Source: Streptomyces sp. SPB074 (GTDB lineage Bacteria; Actinomycetota; Actinomycetes; Streptomycetales; Streptomycetaceae). Taken from it: a stretch of DNA of 64,000 bases. The notes below the pieces were generated by a model. It did no database searches. It saw nothing but the letters and a program-made list of their open reading frames with translations, and was not told the origin of the DNA. This document shows, in pieces, positions 1 through 64,000 of this stretch (the stretch's first letter is position 1; every line of letters starts with the position of its first letter). A program made the position numbers and the translations under genes. The DNA lies in NCBI RefSeq assembly GCF_000154905.1, contig NZ_GG770540.1, positions 93,411 to 157,410 of the forward strand. The letters run 5' to 3'.

Positions 1-50
1 GCGCGCACCGAGCGGTCCCACGCTCTGCGGGCCCCGAACCGAAGAAGAAG

Positions 51-103
51 CACAAGTGCTACGCATGACACGCGTAGTACGTCTCGCACGCGTATCACTT
101 GTG
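51..103. repeat. Imperfect inverted repeat
   Basis: CACAAGTG at 51-58 is mirrored by CACTTGTG at 96-103. Inside these arms TACGC and GCGTA also pair, giving a 13-bp stem with one interruption. No gene is visible in the first 140 bases. The structure could be a terminator or a protein site, but nothing in the sequence decides this. Confidence 0.4.
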
Positions 104-143
104 CGAGGGCCGGCGCTTCGGGCGGTCTTCCGCAAGACCGGTG

Positions 144-178
144 CCTCCGTGCCCGCCGGATTCCGGTGGGCACGGAGG
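144..178 (-). terminator. Strong hairpin downstream of the sigma-like operon
   Basis: An 11-bp GC-rich stem starting CCTCCGTGCCC is extended by CCGG/CCGG around an ATT loop. It lies beyond the stop of the last gene of the leftward operon. There is no clear U tract, as is common for Streptomyces terminators. Confidence 0.55.
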
Positions 179-206
179 CGGCTTGACGCGCTTGCGCGTG
201 GCGTGC

Positions 207-244
207 GAGGGCGGGCCCATCCCGGAGGGGGTGAGCCCGCCCTC
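207..244 (-). terminator. Hairpin just after the stop of the leftward operon
   Basis: GAGGGCGGGC at 207-216 pairs perfectly with GCCCGCCCTC at 235-244 around an 18-nt loop. It sits 8 nt beyond the stop codon at 252 and together with the hairpin at 144-178 forms a tandem terminator region. Confidence 0.5.
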
Positions 245-251
245 CAGGCCC

Positions 252-893
252 TCAGAGGGCGTGGGCGAGTTCGCCGAGGCGGCGGGCGACGCCCACGTCG
301 GGGTGGGGGACGGGGCCGATGCCGTCTCCGGCGTCGTCGGTGGCGAGGTCGCGGACCGCTTCGCGCAGGGCGGCGGGCGGCCGTCCGGTCCGTACGGGCG
401 TGGCGCGCAGCCGGGCGGTGTCGGTGCGGTCGACGAGCTCGACGGCCTGGAGGGCCCAGTGGCGGGCGTCGAGCAGTTCGCCGTGCGCGAGGTGGAGGAG
501 CTGGAGGCAGTGGGCGGCGGTGGCGCTGCCGGCACCGGCGCCGAACTGCCACCAGAAGCGCGCGCCCTCGGTGCGGCCGCCGAGGTTGAGCAGGCACCCG
601 AAGTCGGTCGCGCCTTCGAAGACGCGGCCGCGGGCGAGGTCCGCGAGGCGCTGGGGGGCCTCGCTCTCCCGCAGGACCTGCGCACACAGGTCGAGGAGCT
701 GCTGGACGGGATCGATGCCGGTCCCGGGGAACAGCGGCTCCTCCTCGGCGAACCGGGCCGGGCCGAGCATGAGGGTCGCGGTCACGTCCCGCTCGATGTC
801 GGTGCGCAGCTCGTCGAGGTCGGCGTCGGTGAACGGGTCCGGTATCGCGAGGCGGTTCAGGAAGCCTTCGGTGCTGCGACCGTGCACGGTCAT
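252..893 (-). CDS. Conserved hypothetical protein, partner of sigma-like protein
   Basis: This 213-aa soluble protein has no signal peptide or membrane segment. Its central part contains FGCLLNLGG followed by ARFWWQFGAGAGS and a helix rich in Leu and His. This pattern is seen in Streptomyces proteins encoded next to sigma-factor-like genes, where the helical region looks tetratricopeptide-like. The start overlaps the stop of the upstream sigma-like gene by 4 bp (ATGA), so the two are translationally coupled. A role in the same regulatory unit is inferred from context only; its biochemical function is unknown. Confidence 0.75.
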   Translation of the reverse strand: MTVHGRSTEGFLNRLAIPDPFTDADLDELRTDIERDVTATLMLGPARFAEEEPLFPGTGIDPVQQLLDLCAQVLRESEAPQRLADLARGRVFEGATDFGCLLNLGGRTEGARFWWQFGAGAGSATAAHCLQLLHLAHGELLDARHWALQAVELVDRTDTARLRATPVRTGRPPAALREAVRDLATDDAGDGIGPVPHPDVGVARRLGELAHAL

Positions 894-1504
894 TCCTTCT
901 CTCGTTCTTCAGGGTTCAGCTTCAGCGCGATCCGGCCGAGAGCGGTACGCCGGTGGCCGCGGACGGTGTCGGGGGCGATGCCCATGATGCTGGCCGTCTT
1001 CGCGCTGGAATAGCCCAGGACGTACATGAGCACGATCGTGTCGAACTGCTTGGAGGGCAGAGCGGCTATCGCCCGGTAGAGGCCGATCGTGGATTCCGCG
1101 GTGCGGAACCACTCCCGCATCTCGTCCAGCATCGTGCGCGCGGCCAGGCCCAGCGTCACGGTCTCGTAGGCGTCGGGGGAGCGCAGCAGCAGATGCAGCT
1201 GGACGCGCTCCTTGAGCAGGCGCCAGACGAACGCCTCGACGTTCTCCTCCCGCAGCACCTCCTCCCAGCGTGTGGCGAGCTGCCCGAAGAGCCTGCGGAC
1301 CAGAGCCCGGCCCGCGTCCGGGTCGTTCAGCATCATGCTCGCGTAGCGGAGGTAGTCGCGAGCGTAAAGCAGGAAGAAGGCATCCAAAGTGGGCGGCATG
1401 GTGTATTGACGGCCCACCAGCGACGTCAGGTCGGCCATCGCCTCGGGGGCCGGCGCCACCGGCCCCTGGCCCTGCTGGGTGCGGCGGAAGGGGAGGTCGG
1501 TCAT
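890..1504 (-). CDS. Sigma-70 region 4-like DNA-binding protein
   Basis: The 204-aa protein ends in a typical sigma-70 region 4 helix-turn-helix: LPSKQFDTIVLMYVLGYSS, then an ASIMGIAPDTVRGH recognition helix, then a basic tail. The N-terminal half, with a YARDYLRYASMML segment, resembles a degenerate region 2. The reading frame is open far upstream, but ATG at 1504 is chosen because it overlaps the preceding gene by 4 bp (1501-1504). It is the middle gene of a three-gene leftward operon (1701 to 252). It could be an ECF-like sigma factor or a sigma-like regulator; the weak region 2 leaves this open. Confidence 0.75.
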   Translation of the reverse strand: MTDLPFRRTQQGQGPVAPAPEAMADLTSLVGRQYTMPPTLDAFFLLYARDYLRYASMMLNDPDAGRALVRRLFGQLATRWEEVLREENVEAFVWRLLKERVQLHLLLRSPDAYETVTLGLAARTMLDEMREWFRTAESTIGLYRAIAALPSKQFDTIVLMYVLGYSSAKTASIMGIAPDTVRGHRRTALGRIALKLNPEEREKE

Positions 1505-1701
1505 CGCTCCCCCTCCATCCGGTCGCCGCCCGCGGCGGCGACCGCCGCGGCACGGGCCCGCTGCTCCTCGGCAAGCTCCATCGCCCCGAGGCGGACACCG
1601 GCGCCGAGCGCGCGCTTGCCCAGCCGTACCGCGTCGGGTCCGAAGACCCGTACGGCGGCGGCAGCGGCCAGCGCGTCGGCCAGGTGGTTGGTCAGGTTCA
1701 C
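1501..1701 (-). CDS. Small hypothetical protein heading the sigma-like operon
   Basis: This 66-aa Ala- and Arg-rich protein starts with GTG at 1701 behind a GAAAGGAAG ribosome site. It overlaps the sigma-like gene by 4 bp. No known domain is recognisable. Its N-terminal part could form an amphipathic helix. Its place as first gene suggests it belongs to the same regulatory unit, but no function can be assigned. Confidence 0.65.
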   Translation of the reverse strand: MNLTNHLADALAAAAAVRVFGPDAVRLGKRALGAGVRLGAMELAEEQRARAAAVAAAGGDRMEGER

Positions 1702-2063
1702 GCGCTTCCTTTCTCATGGACGTCGTTGTCCCCCTGCGAAAAGATTGGCGAACGGAAGGCGGCAAACGCGCGGTCCCAACTGGACCAAATCCGGGCGGCC
1801 CTGACGATTCAACGGTCAACAAGCCCCTCATGCGTAACGACTCGCGATCATGAAAACGCGGAGAGTAGCCGCCTGAGCAGGTGAAACGTCCCTCCGGCAA
1901 GCCCCCGGGAGGGGGTGCGGGGCGGTTGCTCAAGCTGACGTACGCCAGTGCGACGTGAGCGAGCTCACAATCTCGGCAGGGTTGTTCTCTCACGCGGGCC
2001 AGTCGGTCGCGGACGGCGCGGGCCCCGCAGTGTCCTTGCCGTCGTCGCCGGCGTTGTCCGGGT
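1702..2063. other. Intergenic region between divergent genes
   Basis: These 362 bases separate the leftward sigma-like operon from the rightward gene at 2064 and must carry both promoters. The only distinct element is GTGAGCGAGCTCAC at 1955-1968, an inverted repeat with a close match at 17764-17777. No other gene is seen. Confidence 0.5.
1955..1968. promoter_or_regulatory. GTGAG-N4-CTCAC inverted repeat
   Basis: GTGAGCGAGCTCAC lies 95 bp upstream of the start at 2064. The same arms with a different core occur at 17764-17777, ahead of another small gene. The pattern is near a CRP-family site but not an exact match. Shared control of the two genes is an inference. Confidence 0.35.
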
Positions 2064-2426
2064 ATGGAGTTGCTGGGGCGGGCCGCGCCCGGGGTCGAGC
2101 GGTACGCGGAGCGCGCTGCGGAGGCCGCGTGTGAACTCGCGGACCTCGCAGGCCCGGACGGGTGGAACGCGGCGGCCGCCGAGGACGTCCTCGACGCGAT
2201 CGACGCACTGACCGAGGCGATGGGCGCGGCCGGCCCGGATCTGGCCCAGGCCCTTGCCGCGTGCTCAACGGCGACCGCCCGCGCGCGACGGATCCTCGGC
2301 ATCGGGCCCGCCGCATCCGTGGGCGAGGGACCGGTCACCGCCTCGGCGGCGGTGCCCGCCCCGCACCGGGCCCCGCGACGAAGAGGGCTCGGGCCCGGGT
2401 ACCAGGGCATCCGTACGGATCGCTAA
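2064..2426 (+). CDS. Hypothetical helical protein
   Basis: This 120-aa protein begins MELLGRAAPGVERYAERAAE. Residues 1-80 are Ala-rich and strongly helical; the last 35 residues are Pro/Arg-rich and probably unstructured. No family is recognised. There is no good ribosome-binding site upstream of the ATG, which lowers confidence. It ends just before the palindromes that precede parA and could belong to the plasmid-maintenance region. Confidence 0.5.
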   Translation: MELLGRAAPGVERYAERAAEAACELADLAGPDGWNAAAAEDVLDAIDALTEAMGAAGPDLAQALAACSTATARARRILGIGPAASVGEGPVTASAAVPAPHRAPRRRGLGPGYQGIRTDR

Positions 2427-2436
2427 GCGGCTCTCG

Positions 2437-2476
2437 CTGTTGGGGCCAACAGGTCTAGATCCATTGGGCCCAATGG
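2437..2476. promoter_or_regulatory. Putative partition-site palindromes ahead of ParA
   Basis: Two palindromes stand side by side: CTGTTGGGGCCAACAG (2437-2452) and the perfect 16-mer CCATTGGGCCCAATGG (2461-2476). Related TTGG/CCAA-type elements recur at 4008-4038, 5353-5377 and 6309-6333, always around this locus. They are good candidates for parS and for operators of the parA operon. Confidence 0.55.
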
Positions 2477-2608
2477 GGGGAACATGCTCTGTACTGCGGT
2501 TATCTGAGCTGAAAGCAGAACCGGGGCGGAGCGGGAGCGAGGGCGGACGGTACGGTCGGGGCGTGAACCGTACGGGAGCGCCGCAGGCCGGCCGATGAGG
2601 AGCACCGC

Positions 2609-3595
2609 ATGTCCATGACCGTCCTGGGCCCGCTGCCCGAGACCGCCGACCGCCTGGACGTGGTCCACGAGTGGCGCATCGACGACCTGATCGACGTCCT
2701 GGGGCGCGAGAAGGAGGTCGTCGAGGCGGCCTTCGCCCGGCTCGACTACAACCGAGACCTGCGCGCCCAGCTCTTCGTGCCGCCCCAGCTGACTGTCCCG
2801 GTCGCGTTCACCGGCGGGCACCGCACGTACGTGTGCGTGAACCAGAAGGGCGGCGCGGGCAAGACCACGACGTCCGTCGAACTCGCGGCCGGGTGGGTGG
2901 CGATGGGCTACACGGTCCGCCTCATCGACGCCGACCCGCAGGAAGCCTCCCTGTCGGGCGAGTGGCTCCTCCCGGACTTCGAGGGGATTGCCCCGAAGGA
3001 CCGTCACACCCTCACCGACGTCCTCTTCGGCCGTCAGCCGCTGGACGAGGCGACGTACGAGACGTCCGTGCGGGGTCTCTACCTCGTGCCGAGCGGGATG
3101 GACCTGGGCACCGTCGAGTACGACCCGCGCGCCGCGCGGGACGGCAGCCTGCGCACCGCGATCCGCAAGTCCAAGGCCCCCGTCGACATCACGATCATCG
3201 ACGCGCCGCCCGCGCTGGGGAAGCTGTCGATCAACGGGCTCATCGCCGCCGACCAGGTCCTTGTCCCGCTCAGGGTCGGCGCGCTGGACCGCAAGGCGCT
3301 CCAGGACCTGCACCGCACGATCCGTCGCGTCCAGGAGGACGAGAACCCCGACCTGGTGGTCGCGGCCGCGGTCATGACGTCGTGGGACAAGAGCAACTAC
3401 GCCGGTCTCGTCGGCGCCTCGCTGCGCCGCGACTTCCCCGAGGCGATCATCGCGCCCGCCCGCCGCAACGTGCAGGTCGCCGCGGCCGCCGACTTCGGTC
3501 TGCCGCTGCGCGCCCTGCACCCCCGGGCCACGACGAGCGGCGACTACGACCAGCTCGCCCGCCTCCTCCTGCCCCCGAAGGGAGCAGCCGCATGA
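2609..3595 (+). CDS. parA: ParA-family partition ATPase
   Basis: This is a 328-aa ATPase that would move plasmid copies to daughter compartments with its DNA-binding partner. The deviant Walker A motif KGGAGKTTTSVE lies near residue 85, followed by LIDADPQ (Walker A') and IIDAPPALGKLS (Walker B region). Residues 1-70 form an extra N-terminal domain, as in ParA proteins that also bind their own operator. GAGGAG stands about 10 nt before the ATG; a second ATG two codons on is possible. The stop overlaps the next gene by 4 bp. Palindromes directly upstream suggest autoregulation. Confidence 0.9.
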   Translation: MSMTVLGPLPETADRLDVVHEWRIDDLIDVLGREKEVVEAAFARLDYNRDLRAQLFVPPQLTVPVAFTGGHRTYVCVNQKGGAGKTTTSVELAAGWVAMGYTVRLIDADPQEASLSGEWLLPDFEGIAPKDRHTLTDVLFGRQPLDEATYETSVRGLYLVPSGMDLGTVEYDPRAARDGSLRTAIRKSKAPVDITIIDAPPALGKLSINGLIAADQVLVPLRVGALDRKALQDLHRTIRRVQEDENPDLVVAAAVMTSWDKSNYAGLVGASLRRDFPEAIIAPARRNVQVAAAADFGLPLRALHPRATTSGDYDQLARLLLPPKGAAA

Positions 3596-3948
3596 GCCCG
3601 AAGCCCTTCGGCGACAAGAACGACGGTACGAGCGAGAGCGCGGGCGCCGCGCAGGCGACCGGCGGCAGCAGCATCCTCGGCAAGCTGATCGGCGGCCAGC
3701 AGGTGCCCGGCGGGAAGACCAAGGTCCCCGCGTACGTCAACAACGAGCTCCTGGAGCGGCTGCGGAACACGGTCGTGGCCCTGCAACGCGACCCGCAGGT
3801 GGAAGTTCCCCCGCTCTCGCTCTCGGCGTTCGTCGAGGCCGCTGTCGCCGTCGCCGTCGAGGAGGCTGAGGAGCGGTACAACGGCGGGGCCCCGTTCCCG
3901 GCCCGGCCCCACGCGAAGCTGAAGACCGGCCCGCCCATCGGTAGCTGA
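3592..3948 (+). CDS. Small partition DNA-binding partner of ParA
   Basis: The 118-aa protein starts with ATG in the ATGA overlap with parA. Residues 1-38 are Gly/Ser-rich and flexible. From about residue 39 a KVPAYVNNELLERLRN segment and a long helix ending in VEEAEERYNGG look like a ribbon-helix-helix or similar centromere-binding fold. Size and position fit the small non-Spo0J ParB-like partners of plasmid ParA proteins. The fold assignment is an inference; the coupling to parA is directly visible. A terminator follows at once. Confidence 0.75.
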   Translation: MSPKPFGDKNDGTSESAGAAQATGGSSILGKLIGGQQVPGGKTKVPAYVNNELLERLRNTVVALQRDPQVEVPPLSLSAFVEAAVAVAVEEAEERYNGGAPFPARPHAKLKTGPPIGS

Positions 3949-3959
3949 GCCGCGCCACA

Positions 3960-3993
3960 AGGGCCCCGTCGGAAGGACCGGCGGGGCCCTTTC
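3960..3993 (+). terminator. Rho-independent terminator after the par operon
   Basis: AGGGCCCCG and CGGGGCCCT form a perfect 9-bp stem, extended by CGG/CCG, followed by TTT. It closes the parA operon 12 nt after the stop codon. Confidence 0.75.
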
Positions 3994-4007
3994 GTCGCAG
4001 GTCAACG

Positions 4008-4038
4008 CCATTGGGTCTATTGGTCCTAATGGGTCTAT
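4008..4038. promoter_or_regulatory. Putative partition-site repeats downstream of the par operon
   Basis: CCATTGGGTCTATTGG runs into TCCTAATGGGTCTAT, giving degenerate copies of the CCATTGG half-site found at 2461-2476. The element sits between the par terminator and the recombinase-like gene, so sites flank the par operon on both sides. Confidence 0.45.
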
Positions 4039-4078
4039 CTCGTTGTGCGTGCCGTACGGGGAGGCGGAGGTGACTACC

Positions 4079-5350
4079 GTGCGAGGCGTGAAGAACAAGG
4101 ACGTCCTCGATGAGCTGCCGGAGCTGCGGCAGGCGGTCGAGACCGCCTGCGGGAAGGCGCCCTCGGAGGCCCGCGCCCGGCAGATCCGCGCCCACGCCCG
4201 CGAACTGGTCCGCGCGCTGAAGCGCCCGGACTTCCCGCTCGGCGTGGAGTCGCCGCTCGCGGACATCCTCGCTCTCGACGCGCTGCGCGCCTACGAGCGG
4301 CTCGCGCTCGCCGGGGAGCTGCGCGACCGGGGCGGGGTGCGGCCCACGTCGGAAGCGACCGCGAACGTGCGCTCCGGCGTGATGGTGCTCCTCCAGCGCG
4401 AGCTGGGCCTGGAGGCCGTGCCTCTGCGTCCCCAGGAGGAGCAGCAGCCCAAGGCGCCCGTCGACGTCGCGCGCCGCGAGCGGATGCGTACGAGTTTGCA
4501 GACGGCCGCCGACCACGTCGGCCGCGTCACCGGCTGGAGCGCTGATGGCGGCCTGCTCGCCCACGGCTTCCCCCGCTGGGTACGGGCGCTCGCGATGGCC
4601 TCGGTCACCCTCGACACCGGCGCCCGCGTCGGCGAGCTGTGCGCACTGCGCCTGCCCGACCTCTCCCCCGCCATGGAAGAGGTCCGCATCGTGCGCCGTC
4701 CCCAGGGCGCCCGCCCCGGCGACCCCCTCGTGGTCGAGGTCTACCCCCTGCGCCGCGCCTCCCGCACCGCGCTCGCACGCTGGCTCTTCGTGCGCCGCCT
4801 GCTGATGAGCGAGGTCACGGGGGGCGCGGACGCCGTGTGGGTCTCGGTGCGGGGCAACCACTCCGGCGACGTGCCCGAGGGCGGTCCGCGGCTGCGGCCC
4901 GCGGGTACCCCGCTCCAGCCCCGCGGTGCCGGCCGCGCCTACACCGCCGCGGTCACCCGCGTGAACATCGAGCTCGCCGGAAGCGAGGGCTGGAGCCCGC
5001 TGCCCGTACGGATGGAGCAACTGCGCCGCGGCGTCGCAGTGCCCGAGGCCCACCTGGTGCCGCCCGCCCCGGACGCGGAGGCGGCGGCCGCGCTGATGGA
5101 ACGTCTGGAGAGCGCGGGCCGCGCGCTCGCCGCCCTCCCCGACCACCGCGCGACGGCCACCACCGGCCGCCGGGCCCGCGACGAAGCCCGGCACGTCCTG
5201 CGCGAGGCGTGGCGCCTCGGCATCGAGCACCAGGTCCAGCTCGACGCCCTCGCCGCCGCCGGACTCGCCGCCTACGACACCCACCGCGCCGGATGGGAGC
5301 CCGAACTCCTGCGCGCCCTTGACCGGGCGGCCCGCCTCGCCCCCCTGTAG
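4079..5350 (+). CDS. Degenerate tyrosine-recombinase-like protein
   Basis: This 423-aa protein has an N-terminal helical region and, near residue 180, an LDTGARVGELCALRLPDL segment that matches box I of tyrosine recombinases, including its Arg. The rest of the catalytic set (H-x-x-R and the nucleophilic Tyr) is not seen in its usual form; VRMEQLRRG is the nearest remnant. It may bind DNA without cutting it. GTG at 4079 is chosen because GGAGGTGA lies 6 nt before it; an ATG at 4043 in the same frame lacks such a site. The gene lies between partition-type repeats and ends at a terminator, so a plasmid-maintenance role is possible. Confidence 0.65.
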   Translation: MRGVKNKDVLDELPELRQAVETACGKAPSEARARQIRAHARELVRALKRPDFPLGVESPLADILALDALRAYERLALAGELRDRGGVRPTSEATANVRSGVMVLLQRELGLEAVPLRPQEEQQPKAPVDVARRERMRTSLQTAADHVGRVTGWSADGGLLAHGFPRWVRALAMASVTLDTGARVGELCALRLPDLSPAMEEVRIVRRPQGARPGDPLVVEVYPLRRASRTALARWLFVRRLLMSEVTGGADAVWVSVRGNHSGDVPEGGPRLRPAGTPLQPRGAGRAYTAAVTRVNIELAGSEGWSPLPVRMEQLRRGVAVPEAHLVPPAPDAEAAAALMERLESAGRALAALPDHRATATTGRRARDEARHVLREAWRLGIEHQVQLDALAAAGLAAYDTHRAGWEPELLRALDRAARLAPL

Positions 5351-5352
5351 CC

Positions 5353-5377
5353 CTGTTGGGGATAACAGGGCCAACAA
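5353..5377. promoter_or_regulatory. Partition-type repeat
   Basis: CTGTTGGGG-ATAA-CAGGG-CCAACAAG repeats the TGTTGG/CCAACA arms of the element at 2437-2452. It lies in the short gap between the recombinase-like gene and its terminator. Confidence 0.4.
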
Positions 5378-5406
5378 GCCCCGCTCCTGCCGGAGGAGCG
5401 GGGCTT
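5376..5406 (+). terminator. Terminator after the recombinase-like gene
   Basis: AAGCCCCGCTCCT and AGGAGCGGGGCTT form a perfect 13-bp stem with a 5-nt loop, beginning 25 nt after the stop codon. Confidence 0.75.
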
Positions 5407-5456
5407 CGTCGTACGGGTTCCGCGAATCGCGGAAGGGGCGTGCCCCCCCCGGGGCG

Positions 5457-5927
5457 TCAGCGGTCGAGGGCGCGCAGCGCGGCCTGGGGCCGGCAGACGG
5501 GACAGGGGAGGGCTCCGGCGGCGACGGCGTGGAGCGCGCCCTCGGTGTCGGTGGGCTGGGCGCCGGACCCGGCCTGGGCGCAGTCCGCGCGGTGCACGCG
5601 TGCCTGCCCGGTGGCGTAGTCCTCGTCGACGAGCCACCGCCCGCCGAACCCGCCCTCAGGTCCCCTCGCCTCGGTCGGCTCGTCGAGGACGCGGTAGTCC
5701 TGGCCGTCGAGCGGGCGCACGAGCGCGGCCGGGGCCGTGAAACGCACGGCCCGCTCCTGCGGTACGGGGCCGGCCGCAGTGTCGACGCGGTCGGTGAGGA
5801 CGAGTTCCACCGCGTACCACCACGCCCCGTGGATGTCCCGCTCACGGGCGAGGACGGCGACCTGGACCCAGGCGCCGCCGACGAGGGCCTGCGCGGCGGG
5901 GCCCGGCTCGGGCGACGCACTGCTCAT
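5457..5927 (-). CDS. DUF6233-like small protein with HxxDC...CxxC motif
   Basis: This is a 156-aa protein. The C-terminus carries VHRADCAQA followed by LPCPVCRPQAALRAL, an H-x3-C ... C-x2-C pattern that could bind zinc and is common in Streptomyces accessory-region proteins of the DUF6233 type. The first 100 residues are a beta-rich domain containing WVQVAVLARERD and GRWLVDED. Related C-termini occur in this window at 19373-19523 and 36940-37284. The molecular function is not known. It converges on the rightward recombinase-like gene. Confidence 0.7.
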   Translation of the reverse strand: MSSASPEPGPAAQALVGGAWVQVAVLARERDIHGAWWYAVELVLTDRVDTAAGPVPQERAVRFTAPAALVRPLDGQDYRVLDEPTEARGPEGGFGGRWLVDEDYATGQARVHRADCAQAGSGAQPTDTEGALHAVAAGALPCPVCRPQAALRALDR

Positions 5928-6418
5928 ACCGCCGAGCCTGCCACGGACTCGCGGCGCTCTCGGCGGCCGCGCCCGTCCCTCGGGGCGCGCCAGGGCGCCT
6001 ACTCGCCGTACTCACGCGTGGCTACCGTCCCCCGGCGGCCGCGCCGTCGTCGGGGTGGGCAGAAGACGGCACCGGCGAGGGGAGGGGCGCCCGGCCGGGG
6101 GCGCGACGCGGACCGCCGGGCCCGCACGGGGCCGGGCGCCAGACGGCGGCCGTCCCGACCGCGCCGCCGTGCCGACCGGTGTGCGGGTCCGCCGTGGCGG
6201 GCGGGGAGCAGCTGCTGCCGCGCAGTGGCTCAGGCCGCCGACGCTCTCCAGCGCTGCCGCTCTCACCGGGGCGCACCGTCCGGCCGCCTGTCATCGCGGC
6301 GATTAGATCTGTTGGGGGCAATAGGTTCAATCGGCTGTGGTCTGCACAGTTGAAGAAGGGCGAGAGCGATCCGGGCCCGCCGCTCGTACAGGCGCGGTAG
6401 GCCCGGAGGTGCTAGCTG
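5928..6418. other. Intergenic region with one partition-type repeat
   Basis: These 491 GC-rich bases hold no convincing gene; short open frames on both strands lack ribosome sites and family resemblance. The only element seen is the TTGG/CCAA-type repeat at 6309-6333. Confidence 0.5.
6309..6333. promoter_or_regulatory. Partition-type repeat
   Basis: CTGTTGGGGGCAATAGG followed by TTCAATCG is a degenerate copy of the TGTTGG...CCAATGG elements near parA. It is the most distal of the four sites found. Confidence 0.35.
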
Positions 6419-6520
6419 ATGTGCGTGCAGTGGTGCAACGAGAACCTGGAGGAACGCGTCTCGTCGCGTTCGCCAGGAAGCCGTCGTGAGCCCTCAACGA
6501 GGTTGGAAGCTGTGACCTAG
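6419..6520 (+). CDS. Possible 33-aa peptide
   Basis: An ATG at 6419 follows GGAGGTG with 7 nt spacing and opens a 33-codon frame beginning MCVQWCNENLEERV. It ends against the 3' end of the acetyltransferase gene. The peptide ends in an SRSPGSRREPSTR stretch. It could be a real microprotein, or the 3' remnant of a lost transposon gene. Only the ribosome site supports it. Confidence 0.3.
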   Translation: MCVQWCNENLEERVSSRSPGSRREPSTRLEAVT

Positions 6521-7074
6521 CGCAGATTTTTGCGCTCGGTGACGTACTTGTCGATCACCATCGCCGCGTATCGGCGCAGTGTCTTCCGGTAGCAACGCTG
6601 GCACGGTTTCCTCGGGTCTCCGCCGCCCTTCTTGCCGTGTGTACAGGTGGCCTTGATGCCGTCCCGGATGACGCGCAGCGCCTCCTCGTTCTTCGCTTGC
6701 TCGTGAGGAAGGTTGTCGGCCCGGGCCAGGTCGAGGCGGTCGGCCAAGGCGTCGCCGCCGGGTGACAGGGGGGTCTTCAGCGCCAGTCGCTGAGGAAGTG
6801 CCGCATCTGCGATGTGACGCAGTGCGCGCGCCGCGAGCCCGCGGCGGCGGTGCTCAGGGTTGATGTAGATGACCTCAATCGCGCGCCGGGCTGGGTCCAG
6901 CGCCACGAAACCGGCGTCCTGGCCTTCGACACGGATGAACGTGGTCAGCAGGTATCGGGGGTTGAGGAACATCCATGTCAGATCGTGCGCTAAGCCCTCG
7001 TCGGCCCTGGCGGGCGGCTGGCGGGGTGTCGGCGGCTGGATCGGTCTGAAGCCTTCCCACGGATAACACCCCAA
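6517..7074 (-). CDS. GNAT-type N-acetyltransferase, 5' end replaced by transposon
   Basis: The GNAT core is visible: [20 protein letters not shown] contains the R/Q-x-x-G-x-A acetyl-CoA loop. A C-terminal stretch with CTHGKKG and [11 protein letters not shown] may bind metal. The left inverted end of the Tn3-family element (6957-6994) lies inside this frame, so about 39 N-terminal residues are transposon-encoded and the native start is lost. The open frame starts at a poor TTG at 7074; an ATG within the transposon end (LTWMFLNP) could also serve. The gene is probably a truncated remnant; its substrate is unknown. Confidence 0.6.
6957..6994 (+). repeat. Left terminal inverted repeat of the Tn3-family element
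   Basis: The 38-bp repeat reads GGGGGTTGAGGAACATCCAT from the outer edge inward and ends in TAAG. It is matched in reverse at 12792-12829. Confidence 0.9.
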
Positions 7075-7155
7075 TATCTGCGGTATCTTGATGTGTCACC
7101 TGCGGTGACGTTCTCCGGCCGCTGCGTGAAGCGGCCCTGTTATCTGTGGCAAGGG
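7067..7155. promoter_or_regulatory. Possible internal resolution site of the transposon
   Basis: Three related segments, TATCTGCGGTATC, CACCTGCGGTGAC and TATCTGTGGCAAG, lie just before the recombinase gene; the middle one is an inverted repeat (GTCACC/GGTGAC). Tn3 elements with a TnpI-type recombinase keep their resolution site directly upstream of that gene. The assignment is an inference. Confidence 0.4.
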
Positions 7156-7161
7156 GAAGCG

Positions 7162-8136
7162 GTGCCCACCGTCATACAGCTGCCGGCTGGGAAGGCGTTG
7201 ACCGTCCGCGCGGCGGCGGATGTGTTTCTTGACTCGCTCGGCAACCCGAACACGGTCCGGAACTACGGGATCGGGGTCGGTAAGACCGCCGAACGACTCG
7301 GCGAGGCCCGGCCGCTGGCGTCGGTCGCGGACGACGAGATCGGCGAGGCCCTGGAACTGCTGTGGGGCACCGCCGCGGTGAACACGTGGAACTCCCGCCG
7401 GGCGGGGGTGCTGTCCTGGCTGGGCTGGTGCCGGGAGCGGGGCTACGAGGGGCCGATGGTCCCGGCCTGGGCGAAGCGGCTGACGGTGCCGGACTCCGAG
7501 ACCCCAGCCCGCTCGAAGATGGCGGTCGACCGGCTGATCGCACGGCGCGAGGTACACCTGCGGGAGAAGACGCTGTGGCGGATGCTCTACGAAACCGCCG
7601 GGCGGGCCGAGGAGATCCTCGGCGTGAACATTGAGGACCTGGACCTCGCCGCGCGCCGCTGCCCGGTCAAGGCGAAGGGCGCCCGGACCAAGGCCCGCCG
7701 CCGCGGCCAGGCGCGCGAGGACTACGTGCTGGAGCCCGTGTACTGGGACGCCGGCACCGCCCGGCTCCTGCCCCGTCTGCTGAAAGGCCGCACCCACGGC
7801 CCGGTATTCGTCACCCACCGCCGCCCGGGGCCGGGCAAAGTCGTCAGCCCCCGTGACGTCTGCCCGGACACCGGACTGGCCCGGCTGTCGTACGGGCAGG
7901 CCCGCGCTCTGCTCGACGAGCACACTGCCCTGCGCGGACCGGGCACGGGTTGGGACCTACACGAGTATCGACACTCCGCCCTCACCCACCTCGGCGAGCA
8001 GGGCGCCTCGCTCCTGATGCTCATGGCGAAGTCGCGGCACAAAAAGCCGGAGAACGTCCGCCGCTACTTCAAGCCGTCCCCCGAGGCGATCGCCGAGCTC
8101 ACCAGCCTGCTCGCCCCTGGCGACACCCGGCGCTGA
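7162..8136 (+). CDS. Tyrosine recombinase, probable TnpI-type resolvase
   Basis: This 324-aa protein keeps a full tyrosine-recombinase catalytic set: Arg in [12 protein letters not shown], His and Arg in [16 protein letters not shown], the second His in [15 protein letters not shown] and the Tyr nucleophile in RRYFKP. An N-terminal SAM-like core-binding domain precedes it. GTG at 7162, behind AAGGGGAAG, is preferred over an in-frame start at 7093. It lies just inside the left end of the Tn3-family element, so it most likely resolves cointegrates, as TnpI does in Tn4430-type transposons, rather than integrating a plasmid into the chromosome. Confidence 0.8.
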
Positions 8137-8386
8137 GGGCGGGCTGGGCGGTTCGTCCGGCCCGGTGGCGCATCAGGGGGTGTTGGCGAAGTGGTGAACG
8201 GTGATGCTGAGCCTGGTCGCAGCTGTGTCTGGCTCTGCTGGAAGTAGTGGAACACTCCAAGATCGGCTGATGATCCTTGTCCCCGGTGGGGCCACTTTCC
8301 GTGTCCGGCCTGTCGCAGACTTGCAGGGCGTGGTGACCTCGGCTGGTTGCCGCGGCTTTGGCCCAGTCGACCCAAGGACTGCAATC

Positions 8387-9601
8387 GTGAGCGAGCGCGT
8401 TCTCACCCCCCGCCACCGGGGCTTCCTCTTTCTCGACTCCCACCCGGCGGGCTGCGCGCGGTTGGTGGCCGACATGTGGCAGGCATGCCCCGACTCTGTC
8501 GACGTGCCGCAGGGTGACGGTCCGGTGGCTTTGATCATCGGCTCCTCGGCCGGATATGGCTTGGCGGCCGCTGTCGCCGGACTCAAGCGCGCCGGCGTCC
8601 GCGGCATCATGGTCTCCTTTGAGAAGGCCCCCACCGAACGGCGTACCGCTACGGCAGGTTGGTACCGCACCGCCGCCACCGCAGAGATCGCCCGTGCAGC
8701 TGGGCGGGATCTGGTCTTTCTCAACGGCGACGCGTTCTCCGACACGATGAAGGACCAGGTCGCCGACCTGATCGAGCAGCGTTTCGGCGGCAGGCTGGAC
8801 TACCTGATCTACTCGGTGGCCGCGCCACGGCGCACCGACCCGGACACCGGCACCACGTACGCCTCCGTTCTCAAGCCGATCGGCCAGGCGAACCGCACCA
8901 AGACCCTTGTCTTTGACGACCAGGGCGTTCCCGAAGTGCGCGAGGTCGAGACCGGGCCGGCCGAGGGCGATGATGTCGAGCAGACTGTGGCCGTCATGGG
9001 CGGTGCGGACTGGGAACGCTGGGTCGACCACCTGGCCAGTCGGGGACTGCTCGGCGAGGGCTTCGCTACCGCCGCGCTGTCGTACATCGGATCGCCGCTG
9101 ACCGCGGCCATCTACCGGCAGGGCACCATCGGCGCGGCCAAGGCTCACCTGGAGGCCACCGCCCGCACCCTGAACGAGCGGCTCGACAAGACGGTGGGCG
9201 GGCGGGCCGTGACCTCCGTCAACGGCGCCGCCGTCACCCAGTCCTCCACCGCCATCCCCGGCATCGCCCTGTACACCGGCCTGCTGCGCGGCGTCCTTGG
9301 ACAGAACCTGGTCCCGCCGGTACATCAGCTCGCCGCCCTGTGGGACCAGCTCACCGGTGCCGCCCCGCTCGCCCTGGACGACGAAGGCCGAATCCGCCTG
9401 GACACCTGGGAACTCACTGACGACGTGCAGGCAGCCGTTGCCGAACGCTGGGAGGCCGCCACGACCGAGACCATCGCCGGTCTCGCCGACCTCGGCTGGT
9501 TCCATGCCGAAGTCCAACGCCTGTACGGATTCTCCGTCCCGGGCGTCGACTACACCGCCGCGGTGGCCACCGACATTCCCTGGCCTGCTCCCACGTCCTG
9601 A
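8387..9601 (+). CDS. fabV: FabV-type trans-2-enoyl-ACP/CoA reductase
   Basis: The 404-aa protein matches the FabV family in length and motifs. It has the N-terminal GFLFLDSHPAGC segment, the NAD(P)H-binding IIGSSAGYGLAAA motif and the catalytic Tyr-x8-Lys pair in AIYRQGTIGAAK near residue 243. FabV performs the last reduction of fatty-acid elongation and, unlike FabI, tolerates triclosan. The GTG at 8387 gives the normal FabV N-terminus; the frame is open further upstream. It lies between recombinase and transposase inside the Tn3-family element, so it is the passenger gene. Resistance to a FabI inhibitor is inferred from the family. Confidence 0.88.
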   Translation: MSERVLTPRHRGFLFLDSHPAGCARLVADMWQACPDSVDVPQGDGPVALIIGSSAGYGLAAAVAGLKRAGVRGIMVSFEKAPTERRTATAGWYRTAATAEIARAAGRDLVFLNGDAFSDTMKDQVADLIEQRFGGRLDYLIYSVAAPRRTDPDTGTTYASVLKPIGQANRTKTLVFDDQGVPEVREVETGPAEGDDVEQTVAVMGGADWERWVDHLASRGLLGEGFATAALSYIGSPLTAAIYRQGTIGAAKAHLEATARTLNERLDKTVGGRAVTSVNGAAVTQSSTAIPGIALYTGLLRGVLGQNLVPPVHQLAALWDQLTGAAPLALDDEGRIRLDTWELTDDVQAAVAERWEAATTETIAGLADLGWFHAEVQRLYGFSVPGVDYTAAVATDIPWPAPTS

Positions 9602-9646
9602 TCCCGGCACGGGTCCGCCATGCGGAACGCCCCTGTTGGGAGGCTC

Positions 9647-12600
9647 TCACTCCTCGTCGATGGCGTCCTTGTCACGTAGGGGCCGCATGCCGCCGGAAAG
9701 GTCCGGAAGGTGGAAGGAGTACCGGCCGAGCATGTTGATGTGGTGCCGTACGAATGGTGAGAGGCGGGCCACGTCCTCGTCGCGGACGTCGAAGCCGTCC
9801 GCCCGCAATTGGTTCACTGCGGCGTCCATGTACCGCGTGTTGAACAGCACGAGGGCGTTGAGGACCAGGCCCAAGGCTCCGATCTGGTCCTCCATGCCGT
9901 CCTGGTAGCGGTGGTAGAGCTGCCCGGACCGGCCGTGGAAGATCTTCCGGGCGAGGGAGTGACGGCCCTCCTGGAGGTTGGCCTGGCTCTTGATCTGCCG
10001 CCGGTAGCCGGGCTCGTCGGCCAGGCGCAGGATGTGCAGGGTCTTCGAGATCCGCCCGTAGTGGGCGATGGCGTCGCCGAGCGGGGTGGGGCGGCCGTCG
10101 CGGGACAGCATCCGGATCACGTCGTACGCGCGCACGGCGCCAGTGTGGATGGAGCCGATGATTCGCAGGATGTCCTCCCAGTGCCGTTCGATCCTGGCGA
10201 GGTCGACCCGGCCGCGAGCCGCGTCCTGGAAGGCGCCGTAGTCAGCCGTGCGGTCGATGCGCCACATCTTCTGGTCCGGCAGGTCAGCGAGCTGCGGGGC
10301 GTATGCGAACCCAGCGAGCGTGAGCAGCCCGAAGACGATGTCGCTGTACGAGGCGGTGTCCGTGAAGATCATCTCCGGGCGCTTGCCGCCGTCGCGGTCG
10401 TAGAGGACGTCCAGCACGTACAGCGAGTCGCGCGGGGTGCCAGCCACCACCTTCCCGCCCAGCCCCGCCGCCTGGTCATTGATCATGTTCAGCCAGGTCG
10501 CCCCGCCCCGGCGCCCGAAGTACTTCGGGTTCGGCCGCGCGTACACCGATGGCACCGGCACGACGAACCGCATGCCGTCCACCGAGGCGACCAGGCCGCC
10601 GCCCCACGCCTGCGCGAGCGGGATCGACGCCTGGCAGTCGATCAGCGTCGCGTTCGCGGCCCGATACGTCGCCAGCCGCAGATACGTCTGATCGACATGG
10701 GACAGGCGCCCGTACTTCAGCGCGTCCGCGGCGCCGATGACGGGGGTGTAGCCGACGTTGCAGCTGTGCGCGACCAGCAGCGCGGCGATCGTCACGTGCA
10801 GGTCCTTCAGCCGGGCCTCGCCGCCCGTAACCGAGGTGAACGCCTGGTCGGCGCCGGTCCACGAGAACACCTCCAGCAGGGCCTCCGGCAGATCGACCCG
10901 GGGCAGCATCGCGTCCACCGCCTCCCGCAACTGGCGCAGGGATGCGGGTTCCGGCTCCGGCTCCAGCGGGGCAAAGTGCAGGCGACCGTCGTCGTCGAAC
11001 TCGATCTGCGAGTTCGCCGGCACCCGTGCGGCGACCTCCCGGTAGGTGCCGTCCAGCAGCGCCGCCCGCGCGGCCAGGTGCTCACCCGCCCATGCCGGCA
11101 GACCGAGCGAGGCGAGCACGCTGGGTTTGGCCTGCTCCCACGCTTCCCCGTCCAGCAGCTTCGCCCTCGGGTCGCCCCACTTGGAGGAGTTCTTCGCGAA
11201 CACCTCCCGCCGGCACAGCATCCGGTGCAGCTGCTCCAGCACACAGAACGCGTACGCCTTCCAGTCCACCGTGCCCGGCTCCAGGTGCGGCGCGGACAGC
11301 ACCAGCCGCCGCCACGAGCCAGTGAGCAGGCCCGTGTCGATCTCGGCGGGCCCGACCTTCTTGCGCCCCATCAAGTCCGGCAGCGACTTCAACGCCTTCA
11401 GGACCGGCAGTCCCTCCGGGGTAGCGTCGAAGTCGACCACCGTCACCAGGAGCTTCAGGAACGGCCGCACGGTGCTGAACCGGGTGACCAGCTGGATCCG
11501 CCATGCCTCGTCCGCATCCGAGTCGAGCGGCGGAGTCAGATCGAACAGCGCTGCGATCGCCGCCGCCAGCTCGTGCCGGGGCACCACCTGTTCGATCCGC
11601 TCCCACATCGCCTCCAACGTCTCCACCTCGGGCGGGCTGATCTCCCCGGTGTCGGTGTCGACCTGCTCGCTGGTGCTGTCGAACACGATCTGGAACGCCG
11701 CGGCCAGCTTCGCCGACGCCCTCTCCACCCGTGGCAGGGTCTTCAGCTTCTCCTTCGCCGTCTCCCGCTCCGCCCTGGCCAGCAGCTTCGTCGCGATCAG
11801 CACCTCCAGGAGGTCCAGGGCGTCATCGACCGCCCGGGACGTCAGGTAGACCGCGGTGGCCAGCAGCGTGGCCAGGCGCCGGGAGTCACCGTGCCGCCGC
11901 AGCAGCGACGCCTTGCCATCGATCCCGTACCGCGACAGCTCCGCCAGCCGCCGCGGCGGTATCGCGGACACGTCCACCTCGCCCATCCCGAAGGCTGCAA
12001 TCTCCTGCGCCCGCTCCAGCGCCCACTTCATCTGGGGCCCGGAGATCCGCACCGGCCCCCGGCGCAGCCGGTCCAGCTCCGAGACCCGGGCGCCCGGCGG
12101 AACAGACAACAGCGAGTCCAGCACCGCCTGCTGGCCGGTGCTCAGCAGGCCGTACAGGGTGTCCCACAGGCGGTTGTTCGCCGCCTCCCGAACCGTGCCC
12201 ACCAGCCGGGCCAGACGGCTCGCCCCGGGCAGCAGCACCCGGCGCTCGCGCAGCCACCCGGCCGCTGCGTCGAACAGAGACTTCGGCCCGTCGCCGGTCG
12301 TCCAGGCTCGCGCATCCAGCCACTCGCTCAGCTCGTCCCGCACCTCGGCGAAGTCACGCCAGCCTCCGGCCTCCTGGATCTCCCCGGCGTGTGTACGGGC
12401 CGTCCCGTCCCGCTCGCCGTACTCCTTCAGGCACGACGCATCGGCAATCCCCAGCTGCTCGGCGAGGTACTCGGCGACCTCCGCCGGCACCTGCCGCGGG
12501 TCCGGCATGAACCGGCCCAGGTAGCGCACACTCGTCAGCTGGACCGCGAACCCGAGCCGGTTGTGCGAACGCCGTTTGGCCTGCACTTTCTCCAGATCCG

Positions 12601-12703
12601 AGTCATCCAGGAAGAAGTACCGCTCCAGCTCCGCACGTGACGGCGTTCCGTTGAACGCCGCGTACTGGGCTGCCTGTTGATCAGACAGAAACTCGACCGC
12701 CAC
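9647..12703 (-). CDS. tnpA: Tn3-family transposase TnpA
   Basis: This full-length 1018-aa replicative transposase begins with a DUF4158-type end-binding region (FLSDQQAAQYAAFNG, ELERYFFLDDSD). The C-terminal DDE domain follows. Candidate catalytic residues are the Asp in ASVDGMRFVVP, the Asp in MIFTDTASYSDIVFG and the Glu in RHWEDILRIIGS. No stop or frameshift is seen, so it may be active. It is read leftward, convergent with fabV, and its start lies about 90 bp inside the right terminal repeat. A large open frame on the opposite strand is only its shadow. Confidence 0.95.
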   Translation of the reverse strand: MAVEFLSDQQAAQYAAFNGTPSRAELERYFFLDDSDLEKVQAKRRSHNRLGFAVQLTSVRYLGRFMPDPRQVPAEVAEYLAEQLGIADASCLKEYGERDGTARTHAGEIQEAGGWRDFAEVRDELSEWLDARAWTTGDGPKSLFDAAAGWLRERRVLLPGASRLARLVGTVREAANNRLWDTLYGLLSTGQQAVLDSLLSVPPGARVSELDRLRRGPVRISGPQMKWALERAQEIAAFGMGEVDVSAIPPRRLAELSRYGIDGKASLLRRHGDSRRLATLLATAVYLTSRAVDDALDLLEVLIATKLLARAERETAKEKLKTLPRVERASAKLAAAFQIVFDSTSEQVDTDTGEISPPEVETLEAMWERIEQVVPRHELAAAIAALFDLTPPLDSDADEAWRIQLVTRFSTVRPFLKLLVTVVDFDATPEGLPVLKALKSLPDLMGRKKVGPAEIDTGLLTGSWRRLVLSAPHLEPGTVDWKAYAFCVLEQLHRMLCRREVFAKNSSKWGDPRAKLLDGEAWEQAKPSVLASLGLPAWAGEHLAARAALLDGTYREVAARVPANSQIEFDDDGRLHFAPLEPEPEPASLRQLREAVDAMLPRVDLPEALLEVFSWTGADQAFTSVTGGEARLKDLHVTIAALLVAHSCNVGYTPVIGAADALKYGRLSHVDQTYLRLATYRAANATLIDCQASIPLAQAWGGGLVASVDGMRFVVPVPSVYARPNPKYFGRRGGATWLNMINDQAAGLGGKVVAGTPRDSLYVLDVLYDRDGGKRPEMIFTDTASYSDIVFGLLTLAGFAYAPQLADLPDQKMWRIDRTADYGAFQDAARGRVDLARIERHWEDILRIIGSIHTGAVRAYDVIRMLSRDGRPTPLGDAIAHYGRISKTLHILRLADEPGYRRQIKSQANLQEGRHSLARKIFHGRSGQLYHRYQDGMEDQIGALGLVLNALVLFNTRYMDAAVNQLRADGFDVRDEDVARLSPFVRHHINMLGRYSFHLPDLSGGMRPLRDKDAIDEE

Positions 12704-12791
12704 CAGGTCCTCCGAAGATCGACAACATCGACCCGCGAAGGCTGCGCCGTACGATCAGCCCAGGTCAAAGCGTCATTGGAGGCCGCGAGGG

Positions 12792-12829
12792 ATTAGCGCA
12801 CGATCTGACATGGATGTTCCTCAACCCCC
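12792..12829 (-). repeat. Right terminal inverted repeat of the Tn3-family element
   Basis: On the minus strand it reads GGGGGTTGAGGAACATCCAT inward to GTGCGCTAA, matching the left end over 37 of 38 positions. It also encodes the last residues (HPCQIVR) of the truncated RHS-like frame. Confidence 0.9.
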
Positions 12830-13501
12830 GAAGCGACCTGCTTCCAGGTGTAGGTGGGCGTCAGCTCGCCGAGTTCGAGGGGGGTGCCGGCGTCGGTGTC
12901 GCCGGACAGATCGGCGTCCGGTACCGACGTTGCCGCGTTGATAGCTTCCGAAGCGGTGGACACCATCGTGCCGCTTGCTTCGTCGAACCTGGTGGTCTCG
13001 GTGAGTGTGTCCCCTTGAGAGGACGTGTACTTCTTGACGCCTCCCCCGTTCGGGTAGTCGATACTGCTCTTCAGGGCGTATGTGAGGGCAACGCCCTCGT
13101 TGAGGTCGGTGACGACGACGGAGTCGGCGTTCTGCTTCAGTTGGCGGTTGAGCTGGCCGCCCAGGAACTCAGCCTGCCAGCCCGGACCGAAGGCCCCCAT
13201 GTCGGCGCGGGACGCGGGTGCCGGCTTCGGCTTCGAATCGCCCCCCCGCCTGGGCGGTGACAGTGTGGCTACGGCCCATGACGCCCTCCGCCACGTCCGT
13301 TTCGTAGACCTCGAAGGTCTTGTCCGAGGTCGAGTACACGCCCGGACCCACCTGCTCGATCTCGCCGTCCGCCAGAGGCGGATCGACGACCGCCGCCGGC
13401 GCGGCGGACGGCGGGTCCACAGGCGCCGCTACGGCCATTCCCTCCGAAAGCGCGAGGGAGAGGGACAGGATTACTAACACAGGAAGCGCACTTTTGCGCA
13501 C
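12793..13501 (-). pseudogene. N-terminal fragment of a secreted RHS-like protein
   Basis: The gene starts at GTG 13501 behind a GGGGGGAA ribosome site and encodes a signal peptide (SALPVLVILSLSLALS, then AVAAP). After about 85 codons a run of seven G residues (minus strand, near 13245) shifts the frame. With one G fewer the frame continues into ADMGAFGPGWQAEFLGGQLN, a hallmark of the region before RHS/YD repeats in wall-associated Streptomyces proteins. The Tn3-family right end then cuts the gene off at 12829. Codon 9 is TTA. The product is dead twice over, unless the G run allows phase variation, which the truncation makes irrelevant. Confidence 0.75.
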
Positions 13502-13648
13502 AGATTCCCCCCACGAGAATGAAAACGTGAATGATCCGAATAGATCAAGCCGGAATAGTGAGCGACACCCGGTCGATTCTGCAAGCACCAAAAAACGGAA
13601 CCCCACCTCCCATTTTTCGCGCCGCCTTTTAGCTGTAAAGGCCATCGA

Positions 13649-13681
13649 GAATTTACGTTACAAGGCCACGTAAATTCTCAC
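13649..13681. promoter_or_regulatory. Perfect inverted repeat between divergent genes
   Basis: GAGAATTTACG and CGTAAATTCTC form an 11-bp perfect stem around an 11-nt spacer. It is unusually AT-rich for this window and lies in the promoter region between the RHS-like fragment and the lipoprotein gene. Confidence 0.45.
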
Positions 13682-13687
13682 CGGCAA

Positions 13688-13707
13688 CATGAGTACGCGT
13701 ACTCATG
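13688..13707. promoter_or_regulatory. Operator palindrome, copy 1
   Basis: CATGAGTA-CGCG-TACTCATG is a perfect palindrome within a 22-bp palindrome. The same arms recur exactly 73 bp downstream, about seven helical turns. It lies upstream of the lipoprotein gene and probably binds a dimeric repressor. Confidence 0.6.
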
Positions 13708-13760
13708 TGTGCCCCGGTTATTTATGAGCAGGGATGGCCGTCAAGGCGGGTACGGATTTT

Positions 13761-13780
13761 CATGAGTAGCAGTACTCATG
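13761..13780. promoter_or_regulatory. Operator palindrome, copy 2
   Basis: CATGAGTA-GCAG-TACTCATG has the same 8-bp arms as copy 1 with a different core. It ends 33 bp before the preferred lipoprotein start at 13814 and would block transcription or initiation if occupied. Confidence 0.6.
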
Positions 13781-13813
13781 ACGACCCCATGGCCGCATTC
13801 GGAGACTGTTCCC

Positions 13814-14473
13814 ATGACACGAGACCGCGCCCTCCGCAGCGCCTTCGCGCACGTTTCCCGCCCGCTGGCTCTGGGCGGCTTAGCTGCTTTCACGGCTTTC
13901 GCCATTGCCGCCTGCGGTACGGAAGAAATCAGTGGTGTACGTCCTCAGGGCGGGCCTGAGGCGAACGCCGATTCGGCGGTGAGCGCCCCGGCACCGTCCG
14001 CGCAGCAGGCGGCCTTCACGGCCATGCTCGACGAAATGGCCCGGTCGTGCCCTTCCCCCGGCGGGGGCCCGCTCGCCACGAAGCCACCCGCCCCGCAGCG
14101 GGAGCGGCGTATCGCACCAGGTGAGACGCCTCCGGCCGAACCGATCGAGCCACTCAGCCCCACAGGTCCCGAGACCGTGCTGACCGCCCACGAATGGTGC
14201 GCGAGCGTCCGCCACGAACACCGCCTTCTGCTCGCGCTCCAAGCGATCCCGGAGCCCACTCCTGCCAAGGTCCGCCGGGTCCTGAACGAACTCGGATACA
14301 TCGACGCGCACATCCATGACCTCGCACAGGACGGCGAGCGCACCCGCTTCCACCTCGACCTGCGCCAGGAGGGCGGCACCCTCTGTGAGACGGGAACAGC
14401 AGCCGGCGCGGAGTCGGACGTGGCGCCGTGTGCCGCCCGGGCCACCGGAGCGTTCACGGTGGAAGTGGAGTAG
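13814..14473 (+). CDS. Secreted lipoprotein with a TTA codon
   Basis: The 219-aa precursor has basic residues, a hydrophobic stretch (LALGGLAAFTAFAIAAC) and a lipobox Cys, so it should be lipidated on the outer membrane face. The mature part is Pro/Ala-rich at first. Two later Cys residues (GTLCETG, VAPCAAR) could form a disulfide. GGAG stands 9 nt before ATG 13814; an in-frame ATG at 13778 falls inside the operator. Codon 23 is TTA (13880-13882), so translation would depend on tRNA-Leu(UAA), which is encoded about 5 kb away. Two identical-arm operators lie upstream. The function of the mature domain is unknown. Confidence 0.8.
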   Translation: MTRDRALRSAFAHVSRPLALGGLAAFTAFAIAACGTEEISGVRPQGGPEANADSAVSAPAPSAQQAAFTAMLDEMARSCPSPGGGPLATKPPAPQRERRIAPGETPPAEPIEPLSPTGPETVLTAHEWCASVRHEHRLLLALQAIPEPTPAKVRRVLNELGYIDAHIHDLAQDGERTRFHLDLRQEGGTLCETGTAAGAESDVAPCAARATGAFTVEVE

Positions 14474-14878
14474 CCGGGGCCTGGGCAGGGGAGCGCGCTC
14501 ACGCCCTCGGTGCGTCCCACCCGGCACCTTCGCCGGGTTATAACCCGCCCCATGCCCTCGCCACAGCCACAGCCACAGCCACAGCCACGCCGGCCTACCG
14601 CACCCGGCATGCCTGTTAGCCTCGCGCTTTCATGAAGCGGGCTGTCCGGCAGGCGGTCAGGAAAGCAGAAAGTGCCTCTGACCAGCAAGAATGAGGATTG
14701 TCGAGGTCCTTGTTCCTGCCACCGCCGGAGGCACTTCCCAGATGAAGCACTGAGCTTTTTCAGCGTGGCCACTGATCGGGTGATGAGGTGGGTTCGGGGA
14801 CTGGGTGCGCAACGGGCAGGGCTCCCGTGCCGTTGAGGGAGGTGTTCGAAGTCTCAACTCATCAGCACAGGAGCCCTG
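14474..14878. other. Intergenic region with IS scars
   Basis: No gene is seen here. It holds a perfect palindrome CGGGTTATAACCCG (14534-14547), a short tandem run of CCACAG units (14561-14586), a 72-bp IS-end pair (14668-14739) and an inverted repeat (14817-14878) at the start of a transposase remnant. Confidence 0.5.
14668..14739. mobile_element. 72-bp miniature IS remnant
   Basis: GAAAGTGCCTC at the left is inverted as GAGGCACTTCC at the right, with 50 nt between them. Such a pair looks like the fused ends of an IS whose middle was deleted, or a MITE. No flanking duplication is obvious. Confidence 0.4.
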
Positions 14879-15223
14879 TTGGTTCCGTATCCTGCCGCAC
14901 TCGACCTGCCCCACGCCCTGGTCGAGTGGGTCACCATGCTCATCGTCACCCGTGAGGGCGACCGACGGTGCAAACTCCCGCCGCACCGTCGTGCGCTGAT
15001 CGCGCTCGTGTACCTACGCCGCCACGACACTCTCGCCCGCATCGCGGCAGGCTTCGGGATATCCGTCGGTACCGCCCACGCCTACGTCACCTCCGTCACC
15101 GGCCTGCTCTCCGGCCAAGCGCCCGGTCTGCTGAAGACGCTGCGCGCGCACGACCCGGACTTCGTCCTCCTGGACGGCACCCTCGCGGAGTGCGACCGCG
15201 TCGGCGACGGCAAGGCCGACTAA
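14879..15223 (+). pseudogene. N-terminal fragment of an IS5-type transposase
   Basis: The 114 residues contain the helix-turn-helix part of a DDE_Tnp_4 transposase ([20 protein letters not shown]) and the first catalytic region [19 protein letters not shown]. The frame stops exactly where another IS begins (15224). The downstream half is not found beyond that IS, so the gene is a remnant. Confidence 0.75.
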
Positions 15224-16258
15224 CGAGTTGGTGCGTGATAGGGGGTGAGGTGTGTTTGCCCTGCTCACGGCCGTTTTCAGATGCTGGTGTTGCGGTCGGA
15301 GACGAGGCCGGCGATGGCGCGGTAGGTGTCGGGCAGGCGGTCGCGGCGATGTGTCCAGCGGGTCAGTTGCTTCCAGCGTTTGTGATCAGCGAGGGCGTGT
15401 TCGACGGTGATGCGGTCGGACGAGTGGCCGTGGCGGTCGCGTCCCCGTTGTTCGACTCTGTCGGGCAGTGCTCCCGGCCGGGGTTTTCTCGGCGGCGTGA
15501 TCGCCTGCCCGCGATGGTCGCGGCTCAGCCCCAGGTAGCCGTCGTCCAACAGGACCTCGACGTCGGGGAAGTGCTGGAAGCAGATGGCGATGCCTTCGTC
15601 GCGGGCGGCGGTGGCGTCGTGCATACGCCCAGGTCGTAGGGCATCGGTCCATAACGTGCGGCCCCGCCAGCCGGCGATCACGGTGGCCTTCATCGTGTTC
15701 TGCTTCTTCTTGCCCGAGACGAATGCGCGCCGGCCGCCGCGGCCGGCCGGTGGCCGGCGGACCTGGATCTCGGTGGCGTCCAGACGCAGCTCGACACCTT
15801 CGGCCTGGGCGTAGGCAAACACATCCGCCGGAGTCCGAAGCCGCAGGCCGGGACGGTCGGGAACCGCGCACCCCCGCTCCGCCAAGAGCGTGCGCACCTC
15901 TCCGATCGCCCGGGTGACCGTGGATCGGTCGACACCTGACAGCAGCCCCAGCACCGAGTGCGGCAGGTCGTGCCGCAGGTGGATGAGTGTGGCCACCAAC
16001 CGGTCGACGAACACCAGCTGATGGCGGGCGCCGGCGCCTTCGGCCCGCTTGCGGGCCCCGCCTCGCACAGCATGGCGGCGACCCTCGACCCCGGCCTGCC
16101 ACGGCTCGGCCAACTCTTCGACCAAGCACGCAAGATGACGCCGGGAGAGCCCCGTGAACAGTCGATGCGCCAGCACCGCCCGATTGACCATGATCGCCAC
16201 AGCGGGATCATGCCATCCACGTGGCACGACACCTCACCCGCTATCACGCACCAACTCG
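15224..16258 (-). mobile_element. IS5-type insertion sequence with TAA flanks
   Basis: The ends are inverted repeats: CGAGTTGGTGCGTGATAG on the left and its complement on the right, extending into GGTGAGGTGT with one mismatch. TAA stands on both sides (15221-15223 and 16259-16261) as the probable target duplication. The element is 1,035 bp with one transposase gene and is inserted into the remains of an older IS. Confidence 0.8.
15277..16227 (-). CDS. IS5-type transposase (DDE_Tnp_4)
   Basis: The 316-aa transposase fills its IS. An N-terminal HTH (HSVLGLLSGVDRSTVTRAI) precedes the DDE domain with Asp in LDATEIQVRRP, Asp in DVEVLLDDGYLGLS and Glu in ITVEHALADHKRWK. The gene is intact, so the element may still move. 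It reads leftward, opposite to the transposase remnant it interrupts. Confidence 0.88.
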   Translation of the reverse strand: MPRGWHDPAVAIMVNRAVLAHRLFTGLSRRHLACLVEELAEPWQAGVEGRRHAVRGGARKRAEGAGARHQLVFVDRLVATLIHLRHDLPHSVLGLLSGVDRSTVTRAIGEVRTLLAERGCAVPDRPGLRLRTPADVFAYAQAEGVELRLDATEIQVRRPPAGRGGRRAFVSGKKKQNTMKATVIAGWRGRTLWTDALRPGRMHDATAARDEGIAICFQHFPDVEVLLDDGYLGLSRDHRGQAITPPRKPRPGALPDRVEQRGRDRHGHSSDRITVEHALADHKRWKQLTRWTHRRDRLPDTYRAIAGLVSDRNTSI

Positions 16259-16261
16259 TAA

Positions 16262-16440
16262 GAAGGGCTGCCCCTCAGGAACACACCAGTCGTGCAGTTT
16301 TCCTTCGAGGGAGGCAAGTAGATCGCTGAACTCGCGCATGAAGGGGGTGGCTTCGCGCGGCCACAGCGGCTCCCGGCGGGTGAAGTGCACCCGCCATCCC
16401 GTGCTCGACATGGAGCCGGACACTATCCGTGGACAGGTCC
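16262..16440 (-). pseudogene. Unidentified C-terminal gene fragment
   Basis: A leftward frame with GWRVHFTRREPLWPREATPF and KLHDWCVPEGQPFL has protein-like composition but no start, and it runs into the IS at 16258. It sits between the IS and a beheaded ligase gene. It is probably the tail of a lost gene; the family is not recognised. Confidence 0.3.
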
Positions 16441-16451
16441 ACAGCGCATAA

Positions 16452-17237
16452 CCGAAGTACGACGGCGACCGGTGCGTCCTGTGGCGGCTGGACACCGTCC
16501 GTCTCCAGTCCCGTACGGGCAGGGACATCACCGCCGCCTGGCCCGACATCACCACCCCCGCCATGGACCTGCCGCGCGGAACCGTCCTCGACGGCGAGCT
16601 CGTCGTCTACCGCGACGGCGTGCTCGACTTCGGCGCCGTACGGGCCCGGGCCTCCTCACGCGGCCGACGCCTGCAGGACCTCGTCGCCCGCCACCCCGCC
16701 CACTACGCCGCCTTCGACATCCTCATGCACCAGGGCCAGGACGTGCGCGGCCTGCCGTACCAGGCGCGGCGCGCTCTGCTCCTGGACGTCCTCGAGCCGC
16801 TCGGGCCCCCGCTCCAGGCCACCCCCGCCACCGACGACCGCGACGTCGCGACCGTGTGGATGACAAGCCTGCGCCCGCAGGGCATCGAGGGCATCGTCGC
16901 CAAGCGCGGCACAGGCCAATACCGGACGGGCCGCCGGGAGTGGGTGAAGGTGCGGCACGCCGACACCGTCGACGGTGTCGTCACCGGATACCAGGGCCGG
17001 TCTTCACGGCCTTCGCACCTCTTCGTCCTCCTGGACGGCGGGCGGATCGTGCGCTCGCAGCGCCTGCCCGCCGCGCTCGCCGCCGAGCTCGGCCGTCGCC
17101 TGCCCGGGCACGACACCGGCACCGCCCACGACCCCGACACCGGCCCCCTGCGCCTCACCGGCGCCGCACTCGTGGTGGAGGTCCTCGCGGGCTCCACCCG
17201 GCACGCCACCGCCACCGTCACCCGCCTGCGCACCTGA
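16452..17237 (+). pseudogene. ATP-dependent DNA ligase, N-terminus missing
   Basis: The frame begins abruptly at the nucleotidyltransferase motif I (PKYDGDR, with the AMP-accepting Lys) directly after a stop codon at 16449-16451. Motif III (LDGELVVYRDG), IIIa (YAAFDIL), IV (EGIVAKR) and V (WVKVRH) follow, then an OB-fold region to residue 260. Normal family members have about 20-30 residues before motif I, so only the start was lost. An internal ATG at 16563 would give a product without the catalytic Lys. It is therefore probably inactive. Confidence 0.75.
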
Positions 17238-17380
17238 CCCCACAACACCACGCCCGTGCCGCTTCGGGAGGGGCGGGCGAGTGTCCGCGGGGCGTGGGGA
17301 GCGGGGTGCCCTGCTACTGCACCGGTGCACCCACCGAGCGCCCTCACCCGCACCGGGCCCCCGGGCGGATCGTCGCTTTC

Positions 17381-17767
17381 ATGGGCGAGGACGACGACAG
17401 CGGCGAGATGGAGCCGGGTGAGCCGGGCGGGCCCGAAGACCTGGACTACCTGGCGGGCGAGCGCACCAGCCGCCCCACTGCGGCAGAGCGGCGCGAGGAG
17501 GCGGAGGGGCTGACCCGGCCGCTCGGCGACCCGGACGAGGCCGCGCATCGCTCCGCACGCGGACCCGCCCCCGGGCCGGTCGCGGGGAGAGAAGTGCGCG
17601 TCCCCGTCCAGCCCGGCCCGCAGGACCGCGAGCAGTTGCCCCGCGCCACCGAGCCCTCGCCCCAGGCCTCGCCCACGCCCGCATCGGGCGCGGCCGAGGC
17701 GGGCGGCGCCGGGGAGCCGCCGCGCCCGCGCGGCCCGCAGGGGCCGCCGTCGCAGGCCAGAGGGTGA
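17381..17767 (+). CDS. Hypothetical acidic, proline-rich protein
   Basis: This 128-aa protein begins MGEDDDSGEMEPGEPGGPED and is mostly Pro, Gly, Glu and Arg, so it is probably disordered. No domain is recognised. The ATG has no strong ribosome site. Its stop overlaps the GTGAG-N4-CTCAC repeat at 17764-17777. Third-position G/C bias is weaker than in sure genes. Confidence 0.4.
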   Translation: MGEDDDSGEMEPGEPGGPEDLDYLAGERTSRPTAAERREEAEGLTRPLGDPDEAAHRSARGPAPGPVAGREVRVPVQPGPQDREQLPRATEPSPQASPTPASGAAEAGGAGEPPRPRGPQGPPSQARG

Positions 17768-17777
17768 GTGCGCTCAC
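17764..17777. promoter_or_regulatory. GTGAG-N4-CTCAC inverted repeat, second copy
   Basis: GTGAGTGCGCTCAC repeats the arms of the element at 1955-1968. It lies about 85 bp before the preferred start at 17863. Confidence 0.35.
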
Positions 17778-17862
17778 CTGCCCACGCTCTGGCCCCGCCA
17801 CCACGCCGCGTGAAAAGCTGCAGCCCACACCTAATTTCTGGCCGCAGCGAAGTGAGGCGCGC

Positions 17863-18291
17863 ATGAGGACCACCCGGCAGCAGCGGCGCCGCTCCCGCGC
17901 GCTCAACCGCTCCGCGCGCCTGGCGGTGAAGGCCCTGAACCTGCCTCGCGGGGCGGGCCTCGAGGATGCGACGGTCCGCGTCGCACTGCACATCGGCTGG
18001 CCCCTGGTCCTTTTGCCCGCCGAGGAGCTCCCTCTCAACGGCGCCCTGACCCGCGCCACGGACGGCACCCTGGCCGTCCCCGTCCCCGTCCCCAGCGCCT
18101 TTCCGCTCCAGCCGGACGCCTACCTCGTGCACCTGGCCTGCCGGGGCCTGGCCCGCGCCCTCCACAACGTTCCCGGGGACCCGGGCGGGCGCATCGACTA
18201 CCGCACCGAGCCGGAGCGGCTCGTCGAGCTGACCGCCACCGAACTCAGCGTGCGCCTGCGGCCCGCCAGCACCGACGTACACGGCCTCTGA
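17863..18291 (+). CDS. Hypothetical protein
   Basis: This 142-aa protein starts MRTTRQQRRRSRALNRSARL, with a basic N-terminus, followed by a beta-rich domain with HIGWPLVLLPAEELPL and a helix (LVHLACRGLARALHN). ATG 17863 has GTGAGGCG before it; an in-frame GTG at 17764 would add 33 residues. No family is recognised. It converges on the small leftward gene at 18313. Confidence 0.6.
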   Translation: MRTTRQQRRRSRALNRSARLAVKALNLPRGAGLEDATVRVALHIGWPLVLLPAEELPLNGALTRATDGTLAVPVPVPSAFPLQPDAYLVHLACRGLARALHNVPGDPGGRIDYRTEPERLVELTATELSVRLRPASTDVHGL

Positions 18292-18312
18292 CCCCCGCCC
18301 GGGCGTGTGCCC

Positions 18313-18522
18313 TCAGCGGGACGCGCCGGGCAGAGCGCGCCCGCACACCGTCGCGTCGTCATCCGTGGCCCATGAACAGAACCCGACACCGGCCAGGTCG
18401 CGGGCGGTGAGGGGGATCAACCCCTCCCAGCGCGCACCGTGCTCGCGGCACAACAGCACCCCCGACAGCTGGGGGTGCAGGTAGGCCACAACGGGGAACG
18501 CGCGGTCAGGCAGGGCGTCCAT
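18313..18522 (-). CDS. Small hypothetical protein
   Basis: This 69-aa protein has an AAGGAAG ribosome site 5-6 nt before the ATG at 18522. It contains LLCREHGARW and two further Cys residues (VGFCSW, TVCGRAL), a spacing that may bind metal. Similar short proteins are common in Streptomyces accessory DNA. Function unknown. Confidence 0.6.
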   Translation of the reverse strand: MDALPDRAFPVVAYLHPQLSGVLLCREHGARWEGLIPLTARDLAGVGFCSWATDDDATVCGRALPGASR

Positions 18523-19030
18523 TCCGTCTTCCTTCGTGCGGTGACATACGGCGATCAGGCCAGAAGCGCGACCACCGCACGCCCCGGCACGAGGGCCGCC
18601 CCGCCGCGTGGGCGGGGTCCTGGATCCGAAGGGAGAACCAGGACCCCACCAGTGGTATGCGCGGTCTCTGCCCCCGCGTTTTGCGGCAGGTGTGCACCCC
18701 GCGCTCCGAAGCGGGGAACAAGGCGGCGTACACGCTCGTGACGTCAACGCGCCCGTACGGGGCGGGGTTACGCGCGGCGGTGGCCGGGCGCATTCGGGAC
18801 CCAGGGGAGGCGCCCGGCCACAGTCCAAGAGCGCAGCTGTCGTGCCGTCCGTCGCGCTCGGTGTCCGCCTCCGCCCGGTGGCGACCAGCCCGTACGGCCT
18901 CTGAGGCCCCCGGCCGACCACTCCCCCTCGCTCACCGAACGCACGAGCGAGCATTTTCCCGTTTTCCTGCACTCCCCGTTGCCCCAGTCATACGATCAGT
19001 ACGCAGGGCGGGGCTCGCCGGTCTCGCTCG
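18523..19030. other. Intergenic region with one hairpin
   Basis: About 500 bases between a small leftward gene and the tRNA hold no convincing gene. A hairpin lies at 18614-18647. The rest must contain promoters for the leftward gene and the tRNA. Confidence 0.45.
18614..18647. terminator. Perfect 10-bp hairpin
   Basis: GGGGTCCTGG pairs with CCAGGACCCC around a 14-nt loop. It stands about 90 bp upstream of the leftward gene at 18522, so it could be a leader attenuator or a terminator; the direction is not clear. Confidence 0.4.
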
Positions 19031-19115
19031 GCCCGGGTGGTGGAACAGGCAGACACAGAGGCCTTAAAAGCCTCCGGCCTTCGCGGCCATGCGGGTTCGA
19101 GACCCGCTCCGGGCA
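19031..19115 (+). tRNA. tRNA-Leu (UAA), bldA type
   Basis: The 85-nt gene folds as a class II tRNA. The acceptor GCCCGGG pairs with TCCGGGC (one G-U), followed by discriminator A. The anticodon stem is GAGGC/GCCTC with loop CTTAAAA, giving anticodon UAA (19065-19067). There is a long variable arm CGGCC-TTCG-CGGCC, and the T arm is GCGGG/CCCGC. CCA is not encoded. In Streptomyces the UAA tRNA-Leu reads the rare TTA codon and is the product of bldA, the developmental regulator. Whether this is the host bldA or an extra copy on an accessory element cannot be decided here, but the surroundings are all accessory genes. Confidence 0.93.
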
Positions 19116-19142
19116 CGCCCCCGCGTCCTGACCGTGCCCCGC

Positions 19143-19352
19143 CTACAGCTCCTGGGGGCGCAGGTCGCGGACCCACCACCAGGTGCCGGCCGTGTCGGGG
19201 GCGTAGAGGCTCCGGCCGCCGGGGTACTGGCCGTGGTCGCTGATGATGGCGGTCCAGGGATCTGGATCGTCGGGGTCCACGGGCACCCGCCAGCCGTCGA
19301 GCGTGCCGCCGTGCAGTTCGACTTCCACCTCGCCCTGCTCATTCGTTGTCAT
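19143..19352 (-). CDS. Small hypothetical protein
   Basis: The 69-aa product has a beta-rich pattern with GGTLDGWRVPVDPDDPD, YPGGRSLYAP and a C-terminal WWWVRDLRPQEL. The GGxxDG ... PGGRxL layout also occurs in the protein at 55548-55784, so the two look like relatives. It starts at ATG 19352. Such short proteins are frequent in Streptomyces plasmids; function unknown. Confidence 0.65.
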   Translation of the reverse strand: MTTNEQGEVEVELHGGTLDGWRVPVDPDDPDPWTAIISDHGQYPGGRSLYAPDTAGTWWWVRDLRPQEL

Positions 19353-19372
19353 GAGCCGTACGGTACGGCGGC

Positions 19373-19523
19373 TCAGGACTCCCCGGGGGCCAGTGCGCGC
19401 AACGCGGTCTCGGGACAGCACACGGGGCAGGGCCGGGCGCCTGCGGCGGCGGCCTGGAGGGGGACGGCGTCGTCGGCGGGCTCGGCGTCGGGAGGGGCCT
19501 GCGCGCAGTCGGCGCGGTGCTCG
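19373..19523 (-). pseudogene. C-terminal fragment of a DUF6233-like gene
   Basis: EHRADCAQAPPD and ARPCPVCCPETALRAL match the end of the protein at 5457-5927 (HRADCAQA ... PCPVCRPQAALRAL). Upstream the frame belongs to a transposase, so only the last 50 codons of the gene survive, fused at about 19523 to the IS remnant. Confidence 0.65.
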
Positions 19524-20307
19524 CTGTCGAAGCCAGTGGGCCGACCGCCTCGGGAGCCTCGGTTCTTGCGGTGTTTTTGCTGGTCGAGGCGTTCGGGGAT
19601 CGTGTGCGGGATGCCGCGTCGTCGCAGGTAGTGGCGGTTCACCCTGGACGTGTAGGCCTTGTCTGCCAGGACGCGGTCGGGCCGGGTGCGAGGCCGGCCG
19701 ACTCCGGTTCGGGGCACCGACACCTTCTCCAGGACCCGCTCGAGTTGGGGTCCGTCACCGTAGTGTCCGGGGGTCAGGACGAAGGCAAGGGGCCGGCATC
19801 GCCCCTCGGCGGCAAGGTGGATCTTGGTGGTGAATCCGCCGCGGGAACGCCCCAGGCACTCGCCGATCTGACCACCTCCTCCAGCCGGACGGCCAGCTTC
19901 CGAAGTACCGGATCGACCTGGTTCGTCCCCTGCCCGGCCCCCTTTTGAGGAACGGCGGCCGGGGGCATCTTCCGCGCCCCGGCGGCGTGCTGATGGGCCC
20001 GCACGGCCGTCGAGTCCACCGACACGTCCCAGTCGATCCCGCCCGCCGCATCCTCGGCTGCCTGAATGCGAGACAGCAGCATCTGCCAGGTTCCATCCGC
20101 TGACCAGCGGCGATGCCGCTTATAGACCGTCTCCCACGGCCCGAACCGCTCGGGCAGATCCCGCCACTGCACACCGGTCCGCACCCGGTAGAGAACACCG
20201 TTGATCACCCGACGGTGGTCGCTCCACCGACCACCACGCGCACCACCAGGAGGCAACAACGACTCCAGCCGATCCCACTCCGCGTTCGTCAGATCACCAC
20301 GGCCCAT
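19524..20307 (-). pseudogene. IS5-type transposase, 3' truncated
   Basis: The start MGRGDLTNAEWDRLESLLPP at 20307 and DWDVSVDSTAVRAHQHAAGA mark the first open frame. A second frame carries VGRPRTRPDRVLADKAYTSR and GIPHTIPERLDQQKHRKNRG. The two are normally joined by a programmed frameshift. The frame breaks at GGRPTGFDS, before the catalytic Glu region (YKxRNTVER in relatives), where the DUF6233-like fragment takes over. The left part lies against the leader-distal end of CRISPR array 1, so this insertion probably defined that end. Confidence 0.75.
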
Positions 20308-20388
20308 ACAGCCAGCCTGCCGCCAACGCGCCACCGGCGTCCGGTGATCCGAGAAACAGTGCCTAGGTCGTTGCGAACCCGCTCCGGA

Positions 20389-21316
20389 CGGCTCACCCCC
20401 GCAGCGCGGGGAAAACCAGAACGTGGAGGGCATCGACCTACCAGCGGACGGCTCACCCCCGCAGCGCGGGGAAAACGACTCGCGGGCGCTGCTCGCGGCC
20501 TCGTCGGTCGGCTCACCCCCGCAGCGCGGGGAAAACTTGAGATGGCGCACGTTCTGAAGGCAACAGCGCGGCTCACCCCCGCAGCGCGGGGAAAACTCGA
20601 GTTCCTGGAGGAACAGACTCAGACTGCCCGGCTCACCCCCGCAGCGCGGGGAAAACGGCCTCGGCGGCCTGGTCGTGGCGCCCCAGCACGGCTCACCCCC
20701 GCAGCGCGGGGAAAACCCCCGGCGCCGCCACTCGCTCCGGGTTCCGTCCGGCTCACCCCCGCAGCGCGGGGAAAACCCCGAGGAAACGCCCCGCGAGCAG
20801 ACGCCCGCCGGCTCACCCCCGCAGCGCGGGGAAAACCCTGCGCCGTACGGATGATCACGCTGTGTGGGCGGCTCACCCCCGCAGCGCGGGGAAAACACCG
20901 GGTTGCCGTTGAGCTTGTCGTTGATCTGCGGCTCACCCCCGCAGCGCGGGGAAAACGCGCAGGGGCGGCCCTCGTCGATTAGGGTGAGCGGCTCACCCCC
21001 GCAGCGCGGGGAAAACGAGCGATGACACTGGCGATCCGGCCGGATCCACGGCTCACCCCCGCAGCGCGGGGAAAACGTACGAAGCAGCGAGCGGCGGGCG
21101 AAGAACGCCGGCTCACCGCGCAGCGCGGGGAAAACCGCCGGGGCGCTCTCGTCCCGCGACCACAACGGCGGCTCACCCCCGCAGCGCGGGGAAAACTCCC
21201 GCCACTCGGCGTACTGTTCGCACGCCAGCGGCTCACCCCCGCAGCGCGGGGAAAACCGGACCAGCACCGGATGGTCGCGGTACATGCGCGGCTCACCCCC
21301 GCAGCGCGGGGAAAAC
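20389..21316 (-). CRISPR. Type I-E CRISPR array 1 (16 repeats)
   Basis: Sixteen 28-bp repeats, CGGCTCACCCCCGCAGCGCG-GGGAAAAC on the plus strand, recur every 60 bp with 15 unique 32-bp spacers. Repeat 13 (ending near 21135) has lost a base in the C run. Read on the minus strand the repeat is GTTTTCCCC...GGGGGTGAGCCG, with a CCCCGC-GCT-GCGGGG hairpin. The leader-like sequence lies at the right end beside cas3, so transcription runs leftward. The old end (left) abuts an IS remnant. Confidence 0.97.
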
Positions 21317-21426
21317 ACTTCCTGACCTGCAGCGCAGCAGCCCCGTTACCAATTCGCAACTCAAAGAGCATCGGTCGCGTCTTCGACCTCGCCCCCGCTG
21401 TCACTGGCTCATGATGTCATCCGCTC
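21317..21426. promoter_or_regulatory. Leader of CRISPR array 1 and cas3 promoter region
   Basis: The 110 bp between array and cas3 must hold divergent promoters. On the minus strand the bases touching the first repeat read CAGGTCAGGAAGT, identical to the leader end of array 2 (31200-31212), and further out GAATTGGTAAC matches GAATCGGCAAC there. These shared blocks are likely integration signals for Cas1-Cas2. Confidence 0.7.
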
Positions 21427-24318
21427 GTGATGAAGAAGCGCCCGCCAGTTGCCGTGGCGGCAGAACTGCCGTGTCGTCATCTGTGGGGCAAGGCGGACGG
21501 GCTGGACGAGGCATACCCGCTGGTCTGTCACCTGTTCGACACCGGTGCGGTGGTCGGCGCGCTTTGGGACGGGTGGATCGGCCGGGAACAGGCTGGGCGC
21601 CTGGCGGCATCGGCGGGTGTGGAGCCGGACGGGTTTCGGTCGCTGCTGTGCTTCTGGGCCGCACTGCATGACATCGGCAAGATCAGCGTGCCGTTCCAGA
21701 AGAAGGTCACCTCGCTGTTCGATCAGTTGCTGGCATGGGAGAGCGGTGCCCGGACGACAGCGGACGAGGACTCGGACTCCTTCCATCACTCCGCGGGCTC
21801 GCACTGGCTTCTTCCCGCTCTGCTTGCTGAGATCGGTTATCCGGCGGATCGCCGGGCCCGACGACATCTCGGCCATCACGTCGCGCAACTCCTCGGTGGG
21901 CATCACGGCATATTCCACGAGGAGATGGACCAACGCTTCCTGAGAAATCCTCGGGGCTTGGCTCCAGGGCTCGGTGGCGGCTTCTGGGAGGAGCAGGCCC
22001 GTCGGCACGTTCGTGCTGCGCTGCGGGTGACGCAGCCGGTGGCGCCGCTGGCGGAGATGCTGCCTGCGGAGACGGCGGTGATCGTCTGCGGTCTGATCGT
22101 GTTGGCGGACTGGCTCGCCAGCCAGGCCGACTTCATCAAGTCCCGTATGCCGGACGTCTCGTGGCTGGCGACGGAAAGCGCACTCGACGAGCACTGGCGC
22201 TCTGCCGTGGCCGCGGCGCCGGCGGTGCTGGCGGAGGCCGGGCTGCGGCCGGCCGCGTTCAAGGACGCGTCGTTCGCGGAGATGTTCGCGTTCGAGCCGA
22301 ACGACCTGCAGTCCTCGCTGCTGTCCGGGCTGCCGGACGAGCTCACCGGTCCCGGGATGATTCTGCTGACGGCCCCGACCGGCGACGGCAAGACCGAGGG
22401 TGCGCTGGCGGCCGCGGTCGGACTGGCTCGCGCCAGCGGGGCGACCGGGCTCGGCGTCGTCCTCCCGACGATGGCCACCACCGATGCGGCCCACCGGCGC
22501 GTGGCGGCCTTCTGCGCGAAGGCCTTCGCGCAGGACGGCGCGGTGACGAAGGTGCACAGCATGGCGTGGCTGTCGAGGGACGCCGAGGTCGACGCCGCCA
22601 CCGCCGGGACGGACGCGACGATGGGCGCCCGGGCGGACGTCGCCGCACCGGCGTGGTTGTCCGGTCGGTACCGTCCGCACCTCGCGCCGGCGTTCGTGGC
22701 GACGATCGACCAGGTCCTCAGCGCCGTCCTGCCGGTGCGGTACAATGTGCTGCGGCATCTCGCCGTCTCCGGCAAGGTCCTGGTGATCGACGAGGCGCAC
22801 GCCTACGGACCCTGGATGCACGCTCTGTTGCTGCGGCTGCTGGAGTGGCTGGGGGCCCATCGCGTTCCGGTGGTCGTCATGTCGGCGACGCTGGCCGGCG
22901 AGACGGCGTCGTCGTTGCTGCGGGCCTACCGGAGGGGCAGTGCTCCGGGCCTTCCGGCGCCGGCGGACGACGAGTGCGCCGTGCCCTACCCCGGGTGGCG
23001 TTTCGTCGCCGCTGACGGCCGGATCGGCGCGCCGCACTCCTTCACCACCCCGCGTCGGCACACCCTGCAGATCCGGACGCACGCCGTCCCCTTCGCCGAC
23101 GACCCGTCGGCTGCGCGGTTGGCGAAGCTGCGGAAGTTGCTGGAGCCGGTGTTCCGCGACGGGGGCAACGCCCTCGTCGTGTGCACCACGGTGGCGGACG
23201 CGCAGGACACGACGGAAGCACTGCGGGAGTATGCGGAAGAGCAGCAGGGCGACCGGCCCGATCCGGTACCGGTCGCGACGCTCCACTCCCGGTTCGCCGC
23301 GCACGACCGGTTTCGCCTCTCCGCGCGGTGCGAGGCCGACTACGGGCCGCGCCGCCCGAGGGACGGTTCGCGTACCGCTCGACCGACGGCTTCGATCCTG
23401 GTGGCGACGCAGGTCGTCGAGCAGTCCCTGGACCTCGACTTCGACATGCTGATCACGGATCACGCACCGCTCGCGCTGCTGCTGCAGCGCGCCGGCCGGT
23501 GTTGCCGGCACGCGATGCTCGGCGACGACCCGCACGCGGCGCACCGGCCGTCGTGGTGGTCGGCGCACTCGACCGGCGGCCTGACGGAGGTCCGCATCGA
23601 GGTCCTGGACCTGGTCGGCAAGAAGGGCGGGTTCCCGGGGGCCGCGAGGTCCGTCTACGGCGACGGCCCGCTGCTGCGGACCCGGAATCTGCTGGCCGCA
23701 CGGGCCGGCACGCCGCTGCGGGTTCCGGAGGACGTGCAGGGGGCGATCGACGACGTCTACGCTGATGACTTCTCCGACCGCCTGGCCCTGACGGCTGCGG
23801 CAACCGAGCGGGTCGGGATCGCGGACAGGGAGAGCAAGGCCGGCGAGGCGGTGGAGACCCAACTCGCCGGCCTGGTGGCGATCAGCAGCCCCGCCGATGT
23901 TGGCTCGGACTTGAGCGAACTGAGCCGCGCTCAGGCCGAGGTTTCGGACGACCTGGTCGCCACCCGGTTCGGCGCCGACTCCGGGCGCGTCGTCTGCGTC
24001 TACGACGTCGACGGCCGCTGGTTCCTCGACGCGGCCGGCACGGTGCCGGCCCCGGGCATCGAGGGACGGCGGCCCCTGACCCGGGAGCAGGCCAGGGTGT
24101 TGGCCGAGCACGTCGTCCCCGTCTCCGGCGGGCTCCTCGCCGGAGACCTCCCGGACCTGCTGGAGACCCCGCCGGCCTGGCGGAAGAACGCCACCGTCCG
24201 GGCCTGGCGCCCCCTGGCGATGCGCCGCGTCGACCACGGCCAGCACACCGCCCGGCTCACACGCATGACGGTCGCCTACGCCGCGGACCTGGGGCTGTAC
24301 GCCGTCGCGCGGGACTGA
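21427..24318 (+). CDS. cas3: Cas3 nuclease-helicase
   Basis: The 963-aa protein is recruited by the type I-E Cascade complex to unwind and degrade target DNA. The N-terminal HD nuclease domain has the HD pair in ALHDIGKISVPFQ (residues 81-82), then FHHSAGSHW and GGHHG. The superfamily 2 helicase domain has Walker A APTGDGKTEG near residue 318, the DEAH box in VIDEAHAYGPWM near 455 and motif VI-like QVVEQSLDLDFD near 660. It is full length for a single-chain Cas3. GTG 21427 and ATG 21430 are adjacent possible starts. It heads the cas operon. Confidence 0.97.
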   Translation: MMKKRPPVAVAAELPCRHLWGKADGLDEAYPLVCHLFDTGAVVGALWDGWIGREQAGRLAASAGVEPDGFRSLLCFWAALHDIGKISVPFQKKVTSLFDQLLAWESGARTTADEDSDSFHHSAGSHWLLPALLAEIGYPADRRARRHLGHHVAQLLGGHHGIFHEEMDQRFLRNPRGLAPGLGGGFWEEQARRHVRAALRVTQPVAPLAEMLPAETAVIVCGLIVLADWLASQADFIKSRMPDVSWLATESALDEHWRSAVAAAPAVLAEAGLRPAAFKDASFAEMFAFEPNDLQSSLLSGLPDELTGPGMILLTAPTGDGKTEGALAAAVGLARASGATGLGVVLPTMATTDAAHRRVAAFCAKAFAQDGAVTKVHSMAWLSRDAEVDAATAGTDATMGARADVAAPAWLSGRYRPHLAPAFVATIDQVLSAVLPVRYNVLRHLAVSGKVLVIDEAHAYGPWMHALLLRLLEWLGAHRVPVVVMSATLAGETASSLLRAYRRGSAPGLPAPADDECAVPYPGWRFVAADGRIGAPHSFTTPRRHTLQIRTHAVPFADDPSAARLAKLRKLLEPVFRDGGNALVVCTTVADAQDTTEALREYAEEQQGDRPDPVPVATLHSRFAAHDRFRLSARCEADYGPRRPRDGSRTARPTASILVATQVVEQSLDLDFDMLITDHAPLALLLQRAGRCCRHAMLGDDPHAAHRPSWWSAHSTGGLTEVRIEVLDLVGKKGGFPGAARSVYGDGPLLRTRNLLAARAGTPLRVPEDVQGAIDDVYADDFSDRLALTAAATERVGIADRESKAGEAVETQLAGLVAISSPADVGSDLSELSRAQAEVSDDLVATRFGADSGRVVCVYDVDGRWFLDAAGTVPAPGIEGRRPLTREQARVLAEHVVPVSGGLLAGDLPDLLETPPAWRKNATVRAWRPLAMRRVDHGQHTARLTRMTVAYAADLGLYAVARD

Positions 24319-24516
24319 CCCACGGCCCTCCCGAACTGGCGGAACGCACACCAGGCGGAGCCGATTCGGGACGAAGTGGGCGGGCGGCGAACCGATTTAC
24401 TCGATCTGCCGCACAGTGACCACTTTCTGCCCTACCGTCACCATCGACCCGCCCTCCATCCCTCCCGTCCGGACCATCGTCCGGCTGATACGCAACGACT
24501 GTCCACAGGAGCCGCG

Positions 24517-26031
24517 TTGACCGCAACGTTCGACGACTCGCTCGTCACCGGCGAGTTCTTCCCCGTCCGCCTCGTCGACGCGGCGGACACGGTGCCCGTC
24601 AAGTACGGTCTGCGCCGGCTGCTCGTCGAGGCGGGCTCGATCGCCTCGCTCGCGGTGACCCCGCCGCCCGCGCAGGCGGCGCTGCTGCGAATCCTCTACG
24701 TGGTCACGGCACGCGTCAGCGGCCTGGACCGGCCCGCGGCGTCGCCGTCCGCCTGGCTGGATCGCCGCGACGACGTGGCCGAGGAGGGTCTCGATCCGGA
24801 GCGCGTCGACGCCTACCTGGCCGAGCACGCCGAGCGACTGCGCCTCTTCGGTGCGCGGCCTTTCCTGCAGGACCCGCGGCTCGCCGAGGAGTGCTCGAAG
24901 AAGGCGGGCGTGAATAAGCTGGTCTTTGGGCGTCCGGCCGGCAGCAACCAGGTGTGGTTCGGTCACCACCGCGACGCCGACCCGCGCCCGGTACCCGCCG
25001 ACGAGGCCCTGCTGCACCTGCTGATGTGGCTGTACTACGGCGCGGCGGGGCGATGCAGCACCCGGACCGTCGGGTCCGTCTCGGCCGCGGACTCCCGGTC
25101 CGGACCACTGCGCGGCAGCCTCTCCTACCACCCGGAGGGTCCGACCCTGCTGCACACCCTGGTCGCCGGTATCCCCCGGCCGGGCAACGGCACCGACCCG
25201 GCGACGGACCGCTGCCCCTGGGAGTTGCCGGAGCTGCCCGACCCGCTGCATCCCAGCACCGCGAACGTCGGACCGATGTCGCAGCTGACCGCCGGCTGGC
25301 AGCATGCCCTGCTCCTGCAGGAAGGCGCGCGGCCCGGCACCGTCGACGACGCGTACATCACGTGGGCAGCGCGCGACAAGCTGCCACGTCCCGAAGACCC
25401 CTTTCTCGTGCTGCAGTTGAGCCAGGCCGGCAACATCTACGCCCGGCGCGCCAAGTCCGCCCGGGCTCTGTGGCGCGACATCGACGCGCTGCTGATCCAG
25501 GAGCCGTACGGCACCGCCAAGCCGCGTCGGCCGGCTGCCTTCCACGGGGTCCTCGAACTCGATCCGGAGGGCGGCGGACCGCTGCGGGTGCGGGCGCTCG
25601 GCTTCGAGCAGGACGACCGGACCAAGGACATCCAGTACATCTCCGGCACCACTCCCCCGGTCCTGGACCTCATCGAGGAGCGCGAGCCGCGGCTCAGCGC
25701 CCGGCTGCGGACGATGCGGGTGGCCGGCGAGCTCTACGGGCGGCGGCTCGACTTCGCCGTCCGGCAGGCGTGGCGTGAGCTGGTGAACGACTCCGACGCC
25801 GTCGGCCCGTGGGGCGAACTGGCCGCCGTGGACTACTGGCCGGCCGCCGAGCGGGAGTTCTGGCGCCGCGTCGGCGCACGGGACATGGACCAGCCGTGGC
25901 AGTCCTTCCGGCTGCTGGCGTACCGGGCGTTCGACAAGGTGACCGCCTCCGCGCCGCCCACGATGCGCGCGGCCCGCGCCGTGCAGCGAGCCCGGCTGGC
26001 CGTTGCCGGCGGCCGCCGCAAGAAGAAGTGA
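24517..26031 (+). CDS. casA: Cse1/Cas8e, large subunit of Cascade
   Basis: This 504-aa protein has the length of Escherichia coli CasA (502). It recognises the PAM and recruits Cas3. The N-terminus reads FDDSLVTGEFFPVRLVDA. KKAGVNKLVFGRPAGSNQ lies near residue 130 and a C-terminal four-helix part ends in AVQRARLAVAGGRRKKK. TTG at 24517 is chosen because AGGAG lies 6 nt before it and homologues start there; the frame is open to 24376. It follows cas3 after about 200 bp, so cas3 and the Cascade genes may be partly uncoupled. Confidence 0.93.
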   Translation: MTATFDDSLVTGEFFPVRLVDAADTVPVKYGLRRLLVEAGSIASLAVTPPPAQAALLRILYVVTARVSGLDRPAASPSAWLDRRDDVAEEGLDPERVDAYLAEHAERLRLFGARPFLQDPRLAEECSKKAGVNKLVFGRPAGSNQVWFGHHRDADPRPVPADEALLHLLMWLYYGAAGRCSTRTVGSVSAADSRSGPLRGSLSYHPEGPTLLHTLVAGIPRPGNGTDPATDRCPWELPELPDPLHPSTANVGPMSQLTAGWQHALLLQEGARPGTVDDAYITWAARDKLPRPEDPFLVLQLSQAGNIYARRAKSARALWRDIDALLIQEPYGTAKPRRPAAFHGVLELDPEGGGPLRVRALGFEQDDRTKDIQYISGTTPPVLDLIEEREPRLSARLRTMRVAGELYGRRLDFAVRQAWRELVNDSDAVGPWGELAAVDYWPAAEREFWRRVGARDMDQPWQSFRLLAYRAFDKVTASAPPTMRAARAVQRARLAVAGGRRKKK

Positions 26032-26057
26032 AGCATCCGCCCTCAGCACCCTGCCTG

Positions 26058-26126
26058 TCGCCGCCCGGCCGCCCGGCCGCCCGGCCGCCCGGCCGCCCGG
26101 CCGCCCGGCCGCCCGGCCGTCCGACC
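26058..26126. repeat. Tandem 8-bp repeat between cse1 and cse2
   Basis: The octamer CGGCCGCC is repeated about eight times without interruption and ends 38 bp before the cse2 start. Such a run can slip during replication and would form a stable RNA structure in the cascade mRNA. Confidence 0.8.
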
Positions 26127-26163
26127 GGCGCTTCCGCGACCGACCCGTGCCACCAGGAGAACC

Positions 26164-27042
26164 ATGACCACATCGGCGACCCCCCGTGCCGCGTCCGACG
26201 CCCCCTCCCCCACGACCGGCAATCCGGACAGCACACCGTACGAGTCGGCGCGCACCTTCGTCGCCCTGGTGTGGCGGCAGGTCGGGCAACCGGGCAACCG
26301 CTCCGCCCTGCGCAGCGGCGTCGGGCGCACCGGCCGTCGGCCCGTCCCGGGTGACCGGCGGGACCCGCTGGAGCGCATGCACCGCGCCCTCGCGCACTAC
26401 GTGCCCGCCGGTCTGACGCACGAAGAAGCCGAGGCGCACTACGCGATCGCCTCGATCATCGCGGCGCTGCCCCGCACCACCGCCGCGACCGAAGCCGACG
26501 AACCTGCCGGGGAACCTGCGGACTCCACGGCGACGGTCCCCGACAAGGAGCCAACGGCCGCCCCGGCGGAAGGGGCTACGCTCTCGCCAGGCAGCGCTGC
26601 GGAAGCGGCGCAGACTCCCGGCGCCACCGCGGCCGCGCCGACCCCGAGCGCCGGCTCGACTGGCACGCCGGGCCGCCCACCGCGGGCCCGCAATCTCGGG
26701 CAGAGCCTGGCGGAGGCCGTCGCCGCCGGCCGGGTCACCGCGACCTACGCGGAGAACCGCCTCGCCCTGCTGGTGCGGCAGAGCGCTGCCGGACTGCACC
26801 GCTACCTGCCCGCCACCGTGCTGCGCCTCGCCGGTGAGCGCGGCACCGTGGACTTCGCGCAACTGCTCCTCGACCTGCGGTGGTGGCACCGCCACCACAC
26901 CGAGATCTCCCGCCGCTGGCAGCAGAGCTACTACCGCGCCGTCTTCGCGGCCACCGCCCGGCAGGCCGAGACGGACGACCGGGCCGAGCAGGAACAGGCC
27001 GCGCAGGAACAGGCCGATACCAGCAACGCCACCACCGACTGA
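26164..27042 (+). CDS. casB: Cse2/Cas11e, small subunit of Cascade, with long insert
   Basis: The Cse2 core is recognisable in two parts: RTFVALVWRQVGQPGNRSAL ... DPLERMHRALAHYVP in the first third, and LLVRQSAAGLHRYLP with FAQLLLDLRWWHRHHTEISR in the last third. Between residues about 105 and 180 lies an Ala/Pro/Thr/Glu-rich low-complexity stretch, making the protein 292 aa against 160-220 in most relatives. Cse2 forms the belly of Cascade and stabilises the R-loop. The insert is probably an exposed disordered loop. ATG 26164 follows AGGAGA. Confidence 0.9.
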   Translation: MTTSATPRAASDAPSPTTGNPDSTPYESARTFVALVWRQVGQPGNRSALRSGVGRTGRRPVPGDRRDPLERMHRALAHYVPAGLTHEEAEAHYAIASIIAALPRTTAATEADEPAGEPADSTATVPDKEPTAAPAEGATLSPGSAAEAAQTPGATAAAPTPSAGSTGTPGRPPRARNLGQSLAEAVAAGRVTATYAENRLALLVRQSAAGLHRYLPATVLRLAGERGTVDFAQLLLDLRWWHRHHTEISRRWQQSYYRAVFAATARQAETDDRAEQEQAAQEQADTSNATTD

Positions 27043-27134
27043 CCGGGCCCCCACGACGGCCGGCGCCCCGACCGCCTCGCCGTCCCCGCGCCCTTCCGGC
27101 ACCACGACCACCGCAACGAACGGAGCCCGCCACC

Positions 27135-28316
27135 ATGGCCGACATCACCGGGCGCTTCATCGAAGCCCACCTCCTCCAGGTCATCCCGTACGCGAACCTC
27201 AACCGCGACGACAACAACTCCGTCAAGACGGTCGTGTTCGGTGACACCCCGCGCACCCGGGTCAGCAGCCAGAGCTGGAAGCGCGCCGCCCGGTTGCGAC
27301 TGCAGCAACGCCTCGGGCAGCAGGCGCTGCGCACCCGCCGTCTGGCCGAGCGCGTCCAGAAGCACCTGGTCGAGGAGCGCGGCTGGGGTGAGGCGGCCGC
27401 CGTCCTCGCCGGCCGACACCTGATCTCCGCGGGCAGCACCGGCGCGGACATCCCGAAGAAGGACGCCGACACCGCCCCGTGGCCGACCGCGGCGATGGTC
27501 TACCTCCCCGACACCGCCGTCGTCGAACTCGCCGACCTCGCCGAGCAGTACCGTCCGCAGTTCGAGGCCGCAAAGCCCGTCAAGTCGGCGATCGCGGCGA
27601 AGAACCTCATCGTCCCGGGCAAGGAAGTCGACGCGATCCTGCGCTCGCGCAACGGCGTCATCAACCTCTTCGGCCGGATGCTCGCCCAGGTCGAGGACGC
27701 GAAGGTCGACGGCGCCGTCCAGGTCGCCCACGCCTTCACCACCCACGCCACCGACGTCGAGATCGACTACTTCAGCGCCGTCGACGACGTCACCGCCGAC
27801 TGGGACGACGCCCCGGGCAGCGCCCACCTCGGCCACGCCGAGCACTCCGCCGGCGTCCTCTACCGCTACGCCGTCGTCGACCTGCGGGAGTTGGAGCACA
27901 ACCTCGGCGGCGACCGCGCGGCGAGCCGGGAACTCGCGACGGCCTTCCTCGACGCGATCATCCGGTCCCTGCCGTCGGCGAAGAAGAACTCCACCGCCCC
28001 GAACACCGTGCCCGACCTCATCCACCTCGTCGTCCGCAACGACCAGCCGGTCTCCTACGCCTCGGCGTTCGAACGCCCCGTCGCGGCCGCCGACGAGGGC
28101 GGCCACCTCGCCGCGTCGATCACCGCGCTCGACAACTACGCCACCCGCCTGACGGCGATCCTCGGCGAGGAGGACGTGTGCCACCGCGGGCACATCGCCG
28201 TGCACGAGGCCGCCACCGAGCCGGCCGGCCTGGGAGGCGCCACGGAGAACCTCGCCGCCCTGATCGCTGAGACCGTCGACGCGGCCGCAGCTGAGGCGGC
28301 GGGCGAGGCCCGATGA
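27135..28316 (+). CDS. cas7e: Cas7e/Cse4, backbone subunit of Cascade
   Basis: The 393-aa RAMP protein forms the six-copy backbone along the crRNA. Typical features are FIEAHLLQVIPYANLNRDD at the start, GDTPRTRVSSQSWKRAAR, and VDGAVQVAHAFTTHATDVEI followed by DYFSAVDD. It starts at ATG 27135 about 90 bp after cse2 and overlaps cas5e by 4 bp. Confidence 0.95.
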   Translation: MADITGRFIEAHLLQVIPYANLNRDDNNSVKTVVFGDTPRTRVSSQSWKRAARLRLQQRLGQQALRTRRLAERVQKHLVEERGWGEAAAVLAGRHLISAGSTGADIPKKDADTAPWPTAAMVYLPDTAVVELADLAEQYRPQFEAAKPVKSAIAAKNLIVPGKEVDAILRSRNGVINLFGRMLAQVEDAKVDGAVQVAHAFTTHATDVEIDYFSAVDDVTADWDDAPGSAHLGHAEHSAGVLYRYAVVDLRELEHNLGGDRAASRELATAFLDAIIRSLPSAKKNSTAPNTVPDLIHLVVRNDQPVSYASAFERPVAAADEGGHLAASITALDNYATRLTAILGEEDVCHRGHIAVHEAATEPAGLGGATENLAALIAETVDAAAAEAAGEAR

Positions 28317-29212
28317 CCAGCCCGAACACCCTCACCTCGGGTGACGCCGCCCAGGACGCCGCCACGCCGGACGCCCCCGCGCAACCCACCGGACCCACGC
28401 TCCTGATGCACCTGGCCGGCCCGTTGCAGTCCTGGGGCGAACGCTCCCGCTTCCCCAGCCAACGCGACACCGGCGTCACCCCGACCCGCTCCGCGCTCAT
28501 CGGCCTGTTCGCCGCCGCCCTCGGACGCGGTCGCGACGACGCCCTGACCGGCCCGAACCCCGACACCGACGGCGACCTGCGCACCCTGTCCTTCCTGGTG
28601 CGCACCGACCGGCCCGGCACCCGGCTGCGCGACTTCCACACCGTCGGCGGCGGCCTGCCCCGCACGAAGACCGTCGTCACCGCCGAAGGCACCTACCGGA
28701 AAGGTGCGAACGCCCTCGTCACCACCCGCCACTACCTGCAGGACGCCGCGTTCACCGTCGCCGTCACCGCTACGGACACCGCGCTGCTGGAACGCTGCGA
28801 CGAGGCGCTGCGCCGGCCCCGCTGGCCGCTGTACCTCGGCCGCCGCTCGTGCCCGCCCACCGGCCGGGTGCGGCTCGGCCTGCTGCCCGGACCGCCGATG
28901 CCGTACCTGCTGGATCTGCCGCTCGCCCGCCCCGTCCCCGGCCGGCACGTCGAGACCGTTCCGGTCGGCTTCGACGCCGACCGCCCGCTACAGCCGATGC
29001 TCCCACAAGACAAGCTGACTACCAGTGAGTTCAGCACCAGCGAGGTCGCCGACGAGCCGCAGTCCTACGCCACCTTGGACCGCCGCTACCTCGACCGCAC
29101 CCGCCACCACGTGGTCGTCCACCTGCCCGCCGCCCGCTGCGGCGGGCAGGGCGCGACCTACCTCGGCAACGCCGCCCGCTACCTCACGACGACACGAGGC
29201 GCCGCATCATGA
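28313..29212 (+). CDS. cas5e: Cas5e/CasD, Cascade subunit
   Basis: This 299-aa RAMP protein binds the 5' handle of the crRNA. The core begins at LLMHLAGPLQSWGERSRF (residue about 30) after a Thr/Ala/Pro-rich N-terminal extension that E. coli CasD lacks. RDTGVTPTRSALIGLFAAAL and LRDFHTVGGGLPRTK are family motifs. It is translationally coupled on both sides by 4-bp overlaps. Confidence 0.93.
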   Translation: MTSPNTLTSGDAAQDAATPDAPAQPTGPTLLMHLAGPLQSWGERSRFPSQRDTGVTPTRSALIGLFAAALGRGRDDALTGPNPDTDGDLRTLSFLVRTDRPGTRLRDFHTVGGGLPRTKTVVTAEGTYRKGANALVTTRHYLQDAAFTVAVTATDTALLERCDEALRRPRWPLYLGRRSCPPTGRVRLGLLPGPPMPYLLDLPLARPVPGRHVETVPVGFDADRPLQPMLPQDKLTTSEFSTSEVADEPQSYATLDRRYLDRTRHHVVVHLPAARCGGQGATYLGNAARYLTTTRGAAS

Positions 29213-29862
29213 TCGAGAACCGGGTCTGGCTCACCCAGATCGTCCCGCACACCGGCCTCAGCGCCGAGGCCACCCGCGACCTGCGCAGCGCCGTCAACCT
29301 GCACAAGCGCGTCATGAGCCTCTTCCCCGACGACCTGGGCGAGCGGGCCCGGCAGCAGACCGGGGCACTCTTCCGCTTCGAGGAGGACGCCACCCGCGGC
29401 AGCCGCCTGCTCGTGCAGAGCGTCGTCACACCCGACCCGACCCGGCTGCCGGCGCGCTACGGCGCCGTCCGCAGCACCGAGATCACCCCGCTCCTGCAGC
29501 GCCTGCGACCCGGCGTCCGCGTCAACTACCGGCTGACCGGCAACGCCACCCGCACCCTCAGCCGTGACACCACCGCCGGCCGCCCCAACCAGGTCATCCC
29601 ACTGCACGGCGCCGACGCCGAGGAGTGGTGGCTGCGCCGCGCCGCAAGCGCCGGCCTGGACATCCACAAGATCCACACCACCGAGCTCGACGACGCCGCC
29701 GGCAACCGCCACGACAAGCAGCGCATCCGCCACGCCCGCACCCGCTTCGACGGCACCGCCACCGTCACCGACCCGGACGCCCTGCGCACCTGCGTCACGA
29801 CGGGCATCGGCCGCGGCAAGTCCTACGGCTGCGGCCTCCTCAGCCTGGCACCCGCCCGGTGA
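29209..29862 (+). CDS. cas6e: Cas6e/CasE, crRNA endoribonuclease
   Basis: This 217-aa protein cuts the pre-crRNA at the base of each repeat hairpin and stays bound. The probable catalytic His is in NLHKRVMSLFP near residue 32. The Gly-rich RNA-binding loop GIGRGKSYGCGLLSL closes the protein. It overlaps cas5e and cas1 by 4 bp each. Confidence 0.95.
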   Translation: MIENRVWLTQIVPHTGLSAEATRDLRSAVNLHKRVMSLFPDDLGERARQQTGALFRFEEDATRGSRLLVQSVVTPDPTRLPARYGAVRSTEITPLLQRLRPGVRVNYRLTGNATRTLSRDTTAGRPNQVIPLHGADAEEWWLRRAASAGLDIHKIHTTELDDAAGNRHDKQRIRHARTRFDGTATVTDPDALRTCVTTGIGRGKSYGCGLLSLAPAR

Positions 29863-30878
29863 CCCCGCCACCGGCCGGGCCCGCCAAGCGCCGCACCGCC
29901 CTCGCGGCCGGCACCGCCCGCAAACGCATCAGCAAGCCCAACGCCGCGATGCTCCCGCGGATCGGCGACTCGCTGTCCTTCCTGTTCCTCGACCAGGCAC
30001 GCGTCGAACAGGACGCCACCGGCGTCAAAGCCGTCCTGGCCAGCGACGACGGCCCGACGGTACTCGCCGTCCCGACGGCCGCGCTCTCCTGCCTGCTCCT
30101 CGGCCCCGGCACCTCGATCACCGCGCCGGCACTGCGCACCCTCGCCCGGCACGGCACCTCCGTCGTCATCACCGGCTCGGCAGGCGTGCGCTGCTACGCC
30201 GGACTCGTCCCGGAGGGCATGACGTCGAAGTGGCTCCAGGCCCAGGCGACGGCCTGGGCCGACCCCACCGCGCGCACCGCGATCGCCGAGCGGATGTACC
30301 GGATGCGCTTCGGCCCGACCGCGCCCCAGGACGCCACCATCGCCACGCTGCGCGGCCTGGAGGGCAGCCGCATGAAGGCCATGTACAAGGCCCTCGCCCA
30401 GCAGCACCGCCTCCCGCCGTTCCGCCGCAGTTACGACCCGGAGGACTGGGACGAGCAGACGTCCGTCAACAAGGCGCTCTCGGCCGCCAACTCCTGCCTC
30501 TACGGCATCGTCCACGCGGCGATGATGGCCCTCGGCATCAGCCCCGGACTCGGCTTCGTCCACACCGGGACGACGCTGTCGTTCGTCTACGACATCGCCG
30601 ACCTCTACAAGAGCGAACTGACCATCCCGCTCGCCTTCAGCCTGCACGACAGCACCGATCCCGAGGGCGAAGCCCGGCGATCCTTCCGGGAGGGACTGCG
30701 GCTCTTCAAGCTGCTGCCACGCATCGTCGCCGACCTCCAAGACCTCCTCGACCCCCAGGACGGCCACAGCCGCCGCGACGACGCCGAAGAGGCCCTGGAG
30801 GAGATCACCGACCTGTGGGACCCAGAGCTCGGCGCCTTGCCCGGCGGCCGCAATTACAGCTCAAAGGGGAAGAACTGA
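29859..30878 (+). CDS. cas1e: Cas1e integrase
   Basis: This 339-aa adaptation protein forms the Cas1-Cas2 complex that inserts new spacers. The metal ligands are visible: Glu in RGLEGSRMKAMYK (about residue 168), His in LGFVHTGTTLSFVYDI and Asp in DIADLYKSE. GTG at 29859 forms a GTGA overlap with cas6e. About 30 residues precede the usual family start. It is intact, so adaptation may be functional. Confidence 0.95.
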   Translation: MTPPPAGPAKRRTALAAGTARKRISKPNAAMLPRIGDSLSFLFLDQARVEQDATGVKAVLASDDGPTVLAVPTAALSCLLLGPGTSITAPALRTLARHGTSVVITGSAGVRCYAGLVPEGMTSKWLQAQATAWADPTARTAIAERMYRMRFGPTAPQDATIATLRGLEGSRMKAMYKALAQQHRLPPFRRSYDPEDWDEQTSVNKALSAANSCLYGIVHAAMMALGISPGLGFVHTGTTLSFVYDIADLYKSELTIPLAFSLHDSTDPEGEARRSFREGLRLFKLLPRIVADLQDLLDPQDGHSRRDDAEEALEEITDLWDPELGALPGGRNYSSKGKN

Positions 30879-30879
30879 C

Positions 30880-31188
30880 GTGTCATCGATGATCGTCATC
30901 GCGACGACCGCCGTCCCCGAACACGTCCGCGGCGCCCTCACCCGCTGGATGATCGAACCGATGCCGGGCTTCTACATCGGCACACTCTCAGCGCGGGTCC
31001 GCGATGCCCTGTGGGACGTCGTCGCCGCCTCGGTGGCCGACGGCGCAGCGGTCATGGGATACCCAGCGGACACCGAACAGGGCTACGCAGTCCGAACCGC
31101 GGGCGAACGGCGGCGGAAGCCGCTAGATCTGGAGGGCCTGGTGTTGGTGGCGTTCCACCCGAGCGAACATAACGAATCGGCAACCTAG
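30880..31188 (+). CDS. cas2e: Cas2e, adaptation partner of Cas1
   Basis: The 102-aa protein has the I-E type Cas2 fold: MIVIATTAVPEHVRGALTRW, then EPMPGFYIGTLSARVRDALW and a C-terminal GLVLVAFHP strand. GTG 30880 follows AAGGGGA. The last codons and stop overlap the conserved leader block of array 2, so the array promoter lies inside or just after this gene. Confidence 0.95.
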   Translation: MSSMIVIATTAVPEHVRGALTRWMIEPMPGFYIGTLSARVRDALWDVVAASVADGAAVMGYPADTEQGYAVRTAGERRRKPLDLEGLVLVAFHPSEHNESAT

Positions 31189-31212
31189 CGGAAACAGTAC
31201 AGGTCAGGAAGT
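31189..31212 (+). promoter_or_regulatory. Leader end of CRISPR array 2
   Basis: GAATCGGCAAC (over the cas2 stop) and CAGGTCAGGAAGT directly before the first repeat match the leader of array 1 on the other side of the cas genes. The gap is only 24 bp, so part of the leader lies in cas2. Confidence 0.65.
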
Positions 31213-33344
31213 GTCCGCCCCGCGCTGCGGGGGTGAGCCAAGCCCAGAATGTCGCTCGCCTCGCTGAGCGGGCAGTCCGCCCCGCGCTGCGGGGGTGAGC
31301 CGGGGCACACCGCCGCCCTGGTCGAGCGGACAGAGTCCGCCCCGCGCTGCGGGGGTGAGCCGAGTTCAGTGATGTCCGCGATGTACTTGCGCGCGTCCGC
31401 CCCGCGCTGCGGGGGTGAGCCGGCTTCGTGCGGTTGCTGGTGATCCACGCCCACGTCCGCCCCGCGCTGCGGGGGTGAGCCGTTCTACTTCCTGGAGACC
31501 ATCGCCGCCGAGTCGTCCGCCCCGCGCTGCGGGGGTGAGCCGGCGGAGTGCTGGACGCTCTGCGCGGCCCCGGCGTCCGCCCCGCGCTGCGGGGGTGAGC
31601 CGGCGGCGCTGGGGGTGCGGGCGGGCGGGCTCGGGTCCGCCCCGCGCTGCGGGGGTGAGCCGAGCACGGGGCCGTGGACGGCGAGCGGCACAGTGTCCGC
31701 CCCGCGCTGCGGGGGTGAGCCGCTCGCGGTTTGGAACTGGTCCCTCGACCAGGGGTCCGCCCCGCGCTGCGGGGGTGAGCCCCCTTCATGTGGGCCTGCA
31801 CCACGTGCGTCCTCGTCCGCCCCGCGCTGCGGGGGTGAGCCGCTGCTCGGGCAGGCCAAGCTGGAGAACGCCGAGTCCGCCCCGCGCTGCGGGGGTGAGC
31901 CGGTCATCACCGTGACCTCGGTGGGCGAGGCCGGGTCCGCCCCGCGCTGCGGGGGTGAGCCGGGGAGGCGCGCGGCCTCGCTCTCCGGGAGGACGTCCGC
32001 CCCGCGCTGCGGGGGTGAGCCGCGCCTGATCCGGCGCTCCGCCTTCTTCACGAGGTCCGCCCCGCGCTGCGGGGGTGAGCCGGCGATCAACTACCTCGGC
32101 CGGGAGCTGTACCTGTCCGCCCCGCGCTGCGGGGGTGAGCCGGGGTGGCACCGGGACGGCCGGGTTTGCAGGCCGTCCGCCCCGCGCTGCGGGGGTGAGC
32201 CGGTCCTGGCCGAGGACGCGGGTGAGGGCCTGCTGTCCGCCCCGCGCTGCGGGGGTGAGCCGATCGTGCAGCGGAACCGCGAGGAGCTGGAGCGGTCCGC
32301 CCCGCGCTGCGGGGGTGAGCCGCCGGGCGCAGTCCGTCGCAACGCACACCCGTAGTCCGCCCCGCGCTGCGGGGGTGAGCCGACCCGGTCGGCGCCCGCG
32401 TCGGTCCACTCCGGGTCCGCCCCGCGCTGCGGGGGTGAGCCGGATCGCGTCTTGAGCACCACATTCAGCCCCTCGTCCGCCCCGCGCTGCGGGGGTGAGC
32501 CGCACGCCGTCGCGACAGAGCAGTGGCGCTGGCAGTCCGCCCCGCGCTGCGGGGGTGAGCCGCTGCGCAGCACGAGGTATCCGCGTACGTCCGCGTCCGC
32601 CCCGCGCTGCGGGGGTGAGCCGAGGCGTTTCGTGTGAAGCAGACCGCCGCCGGAGTCCGCCCCGCGCTGCGGGGGTGAGCCGGACATCCTCGCGCTCGGC
32701 AAGGCGATCAATTAGTCCGCCCCGCGCTGCGGGGGTGAGCCGACCTCGACCCCGACGACGAGGGCCCCATCGACGTCCGCCCCGCGCTGCGGGGGTGAGC
32801 CGGCGATCAACTACCTCGGCCGGGAGCTGTACCTGTCCGCCCCGCGCTGCGGGGGTGAGCCGCTCCACCTGACAGGCTCAGCGACGAACCAGGCGTCCGC
32901 CCCGCGCTGCGGGGGTGAGCCGCCTGTGCCTGCACGTCGCCCTCAGCGCCGCCCGTCCGCCCCGCGCTGCGGGGGTGAGCCGGCGTCGAGGGCGGCCTGG
33001 TCGGTGGGGGTGGTGTCCGCCCCGCGCTGCGGGGGTGAGCCGGCGTCCACTGGGTCGTGTCCAGCGGCCTCTACACGGTCCGCCCCGCGCTGCGGGGGTG
33101 AGCCGACCGACGCGCTCGGCGCCCTGCCCCTCGGCTCGTCCGCCCCGCGCTGCGGGGGTGAGCCGCCTCCGCACCGTCCCGTACGCCATGTCGTACGGTC
33201 CGCCCCGCGCTGCGGGGGTGAGCCGGCCAACTTCGAGCGCGGCCTTCCACCGCCGTTGTCCGCCCCGCGCTGCGGGGGTGAGCCGACGCGGTCGGCCTCG
33301 ATGCTCTCGGCCAGGAGGTCCGCCCCGCGCTGCGGGGGTGAGCC
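31213..33344 (+). CRISPR. Type I-E CRISPR array 2 (36 repeats)
   Basis: Thirty-six repeats, GTCCGCCCCGCGCTGCGGGG-GTGAGCCG, alternate with 35 spacers, nearly all 32 bp (period 60). The first spacer is 34 bp. The repeat shares its hairpin and the 8-nt GTGAGCCG handle with array 1 but has GTCCGCCCC in place of GTTTTCCCC at its 5' end. The leader is at the left, so it is read rightward, away from cas2. One spacer occurs twice (32083-32114 and 32803-32834). The last repeat has a changed final base. Confidence 0.97.
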
Positions 33345-33396
33345 TTCTTCCAGTTCTGGGGTGGCTTGTTGATCTTGTGGCGCTGACGGTGCCAAG

Positions 33397-33624
33397 GTGC
33401 CGCCCGAACCCGACGCCCTCGACGCCTTCCGCCGCCAGCTAGCCGACCGCATCCGCGACCACCGCCTGTGGCGCAACCTCTCCCAAGAGCAGGTCGCCGA
33501 ACGCACCGGCCTGTCGGCCCACACCGTGCAGCGCATCGAGAGCGGAACCCGGGAGACGAAGGTCAGCTACCTCTTCCGCCTCACCCACGCTCTCGACTGC
33601 GAGGTGCGCGACTTGCTGCCGTGA
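33397..33624 (+). CDS. Small XRE-family regulator
   Basis: This 75-aa protein consists almost entirely of an HTH_XRE domain: RNLSQEQVAERTGLSAHTVQ, then RIESGTRETKVSYLFRLTHA and the typical DLLP ending. It starts with GTG 33397 right after the end of array 2. Its target is unknown; the array or the divergent small genes nearby are possible. A terminator follows. Confidence 0.85.
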   Translation: MPPEPDALDAFRRQLADRIRDHRLWRNLSQEQVAERTGLSAHTVQRIESGTRETKVSYLFRLTHALDCEVRDLLP

Positions 33625-33657
33625 GCCCCCGGCCGGTCTTGCCTCCGGCCGGGGGCT
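33624..33657 (+). terminator. Terminator after the XRE gene
   Basis: AGCCCCCGGCCGG pairs perfectly with CCGGCCGGGGGCT (13 bp) around an 8-nt loop, immediately after the stop codon. Confidence 0.7.
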
Positions 33658-33702
33658 GCGGCGTCCCGCCCTCGACGGGGGGCGTGGGGCGGGAGTTCGG
33701 GG

Positions 33703-33915
33703 CTACGGCTCGTAGCTGACGTAGGTCTCGCACGCAGTGCACGCGTACCGGTCGGCGACGCCGGCCATCAGGACGCCGCAGTTCGGGCACCTCATGTACG
33801 TGAGCCGCCGGAGAGTCGGGGGCTCCTCCGCGCTTTCGAGGGTGGCCCCCTGGGCGTCGTCGGGTTCAGTGGGCGGTGGGGTGGGCTCGGGTGTCGCGGC
33901 CTGCGCGTTCGGCAT
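33703..33915 (-). CDS. Small zinc-ribbon protein
   Basis: The 70-aa protein has a Pro/Glu-rich first half and then a zinc ribbon: RCPNCGVLMAG ... YACTACETYVSYEP (C-x2-C ... C-x2-C). It is the last gene of a leftward run of six genes that starts at 35073. Its start at 33915 lies inside the preceding gene in another frame. It may bind nucleic acid or protein; function unknown. Confidence 0.7.
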   Translation of the reverse strand: MPNAQAATPEPTPPPTEPDDAQGATLESAEEPPTLRRLTYMRCPNCGVLMAGVADRYACTACETYVSYEP

Positions 33916-34054
33916 GGTGCACTCTCTGTGTTCGTTCGAGTACCGGGAGCGTAGCGGGGTGTGCGGCGACCCCGGAGGTCCATCCGCAGGTGAAACAGAC
34001 CCACCCCCCGCCGCTGCCCTGGCTGGTACTCGCCCCGCACTTGGGGCAGTTCAC
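33866..34054 (-). CDS. Small zinc-ribbon protein
   Basis: GTG 34054 opens 62 codons: a zinc ribbon (NCPKCGASTSQG ... WVCFTCGWTSG) and a basic, disordered tail. The start overlaps the stop of the upstream gene by 4 bp (GTGA), which argues that it is a real gene although its 3' part overlaps the next gene by 50 bp. Confidence 0.6.
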   Translation of the reverse strand: MNCPKCGASTSQGSGGGWVCFTCGWTSGVAAHPATLPVLERTQRVHHAERAGRDTRAHPTAH

Positions 34055-34245
34055 GATGCCCTCCGTGAGGCGGGGTTGGCCGGGATGCTCGGGAGGCCGC
34101 GCGGCAGCCGCTCGTGTCGCGGCGGGCAGATCCGGTGCACATAGGCGTTCGGCCGTGCTCCGGAGATCGCGTCGCGGACGATCGACTCGACCTCCTGGCC
34201 GGGCCCGAACGGTTGGTCGCAGCGCTCACAGGTGCGGGTTCTCAC
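34051..34245 (-). CDS. Small cysteine/histidine-rich protein
   Basis: The 64-aa protein has CERCDQPFGPGQEVESIV followed by YVHRICPPRHE, a C-x2-C ... H-x3-C arrangement that fits a zinc finger. GTG 34245 follows a strong GGGAGGAC site and overlaps the upstream stop by 4 bp. No family name can be given. Confidence 0.7.
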   Translation of the reverse strand: MRTRTCERCDQPFGPGQEVESIVRDAISGARPNAYVHRICPPRHERLPRGLPSIPANPASRRAS

Positions 34246-34418
34246 GTTCGGTCCTCCCACGGGGTGAGGCGGTACGTCTCGCGGCAGCGGCGGCAGGCGT
34301 AGAGGGCACCGCCGGGCTCGGTGGCGGGTTCGGGCGCTGGCTGGATGAGGGCGACGTCGTCGGCGAGGTCGCGGTGCCACGCGCACCAGGCGATCGTGCG
34401 GCCGAGCTTGGCGGTCAT
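34242..34418 (-). CDS. Small cysteine-rich protein
   Basis: This 58-aa protein contains AWCAWHRDLADDVALI and LYACRRCRETYRL, a probable zinc site. It starts at ATG 34418 with a GGGA site and overlaps both neighbours by 4 bp. It is one of five consecutive tiny metal-ribbon-like genes. Confidence 0.7.
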   Translation of the reverse strand: MTAKLGRTIAWCAWHRDLADDVALIQPAPEPATEPGGALYACRRCRETYRLTPWEDRT

Positions 34419-34624
34419 CAATCGTCCCTGCCGTAGCAGCAGCGGCGGCAGCCGCGGGGAAACCAGGCGGGGGCGTGCGCGGTGGCGTGGCGGGCGCCGA
34501 GGTCGACGTCGTCGATGCCGGGCTGGAGCGGGGTCTCGCACCACACGCAGGCGGCGCCGCGCCGCTGCTCGGCCGTGAGCGTCTCGACGGCGGGGAGAAG
34601 GTCTTCGTCCACGTAGGTGCTCAC
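34418..34624 (-). CDS. Small cysteine-rich protein
   Basis: This 68-aa protein has an acidic helical N-terminus (VDEDLLPAVETLTAEQRRG), then ACVWCETPLQPG, two His residues (RHATAHA) and GCRRCCYG. The pattern resembles an HNH-like or zinc-ribbon module. GTG 34624 overlaps the stop of the upstream gene by 4 bp; its own stop overlaps the next start (ATGA). Confidence 0.7.
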   Translation of the reverse strand: MSTYVDEDLLPAVETLTAEQRRGAACVWCETPLQPGIDDVDLGARHATAHAPAWFPRGCRRCCYGRDD

Positions 34625-35073
34625 CGCGCCATCACCCGGGCGTCCAGGAGCGCCGCGCAAAGCAGGCGCGCGGGGGTGAGCAGGCCGGTGCCGTAGGGCG
34701 GATGCAGCCAGGTTCGCCCGCCAGCGCCGACACCGGGTGCGGGGCAGTCCAGCGTCCACCCGGCAGGATGGACGACGGCCCCCGGGATCGCGTCGAGCAG
34801 CGTGGCGGTTCCGGCCGCCACGAGCCACCAGGCGAGCCGGTCGGTCGAGGACCCCAGGACGGGGCCGAGGTTACCGGTCGGGCGGATGGCGAGGAGCGCA
34901 TCGATGCTCGGGTAGAGCGGCGCCTCGACCACCCGCCAAGTGCCCACGGACGCAAGGGCCGCGGTTTCGCCTCGGTCCCATAAGCGGAGGACGGCAGTGG
35001 GGTTGCCCGCCGTTTCCGCGAGCCACTTCATCCCCTCGGCGCGGGGGATACCGAGGTGTGGCATGGGGTCCAT
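34621..35073 (-). CDS. Hypothetical protein heading the zinc-ribbon operon
   Basis: This 150-aa protein contains NPTAVLRLWDRGETAALA, LGPVLGSSTDRLAWWLV and LHPPYGTGLLTPARLL. The layout recalls the non-catalytic N-terminal prim-pol-like proteins common on Streptomyces plasmids, but the metal-binding Asp/Glu motif of that family is not evident. Start 35073 is an ATG; a second ATG three codons later is possible. It is the first of six overlapping leftward genes; the promoter must lie in 35074-35234. Confidence 0.6.
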   Translation of the reverse strand: MDPMPHLGIPRAEGMKWLAETAGNPTAVLRLWDRGETAALASVGTWRVVEAPLYPSIDALLAIRPTGNLGPVLGSSTDRLAWWLVAAGTATLLDAIPGAVVHPAGWTLDCPAPGVGAGGRTWLHPPYGTGLLTPARLLCAALLDARVMAR

Positions 35074-35218
35074 GGGTCGCCTCCTCGTGCACGGGTGGCG
35101 GCGCCGGGTGCCTGGCGGGGATCGCCCGGCGCCGCCCTGTCGTGCACGTCACGCTAGGTGCGCGCGGCATTACTCCCCAGCGACAAAGGACACCAGGTTG
35201 CGAGGTAAGTATGAGCCG

Positions 35219-35237
35219 ACTAGGACGCGTTGTCCTA
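35219..35237. promoter_or_regulatory. Inverted repeat between XRE/TPR gene and zinc-ribbon operon
   Basis: TAGGAC-GCGTT-GTCCTA is a short inverted repeat just beyond the stop of the regulator gene and upstream of the zinc-ribbon operon. It could be an operator for that operon. Confidence 0.35.
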
Positions 35238-36443
35238 CAACGTGAGGTCAACGCCCAGACGCGACGCGAGCCCTCGAAGGCCCGAGTTCCGGCGCCGCTC
35301 CGCGTCGAGCAGCTCGCGCACGGTGGCGAGGGCTGACGGCTGGAGGCGCATCCATTCCGGCTGATCGTGTTCGACCTCCAGGAGCGTCGCGAGAGCGCCC
35401 TGGTGATCGCCGGTCTGCTGCTGCGCCTGCGCCACGTCCGTGCGGTACGACGCGGAGTGCACGGGGCGGCTGATCGCCGCCGTGTCAACGCCTGCCGCCA
35501 GGGCGAGCGCCGAGGCCGCACCCGTGTCCGGATCGGTGAGCGCTACGTTGACGCGCTGCGTCCGCACGTCCGTCACAGAGAAGGCGCTGCCGTATGCGCG
35601 GACCGGCCCGGACCGAACAGCGGCCGCTTCGGCCGCTGTAAGCATCTGCTGCGCGACGTCCTGGTCCCCGTGGCGCGCGGTCGGAGTGGCGGCGGCGATG
35701 AGGAGGTTGCCGTAGACGGCGTACTGCGAAGGGGTCGCGCGCCGGAAGCTCGGCTCCAGCTCATCCGCCTTGCGCTCGGCGACGGTCGCGGCCTGCTCCC
35801 AGCGGCCCTGCCGCAGGAGCACCCAGGACAGCGTGGAGACGGCCATGCCTTCCAGAAGCGGATCGGAGGCGCGGTGCGCGGCGTCGAGCTGCCGCTCGAC
35901 TGCGGCGAACGCCCAGTCGGGGTGACCGGACTGCACTGAGAGGCTGGCGGCGAGCTGGTACGCGAGGGCGAGCCGGGACCACACCAGCTCGGTGCCGTGC
36001 TCGCGCGCGGCTGCGCGCCCGTCGCGCAGGAGCATCGGCAGCGTGCTGGAGAGCTGCGCGTACTCCCCTTTCCAGTACGCGAGGGTGGCGGTGGCCACGG
36101 CGTCGGAGAACGCCCGTTCGGCGGGAGCGTCCTCGTCGGCGTCGAAGGAGACACCAGGGAGGGCGTCGAGCGCCTGGACGGAGTCGCGGAGCGCGAGGAG
36201 GCCGCCGTCCTCGGAGAGCTGCGGACTGACGGTCGGCTGTCCGACGAGCCGTTCAAGTTGCACGTCGAGGGCTCGCGCCAGGGCACGCAGGGTGGTGATG
36301 CGGGCCGACTGCCGAGTGTTCTGCTCCAGCTTCCGGACCGTGTCGACGGATACCTCCGCTCGCGCGGCGAGCTGCTCTTGGGTGATGTCGCGCAGCTCGC
36401 GCAGAGTGCGAATGCGGTCGCCGATGGACGCTGTGCTGTTCAT
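35235..36443 (-). CDS. XRE-family regulator with TPR domain
   Basis: This 402-aa protein has an N-terminal HTH_XRE (GDRIRTLRELRDITQEQLAA, then EVSVDTVRKLEQ) and a long helical C-terminal part with repeated Ala/Leu helices, such as LSWVLLRQGRWEQAATVAER and SYRTDVAQAQQQTGDHQGAL, as in tetratricopeptide sensor regulators. ATG 36443 is the natural start. Proteins of this build often bind a small peptide or partner. Target unknown; it may control the small-gene operon directly downstream. Confidence 0.85.
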   Translation of the reverse strand: MNSTASIGDRIRTLRELRDITQEQLAARAEVSVDTVRKLEQNTRQSARITTLRALARALDVQLERLVGQPTVSPQLSEDGGLLALRDSVQALDALPGVSFDADEDAPAERAFSDAVATATLAYWKGEYAQLSSTLPMLLRDGRAAAREHGTELVWSRLALAYQLAASLSVQSGHPDWAFAAVERQLDAAHRASDPLLEGMAVSTLSWVLLRQGRWEQAATVAERKADELEPSFRRATPSQYAVYGNLLIAAATPTARHGDQDVAQQMLTAAEAAAVRSGPVRAYGSAFSVTDVRTQRVNVALTDPDTGAASALALAAGVDTAAISRPVHSASYRTDVAQAQQQTGDHQGALATLLEVEHDQPEWMRLQPSALATVRELLDAERRRNSGLRGLASRLGVDLTL

Positions 36444-36594
36444 GTGGACCCCCGCCAGGAGATTGTGAGTCCACGGTACTGCGGGCCAGCCACCTGAGGG
36501 GTGGCGGAGAAACGACGAAGCTCCCCCTCCCCGCGCACGGCAGGGAAGGGCGGGGCAGATTGGCGTCGTCGGGGGCACGCGGACGCGGAGTAGG

Positions 36595-36828
36595 TCAGGC
36601 GGCGTCGAGCCGATCCAGGTCCACGGGCACACCGAAGCCGTGACTGGCGAGATCCGCATGGAAGGCCATTCGGCGCACTGCTTCCTGGATGGCCAGCACC
36701 TCTTCGGTGGGCGTCTGGTCGAAGCCGAGGACGTACCGCGCCGGGACGCGCCCGTACAGGTAGACGGCCTGCATGTGCCGCAGGTGTCGGAGCGCGCGGT
36801 CGCGGTTCGGGTAGGGGCGGTGCGTCAT
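36595..36828 (-). CDS. Small hypothetical protein
   Basis: The 77-aa protein starts MTHRPYPNRDRALRHLRHMQ at ATG 36828, with GGAGG 6-7 nt before it. It is mostly helical (EEVLAIQEAVRRMAFHADLA). No domain is recognised. It is divergent from the DUF6233-like gene. Confidence 0.65.
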   Translation of the reverse strand: MTHRPYPNRDRALRHLRHMQAVYLYGRVPARYVLGFDQTPTEEVLAIQEAVRRMAFHADLASHGFGVPVDLDRLDAA

Positions 36829-36926
36829 GGCTCCTCCGTGGGTGGCCCGCCGCGACGGGGGATGCACGGCGGGCCGGTCTCAGTGTGGCACCCGCCCCCG
36901 GCGGATGCGTGCGTTCCGCACGCTCC

Positions 36927-36932
36927 TATTAT
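36927..36932 (+). promoter_or_regulatory. Likely -10 box of a leaderless gene
   Basis: TATTAT ends 7 nt before GTG 36940, the spacing expected if transcription starts at the start codon. There is no ribosome-binding site in between, so the next gene is probably leaderless. Confidence 0.5.
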
Positions 36933-36939
36933 CGAACAC

Positions 36940-37284
36940 GTGTCCGAACCGTCCCGTCTCGATCTCCTCCGCTTCGCGTACCGCGTCGTGGAGCAGCAGG
37001 CGCGCGCGTCGCTCACGCAGATCGCCGGATGGATCGCCGCCGAAGAGCAGCGCGAGCGCGAGGTCGCCGCGCGAGAGGCCCGCCGCCCGACCCCGCCGGA
37101 GTGGGTGGCCGAGCTGAGCATCGGAAGGGACCGGCGGGCGATCCTCGTACACAGCGGGGACTGCCACATGATCGGGAAGCGGACGCGGGGGATCTCCCGC
37201 GACCAGGCGCTGCGCGCGCTCGCCGAGGGGGTCGAGGCGTGCGACCACTGCCGACCGGACACGGCTCTCGGGTGGATGGGCTGA
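36940..37284 (+). CDS. DUF6233-like protein with HxxDC...CxxC motif
   Basis: This is a 114-aa protein with an N-terminal helix (LLRFAYRVVEQQARASLTQI), a WVAELSIG strand and then VHSGDCHMIGKRTRGIS and EACDHCRPDTAL, the H-x3-C ... C-x2-C signature shared with the genes at 5457-5927 and 19373-19523. GTG 36940 is likely used without a leader (see TATTAT at 36927). The function of the family is unknown. Confidence 0.75.
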   Translation: MSEPSRLDLLRFAYRVVEQQARASLTQIAGWIAAEEQREREVAAREARRPTPPEWVAELSIGRDRRAILVHSGDCHMIGKRTRGISRDQALRALAEGVEACDHCRPDTALGWMG

Positions 37285-37340
37285 CGCGCGAAGCCCCCGC
37301 CGCCCGGAGCGGGCAGCGGGGGCGCGGGCCGGCCGCGGGC

Positions 37341-37517
37341 TCAGCCGGTATGCCGGCGCTCGGCGGCGATGAGCGCGATGGTGGTGGCGGCGAGCAGCGC
37401 CCAGGCGGTCCAGAGGCCGGCGAGCCAGGGGGTGCTGGCGCCGCTGGCGGTGACCGCAGCGACGGCGATCAGGCTCGCGGTGGTGCTGACCGTGAGGGCC
37501 TTCATCGGGGTCGTCAT
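37341..37517 (-). CDS. Small two-helix membrane protein
   Basis: This is a 58-aa protein with a GAGGAGG ribosome site before ATG 37517. It begins MTTPMKALTVSTTASLIAVA and has two hydrophobic stretches (TTASLIAVAAVTAS and TAWALLAATTIALIAA) with a short loop and a basic end. Probably an integral membrane peptide; function unknown. Confidence 0.6.
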   Translation of the reverse strand: MTTPMKALTVSTTASLIAVAAVTASGASTPWLAGLWTAWALLAATTIALIAAERRHTG

Positions 37518-37574
37518 CCTCTCCTCCTCTCATGTCGTTGTGTGGCCGGTGTCCGGCGTGGGATTGTGGGGGGC

Positions 37575-37609
37575 GGGCCCCGGAGTTGTTATCGGCATCT
37601 CCGGGGCCC
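37575..37609 (-). terminator. Hairpin between two small membrane-protein genes
   Basis: GGGCCCCGGA pairs with TCCGGGGCCC (10 bp) around a 15-nt loop. It follows the stop of the 41-aa gene and precedes the 58-aa gene, so it probably separates them. Confidence 0.55.
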
Positions 37610-37613
37610 TCTG

Positions 37614-37739
37614 TCACTCCTTGCGGTGGCGGCCCCGGCGCTTGGGCTTCCGGATGGCCTTTACGGCTGCGATCGCCGCGATCGCGTTGACCGCGAGGGT
37701 CGCGATCCCCACCGCGAGGGTGATGTCCCCACTGTTCAC
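37614..37739 (-). CDS. 41-aa membrane peptide with basic tail
   Basis: GTG 37739, behind AGGAAGGGGG, opens 41 codons: a hydrophobic helix (ITLAVGIATLAVNAIAAIAA) and a strongly basic C-terminus (IRKPKRRGRHRKE). One membrane span with a cytoplasmic positive tail is predicted. Such peptides can be toxins or holin-like; nothing here proves that. Confidence 0.5.
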   Translation of the reverse strand: MNSGDITLAVGIATLAVNAIAAIAAVKAIRKPKRRGRHRKE

Positions 37740-37773
37740 TTGTTCACCCCCTTCCTGCTGAGGTGCCCTCAGT

Positions 37774-37814
37774 TTAGGGGTACCCCTAATAGGCTGTCAA
37801 GGGGTACCCTTAAA
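37774..37814. promoter_or_regulatory. Two GGGTACCC operators before the HTH gene
   Basis: TTAGGGGTACCCCTAA (37774-37789) is a perfect 16-bp palindrome. AAGGGGTACCCTTAA (37799-37813) is a near copy ending 3 nt before the ATG at 37817. The pair fits negative autoregulation by the HTH protein encoded downstream and could also repress the divergent 41-aa gene. Confidence 0.55.
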
Positions 37815-37816
37815 TC

Positions 37817-38086
37817 ATGTCCGAGACCCCCGACGCCACCACCGCGATCCGCGAGATCATCGCCCAGCTCGCCACCATCCCCGACCTCGTCGACCGCGCC
37901 CGCGCCGTCAGCGCCGTCCTCGACGCAGTCCCCGACCTGCAACGCGAACTCCGCACCATGCGGCAAGATGCCGTCGTCGCGATCCGTGAGACGCGCACGC
38001 TCGCCGAGACAGCCGACCTCCTCGGCATCTCGCAGCCGCGCGTCTCGCAGATCACCAAGGGCGTCAGCCGCTCCACAAAGCACTGA
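37817..38086 (+). CDS. Small HTH DNA-binding protein
   Basis: This 89-aa protein has a helical N-terminus and a C-terminal helix-turn-helix: TRTLAETADLLGISQPRVSQ, then ITKG. The architecture matches small sigma-region-4/XRE-like regulators. It lies directly before CRISPR array 3 and behind two palindromes that are its likely operators. Confidence 0.8.
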   Translation: MSETPDATTAIREIIAQLATIPDLVDRARAVSAVLDAVPDLQRELRTMRQDAVVAIRETRTLAETADLLGISQPRVSQITKGVSRSTKH

Positions 38087-38112
38087 GCCCCGCCCACCTG
38101 CTGGAGCAGGGG

Positions 38113-38922
38113 GTCCGCCCCGCGCTGCGGGGGTGAGCCGGCCGCACGCACCCGAAAAGCTCGCGGAAAGTAGTCCGCCCCGCGCTGCGGGGGTGAGCCG
38201 ACGTACGAGGGTGTTACTTCATGCGGCCATAAGTCCGCCCCGCGCTGCGGGGGTGAGCCGGTGGTGAAGGCCGCCGGTACCGCGATCAGCAAGTCCGCCC
38301 CGCGCTGCGGGGGTGAGCCGCCGGACGAGGGCATGCCGACGCCAGCCTCTGAGTCCGCCCCGCGCTGCGGGGGTGAGCCGCTCGCGTCCCCGTACGGCAG
38401 CAAGTTCCCGGCGTCCGCCCCGCGCTGCGGGGGTGAGCCGTCTTCGCGCTCCTCAGCCGTGGTCTGAGGCCCACCCGCCCCGCGCTGCGGGGGTGCGCCG
38501 GCGAAGCAGTTCGCCGAGACCGCGCACGCCATACCCGCCCCGCGCTGCGGGGGTGAGCCGTGGACCAAGGCATTTGAGGGTGGGGCAGAGGGACCCGCCC
38601 CGCGCTGCGGGGGTGAGCCGCGGGCCGAGCAGGCCGAGCAGAGCCTCCTGCGACCCGCCCCGCGCTGCGGGGGTGAGCCGACACCCGGCGCGCGGAGAGG
38701 GCCGCCGCGCAGACCCGCAACCCGCGCTGCGGGGGTGAGCCGACGCGGGGCGGCGAGGGCGAGCGGGTGACGGTACCCGCCCCGCGCTGCGGGGGTGAGC
38801 CGTACCAGGAGGCCGACAGCGGGCAGCCGGCCGGATCCGCCCCGCGCTGCGGGGGTGAGCCGCTCTCCCTCTCCCTCCCGTCGGTTCACCGGCTATCCGC
38901 CCCGCGCTGCGGGGAACCGCCC
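38113..38922 (+). CRISPR. Type I-E CRISPR array 3 (14 repeats, no leader)
   Basis: Fourteen repeats with the same hairpin and GTGAGCCG handle as array 2 recur every 60 bp. The first six start GTCCGCC, the next six ACCCGCC and the last two ATCCGCC. Repeat 7 has GTGCGCC, repeat 11 contains a 2-bp insertion and the last is truncated after GCGGGG. No leader-like block precedes it; an HTH gene does. It looks like the old end of an array cut off from its leader. Confidence 0.93.
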
Positions 38923-38952
38923 TTGGCGGCGAGCGTCATGGGCAGCCTCTGG

Positions 38953-39390
38953 CCCGCTCCGCACGCGCGGCGGTGAGCCATCACGGCCCCGGCTCCGCCC
39001 GCCCCCTTCCTCGTCCGCTCCGCACGTGCGGAATCCTCCCCGGTGCTCGCGGCGCGGCTCGTCGATGTCCCCTTCGACCTCGCCCACGCGAGGATCCTCC
39101 GCCGAACAGGGGTGATCTGCTCGATGAGCCCGTCGACCCAGCGCCCGCGGGGATACTCCGGTCCTCGCGCGGCTGGAGGCGGACGGTGTGCTGTCGACTC
39201 CGCGGAGGATCTTCCGGCCTTCATGGAGGAGCAGACCTACGGCTTCCGCTCCGCACGCGCGGAGGTGAGTCGGTTGCCAGGCGTCACCCATGTCGAGGCT
39301 CCGTGTCCGCTCCGCACGCGCGGAGGTGAGCCGCGGAACGCGCTCGCTCCCTACGCACGGAGGTCGTCCGCTCCGGGCCGGTCCCGTGCG
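38953..39390 (+). repeat. Decayed CRISPR repeat units
   Basis: About eight degenerate units continue array 3 at the same 58-62 bp spacing: clear ones at 38953, 39013, 39244 and 39304 (GTCCGCTCCGCACGCGCGGA-GGTGAGCC), weak ones near 39073, 39133, 39193 and 39365. The clear copies share a variant stem, CTCCGC/GCGGAG, with compensating changes. The last units overlap the 3' end of the large leftward gene. Confidence 0.6.
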
Positions 39391-41954
39391 GCACTTCCCG
39401 GGACGCAGGCGAAGGCCTCGCTCAGACGCTCCTCGTCGGATGCGGCGGGGGTGGGGAGGTGCTGTTCGCGCAGGTGGGTCAGGCGCTGGGTGAGGAGGTG
39501 CTCGGCCGTGCGCGTGCGGGCGGTTTCGGCGGCGCGGGCGGCCGCGGCGAGGGATTGCGGGCCGGTGGGGTCGTGGCGGTGGTGGCTGCGGGACTGCTCG
39601 GCGGCGTGGGCGTAGCGGCCCTCGGTCTGCGCGTGGCGGGTGCGGGCGAGCTGCGCGAGTGCGGTGGCCCGGTAGTCGGCGGCGGCCTCCCGGGCGGCCC
39701 GCAGGCCGCGCACCGAGGCGACGTCGGGGAAGGACGGGTCGTCGGCGACGTTGACGCCGTCGGCGTCGAGCGCGGCGCGCAGCTCGCCCACGCTCACCGC
39801 GACCTGGGCCAGGACGTCGTCGCGGACCTGGTCCATGACGGCGGCGACTTCGCCTGTGTGGCGGGGGTTGACGGTCCAGGAGACCTGGCACATCCCGGCC
39901 TCCACGATCAGGGCGTTCAGCTCGCGGATGCGGCCGCACCCCTGGCACAGCCCGGCCGCATCCTCGCGGCCGCAGTCCGCACACGGCAGGGCCTGCCGGA
40001 CGCGCTCGCGGGCAGCGGCCTCCTCCTGCTCCCGGGCCGCTCGCTCCCGTGCGGCGGCACGCATCCGGTCGCTGCGCGCGCGCTGGGCGGCATGGCGCCG
40101 CTCGCGGGCCTCGGCCTCGCGCTCGGTGTGCGCGCGCAGCCGCTCCTCGAGGACACGCCGGCGCTCGGCGGCGGGGAGGTCGGGCTGCTCCTGGTCGAGC
40201 TCGGCACCGAGGCGGGCCCGGTGCGCGCGGCGGAGGTGGATCACGTTCCCGCAGCTCTCACAGGCCTGGCCGGTGTCCAGGCTGATCCCGTCGTCGCACC
40301 GCGTGTCCGAGCAGGCCGGGCGCTGGACGAGGGCGCGGTGCAGCAGCCAGGGGTAGGGCTGGCGGATCATCACCAGGCCCCGGCTCTGCGCGATCCGGGC
40401 CTCCAGCCGCTCGGCCAGCGCCCGCGGAGCGTCCTGCGGCAGCGGCACGAGCCCGGCCAGCCGTACGAGCTCGGCGCGGGCGGCGGTCTCGATCTGCTGC
40501 TGCTGCCAGCCGGAGAGCCGGTCCCACAGCCACCCCACCGGCCGCAGCGCATCACCCAGCTCCGGGACCTGGACCAGGCGCCGACGAGGCAGCCGAGGCC
40601 CGGGAACCTTCCCGCTACCGGTGCGCGTGTGGCCCGCGCCAGCGGTGGCGGGCTGCTGGTGCTGCGAGGGGATCGGGAAGGTGTTCGGCTGTTCCCCGCG
40701 CAGCGGGCCTTCCCCCGCTCCCGACGACCCGCAGAGGCCCTCGGCCTCCTCGCCGAGCTCCGGCTCCTCGCCCACGCACACGCGCTCCGGAAACGGCGAG
40801 GACCCCAGACCGGCTACGCCGGAAAAACCGCCCACCTCCTCAACCTCACCCACGACAGGAACCCCAGAAGCGTGGTTAGCGTGAAGGGTTGCCGCATCGT
40901 CGGGGTCTGCAATCGCGGGGTTATCGGCCTCAGGCACCTCACTGACCTGCGGCTTTTCCCCGGCCTCGGACTCCTCACTTGGGGTTGCCGCAACGTCGGG
41001 GCCTGAAAACCCAGCCACCGCCCCCTCCGAAGGGGCCCCCATCATGCCGGGAGTCCCGCGCCCGGCCGTGATCTGGCCGCCGCGCGCGGCCGCCACCGCC
41101 GGCACCACCAGACGTCCCCGCTGCCCCAGCCCCGAGCCCGTCCCCGCGCGCGGCCGTACCACCACGCCCCACTCCTCCAGGCGCTCCAGCACCCGCTCCG
41201 CCGCTGCCGCCGTGCAGCCCAGCAGCCGCGCGAGCGTCACCGCCGCACGGCCCCGCTGGCCCTTCACGACGCCGCCGCACTGACGGACCCGGCCGTCTTC
41301 CCGCGCCTCCAGCACCAGCAGCAGCAGCGCGAGCCGGTCCGTCGGCGCGCCCTTCCCTGTCCGAGCAGCCAGCAGCCCGGACGGGATCACCTCCCCGCTC
41401 TTCAGCGTCCAGCCCGGCGCCATCAGCGCCTCCATCACGAACAACATCATCGCCAGCTCGGAGCGGCGCAGGTTCAGCGGATGACCGACCACCCCCCGGG
41501 CCTCCAGCAGCGGCACCACCCGGCACCGCAACCCCACGTCCTCCTTGAACTCCCCCTGATCCGACTCCACCTCGACCACGCCCGACGCGCGCAGCCACGG
41601 GACAACCACCGAGGCCGTGTACGACCGGGACAAGCCCACCCACCGGGCCACCTGTGAGGTACGGATCTCCACCACACCCGACCCCCACGGCGTACGCGAC
41701 GCCAACACCACCACCGCCAGCTGCACCGCGTACGGAGCACCCTCCAGCCCCGGCGCATCCAGCAACGCACGCACCACACCCCGCAACCGAGCTTGCATGT
41801 CCGAACCCAGCGAGAGCGCCCCCGCCGCCCGCCCCCGCTCCGGCCCGCCCACAGCAGACCCAGCAGGAACAGACCGCAACCCACTCCGCGACGACGCGCC
41901 GGAAAACGAACGCGGGACCGGCACCCCAGCGGCCGACGCCGCCACGGCACTCAC
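39351..41954 (-). CDS. Large DNA-binding-like protein of unknown role
   Basis: This 867-aa protein has an N-terminal third with at least two winged-helix-like segments (VEIRTSQVARWVGLSRSYTA; AAVTLARLLGCTAAAAERVL), an acidic linker (about residues 300-430), and a helical region with ACESCGNVIHLRRAHRARLG. A very basic coiled coil and a second zinc finger (LPCADCGREDAAGLCQGCGR) follow. Two DNA-binding halves joined by a linker suggest a plasmid replication or chromosome-organising protein, but no known Rep motif is seen. GTG 41954 is used; an ATG at 41798 is an alternative. Its promoter region contains direct repeats. Confidence 0.75.
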   Translation of the reverse strand: MSAVAASAAGVPVPRSFSGASSRSGLRSVPAGSAVGGPERGRAAGALSLGSDMQARLRGVVRALLDAPGLEGAPYAVQLAVVVLASRTPWGSGVVEIRTSQVARWVGLSRSYTASVVVPWLRASGVVEVESDQGEFKEDVGLRCRVVPLLEARGVVGHPLNLRRSELAMMLFVMEALMAPGWTLKSGEVIPSGLLAARTGKGAPTDRLALLLLVLEAREDGRVRQCGGVVKGQRGRAAVTLARLLGCTAAAAERVLERLEEWGVVVRPRAGTGSGLGQRGRLVVPAVAAARGGQITAGRGTPGMMGAPSEGAVAGFSGPDVAATPSEESEAGEKPQVSEVPEADNPAIADPDDAATLHANHASGVPVVGEVEEVGGFSGVAGLGSSPFPERVCVGEEPELGEEAEGLCGSSGAGEGPLRGEQPNTFPIPSQHQQPATAGAGHTRTGSGKVPGPRLPRRRLVQVPELGDALRPVGWLWDRLSGWQQQQIETAARAELVRLAGLVPLPQDAPRALAERLEARIAQSRGLVMIRQPYPWLLHRALVQRPACSDTRCDDGISLDTGQACESCGNVIHLRRAHRARLGAELDQEQPDLPAAERRRVLEERLRAHTEREAEARERRHAAQRARSDRMRAAARERAAREQEEAAARERVRQALPCADCGREDAAGLCQGCGRIRELNALIVEAGMCQVSWTVNPRHTGEVAAVMDQVRDDVLAQVAVSVGELRAALDADGVNVADDPSFPDVASVRGLRAAREAAADYRATALAQLARTRHAQTEGRYAHAAEQSRSHHRHDPTGPQSLAAAARAAETARTRTAEHLLTQRLTHLREQHLPTPAASDEERLSEAFACVPGSAARDRPGADDLRA

Positions 41955-42175
41955 CGACCCACCCGCACGTACGAGACAGTGATCATCCTGGCAGCCTCAC
42001 GCGGGCTGCCTGTGGACAGAGACCGGGAGAGGCCGAGGACCCCACTGGTTCCCGACCCCCGAGCCACAACCTGCGGTCGTGTCCCGCGCGACGGGACACG
42101 ACACCGGAGACCGGTAGCAGCCCCCTCGCTCGTGACGGCACCCTGCGGACCCCGCCCACGCGAGAACATGAACGA

Positions 42176-42247
42176 ATGAAGGTACTTAAAAGCCTCACCC
42201 GACTGATGAAGGTACTTTTCGCGCGAAACGCCCACTTGGGGGCCTGA
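42176..42247 (+). repeat. 30-bp-spaced direct repeats ATGAAGGTACTT
   Basis: ATGAAGGTACTT occurs at 42176-42187 and 42206-42217, exactly 30 bp apart, in a locally AT-rich stretch. They also form a 23-codon frame (MKVLKSLTRLMKVLFARN...) with a repeated MKVL. They lie upstream of the large leftward gene and may be iterons of an origin, operators or a leader peptide. Confidence 0.45.
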
Positions 42248-42309
42248 GAGATGACAGGGGTCGGGAACGTACGGCACTATGAACTCCGTTCTCGGCTTGC
42301 GCCGGGTAC

Positions 42310-42526
42310 GTGAAAGGCCCCATCTCGATGGGGTGCGGTTCTGGGAGAACCTGAAGGTCGCCCGTCCGGACTGGCATCCGGTGGGCCTAAGCCCGGCCCT
42401 GGCAGGCCGAGCAGTAGCACGAAGGGCCGTTGACGGCCGATGGGTGGAACCATCGAACTCGCTCAGCGGCCGAGCGGTAGAGGCGCGAGTCCCCCCTGGC
42501 AGGGGGACGAGGAAACCTCCCGCTCA
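42310..42526 (+). ncRNA. Candidate orphan structured RNA
   Basis: At least ten short perfect hairpins follow one another: CCCCAT/ATGGGG (42318-42333), GGTTCT/AGAACC (42337-42351), CCGGA/TCCGG (42366-42381), GGGC/GCCC (42383-42394), GGCC/GGCC (42395-42408), GGCCG/CGGCC (42425-42438), CGATGG/CCATCG (42438-42455), GCTC/GAGC (42461-42475), GTCCCCC/GGGGGAC (42489-42508) and GAGG/CCTC (42509-42519). GAGCGG (42472) can pair with CCGCTC (42520-42525) to close the last domain. Three loops are the same hexamer CTGGCA. The layout recalls HEARO/omega RNAs of IscB or TnpB elements, but no such protein gene is near. The strand is assumed. Confidence 0.45.
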
Positions 42527-43072
42527 CAAGCCCTACGTCATCCGACCCCCCTCAGCGAGTGGGGTTTGCCCCGAGGCCCCGACAACGCGGACCTCGGGGA
42601 TGAGGCGTGTGGGCATGACGGCGAGAGCGGGGGCAGCCCCGCTCCGGGCGGTCACGCGTGTGCGGCGGTAGGAGGGACAGGGGTGACGTGCATCGGCGGT
42701 GTGATCCTCACGCCGGAACTGTCGCTCCGCCTGTCTGACCGGGATGAATTCCGGGTACCCTGCTTCATGTCGCTTCCTCTTCGCGGTTGCGGCCAGCCCG
42801 AGGGGTTCTTGCAAACCGCCTCCGGCACCGGCTCCGCGTCGATCCTGGGTTACCAGCCCAGGGGAGCGGAGCCGCTTACATTTCTGCGCACGCCCTCGAT
42901 CCGCAGAGATCATTGGCGCGAGGATCACCCTACCCCGGCGGCGGCGCTCCGGTGCCCCACCCGCCACTGCGCGTACAGGAACAGACGGCACATCACCGCA
43001 AATCTCTACGAACGGGAGCATCGCCAGCAAGGTGGGGTGGGTGGCGGTCATCGGCTCCACCCATCCCGAGGG

Positions 43073-43095
43073 AAATCTCGGTTGAACCGAGATTT
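43073..43095. promoter_or_regulatory. Inverted repeat upstream of the protease gene
   Basis: AAATCTCGG and CCGAGATTT form a 9-bp perfect stem around TTGAA. It stands 15 bp before an ATG (43110) that may start the interrupted protease gene, and so may be an operator. Confidence 0.4.
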
Positions 43096-43225
43096 AGCTA
43101 CGCTGCGCATGACGGTGCTTTCTCTCGCAGGTTTGCGCTGCCACTGGCCGCATATGTCTTCGCAGGGCAGCGGCCTGGCGGTCGGCCGGACTAGGGAGCG
43201 TATCGAGTCGTGATCAATCTGCGGG

Positions 43226-43765
43226 ATGTGCCTTCGTGGCACGGTCTGGTCCGGTAGACCGTCGTACGTGACGCGAGTGCAACTGACCGACCCGGAGTGG
43301 GATTTCATTGAGCCGTACCTGCCGATCGGCGAGTACGGCCCGTACCCCGAGCGGCTGCGGCAGCAGTTCGAGGGCGTGATCTGGCGGTTCAAGACGGGCG
43401 GCCAGTGGCGGGAGATGCCGGCAGAGTTCGGCGCCTGGTCGACCGTCCACAACCGCTTCCGGCAGTGGCGTGACGCCGGGGTCTTCGAGGCCCTGCTGGA
43501 GGGCCTGATCGCGGAAGCCGCGAAGCGCGGTGAGGTGGACCTGTCCCTGGTCAGCATCGACTCCACCACCGCCCGTGCCCACCACGACGCGGCCGGCATG
43601 CACCTGGACGAGGAGGTCCTCACCGCTCTGGAGAAGGCTGCCGCCGAGGCGGAGAAGGCCAGGTCGAAGGGGGCGGCTGCGACGAACAAACCGGGCAGGA
43701 GGCCGGGAGCGATCCCGGGCGGGAAGAACGACGGCGCGTCCGGCGCCGACGCAAACTTCGGCTGA
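43226..43765 (+). CDS. IS5-type transposase, first frame (copy 1)
   Basis: The 179-aa first frame has the N-terminal helical domain (QLTDPEWDFIEPYLP, YPERLRQQFEGVIWRFKTGG) and the first catalytic Asp in LVSIDSTTARAHHDA. It stops in a GC-rich overlap where the second frame takes over, so the full transposase needs programmed frameshifting. It differs from copy 2 at several residues near the end (for example GAIPGGKND against KAIPRGKND). Confidence 0.88.
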   Translation: MCLRGTVWSGRPSYVTRVQLTDPEWDFIEPYLPIGEYGPYPERLRQQFEGVIWRFKTGGQWREMPAEFGAWSTVHNRFRQWRDAGVFEALLEGLIAEAAKRGEVDLSLVSIDSTTARAHHDAAGMHLDEEVLTALEKAAAEAEKARSKGAAATNKPGRRPGAIPGGKNDGASGADANFG

Positions 43766-44271
43766 AGGCCGCCCTGCTCGGACGCTCCAGGGGCGGGCAG
43801 ACCAGCAAGATCTATGTCGCCGGCGACCGGAGGTGCCGCCCGCTGGCGTTCATCCTGACCGAGGGGCAGGCCGCCGACAGTCCGCAGTTCATCCCAGTGC
43901 TGGGGAAGGTACGGGTCCGCGGGCTCGTCGGCCGTCCCCGCACCCGGCCGGACGCGGTCGCCGCAGACAAGGCGTACTCGTCCCGCGGCAACCGTGCCCA
44001 CCTGCGCAAACGCCGTATCAAAGCGGTCATCCCGGAGAAGAAGGACCAGGCCGCCAACCGGAACAAGAAGGGCTCCCACGGCGGCCGGCCCGTCAGCCAC
44101 AACGCAGACCTCTACAAGGAGCGGAACACCGTCGAGCGTCTGATCAACAAGCTCAAGGCATGGCGAGGCATCGCCACGCGCTACGACAAGACCCCCGACA
44201 GCTACCTCGCCGGACTCTACCTACGCGCCTCGATGATCTGGATCAAGGACCTCACACGAGCAGCCTCTTGA
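43735..44271 (+). CDS. IS5-type transposase, second frame (copy 1)
   Basis: This frame carries the rest of the DDE domain: RSRGGQTSKIYVAGDRRCRP, Asp in DAVAADKAYSSRGNRA, and Glu in LYKERNTVERLINKLKAWRG. It has no good start of its own; 43735 is an approximate frameshift boundary. The last codon lies 19 bp before the IS end. Confidence 0.8.
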   Translation, partial: RVRRRRKLRLKAALLGRSRGGQTSKIYVAGDRRCRPLAFILTEGQAADSPQFIPVLGKVRVRGLVGRPRTRPDAVAADKAYSSRGNRAHLRKRRIKAVIPEKKDQAANRNKKGSHGGRPVSHNADLYKERNTVERLINKLKAWRGIATRYDKTPDSYLAGLYLRASMIWIKDLTRAAS

Positions 44272-44294
44272 TCACAACCGAATACGCTCCCTAG

Positions 44295-45009
44295 CCGGGC
44301 CCGAATAGAGAAGGTCGCGGCAGCTTACCCCGGCGCGATACGTATCGAGAGCGTCGACAACGAACTGAAGTTCAAGGCGACCGACCTGCGCGGCGCCAAC
44401 GGGATCACCTCCAGTGGCTGGCTGTGCAGCGCCGGGTTCAACACCAAGAACTCATCGGGGACGATCTACACGCTAACTGCTGGCCACTGCGTACCGGGGA
44501 CGGGCAACACCTGGTACATGGACTGGAACGGTGCCAAAATCGGCACCCAGACCGCGTACAACTACGGTACGGGCACCGGCGGATACTGCGATGCGACGCG
44601 CGGCTGCGACTGGGCCACGATCAAGGCGGACGGCTCTGACATCAATCCGCTCGGGACCGTGCGGTACTGGGGTGGCATCTATAAGCAGGTCGACAAATCC
44701 CGTTACCCGGCAGAGGGCGAGCACATCGACCGGATCGGCGTCAACAGCCAGGACTTGACGGGTAACGTCACCAAAACAAGCGTGACCGTGAACATCGAGG
44801 GCAAGACCCTGTACGGCATGATGGAGACGAACAACTGCGCGCTGGGCGGCGACAGCGGGGGGCCAGCGCTCAACGGAACTACGGCCCTGGGTCTCCTCTC
44901 CGGCGGCACTTCCGAGACCACATGCACCTCTGACACCAGTGGCACCTACCGGAACTATTTCACGAAGGTACAGTCCGTGCTGAACGAGCGCGGCCTCCAC
45001 GTGTACTGA
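44295..45009 (+). pseudogene. Trypsin-like serine protease, 5' end cut by IS
   Basis: The S1 protease catalytic triad is complete: His in YTLTAGHCVPGTG, Asp in GCDWATIKADGSD and Ser in ALGGDSGGPALNG, with four Cys placed for disulfides. Removing the IS and one CTAG restores an in-frame upstream part (from ATG 43110, ending VGRT-SRARIEK), but even that part lacks a clear signal peptide. The gene encoded a secreted chymotrypsin-like protease of the Streptomyces type and is now disconnected from its start. Confidence 0.8.
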
Positions 45010-45111
45010 CGGGACCGGCCAGTTCAGCCGTCGCGACCCGTGAACCCTTTTTCGCCCGGCCACGTCACAGGACAGAGAAGCTAACCGCCGCTCCGTTGTC
45101 TGGGAGGACAC

Positions 45112-45603
45112 ATGCGCATCAGGGCATTCCGCTCGGTCAGTCTGCTCGCTGGGGTTGCCTTGTCCGTGGCTGGCTTGGGGGCCGTATCCGGTTGCGGCAG
45201 CCACAAGGAAGCTGCTGGCGGGGACACGGACGGACTCGCAGACCGCGCCCAGAAGGTCGCTGCGGCGTGGGACGGCTCGGCTGCGGCTGCCGCGTGGAGG
45301 GCTGGCTACTACCCGATGGGGGAAACGGTCCAGCTGCCACGCGGCGGCCTGCGCAGCCAGTCCGACAAGCAGGCTTACGAAAGTCGGAACTTCATCTTGA
45401 GGGGGGAGCTGCCCAGCACCGGGCCGAAGGATGGGCGGGTGACGTGGACTAAGGACGACTCACTCGCCCGGCCGCTGGTGGATGCGGACGAGTCCTACAG
45501 GGCCTTGGCAGATACTCACATCGGCGGGCAGCCGCACCTCACGGTGACCGGGGCGAAACTGGGCAAGATGACCTTGCCCACTAGGGAGCGTATTCGGTTG
45601 TGA
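45112..45603 (+). pseudogene. Lipoprotein gene, 5' part (split by IS copy 2)
   Basis: ATG 45112 follows GGGAGGACAC. The signal sequence SLLAGVALSVAGLGAVSGC ends in a lipobox Cys. The mature part starts Gly/Asp-rich, and HLTVTGAKLGKMTLPT is the last native segment before the IS at 45585. Joining across the IS (one CTAG removed) restores an open frame to 47105, giving about 300 residues. Confidence 0.8.
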
Positions 45604-46140
45604 TCAAGAGGCTGCTCGTGTGAGGTCCTTGATCCAGATCATGGAGGCCCGGAGGTGGAGTCCGGCGAGGTAGCTCCCCGGGGTCTTGTCGTAGCGGGTG
45701 GCGATGCCTCGCCATGCCTTCATCCTGTTGATCGTCCGCTCGACGGTGTTCCGTTCCTTGTAGAGCTCGGTGTCGTGACTGACGGGCCTGCCGCCTCCAC
45801 TGCCTTTCTTCTTCCGGTTGGCGGCCTGGTCCTTCTTCTCCGGGATGACCGCTTTGATACGGCGTTTGCGCAGGTGGGCACGGTTGCCGCGAGACGAGTA
45901 AGCCTTGTCTGCGGCGACTGCGTCCGGCCGGGTGCGGGGGCGGCCGACGGGCCCGCGTATCCGCACCTTCTTCAGGACGGGGATGAACTGTGGGCTGTCC
46001 GCTGCCTGGCCCGCGGTCAGGATGAACGCCAGCGGGCGGCACTTGCGGTCGGCGGCGAGGTGGATCTTGCTGGTCTGCCCGCCCCTGGAGCGTCCGAGGA
46101 GGGCGGCCTTCAGCCGGAGTTTGCGCCGACGCCGGACGCG
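45604..46140 (-). CDS. IS5-type transposase, second frame (copy 2)
   Basis: It contains DAVAADKAYSSRGNRAHLRK and ELYKERNTVERTINRMKAWR, the second Asp and the Glu region of the DDE domain. The upstream limit (46140) is the approximate frameshift boundary, by analogy with copy 1. Confidence 0.8.
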   Translation of the reverse strand, partial: RVRRRRKLRLKAALLGRSRGGQTSKIHLAADRKCRPLAFILTAGQAADSPQFIPVLKKVRIRGPVGRPRTRPDAVAADKAYSSRGNRAHLRKRRIKAVIPEKKDQAANRKKKGSGGGRPVSHDTELYKERNTVERTINRMKAWRGIATRYDKTPGSYLAGLHLRASMIWIKDLTRAAS

Positions 46141-46649
46141 TCGTCGTTCTTCCCGCGCGGGATCGCTTTCGGTCTCCTGCCCGGTTTGTTCGTCGCAGCC
46201 GCCCCCTTTGACCTGGCCTTCTCCTCCTCGGCGGCGGCTTTCTCCAGGGCGGTGACGACGTCCTCGTCGAGGTGCATCCCGGCCGCGTCGTGGTGGGCAC
46301 GGGCGGTGGTGGAGTCGATGCTGACCAGGGACAGGTCCACCTCACCGCGCTTCGCGGCTTCCGCGATCAGGCCCTCCAGCAGGGCCTCGAAGACCCCGGC
46401 GTCACGCCACTGCCGGAAGCGGTTGTGGACGGTCGACCAGGCGCCGAACTCTGCCGGTATCTCCCGCCACTGGCCGCCCGTCTTGAACCGCCAGATCACG
46501 CCCTCGAACTGCTGCCGCAGCCGCTCGGGGTACGGGCCGTACTCGCCGATCGGCAGGTACGGCTCAATGAAATCCCACTCCGGGTCGGTCAGTTGCACTC
46601 GCGTCACGTACGACGGTCTACCGGACCAGACCGTGCCACGAAGGCACAT
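46110..46649 (-). CDS. IS5-type transposase, first frame (copy 2)
   Basis: This 179-aa frame is nearly identical to that of copy 1 (same SIDSTTARAHHDAAGMHLDE segment). Differences are confined mostly to the last 40 residues, so the copies have diverged somewhat or arrived separately. Confidence 0.88.
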   Translation of the reverse strand: MCLRGTVWSGRPSYVTRVQLTDPEWDFIEPYLPIGEYGPYPERLRQQFEGVIWRFKTGGQWREIPAEFGAWSTVHNRFRQWRDAGVFEALLEGLIAEAAKRGEVDLSLVSIDSTTARAHHDAAGMHLDEDVVTALEKAAAEEEKARSKGAAATNKPGRRPKAIPRGKNDDASGVGANSG

Positions 46650-46680
46650 CCCGCAGATTGATCACGACTCGATACGCTCC

Positions 46681-47105
46681 CTAGTCGCGGACTGGCAACG
46701 GTTCCGGCTTGGCTCCTTACTCTGGACGGCTACGCCACCCCTCTCAAGCATGCAGCGGCCGTCCCGTCGAAGGTTCCCTCAGCGCCGATCAAGGCAGCCC
46801 GCGACATACCCGGGTATCCCCTCAACCGGCTCGTGAAGATCTCCGCAGGCGGGCGCTCGGTGACTGTAGTCGCCCTCCACGGCATCTGTGATGACGGCGC
46901 TAAGGTGGACGTGCTCGAAACGCGCGGCAGCGTTGTGCTGTCGGCTACTGTTGAGGGCCATGGCGAGGGCAGCAGCTGCACCAAGCAGGCGAAAATGCAG
47001 CAGGTGACGGTGAAACTGGCCCACCCTGTGAATGACCGCCCGGTGCTCGATGCACACACGGGTCGCCCCGTTTCTTATAAGGGCCTGCAAGGAATCTCGT
47101 CGTAG
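46681..47105 (+). pseudogene. Lipoprotein gene, 3' part
   Basis: The frame continues from the 5' part: LATVPAWLLTLDGYATPLKH, then RSVTVVALHGICDDGAKVDV and SCTKQAKMQQVTVKLAHPV, ending KGLQGISS. The beta-rich, Ig-like composition and two Cys suggest an extracytoplasmic domain. It cannot be translated from its own start because the IS stands between. Confidence 0.75.
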
Positions 47106-47300
47106 TCCGAGTCAGAGTTGACGCCTCCGGGCCTATCGGTCGGTCCGGGCTCCTGGTCATGGTGGCGATGGCCGCGTTCTTCTCCTCCGGCATCAGCGTC
47201 GCAGGTCATCGGTCATTCCAAGCGCCACCAGGCCCGCACCACCCGTATCCAGCATGGGATGTGCAAGCTCTCCAACGCTGCTCCGGTCGGACAGGACGCG

Positions 47301-47331
47301 CTCGTGATTATCACGCCGTGATAATCACGAG
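47301..47331. promoter_or_regulatory. parS-like 31-bp palindrome upstream of parA
   Basis: CTCGTG-ATTATCACG-C-CGTGATAAT-CACGAG is a perfect palindrome over 31 bp. Its core TATCACG-N-CGTGATA recurs twice inside parB (49312 and 49393). It is the probable centromere and perhaps also an operator; parA starts 79 bp downstream. Confidence 0.7.
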
Positions 47332-47409
47332 CGCGGCGATGGGATGAAACCTCGTCAGTTGGAGCGAAGCGGATATACCGTGAGGCCGTCGAGTAAGTAA
47401 GGTGACGTC

Positions 47410-48582
47410 ATGGCCTCTCCATACCCTGACGGAGACCGGGAAAAGGTGGCGTCCAAGCTGCCAGCCCCGCTCCAGCAAGCACTGAAAATCCGGGCCGCGG
47501 AACTCGCTCTCGACATCCAGGAGGCGGTCGAGGCCGGCATCACTGCCTGGCGCGCACTATCAAGCCCCCACGACCCCGACACGGTCGACACGACCGGGGC
47601 CCGCTCCTTCTCAACATGGCTTCCCCCAGGGATGTACGACGACTTCAAGGCGACCTGCGCCGAGCGGAACGTCTCCTACACCCAGGGCCTGGCCCAGTCC
47701 GTGAACGTCTGGCTCACCGTCAACCCCTCCCCCCGCCAGACCACGACGATCGCCGTAGAACCGGAGCGGAAGATCGTCGGAAACCAGAAAGGCGGCGTCG
47801 GCAAGACCGCCGTCTCCGCCGGCATCGGACAGGCCTACGCCGAGGCCGGCAAGCGCGTCCTCATCGTCGACTTCGACCCCCAGGGCCACCTCAGCGAACA
47901 ACTCGGCGTCCCCCAGATCGAGCCCGAGCACGACAGCCTCGTCTCCCACATGTGCGGAGACAGCAAGGGTGAGCTGCGCGACCTGGTCGTGACCATAGAG
48001 GATCCCCGCTACGGCAAGCGCCTCAACGTCCTGCCCGCCTGCTTCGACGGCTTCCTCCTCGACGCGAAAATCGCCGTCGTCGCCACCCAGAAGCGCGGCT
48101 TCCAGAAAGAAGCCGCCCTCGAACTGGCCCTGCGCCCCCTGGAAACCGACTACGACGTCGTCATCATCGACTGCCCGCCCAGCCTCGGCATCGCCATGGA
48201 CGCTGCCCTCTACTACGGCCGCCGCCGCCGCGACACACCCCCCGGCACGAGCGGCGTCATCATCCCGGTCCTCGCCGAGGACTCCTCCGCCACCGCCTAC
48301 GGCATGCTCGCCCAGCAGATCGAGGACCTCTGCGAGGACCTCTCCCAAGAGATCGACTACCTCGGCCTCGTCGTCAACCTCTACGACTCCCGCCGCGGCT
48401 ACGTCGCCACCTCCTCCCTCGAAAGCTGGAAGGCCATCGGAGACCCCAAAGTCCTCGCCGTCATCGGCGACCTCAAAGAGCAACGCGAAGCCGTACGCAA
48501 ACGCATGCCGCTCCTCTCCTACGCCCCCCACAGCGACCAGGCAGAAGCCATGCGGCAAGTAGCGCGAGGAGCGACCCGATGA
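47410..48582 (+). CDS. parA: ParA partition ATPase with N-terminal DNA-binding region
   Basis: This 390-aa ParA has an N-terminal 120-residue extension with helices that may bind the operator (APLQQALKIRAAELALDIQE; TWLPPGMYDDFKATC, ribbon-helix-helix-like). The ATPase follows: deviant Walker A GNQKGGVGKTAVSAG, LIVDFDPQGHLSEQ and VVIIDCPPSLGIAM. ATG 47410 follows AAGGTGA. The stop overlaps parB by 4 bp. It forms a classic ParAB operon, distinct from the small ParA system at 2609-3948. Confidence 0.93.
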   Translation: MASPYPDGDREKVASKLPAPLQQALKIRAAELALDIQEAVEAGITAWRALSSPHDPDTVDTTGARSFSTWLPPGMYDDFKATCAERNVSYTQGLAQSVNVWLTVNPSPRQTTTIAVEPERKIVGNQKGGVGKTAVSAGIGQAYAEAGKRVLIVDFDPQGHLSEQLGVPQIEPEHDSLVSHMCGDSKGELRDLVVTIEDPRYGKRLNVLPACFDGFLLDAKIAVVATQKRGFQKEAALELALRPLETDYDVVIIDCPPSLGIAMDAALYYGRRRRDTPPGTSGVIIPVLAEDSSATAYGMLAQQIEDLCEDLSQEIDYLGLVVNLYDSRRGYVATSSLESWKAIGDPKVLAVIGDLKEQREAVRKRMPLLSYAPHSDQAEAMRQVARGATR

Positions 48583-49712
48583 CCAGCAAGGCCGACACCC
48601 TCGGCAGCGCACCCGCCTTCGGCACCGCGCGGAGCGCCCGCAGTTCCCGCCGCGCCGCCATCGACCGGACCATCAACGGCGACGATGCCGCCAGCACGCA
48701 TGTCACCGAGCTCCCCGTCACCCTCGTCAGCGACAACCCCGACAACCCGCGCAACCACCTGCGCAACCTTGAGGAGATCGTCGAGACCGTCCGCGAGGTC
48801 GGGATCATCCTCCCCATCGTCATCGCCACCACCGACGCCTACCTCAAGGACCGCGCCGACCGGGTCACCGATCTCGACGCGGGCAGCCAGTACGTCGTCG
48901 TTGACGGCCACCGCCGCCTCGAAGCCGCCCGCCGCGTCGGGCTCGCCACCATCCCCGTCCGCGTCGACAACGCCCGCGTCACCACCGACGAGGCCCTCCT
49001 CGAATCGGCGTTCATCGCCAACTACCACCGCGACGACATGACCGACCTCGAGGAGGCGAACGCGCTCAAACAGCTCGTCGACTACTACGGCTCCCAGACG
49101 AAGGCAGCCAAACGACTCGGCCTGCCACAGAGCACGATCTCCAGCAAGCTCTCCCTCCTCAAGCTCTCTCCCGAACTCCAGAAGGATCTCGCCACCGGCG
49201 CACGCAAGAGCGAGCACGTCCGCAACCTTGGCAAGCTTTCCCCCACAGAGCAGAAAAGGAAAGCCGACGAGCGCGCCGCCGCTTCACCCGAAGTCGCACA
49301 GCCGGGCCAACTATCACGCCGTGATAATCCCGAGCCCTTTTCCACACCCGGGGGCCAGCCGCAAGTTCCGGCACCGGCTGAGCAAGGTCAGCTATCACGG
49401 CGTGATAATCCCAAGCCTCGCTCATCGGCAGCCCCACCCCAGGTAGCGCCACCCCTCGAGGAAGAGCGAACGGTGGCAGCGCCTCGGCCGAGTGCGGCGC
49501 TGCCACGCCAGCACGGCGAGACGCTCATGAACGCCGCCTTCGAGGAGCTCACCGCCGATCAGCGCAGCGCCTTCATCCTGCACTACTTCCAGCGCAGCAC
49601 CGGAGTCGACGCGGTCATCGCGGACATGCGCGGCGACCTTGATGTGCCCGCGCGTGAATCGCTCGCACGCATCCTGCAACAAGTCGCCGCAGGCCTGCTA
49701 CGCGATGCGTGA
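48579..49712 (+). CDS. parB: ParB centromere-binding protein
   Basis: This 377-aa ParB/Spo0J-type protein has the ParB nuclease-like CTPase domain in NPDNPRNHLRNLEEIVETV, VVVDGHRRLEAARRVGLA and ESAFIANYHRDDMTDLEEA. The HTH is in GSQTKAAKRLGLPQSTISSK. A Pro-rich linker contains a duplicated GQLSRRDNP segment whose codons are themselves parS-like palindromes. A C-terminal dimerisation helix ends the protein. It spreads from parS and stimulates ParA. Confidence 0.93.
   Translation: MTSKADTLGSAPAFGTARSARSSRRAAIDRTINGDDAASTHVTELPVTLVSDNPDNPRNHLRNLEEIVETVREVGIILPIVIATTDAYLKDRADRVTDLDAGSQYVVVDGHRRLEAARRVGLATIPVRVDNARVTTDEALLESAFIANYHRDDMTDLEEANALKQLVDYYGSQTKAAKRLGLPQSTISSKLSLLKLSPELQKDLATGARKSEHVRNLGKLSPTEQKRKADERAAASPEVAQPGQLSRRDNPEPFSTPGGQPQVPAPAEQGQLSRRDNPKPRSSAAPPQVAPPLEEERTVAAPRPSAALPRQHGETLMNAAFEELTADQRSAFILHYFQRSTGVDAVIADMRGDLDVPARESLARILQQVAAGLLRDA
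49312..49326. promoter_or_regulatory. parS-like site inside parB, copy 1
   Basis: TATCACG-C-CGTGATA within the parB frame encodes part of LSRRDN. It matches the core of the 31-bp palindrome upstream of parA exactly. Confidence 0.65.
49393..49407. promoter_or_regulatory. parS-like site inside parB, copy 2
   Basis: TATCACG-G-CGTGATA lies 81 bp (27 codons) after copy 1 and encodes the second LSRRDN. Only the central base differs from the other sites. Confidence 0.65.
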
Positions 49713-49719
49713 TCTTGCT

Positions 49720-49760
49720 GTGGTGGTCGCGCGGCGACGCTCGCGTTGCGCGACCACCAC
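49720..49760 (+). terminator. Terminator after parB
   Basis: GTGGTGGTCGCGC and GCGCGACCACCAC form a perfect 13-bp stem with a 15-nt loop, 8 nt after the parB stop. Confidence 0.7.
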
Positions 49761-49929
49761 AAAGGAGAGGCACGGAGGCCACAGATGATGGATATGCGAG
49801 ACGCGTGGGGCGCTGTATTCGCACGTTCGTCGTCGGGTCTCGTGGCGGGGAGCATCGCGTCTTGGATCCCCTGCCACCCTCCGCAGATGTCGCGCCGGTC
49901 TGGGAAAAGCCGGTAGGGGTCTGACGGTT

Positions 49930-50150
49930 CGTCTTTGCGCGTCCTGCGGGGCCGGTGCCCATGGACCAGATCAGCTCGTAGATGCCGGGCGCGCGCTGAA
50001 CAAGCTTGACGCGGAGGCCGGTGCGGAAGCGGCCGGTGCGCAGATCCTCGACGAAGGCCGCCACGGTCTGGCGGAAACGGTGGCGCTGCTCTGAGGTGAG
50101 GCGGTCCAGGTCGGTGGTGAAGCACGGCAGGGTTTCGTAGGTGGGCGCGT
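49930..50150 (-). pseudogene. RelE/HigB-like toxin remnant
   Basis: The leftward frame contains YETLPCFTTDLDRLTSEQRH, then FVEDLRTGRFRTGLRVKLVQ and APGIYELIWSMG, close to the core of RelE-type toxins from actinobacteria. There is no start codon with a ribosome site, the C-terminal catalytic strand is missing or out of frame, and no antitoxin gene is adjacent. It is probably a decayed toxin gene. Confidence 0.45.
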
Positions 50151-50483
50151 CGGTCCTCCTGGCAGCAAGGAGTCCCCGGTGTTGCCGGGGGCGGGAGACG
50201 GGGTGACGTGGTGCAGGCGGCGGCGTTCTTGGCTGTCGCGCGGGGGAGCTGTACGTGAAGGGGCGCTGGATACCGCTGCAGTCGGCTACTTGGCGTTTTC
50301 GGGGCGTGTGGCGTGTGGGACTGGTGGCGCGCAGCATTTGCATGGCCCGGGTGGTGTCCGCCGGGCGGGCGCGGCGCCGCCGGAAACGTCCGCCCGACGG
50401 GATCGGCCGTGAAGTTCCGGTGAACCCTCCCGCCCCACGAGATCGGGCTTTTGTACAGGTCAGGACCGGTGTCCCCTGTCGGG
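50151..50483. other. Intergenic region before the relaxase
   Basis: This 333-bp stretch holds no gene that can be supported. Open frames on both strands lack ribosome sites. It must contain the relaxase promoter and could hold part of a transfer origin, but no strong inverted repeat is seen. Confidence 0.4.
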
Positions 50484-52388
50484 ATGCTGAGTGTCGCGAA
50501 GGTCCAGAGGCGTAACGCCTGGCGCTACTACGTACGCGGAGTCGCCTTCGGGGACGGCCGCCGCCCGGTCGGCCAGTCCCTCAAGGACGCCCAGGAAACG
50601 GCCGGCCTCCCGCCGGGACGGTGGTGGGGGCGCGGCCTGACCGCCCTCGGGCTCACCGCAGGCGCGGAGGTGTCCGAGCGGCAGATGGAGCTGACCTTCG
50701 GGCAGGGCCGGCACCCGGACGCCGACCGGATCCAGCAGCACCTCCTGGACGACGGCGCCGACCCGGCCACCGCGCGGCGGGCGACCGTGCTCGGGCAGCC
50801 GATCGAGGAGATCGAGGCTTGCAATCAGACCCCGCTGCTCGCCCTCGACTTCACTTTCCGCCCGCAGGCGTCCCTGATCGTGCTGTGGGCGCTGGGAGAC
50901 GCCCACACGCGCCGGGTCATCGAGCGGGCGCACGAGCGGGCCGTCGACAGGGCACTGCGCTGGCTCGAGGACGAAGTCGCCGAGACCCGGTGGTCATCGG
51001 GCCGCAGCCGCGCGAAGACGCCGGCCCTCGTGGTCGCGGCGTTCCGGCACTTCGACAACCGGGACGGTTTCCCGCTCCTGCACGAGCACTGCTTGGTCCT
51101 CAACCGCGTGCAGCGCCTGGACGGCAACGGTGATCCGAAGTGGGGCGCGCTGGACACCCGCCGCCTCTACCGCCACGTGGTGGCCGCCGGGACGCTCTAC
51201 ACCCTCGCGATGACGACCGAGGTGTGCGAGGAGCTCGGGTTGGCGACGGTGCCCCGGGAGGTGACGCCGGGCCTGCGTCCCGTGATGGAGATCGCCGGTG
51301 TCGACTCCGAGCTCATCGACTGGTCGGCCACCCGCCGCCAGCAGATCGAGGGCGTCCTGGAGGGCCTGACCTACAAGTACGCGCAGGAGCACGGGCGGCT
51401 GCCCGGCGAGCAGGCCCGGCACGGTCTGGGGTGGTGGGCGGCGCAGGACACCCGCCGGGAGAAGAAGACCCCGCGCCCGCTGGAGCAGCTGCTCGCGTGG
51501 TGGAAGGCGTCCGCGCTGCTGAAGTTCGGCAAGCAGGTGGTCGACGGGCTCCTTCACCGCTGCCGCGCGGCGGGTGCGGCGATCCGGGCCCGGGTGGACC
51601 CGCACGTCGACGTCGTGCTCGCCGCCGTCGACGTCGCCGCGGTCGTCTTCACCGTGCGCGGCAAGTTCGCCCGCCGCCACGTCCTGGCCGAAGCGCGCCG
51701 GCATCTGCTGGAGACCCTGCGCGGCCGCGAGTTCACGCGCGGCCTGGACGACTACATCGCGGGCCGCGCCCTGGCCGACCACGGCCGCCAGACCACCGAC
51801 CCTCAGCCCGACCGCCGGGCCCCGGCCGCCGACCAGATCTTCTACACCGCCGACTTCCCCGAGCCCGATCCCTGGTTCATCGCCGGCACCGACGGCACGC
51901 CGCCCCGGGAGTCGTCCCGCTACGAGCGGGCCCGGGTTGCCAGCCTCGCCGTACGCAACGCGATCCGCGCCGCCCGCACCACTTCCGCCGGGCAGGCTGA
52001 CGCCTCGGCCGCGACGTCGGCCGCCGCGCACACCGGCGAGCAGCACCACGACCAGCCGTCAGCCCCGCCGCACGCCGTCGACCACCCCGGCCGGGACGCC
52101 GCCCTCACCCCGGCGCAGCAGGCCGCCGCCGTCCACGCCCACCAGCAGGCCGCGATGCCCGACGAGTACCTCCAGGGCCGCACGACCGACGCGGGGACAT
52201 GGCTGCGCACGCCGAAGAACCTGGAGCGGCTCGCCGCCTTCACCCGCGCCGCTGACGCCCGCCGCCGCACCTACGAAGACACGAAGCCCCCGGCCGCGCC
52301 CGACGACCTCGCCGACGGCCACCGCCAGCAGCACGAGCAGCAGCACCGGCACCCCGGTCACGGCCAGGGGCCCGGTCCACGGCCGTGA
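50484..52388 (+). CDS. MobF-family relaxase (TrwC N-terminal type)
   Basis: The 634-aa protein starts MLSVAKVQRRNAWRYYVRG with the paired Tyr residues typical of MobF relaxases. TPLLALDFTFRPQASLIVLW follows, and the metal-binding triad region reads AAFRHFDNRDGFPLLHEHCL. A helical region follows from residue 330. The C-terminal 150 residues are His/Ala/Pro-rich. The RecD-like helicase half of TraI/TrwC is absent. It would nick oriT and lead plasmid transfer. ATG 50484 gives the family N-terminus; the open frame extends to 50451. Confidence 0.88.
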   Translation: MLSVAKVQRRNAWRYYVRGVAFGDGRRPVGQSLKDAQETAGLPPGRWWGRGLTALGLTAGAEVSERQMELTFGQGRHPDADRIQQHLLDDGADPATARRATVLGQPIEEIEACNQTPLLALDFTFRPQASLIVLWALGDAHTRRVIERAHERAVDRALRWLEDEVAETRWSSGRSRAKTPALVVAAFRHFDNRDGFPLLHEHCLVLNRVQRLDGNGDPKWGALDTRRLYRHVVAAGTLYTLAMTTEVCEELGLATVPREVTPGLRPVMEIAGVDSELIDWSATRRQQIEGVLEGLTYKYAQEHGRLPGEQARHGLGWWAAQDTRREKKTPRPLEQLLAWWKASALLKFGKQVVDGLLHRCRAAGAAIRARVDPHVDVVLAAVDVAAVVFTVRGKFARRHVLAEARRHLLETLRGREFTRGLDDYIAGRALADHGRQTTDPQPDRRAPAADQIFYTADFPEPDPWFIAGTDGTPPRESSRYERARVASLAVRNAIRAARTTSAGQADASAATSAAAHTGEQHHDQPSAPPHAVDHPGRDAALTPAQQAAAVHAHQQAAMPDEYLQGRTTDAGTWLRTPKNLERLAAFTRAADARRRTYEDTKPPAAPDDLADGHRQQHEQQHRHPGHGQGPGPRP

Positions 52389-52513
52389 CCGCCCGGCGGG
52401 ACGCACATCGAAGCCGCCGCGCCAGCACCCGGCACGCACCCGGCGCCCCGGCCCCGCAGACACCAGGGCGCGGCGAGAGTACGGGGACTGCCCCCGTGAA
52501 CGAGGAGGAACCC

Positions 52514-52705
52514 GTGGCCGACCTGATCCTGATACAGCTCTCGCCGAAGCAGCGCGAGCGCCTGGAGCACCTGGCCGACGCCAGCCGCCTGCGGACGGCG
52601 CTGTACCCGTCGCCGAAGCCGCAGCCGGCCTGGCGCCGCTCCCGGCAGTACCCCGGCGGCCGGTCGAACCCGTGGCGCACCGTACGGGGCCGCCGCCGAG
52701 GATGA
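52514..52705 (+). CDS. Small hypothetical protein
   Basis: GTG 52514 follows GAGGAGGAA and opens 63 codons with LILIQLSPKQRERLEHLADA and a basic Pro/Arg/Ser tail. It lies 125 bp after the relaxase gene and may be an accessory transfer gene. No family is recognised. Confidence 0.55.
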   Translation: MADLILIQLSPKQRERLEHLADASRLRTALYPSPKPQPAWRRSRQYPGGRSNPWRTVRGRRRG

Positions 52706-53422
52706 GTGGACGCGGTGGCTTCCATCGCGCGGCCGTTGCACGAGGGGAGTGGAGGCCACGGTGGCGTGGATCGGGCGCTCCATTCGGTGCGCTCCACCCG
52801 GTGGGGTGCGGAACACCCGGCATCCGGTGCGGTGGTGCGGTGCATCGGGTGCACCGGTGCGGCCGCCGACGATGCCGTGCACTCCCACCCGCCGCACCAC
52901 CGCACCGGTGCGCCGCACCGCGCGTTCCACTGCCGCGCGTCGGAGTGACCGCCACTCCCGTCCGCTCCACTCGATGCCCCCCCCTTGACCGGGTGCGCCG
53001 CCAAATTCCATCCAGCCCATCCGGTGGAAAGCAACCCTTGTCCAGCTACGAGTTTCGGCGTGATCTTCGACGTTTCCCCTTGACACACTCCGCTACCACC
53101 CACGGAAACGCCTCGCATCGCGCCCTTGATGCCCGATGCGCGAGGGGAGACTTCTCCCTCCCGCCGCACCGCGCACCGTCACCGTCCGTAGGGGCAGTGC
53201 GTGGCGCGGAGGATGCCGTGCATCGCCGCATCGCGGTGCGGTCCACCGGGTGGAAGCGCACGACACCGTCCGCGCCGAGTGGAGAGTGGAGGCCGCCGCG
53301 AAGCGCACCAGGCGCGGGAAGAGTCCACCCGGTGCGCTCCACCGGGTGGGGAACGCGCGCAACTCAACGCACCATGCGTGCCGGTCCGCACCCGCGCGCT
53401 GCCAGCCCGGACATCCAGTGCG
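52706..53422. repeat. Repeat-rich intergenic region, oriT candidate
   Basis: No gene is seen in about 715 bp. The stretch is crowded with variants of CCACCCGGTG/CACCGGGTGG and GCACCGGTGC, for example GTGCGCTCCACCCGGTGGGG near 52787 and GCGCTCCACCGGGTGGGGAA near 53333, plus CCACCGGGTGG near 53238. Arms occur in both orientations. Its place next to a relaxase gene makes it the best transfer-origin candidate in the window. Confidence 0.5.
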
Positions 53423-54090
53423 CTACACGCGCGGGCGGCGCAGGTTCTCTTTGGCCGACAGGAGCCCGAGTACGGCGTGCTCCTGGTAGTGGGCGTGCCA
53501 GCGTTCCGCCAGGGGCCGGTCGGTGAACAGGGCCAGCCCCCGCGCTGTCTCTGCGGTCAGGTCGACGGCATCGAAGCCGCCGGCGGCCTGGACGAACTCC
53601 GTCGCGATGTCGTGGAAGCGCGGGCCCTGGAAGTAGGCGACGTGCGTGGCGTCGGTGGCCAGAGGCTGGCCGCTCTCGTCGGACACGAGCGTGTTCGACG
53701 CCTTGCGCGACTCGTAGTAGGCGTTGACCTGCGGTTGGACCTCGGTGCGCATCGAGGCCAGCACGCGCTGCCGGTGGGTGGGAGGGGCCAGGCACTTCTT
53801 GTACGAGAAGGCGACCTTGCTGCCGTCGACCTGGACCGCTTCCGGGCCTTTGTGGTGACCGCGCGGGGTGGGGATGATCCGGAAGCGGTCCACCCCCGGG
53901 CCGACCTTCTCCGCCGCGTCGGGGTGCATGTCCAGCAGGTCCCGCAACAGCAGGTCGTCGTCCTCCCGGTCGATGCCTGCCCGAAGCCGTAGCGGCCCAG
54001 AACCGCCTGCGCCGCTTCCTGTCGGGCCTTCTTCGTCGCGTAGCGGCGCGGGCCGATCCATACCTCGGGCACGTTGAGCTCCTCTGCCAA
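53423..54090 (-). pseudogene. DUF3223/DCL-type protein with frameshift
   Basis: ATG 54090 starts PEVWIGPRRYATKKARQEAA, then QAVLGRYGFG. The family continuation AGIDREDDDLLLRDLLDMHP, then SKVAFSYKKC, is in another frame that runs to 53423. One missing G in a short G run near 53985 explains the break. With it repaired the protein would be about 222 aa with a complete DUF3223 domain. It may be a real mutation or a sequencing error. The role of such proteins in bacteria is unknown. Confidence 0.7.
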
Positions 54091-54375
54091 GCGGGTGACG
54101 GGACGCTCACGCTAGAGCACATTCCCCGGTCCGGCGGGAGCTTTGCTCTTGCTGTCAGCCTGGCGGGGGACAGGGAGCCGATCATGATGCCGCTCACGGA
54201 CAAAACAGGAGGACATGGGGGTGGTCAAGGAGGAATCGGACACCCGCCGTCGTTGATCGGCAGACCGCGGACAAGGGGTCCTTCCTCACGGTGGCTCCGG
54301 CCCGCGCGCAGACCCGCGCTCGGGCCGGACAACCGCCGACCCGGCCACGTACGGCCGGAGAAACCCGAGGCCGCG

Positions 54376-55467
54376 ATGACTACCGCACCCGACCCGCACA
54401 CTCCGCCCGACCCGCACACTCCGCCCGCTCCGACGGACACCGCTGCGACGGCGAGCCCCGCTCCGAGCCCTGAGACAAGCCCCGCTCTCAGCCCCGCAGT
54501 CTCCAGCCGTTGTCTGACGGTTGTTGCTGATCAGACCCCCGATTCGCCTGCCCCTGCCGGTTGCAACTCCTCTTCTCCTGTTCCTGATGCCCCTGGAGAA
54601 GCGTCCCGGCCCCGGAAGGCGGCGTCGAAGGCCGGCGCGGACCTCCGCGGGGAGGTCCTGCTCACCCTCGCCCAGCTGCGCCTGGCCACACCCCGCCAGC
54701 TCAAGGCGCTGCTGCTGCCCCATCAGCAGGACACCGACCATGTCCGCCGTGCGCTGCGCAACCTGCTCGGCGAATCCCCGGCTCTGGTCGGCCGGACCCA
54801 CCGCGCCCAGCAGAGCTACTGGTACTGCACCCCGGCGGGCCTCGCCGAAGCCGCCGCCTCCGGTGAGCTCGCGCCGACGACCGGACGGACGACGGGCAAG
54901 CGCATCGCGGCCAGCAAGACGGGCCTGCGCGAGCACGGCCTCGCCCTGGTCGACACCGTCATCGCCTTCCACCAGGCCGGGCTGGCCGACCACGCCGACT
55001 GGCAGGTGGAAGTTCCCCACCCCACCCCCGCCGGGAACCTTCTGCCCGATGCCGTAGCGCTCCTGGCCGATGGCTCCAGCGCGTTCGTGGAGATCGACCG
55101 CACCATGTCCTACGCCCGCCTGCTCGCCAAGCTGGAACGCTACGACGCCTACCGCAACGCGCCGCCGTCCGGACGCGGAAACGCCGCACGCCCCCCGCGC
55201 AGCCACTGGCAGGAGACCTACGCCGGGCCATCGCTGGAGCGGCCCTTCCCGCCGCTGCTGTTCGTCTTCGCCCCGGCCTCGCGCCGTGCGGCCCCGGACA
55301 CGAGGGAGGCCACCTTCCACGAGCGTGCCCGGCCGAACTGGCGGATCACGGTGGCGACGACGACCCTGCACCGGCTCACCCATGACGGGGCTGACCGGCC
55401 GGTGTGGCGGGTCGTCGGCCATGGTGAGGGCCGGCGGGCGCTGACCGCGTTGCCCAAGCCGCAGTGA
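54376..55467 (+). CDS. Replication-relaxation family protein
   Basis: This is a 363-aa protein of the Replic_Relax type. After a 90-residue Pro/Thr/Ser-rich N-terminus comes a winged helix (EVLLTLAQLRLATPRQLKAL; ALRNLLGESPALVGRTHR; SYWYCTPAGLAEAAA), then HGLALVDTVIAFHQAG, NLLPDAVALLADGSSAFVEI with DRTMSYARLLAKLERYDAYR, a restriction-endonuclease-like core with a D...ExD-like pattern. These proteins are found on Streptomyces plasmids near transfer and replication genes. ATG 54376 follows a GAGG site; the frame is open to 54184. Confidence 0.8.
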   Translation: MTTAPDPHTPPDPHTPPAPTDTAATASPAPSPETSPALSPAVSSRCLTVVADQTPDSPAPAGCNSSSPVPDAPGEASRPRKAASKAGADLRGEVLLTLAQLRLATPRQLKALLLPHQQDTDHVRRALRNLLGESPALVGRTHRAQQSYWYCTPAGLAEAAASGELAPTTGRTTGKRIAASKTGLREHGLALVDTVIAFHQAGLADHADWQVEVPHPTPAGNLLPDAVALLADGSSAFVEIDRTMSYARLLAKLERYDAYRNAPPSGRGNAARPPRSHWQETYAGPSLERPFPPLLFVFAPASRRAAPDTREATFHERARPNWRITVATTTLHRLTHDGADRPVWRVVGHGEGRRALTALPKPQ

Positions 55468-55547
55468 GCAGGGCGGGCTCGGCCTCCATCCAGGCCGGGC
55501 CCGCCGCTGCCGACTGCGCTGTCGGTGGCGGCTGGGAGCCTGGTCGG

Positions 55548-55784
55548 ATGAACGAGGGTGACGAGCAGCTGCTGCGCGGCCGGGTGTACGGCCACGACCA
55601 CGAGGACCCGAACCCCGGCCCGCTGCCGCACCAGACGTACGCCGTCCTGGTCGGTGGCCCGCCGGACGGCCTGCTGCTCGACATCACCGGCTGGCGGCCG
55701 GAAGAGATCGAGGACGGCGTCGCCTTGATGACCGAGCTGGGGCGGTGGCCCGGTGGCCGCGCGCTGTTCAACGGGGGCGTCTGA
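55548..55784 (+). CDS. Small hypothetical protein
   Basis: This 78-aa protein contains YAVLVGGPPDGLLLDITGWR and GRWPGGRALFNGG, resembling the protein at 19143-19352. It starts at ATG 55548. Its end overlaps the end of the convergent membrane-protein gene by 17 bp. Confidence 0.65.
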   Translation: MNEGDEQLLRGRVYGHDHEDPNPGPLPHQTYAVLVGGPPDGLLLDITGWRPEEIEDGVALMTELGRWPGGRALFNGGV

Positions 55785-56193
55785 CCGTGCAGCGGACCAG
55801 GACGTAGGGGATAACGCAGAATGCACCGACGTTGCAGGCGACGAGCAGGGTGATGAACAGCCAGTAGGAGAACCCGTGGCCGTCGGAGGCAGAGAGGAGA
55901 GACCCGCCGGTGAGGCTGATGAAGATGCCGGTGACGGTGAGCCCGGCAGCCCAGCCGAGGGCGCTCATGCCGATACCGAGACCGATGAATGACCAGAACA
56001 AGGCAGGACCAACGAGGACCGCGATGGCTCCGATCACGGGCGGGGTGACGTCCCGGTCGCCGATGAAGTCCATGAGCTGCGGGATGGAGATGAAGGTCCA
56101 TAGACCGGTGAAGGCTAGGCCGATGACGACCGCGACGATCGTGATCACACGGTTGGCGCGACTGCTGGAGTCGGCGTTCGCGGCGTCGGTCAT
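55768..56193 (-). CDS. Integral membrane protein
   Basis: This 141-aa protein has four hydrophobic segments: VITIVAVVIGLAFTGLW, VIGAIAVLVGPALFWSFIGL, ALGWAAGLTVTGIFISL and WLFITLLVACNVGAFCVIPY. ATG 56193 has AAGGAG 9 nt before it. No family is recognised. It stands alone in its orientation. Confidence 0.7.
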   Translation of the reverse strand: MTDAANADSSSRANRVITIVAVVIGLAFTGLWTFISIPQLMDFIGDRDVTPPVIGAIAVLVGPALFWSFIGLGIGMSALGWAAGLTVTGIFISLTGGSLLSASDGHGFSYWLFITLLVACNVGAFCVIPYVLVRCTVRRPR

Positions 56194-56511
56194 GGGCAGG
56201 GGGCTCCTTCGGCACGGCGGGCGAGTTGATCGGAACCATCCCGGTATAGCCGACGCCGGGCACAAGGGGGCGCGCTTCCGCGCAAGGCGTCCGAGATCCG
56301 ACCATGGGGCCGACCACGCTGGTCCGCACCCGATGCCGCGCCAAGAGGCAAGCGCGTCCGAAGTGACACGAGATTCGCACAAGCGACCTGCTGATGAGAT
56401 GGTCGCGCCCGACTTCCCCGACAACCTGGCGCAGACGCGATCGTCTGGAACGCCACTTACGACGCGTCGCCGCGCCCGCCCCCGCGCCAAGGCTGCGCTA
56501 CACCTGAGGGC
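56194..56511. other. Intergenic promoter region
   Basis: These 318 bp between divergent genes hold no other gene that can be supported and no clear repeat. They must carry the promoters of the membrane protein (leftward) and the gene at 56512 (rightward). Confidence 0.4.
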
Positions 56512-57048
56512 ATGAAGCTGGAAGACCTCAGCCCCCTGATGAAGCGTCGCCGAGCCGGCGGCCTCGACTACGGCTACGACCGCTTTCGCGCCGACCCGGC
56601 CGTGGCCTCTCTCCAGTGGCCGGACGACGTCGTTGAACAGTTCCTCTACGACCACGGCGACAACGCGCCCTTCGTCACCGACTACGGCAGCATCGACCTG
56701 CACAACCTCACCTGGCGGCTTAGGACGATCCCGGCCGCGGACTTCCACGGGATGCCGACCGGGGCGTCCGACACCGGCTGCATCGAGGAGTACGCCGAGA
56801 ACCTGGTGCACTGGGTCGCGGTCCGCCCCCAAGAAGTCGGCCGGCACTGGGAAGAACACGGGACGTGGCTGCGCTCGCCCCTCCTGATCGACCGGCGCCT
56901 CCTGGCCCCACCCGGCAGCGGTCTGCAGGTGCTGGAGGGCCGAACCCGCGTCGGAGTCCTGCGCGGACGTCTGCGCGAGGGTCTCCACGTCGGGCTCCGC
57001 CATCAGGCATGGGTCGGACGCGCCTCAGAAACCACCCCCGCGCCATAG
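56512..57048 (+). CDS. Hypothetical protein
   Basis: This 178-aa protein begins MKLEDLSPLMKRRRAGGLDY. Its C-terminal half contains GSGLQVLEGRTRVGVLRGRL and HVGLRHQAWVGR, a segment common in small Streptomyces accessory proteins. The middle part is acidic with several Trp and Tyr. No named domain is recognised; function unknown. Confidence 0.7.
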   Translation: MKLEDLSPLMKRRRAGGLDYGYDRFRADPAVASLQWPDDVVEQFLYDHGDNAPFVTDYGSIDLHNLTWRLRTIPAADFHGMPTGASDTGCIEEYAENLVHWVAVRPQEVGRHWEEHGTWLRSPLLIDRRLLAPPGSGLQVLEGRTRVGVLRGRLREGLHVGLRHQAWVGRASETTPAP

Positions 57049-57177
57049 GGCCCACGTTCCGAACACCCGCCGCTCCCCGGTACTCACCGGTCGACCAGGG
57101 GCTCTTGACGCCGGCCCCCCGACGCGGGACGGTCGGCGCGCGCAACTACGCGCAACCGATTCACAGGGGAGTACGCC

Positions 57178-57456
57178 ATGGCGTTACGGTTCGTCGGGAT
57201 CGATCCGAACACCGGCGGCGAGGGATCACCGACGGTGTGGGTGGAGGAGGAGAGCGCGGACCTGGTCCTGCAGGGCGAGGAAGCCGACGCCGTCCTCAAG
57301 TCGTTGGTCGGCTCCACCGAGTGGGTCGCCGGCCACCGGGCGGGGATCCCGCCGCATGAGCGGGTGATCCGGATCCCGGTCCGCATGGTGCAGATTCTGA
57401 GGGAGGCGTGCGATGCCGCTGAACGCGCAGCAGCTGAACACCGCGACGTTCGCTGA
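57178..57456 (+). CDS. Small hypothetical protein of the DUF6879/DUF5753 gene set
   Basis: This 92-aa protein starts MALRFVGIDPNTGGEGSPTV, followed by ADLVLQGEEADAVLKSLVG. It overlaps the DUF6879 gene by 44 bp. This three-gene set (this gene, DUF6879, HTH-DUF5753) recurs throughout Streptomyces genomes, where such clusters are linked to regulation. GGGGAG precedes the ATG. Confidence 0.75.
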   Translation: MALRFVGIDPNTGGEGSPTVWVEEESADLVLQGEEADAVLKSLVGSTEWVAGHRAGIPPHERVIRIPVRMVQILREACDAAERAAAEHRDVR

Positions 57457-57967
57457 GCTGCTCGCCGCCACCCACCGCACGGCGGTCCACCTGGAGATGC
57501 GCGACCTGTACGCAGTCGGCGACGAAGCCGAGGACTTCGCCTCCTTCCTCCAGACCGGCGTCCCCAGCCTCGACCCCGGCCGCTCGTTCTGGCCGCAGTG
57601 GATGCCGCTCGTGCAGGGCGCGGTCGCCCGCGGCGTGCGGATGCGCCGGGCGCGGATCGTGTCCGAGCCGGTCACGGACTACATCCGCTACGAGCACGCC
57701 ATCACCCCGCTCAACCTTCAGGCCGGTGAGGACGTGCGCTGGCTGCCCCGCCGTCACGCGAGCGACATTCCGCTGCCCGGCAACGACTTCTGGCTCCTGG
57801 ACGACCAGCTCGTGCAGTTCCACCACTTCACCGGCGCTGGCGACTGGGCAGCGGACGGCAAGGAACGCACCACCGCCCCGGCCGCCGTCGCGCTGTGCCA
57901 CGCCGCCTTCGAGACGGTCTGGGAGCGCGGCATCCCGCACGAGAAGTACACCGTCCAGGCCCACTGA
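57413..57967 (+). CDS. DUF6879 family protein
   Basis: This 184-aa protein has the features of this family: HLEMRDLYAV, FLQTGVPSLDPGRSFWPQW, RARIVSEPVTDYIRYEHAIT, DVRWLPRRHASDI and NDFWLLDDQLVQFHHF. ATG 57413 follows GGGAGG. It is usually encoded beside a DUF5753 helix-turn-helix regulator, as here, and may be its effector or partner. The biochemical role is not established. Confidence 0.85.
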   Translation: MPLNAQQLNTATFAELLAATHRTAVHLEMRDLYAVGDEAEDFASFLQTGVPSLDPGRSFWPQWMPLVQGAVARGVRMRRARIVSEPVTDYIRYEHAITPLNLQAGEDVRWLPRRHASDIPLPGNDFWLLDDQLVQFHHFTGAGDWAADGKERTTAPAAVALCHAAFETVWERGIPHEKYTVQAH

Positions 57968-57977
57968 GCAGAGCATC

Positions 57978-58826
57978 GTGAGCGCATCCCCGTCCTCCAG
58001 CGCACAGGCCGCCCGCGAGGCGCTCGCCGTCCGTTTGCAGCACCTGCGCAAGGACGCCGGCCTCACGGGCAAGGAGCTCTCGGCCCGGTGCGGCTGGCAC
58101 CCTGCGAAGACCACCCGCATCCAGAAGGGCGCCGCCCCGCCCTCTGACGCGGACCTGCGCGCTTGGTGCGCGGCGTGCGGCGCGGGCGACCAGGCCGAGG
58201 ACCTCATCGCCATCGCCCGCGCCGTGGACTCGATGTACATGGAGTGGCGCCGCCTGCACCGCACCGGCATGCGCAAGACCCAGCAGGACCTCAACACCCT
58301 GCACGCCCGCACCCGCCTGTGCCGCGTCTACGTCTCCAACGTCCCGCCCGGCTTCCTCCAGACCCCCGCCTTCGCGACCGCCCTCATGGAGAAGATCACC
58401 GCCTTCCAGGGCACCCCCGACGATGTCTCCGAGGCCGTCGCCGCCCGCATCGCCCGCTCCCGCTTCCTCTACGAAGGCCACCACCGCTACCTCGTCCTCC
58501 TCGAGGAATCCGTTCTGCGCTACCGCACCGCCACCCCCGACGCGATGCGCGGGCAGCTGCGCCACCTCCTGGACGTCATGCCGCTCCCCTCCGTCTCGCT
58601 GGGGATCATCCCGTTCACCGCCCCGCGCACGGTGTGGCCGCTGGAGGCCTTCTACCTCCACGACGACGACCTGGCCGTCGTCGAGACCCTGACGGCCGAG
58701 ATCAAGGTGACACAGCCGCGCGAGCTCGCCGACTACGCCAAGGCCTTCGGCCACCTTGCGGACATGGCCGTCTACGGCGACGCCGCCCGCTCCCTCATCC
58801 AGGCCGCACTCGACACCCTCGGGTGA
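57978..58826 (+). CDS. XRE regulator with DUF5753 domain
   Basis: This 282-aa protein has an HTH in LQHLRKDAGLTGKELSARCG, then WHPAKTTRIQKG. The DUF5753 domain follows: VYVSNVPPGFLQTPAFATAL, IARSRFLYEGHHRYLVLLEE, LPSVSLGIIPF and PLEAFYLHDDDLAVVETL. It starts at GTG 57978, 10 nt after the DUF6879 stop. Together with the two preceding genes it forms the common Streptomyces regulatory triad. Confidence 0.9.
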   Translation: MSASPSSSAQAAREALAVRLQHLRKDAGLTGKELSARCGWHPAKTTRIQKGAAPPSDADLRAWCAACGAGDQAEDLIAIARAVDSMYMEWRRLHRTGMRKTQQDLNTLHARTRLCRVYVSNVPPGFLQTPAFATALMEKITAFQGTPDDVSEAVAARIARSRFLYEGHHRYLVLLEESVLRYRTATPDAMRGQLRHLLDVMPLPSVSLGIIPFTAPRTVWPLEAFYLHDDDLAVVETLTAEIKVTQPRELADYAKAFGHLADMAVYGDAARSLIQAALDTLG

Positions 58827-58939
58827 ATTCCCGCAATCCTCCGCAACCCAGTAGGAGCCCACTCCGCTCCTGGCCTACCGTCAGCGCCACCCACCAGCCT
58901 GGCGGCCCCGCAGACCGCCCGCGCGGCAAGGCCCCCCAT

Positions 58940-59332
58940 ATGCACACCAGCAAGCACACGATCCTCCACGACCCCGACGCCCTCATCGAAGCCCAGCTCC
59001 CACCCCACCGCGCCCCCTACGAGAGCCTCGTCAACGCCGTCCTCGCCTGGACCGACAACAACCCCCTCGAAGCCCGCGACTACGAACAGATCAGCCTCCA
59101 GCTCAACGCCCACGCCCGCGCCCTCGCCACCCGCATCCAGCACGCCGCGCACCCACTGCCCGAAGACAACGGCCCCCGGGAGCCCGCCCACCTCGTCCTC
59201 GACGAGGCCCACACCCTCCTGGCCGCCCCCATCAAGGGAACCGCCCACTGCGTCCAGAACCGCGCGCGCCTGATCCGCGCCCTCTACGAACGACTGGACC
59301 GCCTGGAAGCTGCAGGTCCCCCGACCGTGTGA
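58940..59332 (+). CDS. DUF6415-like protein
   Basis: This 130-aa helical protein contains NNPLEARDYEQISLQLNAHA and GTAHCVQNRARLIRALYERL. The layout matches DUF6415 proteins that follow HTH regulators in Streptomyces. ATG 58940 follows GGCAAGG. Function unknown. Confidence 0.7.
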   Translation: MHTSKHTILHDPDALIEAQLPPHRAPYESLVNAVLAWTDNNPLEARDYEQISLQLNAHARALATRIQHAAHPLPEDNGPREPAHLVLDEAHTLLAAPIKGTAHCVQNRARLIRALYERLDRLEAAGPPTV

Positions 59333-59837
59333 CCTGCGGGCCCGGTCCCGACCCGCCAGGTTCTTCGTCGGCAGCGGAGAACGCCTGTCTTTCCCCACGG
59401 CGTGTAGCTGTTTGCCGCGCGTGCGGGCCTGGCCGCGTAGTTGCCCTCGGCGCCGGTGCATGAGGGGGATCGGCAGGGTTTCAGCCACCACATGTGATTC
59501 CCCGGCGGGGCTGGCTGGAGCGGCTACAGAGCCCCTAGTCGGGCCCGATGGCGGGAGGGCAACTTCGGGGGCGGGGGAGGGGCCTCTGGGCCCCTCAGGG
59601 GACCTTCGCGGATTTCTGGCGAAGCGGGCGGCAGTTTCTGCTTCTGAGGATGGTTCCCCTGCCGGGGACCCCCGGGGTTCAGCGCTGCGCCTTCTGAACC
59701 TCACCTACTAGTGTCATTGACATTGAACTCGTCACGGTCATCGTCAGATGTCATCGTCACGCGTATATTCCAGACACCCGCTACAGCGTCTGAACTGCGG
59801 AAGTTGAATTGTTTGCCCTGTGGGGTGCCCGTCCGGC
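59333..59837. other. Intergenic region before the Rep-like gene
   Basis: About 500 bp without a supported gene. The last 130 bp are less GC-rich and contain direct repeats (59711-59760). A promoter for the Rep-like gene must lie here; TTGAATTG just before 59820 is a possible element. Confidence 0.45.
59711..59760. repeat. GTCATCGTCA-type direct repeats
   Basis: GTCATTGACATT, GTCACGGTCATCGTCAGAT and GTCATCGTCACG lie in tandem within 50 bp. They precede a gene with two winged-helix segments and may be iterons or operators. Confidence 0.45.
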
Positions 59838-60683
59838 ATGTTCTGTGGTGTGAAGCAGCAGACATCCCAGAAGCCGGTCGCCTCTCCCGCCCAGACGCGG
59901 GAAGCCCTCCTCGAGCGGGCCGCGCGCGACTTCGCGCCCATCCGGCGGGCGTTCGTGCAGAAGAAGCGAGACGAGGCTGACCGGTCCAGCCGACTGGCCG
60001 AGTTCGTCACCAACGGAGACGTGCGCGGCCTGCGCGCCTACCTGTTCATCGTCGCGATCACCAGTGCCGAGACCGCCGAGTCGGGGTGGAGCACCACCCT
60101 CCCCGGCATGGTGTGGGCCAGAACCTTCGGAACCACGGAGGACGCGACACCGGCCTCCGCTCGCACAGCGGTGACCAAGGTCCTCAAGCGTCTCGAGGAA
60201 CGCCGCCTGATCACCTACGAGCGGCCCAAAGGAACCTGGGACATCCAGGTCACGCTGCTGCGCGAGGACGGAAGTCTCGATCCGTACACCCGGCCTGGCA
60301 ACCAGAACCGCGACGCCTACCTGAAGATCCCGTTCGAGCTTTGGCGTACCGGCCTGATCGACCAGCTCGGCCTCCCGGCCCTAGCCATGCTGTTGACGGC
60401 CAGCTGCGAGCCGGCCTTCTTCGAGCTTCCGACTGAGCGGATGAAGGAGTGGTACGGGTGGTCGCCCGATACCGCCGAGCGCGGCTTCCGGCAGCTGGCG
60501 AAGGAGGGTGTGCTCCAGGTCCACAAGACCTACATCGCCGCCCCGCTCAGCCCGACCGGGACGGCCGAGGTCAACCGCTACGTGCTGCTCCCGCCGTTCA
60601 TCGCACGCTCCGCGCGGAAGAAGGCCCCCTCCACGGATAACCCCGTCGAGACCACAGGTGATGCCCAAGCCCTTGGGCAATGA
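59838..60683 (+). CDS. Winged-helix protein, possible plasmid Rep or regulator
   Basis: This 281-aa protein shows two winged-helix-like units. The first is GMVWARTFGTTEDATPASAR, then KVLKRLEERRLITYERPKG. The second is LPTERMKEWYGWSPDTAERG, then FRQLAKEGVLQVHKTY. Two tandem winged helices with upstream direct repeats is the layout of many theta-type Rep initiators, but no diagnostic Rep motif is seen. ATG 59838 is chosen; in-frame GTGs at 59820 and 59850 are alternatives. The last codons contain a CCCAAG/CTTGGG hairpin. Confidence 0.6.
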   Translation: MFCGVKQQTSQKPVASPAQTREALLERAARDFAPIRRAFVQKKRDEADRSSRLAEFVTNGDVRGLRAYLFIVAITSAETAESGWSTTLPGMVWARTFGTTEDATPASARTAVTKVLKRLEERRLITYERPKGTWDIQVTLLREDGSLDPYTRPGNQNRDAYLKIPFELWRTGLIDQLGLPALAMLLTASCEPAFFELPTERMKEWYGWSPDTAERGFRQLAKEGVLQVHKTYIAAPLSPTGTAEVNRYVLLPPFIARSARKKAPSTDNPVETTGDAQALGQ

Positions 60684-60698
60684 GGAGAGGAGAATCAC

Positions 60699-60721
60699 GA
60701 AAGTGGGAGTTACCCACTTTC
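60699..60721. promoter_or_regulatory. Operator palindrome of the toxin-antitoxin operon
   Basis: GAAAGTGGG-AGTTA-CCCACTTTC has perfect 9-bp arms. It lies about 100 bp before the antitoxin start, where the antitoxin would be expected to bind and repress its own operon. Confidence 0.55.
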
Positions 60722-60822
60722 CCCAACGCGGGTACCTTGGTGCTAGGAGCTGGAAGGCCTGCCTCCCGATCGGAGAGGCATGAGCCGTGGAGAGCCCTCC
60801 GGCGGAACCGAGGAGCACGCAC

Positions 60823-61125
60823 ATGACCGCCATTCACGAGCGCGAGGAGTTCGAGATCGTCGCCGAGACTGAGGTCGACAGCCGCGGACGAGTTTCCCTC
60901 GGTCGTGCCGGAGCCCGTCCGGGCCGCCGGTATCGAGTCGAGAGCAACCCGGACGGCGTGCTGTTGCTGACCCCGGTCGTCTCCATCCCGGAGCGGGAGA
61001 TGCGGGTGTGGAACGACCCGCACCTCGCCGAGCGCATCCGCACAGGGATCAAGCAGGCCAAGGCCGGTAAGACCATCGACCGCGGCGATTTCTCGCACTA
61101 CCTCGAAGAGGACGACGAGGACTAG
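60823..61125 (+). CDS. Antitoxin of a RelE-type pair
   Basis: This 100-aa protein has an N-terminal AbrB/SpoVT-like swapped-hairpin pattern (IVAETEVDSRGRVSLGRAGA, YRVESNPDGVLLLTP) for DNA binding and an acidic C-terminal tail (RGDFSHYLEEDDED) that would wrap the toxin. GAGGAG stands 8 nt before ATG 60823. The toxin gene begins 6 nt after its stop. Confidence 0.8.
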   Translation: MTAIHEREEFEIVAETEVDSRGRVSLGRAGARPGRRYRVESNPDGVLLLTPVVSIPEREMRVWNDPHLAERIRTGIKQAKAGKTIDRGDFSHYLEEDDED

Positions 61126-61131
61126 AACCAG

Positions 61132-61452
61132 GTGCCCACCCTCCGCTTCACCGAAGATGCCGACGAGACCCTGAACCGCCTGACCATCGGCTCGAAGGCC
61201 GACCCGGCCAAGCTGAAGAAGGTCAACAACGCACTCGCCCGCCTGCAGGCCAACCCGCGCCACCCCGGCCTGCACTCCCACCAGTACGAGAACTTCCCCG
61301 GGCACGCCTCGGAGAAGGTCTGGGACTCCTACGTTGAGAACCAGAACCCGAGCGCTTGGCGCATCTACTGGATGTACGGGCCGGATGAGAGGACCGCGGC
61401 GGGGGAGACGATCTCGGTCATCACCGTCCTCGTCATCGGCCCCCACCCGTAG
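61132..61452 (+). CDS. RelE/ParE-superfamily toxin
   Basis: This 106-aa protein matches the RelE fold in order: a first strand (LRFTEDADETLNRL), two helices (PAKLKKVNNALARLQANPRH), then WDSYVENQNPSAWRIYWMYG and ISVITVLVIGPHP. RelE-type toxins cut mRNA on the ribosome; ParE types poison gyrase, and the sequence does not decide which. GTG 61132 is the start. A strong terminator follows. Confidence 0.78.
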   Translation: MPTLRFTEDADETLNRLTIGSKADPAKLKKVNNALARLQANPRHPGLHSHQYENFPGHASEKVWDSYVENQNPSAWRIYWMYGPDERTAAGETISVITVLVIGPHP

Positions 61453-61458
61453 AACAGG

Positions 61459-61505
61459 GCTGAGGGGGGGGAGATCAGCAATTGCTGATCTCCCCCCCCT
61501 CAGCC
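61459..61505. terminator. Strong bidirectional terminator
   Basis: A near-perfect 22-bp stem (GGCTGAGG...GATCAGCA / TGCTGATC...CCTCAGCC) with an ATT-type loop is followed by TTTT at 61506. It separates the rightward toxin-antitoxin pair from the leftward ABC-3C operon and can serve both. Confidence 0.9.
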
Positions 61506-61610
61506 TTTTCGGCATTCGAGCAGGTGGTCAGCGACGTTAGATCTCTCTGTCGGCGGTCCGGCCGCAGCCGCAGACTGAGCAGCGTGGCCGGGCGCGCGTT
61601 CTGGCTGTGG

Positions 61611-63371
61611 CTATGCCTTGCCTGCGGCTTTGAAGCGGAAGCCGAAGAGGCCGCCCTCTTCGTCGTCGGTGAGGCGGGGGCTACGGATGTGAGGTTCGGG
61701 GTTGAATCCGCGCTGGGCAGCGGTGCTGAGGGTATCGGTGTTGAGGGTGACGATGTACTGCATGTGCTCTTCCTCCGTGACTTCGGCCGCGAGCGCGAGA
61801 GCTCGTGCGACCTGCCGTTCATCGACGCCGTCGTAGAGGTGGCTGTCGTGGATGAGGAAGTCGGGGCCGCGCTCGTGGCGGTGTGCGAGGACGGCCAGGG
61901 TGAGGTCGAAGCAGAAGATGACCATGTTGTTGATGCCGCGGCTGTCGTCGGCGTCGATGCGGGGCGTGATGCTGAGGCTGGTCCGGCCGGCCTCGATGGC
62001 GAGGTAAGCTTCGCGGCCCTCGCCGTAGAGGCGCTGGGCGTACCGGGAGAACAGCAGGATCGCTTCGTCTGTCTGCTGGCGGCGCTCTCGGAGGTCGAGG
62101 TCGACGGCCTGCTGCAGTTCAACGCTCTTAGCGGTGATCTGGCGGGCGCTGGCTTCGAGGGCTTGCGCTGCGTCGAAGCGGTGGCGAAGAGCACCGAGAG
62201 CGGCCTCCTCCCGGCCCAGGGCTGTCTGCAGGGCGGTCAGCGCTTCCAGCGCTCCACCGTCCGCCAACTCGCGCAGGAGGCGGGCCTGGTCCTCACCCAG
62301 GTCGGCACGTTCCTGACGCCGGGCGGCCAGGCGGCCGGTGAGTTCCTGGATCTCTTCCTCCAGGAACCTGCGCCGATTGCGTACGACGGAGTGATGGAAC
62401 GCCTTGACGTCGTCGAAGCGACGCCGGACCTGGTCGTTGAGGATGACCCCGAGCTCGCGGTAGGCCGGCTCGAGGTAGGAGACCTCGACGTCGGCGGTCT
62501 CGGTGACCGCGCCCTGGAGTTCTTCGAGGTTGTGCTGGTCGATCACGTCGTCTTGGGCGAGCTGCTTGATCCGGCGGCTCACCTGGTCTGCGCGCTCTTT
62601 GAGGCGCTCGTACTCGGGGACGACCTGGAAGGCGGCAACCTGCGTTCGAAGCCGTTCGACCTGTGCTTCGGCGAGAGTGATCTGGCCCCTCAGATCGGCC
62701 GTGGACCCGACGATCCGACCCCATACGGGATCGTTGACGGCCTTCCTCAACTGGTCTCTCGTCGCCTTGCGGGCATTGAGCTCGCGGTACCCGTTGACCA
62801 ACTGCCAGTCCAGCCCGAGGAGGTAGGACAGATTCGACGATGCCTCGGCGGCCGCCTGTCGGGAAAACGTCCGGGTCGGCTCGTTGAAGCCGTGAGCGGA
62901 GACCCGGCGGATGAGGAACGACAGGAGCGTGCGACCACTTACTCCGGGATGGTCACCCTCCAGCCCGAAGAGATCCCGCTCGATGACGCGATTCCACTGC
63001 TCCACGGACAGCTCGACGTCCTGGCCGTCCGTGAAGAGCGTGTCGGTCGGCGCGCCGGATACGTCCCGGCTCAGCGACACGACCTTGGGATTGTCTCCGC
63101 GCCGTCGTACCTCAAGCGGATTGTCCTGCCACGGCCAGTCCATAGCGAGGCCGAAGGTGATGTGGCGCAGCGCCTTGTTCGTGGCCAACGCCGCGGAGGA
63201 TTTCGCCCCCAGCAGGAAGTGTATGAGCTCGATCAGGCTGGACTTGCCGGCGCTGTTACGACTGTCGGTCTCAGCCGACGACGAGGTGGTGTCCGCGACC
63301 AGCAGGTTCAGTCCCGGCGAGAACTCCACCGTCTTGAACCGCGCGTCGTCAGCGCTCAGACGGCGCAGCAT
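61611..63371 (-). CDS. ABC-3C system SMC-like ATPase (DUF2326)
   Basis: This 586-aa protein has an N-terminal P-loop in SRNSAGKSSLIELIHFLLGA, a long coiled-coil middle (QITLAEAQVERLRTQVAAFQ; FLEEEIQELTGRLAARRQER) and a C-terminal Walker B/D-loop part (PDFLIHDSHLYDGVDERQ), the build of a short SMC/RecN-like ATPase with DUF2326. In ABC-three-component systems this ATPase senses an invader, probably on DNA, and licenses the effector. ATG 63371 lies inside the middle-component gene (23-bp overlap). It is the last gene of the operon. Confidence 0.85.
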   Translation of the reverse strand: MLRRLSADDARFKTVEFSPGLNLLVADTTSSSAETDSRNSAGKSSLIELIHFLLGAKSSAALATNKALRHITFGLAMDWPWQDNPLEVRRRGDNPKVVSLSRDVSGAPTDTLFTDGQDVELSVEQWNRVIERDLFGLEGDHPGVSGRTLLSFLIRRVSAHGFNEPTRTFSRQAAAEASSNLSYLLGLDWQLVNGYRELNARKATRDQLRKAVNDPVWGRIVGSTADLRGQITLAEAQVERLRTQVAAFQVVPEYERLKERADQVSRRIKQLAQDDVIDQHNLEELQGAVTETADVEVSYLEPAYRELGVILNDQVRRRFDDVKAFHHSVVRNRRRFLEEEIQELTGRLAARRQERADLGEDQARLLRELADGGALEALTALQTALGREEAALGALRHRFDAAQALEASARQITAKSVELQQAVDLDLRERRQQTDEAILLFSRYAQRLYGEGREAYLAIEAGRTSLSITPRIDADDSRGINNMVIFCFDLTLAVLAHRHERGPDFLIHDSHLYDGVDERQVARALALAAEVTEEEHMQYIVTLNTDTLSTAAQRGFNPEPHIRSPRLTDDEEGGLFGFRFKAAGKA

Positions 63372-63615
63372 CCGTACTCCTTGCGACGAGAACGTCCTGG
63401 ACCAGCTCCACCGCACCCATGGCGAAGAGGATGTCCAGGGCCAGAACGAACCACTCGAACGATACCGGCGAGGTATGGGCCTGATCAGCGCGCCAGCTTT
63501 TCAGCCTCGCCCACGTCTGACTGACGGTCCGCGGTTCATCGAGCTGGAGGAGAACCTGCGCGCCGACAGCGAGCAGGCAGCGGTCAGGAGCGATTCCCTT
63601 TGTCGGAGTGATCAT
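63349..63615 (-). CDS. ABC-3C system middle component (MC6 type)
   Basis: This 88-aa protein contains CLLAVGAQVLLQLDEPRTVS and VSFEWFVLALDILFAMGAVE, the pattern of the small winged-helix middle component that links effector and ATPase. ATG 63615 forms a 4-bp overlap with the effector gene, and its stop lies inside the ATPase gene. The family is described as helical adaptor-like; direct function is inferred from the operon. Confidence 0.8.
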   Translation of the reverse strand: MITPTKGIAPDRCLLAVGAQVLLQLDEPRTVSQTWARLKSWRADQAHTSPVSFEWFVLALDILFAMGAVELVQDVLVARSTDAAPSER

Positions 63616-64000
63616 GCGGTCAGTCCGATGCCAGGCTGCCAGCCAGCGGGCGGGGCCTCGAAGATGTCGCATCGTTCGAAGAAGTGCGCCAGGACAACAA
63701 GGGCGGCGCGCAGCACCTTCGGTCGCGGCTGGGCGTTCCCCAGGAAGTACATCTTGAGCTGCCAAAGAACGTCGTCGGCGTCGCTGTAGTCGCGACGCAC
63801 CTGCTGGTAGTACAGGCGGAAGCCCTCTGCGACCTCGTCGTGCTCCAGCTCGCTCCGGCTTCCGGCGTAGAACGCGTCTACCAGGTAGCTCTGTCGCATG
63901 CCGCGGAGGAGGTCCTCCCGATCCGCTCCTTCGATCTGGTTGAAGTCCAACTTCTCCACCGGCACGTCAGGCAGGGACACCAGAGGATTGGGCTCGGCGC
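63612..64000 (-). CDS. ABC-3C effector, C-terminal domain (partial)
   Basis: The frame runs off the right edge of the window; only about 129 C-terminal residues are seen. YLVDAFYAGSRSELEHDEVA, GFRLYYQQVRRDYSDADDVL and LRAALVVLAHFFERCDIFEA match the C-terminal domain that tethers ABC-3C effectors to the other components. The N-terminal toxic domain (often a nuclease or peptidase) lies outside the window. A GTG at 63980 is in frame but should not be taken as the start. Confidence 0.8.
   Translation of the reverse strand, partial: AEPNPLVSLPDVPVEKLDFNQIEGADREDLLRGMRQSYLVDAFYAGSRSELEHDEVAEGFRLYYQQVRRDYSDADDVLWQLKMYFLGNAQPRPKVLRAALVVLAHFFERCDIFEAPPAGWQPGIGLTA

Follow-up and report, generated by a model that had tools for sequence, protein, structure and literature searches.

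Organization of the Putative Replication Locus

The window, meaning the whole stretch of 64,000 nucleotides analyzed here, carries a replication-protein gene (rep) on its minus strand, which stands back to back with a predicted folded RNA on the plus strand; partition genes follow further along. The features are listed below. Helix numbers refer to two alignments of homologues: A2, an ordinary MAFFT alignment (17 sequences, 71 pairs), and A4, a model-fitted alignment (41 rows, 65 pairs), which leans to structure and includes one opposite-strand row (L087).

39351–41954, minus strand: divergent gene for a replication protein of 867 aa, which BLAST relates to the RNA-adjacent protein of locus L016 (E = 2e-39)
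42176–42217, strand not given: direct repeat ATGAAGGTACTT, two copies
42251–42280, plus strand: promoter-like pair, with a -35-like ATGACA (42251–42256), an 18-nt spacer and a -10-like CACTAT (42275–42280)
42285–42575, plus strand: predicted non-coding RNA, ~290 nt, its start inferred from the -10 element and its end from the 3' hairpin
42316–42334, plus strand: hairpin H1, GGCCCCAUC/GAUGGGGU, the weakest helix among homologues
42337–42351, plus strand: hairpin H2, GGUUC...GAACC
42360–42386, plus strand: hairpin H3, loop CUGGCA at 42371–42376; helix 3 of A2, helices 3–4 of A4
42391–42412, plus strand: hairpin H4, loop CUGGCA at 42399–42404
42424–42471, plus strand: domain H5, GGGCCG...CGGCC around the inner hairpin CGAUGG/CCAUCG; helices 6–8 of A2 and A4
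42472–42525, plus strand: domain H6, GAGCGG.GAGG...CCUCCCGCUC around an inner hairpin with loop CUGGCA at 42496–42501; helices 9–10 of A2 and A4
42533–42540, plus strand: conserved linker CUACGUCA, most columns invariant or nearly so
42544–42568, plus strand: 3' hairpin, GACCCC...GGGGUU, which resembles a terminator but has no U run; helices 11–12 of A2 and A4
47410–49712, plus strand: partition genes parA and parB (Pfam AAA_31, ParB_N, HTH_ParB)

The preliminary description had confined the RNA to 42310–42526. With the conserved structure and the promoter-like pair, the limits of the predicted feature are widened to about 42251–42575. The covariance model R1, of whose 17 sequences the window is one, matches 42301–42592 on the plus strand with 199.8 bits.

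The Rep of the window has no Pfam, NCBIfam or PHROG match, and its label as a replication protein therefore rests on the context of its relatives. Its first 317 aa find a match in 32 of 199 Streptomyces genomes, its own included. No DciA homologue lies beside it. The place after rep where many relatives have dciA is occupied by a CRISPR array (38115–39333), with 12 copies of a direct repeat of consensus CCGCCCCGCGCTGCGGGGGTGAGCCG, mostly at 60-nt spacing, followed by a second, variant repeat. The stretches 21427–30892 and 31052–33536 hold open frames whose translations, judged by eye, suggest a type I-E Cas operon with a Cas3-like helicase, Cascade subunits and Cas1, and after it more CRISPR-like repeats.

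Downstream of the RNA, 75 bases at 42625–42700 are similar to the beginning of a gene found after the RNA region in several plasmid-phages, and are likely what is left of such a gene. Two near-identical sets of frames lie in inverted orientation at 43226–44271 and 45581–46649, one with a DUF4096 (IS4/5-family) match, and a trypsin-like frame (44518–45009) sits between them. Mobile elements had been noted near the RNA, and a frame with an IS4/5-family transposase domain does start ~0.65 kb away; its link to the RNA looks incidental.

Association of the RNA with rep

A Rep homologue adjoins the RNA on the opposite strand at 36 of 37 loci, the exception being L074, where none is detectable; one of the 37, L089, matches the RNA by blastn only and not with R1. 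A DciA homologue is present at 27 of the 37; the name rests on a Pfam match, and DciA is the helicase operator according to PMC5109545. The RNA is not the orphan that had been proposed: its constant partner is the divergent replication gene. The converse association is weaker, R1 matching 13 of 47 rep loci from 199 genomes at E ≤ 0.01. A strict promoter pattern was found at 19 distinct rep loci among 52 entries scanned, always opposite to rep.

Pairwise comparison divides the Rep proteins into at least two groups with no similarity detected between them (the window and L016 versus the relatives of L017 and L025), yet the RNA is shared; the Rep type of plasmid pZL12 differs from that of the window. 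Two Rep types give weak PHROG matches to "replication initiation O-like". A low-confidence model of one Rep (mean pLDDT 57.7) contains a winged helix; for its N-terminal portion, the structural matches are to Zur/Fur/PerR, initiator and RctB chains (Z 6.6–8.6). For this predicted structure, the matches reflect the common winged-helix fold and no more, and the protein may belong to a family outside those listed.

The distance from the RNA start back to the annotated rep start, on the side away from the RNA, ranges from 0 to ~800 nt. In L017 (3630–5009) and L025 (4679–6064), the annotated rep start codons fall inside the promoter-like stretch of the RNA; the true starts of these two genes may be further in. 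Averaged over 36 loci, the G+C content reaches its minimum close around the RNA start, with 60% and 59% in the two 60-base windows that span -60 to +60 and 64–72% elsewhere; locus by locus, the window of lowest G+C lies at the RNA start or at most 150 bases upstream of it in only 7 of 36. No common iteron was found upstream of the RNA: direct 11-mers vary by locus, and many loci have none. In the window, the ATGAAGGTACTT pair sits in the 60 bases of lowest G+C within 900 bases of the RNA start and is a possible initiator site. Judged from sequence comparison, the position, conservation and independence of the RNA make it very probably a component of the replication locus.

Coding Capacity and Known RNA Families

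In 16 of 24 core homologues, no frame is open across the RNA on either strand; the other eight, the window included, have an open plus-strand frame in differing phases. A coding frame was rejected as an explanation on these counts, and the open frames of the window look like accidents, as first supposed; none is conserved among the 24. The RNA lengths of the homologues fall in all three classes modulo 3.

At the Rfam gathering threshold, the only match in the window is a tRNA (19031–19115), with none at the RNA, and 20 further loci yielded no family. Up to E = 10, two homologues gave one match each, far under threshold. The best sub-threshold match was to Scr6925; it lies on the minus strand, has E = 0.11 and scores 23 bits where the cut-off is 50, and was taken as chance. 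The RNA had been compared with OMEGA/HEARO-type RNAs. This likeness was not borne out: HEARO is absent at the gathering level from the window and the 20 loci, and up to E = 10 from 42150–42700 and the two homologues; the neighbors are rep, partition and other genes. Among the annotated neighbors in 24 records (rep, dciA, parAB, whiB and others), there is no IscB or TnpB nuclease.

No RNA is annotated at the locus in the pZL12 record; the plasmid gene tables contain no RNA genes and are hence uninformative on this point. A literature search, with most subscription journals outside its coverage, returned no recognized description of this RNA. We rate the RNA as a new family with a putative function of a known kind, that of a replicon-associated RNA, and an unusual architecture.

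Folding and Covariation

The three CTGGCA hexaloops first reported are present in H3, H4 and H6, as is the long-range pairing of GAGCGG (42472–42477) with CCGCTC (42520–42525). The count of ten hairpins in 42310–42526 was too high: the minimum-energy fold has six hairpin loops, and the others are enclosing helices. The folding energy of this stretch has a z-score of -2.55 on the plus strand (2 of 200 shuffles as good) and -3.81 on the complement (1 of 200); for the full RNA (42285–42575), it is -2.08 (4 of 200). By itself, folding energy is modest evidence, and what is decisive is the covariation in homologues together with the strand-specific G.U pairs.

Compensatory changes are present in the stems of the aligned homologues. 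In A2, 93.2% of cells pair, and both-side changes occur in 20 of the 71 pairs, amounting to 60 cells versus 16.6 in shuffled and 4–10 in slid alignments; further standard pair types show no excess over shuffles (48 vs. 46.7; 192/500). In A4, 53 of the 65 pairs have both-side changes, with 255 cells versus 67 shuffled and 20–68 slid. Because the structures come from the very sequences being tested, the slide control is biased in their favor.

Individual helices differ in their conservation. H1 pairs in 72.5% of cells in A2 and 69.9% in A4. H2 is invariant in all 17 sequences of A2, and divergent members show both-side changes in A4. Such changes affect six of eight H4 pairs in A2 (helix 4) and eight of eight in A4 (helix 5). 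The inner hairpin of H6 is missing in 9 of the 17 A2 sequences. As predicted from these comparisons, the feature is almost certainly a structured RNA. The first suggestion of a structured non-coding RNA, possibly of a new class, is supported by the covariation, the conserved promoter-like pair, the lack of a common frame and the lack of an Rfam family at threshold.

Strand, Promoter-like Pair and 3' End

In the model-fitted alignment, G.U cells outnumber A.C cells by 110 to 10 in the 24 core RNAs and by 147 to 28 in 40 RNAs (the 41 rows without the minus-strand row L087). This alignment follows a plus-strand model and leans to G.U; the count was therefore redone on the MAFFT alignment with the structures of both strands. 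The plus-strand structure gives 114 versus 8, and the structure predicted for the minus strand 59 versus 20, a smaller excess that persists; the 61 pairs common to both structures give 53 versus 7. DNA hairpins are expected to show about equal numbers of G.U and A.C. With the excess present in pairs predicted from either strand, the RNA is the plus strand. RNAalifold yields -142 kcal/mol for the plus strand versus -124 for the minus strand.

Directly upstream of the RNA, a promoter-like pair of the form [AC]TG[AG][CA], ~18–20 nt, CANNAT is found at 34 of 36 loci, compared with a background of one match per 48,780 nt. The stricter form CTG[AG]C, which excludes the ATGACA of the window, is found at 30 of the 36. 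At the other end, the annotation of 9 of 11 records, mostly plasmid-phages, has a minus-strand gene beyond the 3' hairpin that reaches into the end of the modelled stretch. In plasmid-phage records such genes often end within the 3' hairpin, which may therefore terminate transcription in both directions, and some of its conservation may stem from that.

Equal Loops

At least three hairpins share the same loop 5-mer, closing bases included, in 23 of 37 RNAs versus 2 of 1110 dinucleotide shuffles. Near-duplicates and loci L055, L057, L088 and L089 were left out of this count, in which the kinship of the RNAs is not removed; for the other 14 RNAs, the fold used shows at most two equal loops. The loop is equal within one RNA and differs between plasmids: CUGGCA in the window and others, UUGGCG in pZL12 and others, and CGCCAA in pSLE1, pCQ4 and others, with only two such hairpins in pCQ4. 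Further types are UGCGAA and GCUAA, the latter on two hairpins only.

The stems covary while the loop stays common, which suggests one partner for several hairpins. By inspection, loop type does not correspond to Rep type, and no partner can therefore be assigned. UUGGCG and CGCCAA are reverse complements, as recognition of the double strand would allow; this was rejected, being opposed by the UGCGAA and GCUAA types and by the G.U asymmetry.

Eight loci (L098, L099, L107, L108, L111, L113, L116 and L129), all of them further rep loci, share the promoter pattern, and the hairpin arrays that come after it are longer, with loops such as UGUGGU, UGGUUA, UGCCG, UGUCA and similar. Two of these eight share at least three equal loops, versus 0 of 80 shuffles; they are perhaps a second RNA type.

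Distribution

By blastn, nine plasmid records match at 60–80% identity; from the phage collection, the Streptomyces plasmid-phage ZL12, with two records, is the sole match. Queries with two divergent members retrieved 48 and 40 plasmid records, many of the matches being partial and many of those of the second query covering only the stretch downstream. All hosts in these two sets are Streptomyces, except for one Actinacidiphila and one other member of the Streptomycetaceae. Pattern scans added a contig of a Frankiales MAG and further viral contigs. When 62 loci, those of the pattern scans among them, were scored and matches at E 0.08–0.4 were dropped, three of three genome stretches and 9 of 34 viral stretches were homologues.

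Among 392 Streptomyces genomes, 14, the own one included, match by blastn, several short matches not being homologues. The covariance model finds the RNA in 7 of 199 Streptomyces genomes, again with the own one, and across the class in 2 of 246 (the own and one other Streptomyces); these genome-wide searches used stricter filters, so that the numbers are lower bounds. R1 matches 24 of 56 sources at E ≤ 0.01, with L054 (17.9 bits) not counted as a homologue, and 40 of 41 sources in a further set, L089 being the exception. Whole plasmid and phage records contain a single match in 23 of 24 cases and none in pSHJG1. In pZL12, a member of the model, the RNA at 13004–13264 scores 245.7 bits and adjoins rep with parAB. 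The Actinacidiphila plasmid NZ_CP109145.1 has, besides the RNA of L085, a second, better-scoring one at 221764–222043 (92.7 bits), which is its single match in the whole-record search; the plasmid possibly combines two replicons.

Proposed Function

The RNA would be transcribed from its own promoter, away from rep, and would stop at the terminator-like hairpin. It would then act in the control of replication initiation or copy number, a role that we consider somewhat probable. The identical loops would be repeated landing sites for one partner, be it the initiator protein, a host RNA-binding protein or another RNA; action through such repeated binding is plausible, if slightly short of probable. 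For the reading as a whole, we see the balance as even: Streptomyces plasmids and plasmid-phages would have, as part of their replication locus, an independent, highly folded RNA of ~290 nt whose equal loops serve to control initiation. This reading is built from features that comparison of homologues shows, namely how and from which strand the RNA folds, its promoter-like pair, its place back to back with rep (in many cases alongside dciA and parAB) and its equal loops.

If the loops are landing sites, their identity could set which plasmids share control. In its boldest and unlikely form, the proposal is one of "RNA iterons": the replicon would count itself through an RNA with equal loops, each bound by a copy of one partner, and the loop would change in concert within the RNA and define the compatibility group, as DNA iterons do.

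Other explanations place the RNA differently in the replication cycle. It could be an origin RNA, a transcript needed positively for the start of replication (as a primer, in an R-loop or through opening by transcription) with Rep and DciA assisting. The position and polarity are then those of the RNA of non-RepA cluster A prophages, as given in PMC7157519, and the mean G+C minimum right around the RNA start would fit; yet few individual loci have their minimum there (7 of 36), a primer has no obvious need of equal loops, R1 finds nothing in the phages RedRock, Gladiator and Alma, and these phages have no repA, whereas the present replicons have Rep. On balance, an origin RNA is rather unlikely. 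Antisense control, in which the rep mRNA begins beyond the RNA and carries an antisense leader with which the RNA pairs, starting at the loops, to repress rep, appears more doubtful. Rep lies upstream of the RNA on the opposite strand. In favor of this reading, 11 records, most of them from plasmid-phages, have the next gene on the minus strand and pointing at rep, so that read-through would be antisense to the RNA. YUNR is the motif of fast-pairing loops, and most loop types or their complements fit it, a weak argument because YUNR is common. Against these points, the distance of the rep starts from the RNA start leaves space in many loci for a promoter of rep itself, equal loops within one RNA are left unexplained, and the fold is maintained over widely diverged plasmids, whereas antisense controllers usually diversify.

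Recognition of extruded DNA hairpins, with no RNA made, is very unlikely. The hairpins do adjoin rep, and RepA of pWTY27 binds a long inverted repeat and may recognize a stem-loop (PMC3583192), but G.U exceeds A.C whichever strand predicts the structure, which is unexpected for DNA hairpins, and a conserved promoter-like pair is directed into the hairpin array. A riboswitch-like leader of a downstream plus-strand gene would suit six larger plasmids, where a gene of ~200 codons starts 290–340 nt past the RNA; with the next gene on the minus strand in 11 other records and a 3' hairpin that resembles an end, it is highly improbable. The chance that a HEARO/OMEGA-type guide RNA was left without its nuclease is close to nil: dense hairpins near insertion sequences recall one, but this reading is contradicted by the synteny, with rep as the constant neighbor and no IscB/TnpB annotated in the 24 records, and by the covariance search, which gave no HEARO match in the searches described above.

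Large plasmids and plasmid-phages are common in Streptomyces, and the start of replication and its counting have been described in few of them; a conserved RNA beside rep is a concrete element for deletion, swap and pull-down. RNA iterons, if true, would be a new principle of copy-number control across these replicons. Should compatibility depend on the loops, exchanging them with nothing else altered ought to shift incompatibility, which would provide a tool for stable multi-plasmid vectors.

Comparison with Known Systems

Sponge RNAs of the CsrB/RsmZ type have many hairpins with one repeated loop motif, GGA, and are bound multivalently. The RNA described here likewise carries the same loop on several hairpins (23 of 37 RNAs); unlike in the sponge RNAs, the loops are not GGA and vary by plasmid, and the RNA is plasmid-borne beside rep. 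ColE1 RNA I, CopA and pIP501 RNAIII are small structured copy-control RNAs that adjoin a replication gene, as this RNA does. It is larger than these, with more helices, equal loops and a fold kept over wide divergence, and its complementarity to a rep leader is putative. HEARO/OMEGA RNAs share the dense helices and the surrounding mobile elements and differ in the covariance match, the annotated nuclease and the synteny, the first two of which are lacking here. Within the family, the pZL12 group has the RNA beside rep with parAB like the window, which differs in its Rep type and in having no dciA.

The theta replicons SCP2, pFP1, pFP11 and pWTY27 of Streptomyces have a non-coding stretch beside rep that is bound by Rep, and that of pWTY27 is needed for replication in S. 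lividans (PMC3583192). These stretches are described there as iterons or Rep-binding DNA and not as RNA, and the comparison is one of description, not of homology.

Some cluster A mycobacteriophages (RedRock, Alma, Gladiator, LadyBird, Et2Brutus) have RNA-based prophage origins, which are similar in having a folded non-coding RNA upstream of, and divergent from, a maintenance operon: parAB there, and rep, often with dciA and parAB, here, where the predicted RNA has this position at 36 of 37 loci. By eye, a UGGCA loop is also shared. In the mycobacteriophage origin RNAs L078–L080, UGGCA is accompanied, again by eye, by a complementary UGCCA or GCCAG loop, with which it could form a kissing interaction inside the same RNA; no set of three equal loops was observed in these origins. 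The phage origins differ in being ~600 bp long, without repA and with replication demonstrated by experiment, according to PMC7157519, whereas a Rep is present here at 36 of 37 loci and the RNA is known from sequence. Homology was rejected, as R1 has no match at E ≤ 10 in the RedRock, Gladiator and Alma stretches; with the lack of rep in those phages, the relation is at best one of working alike. According to PMC7157519, a non-coding RNA is expressed in non-RepA cluster A prophages; it lies immediately before parA and is read in the opposite direction, and its region is required for stable lysogeny and suffices for replication. By analogy, this prophage RNA would be the nearest experimental precedent for the RNA beside rep.
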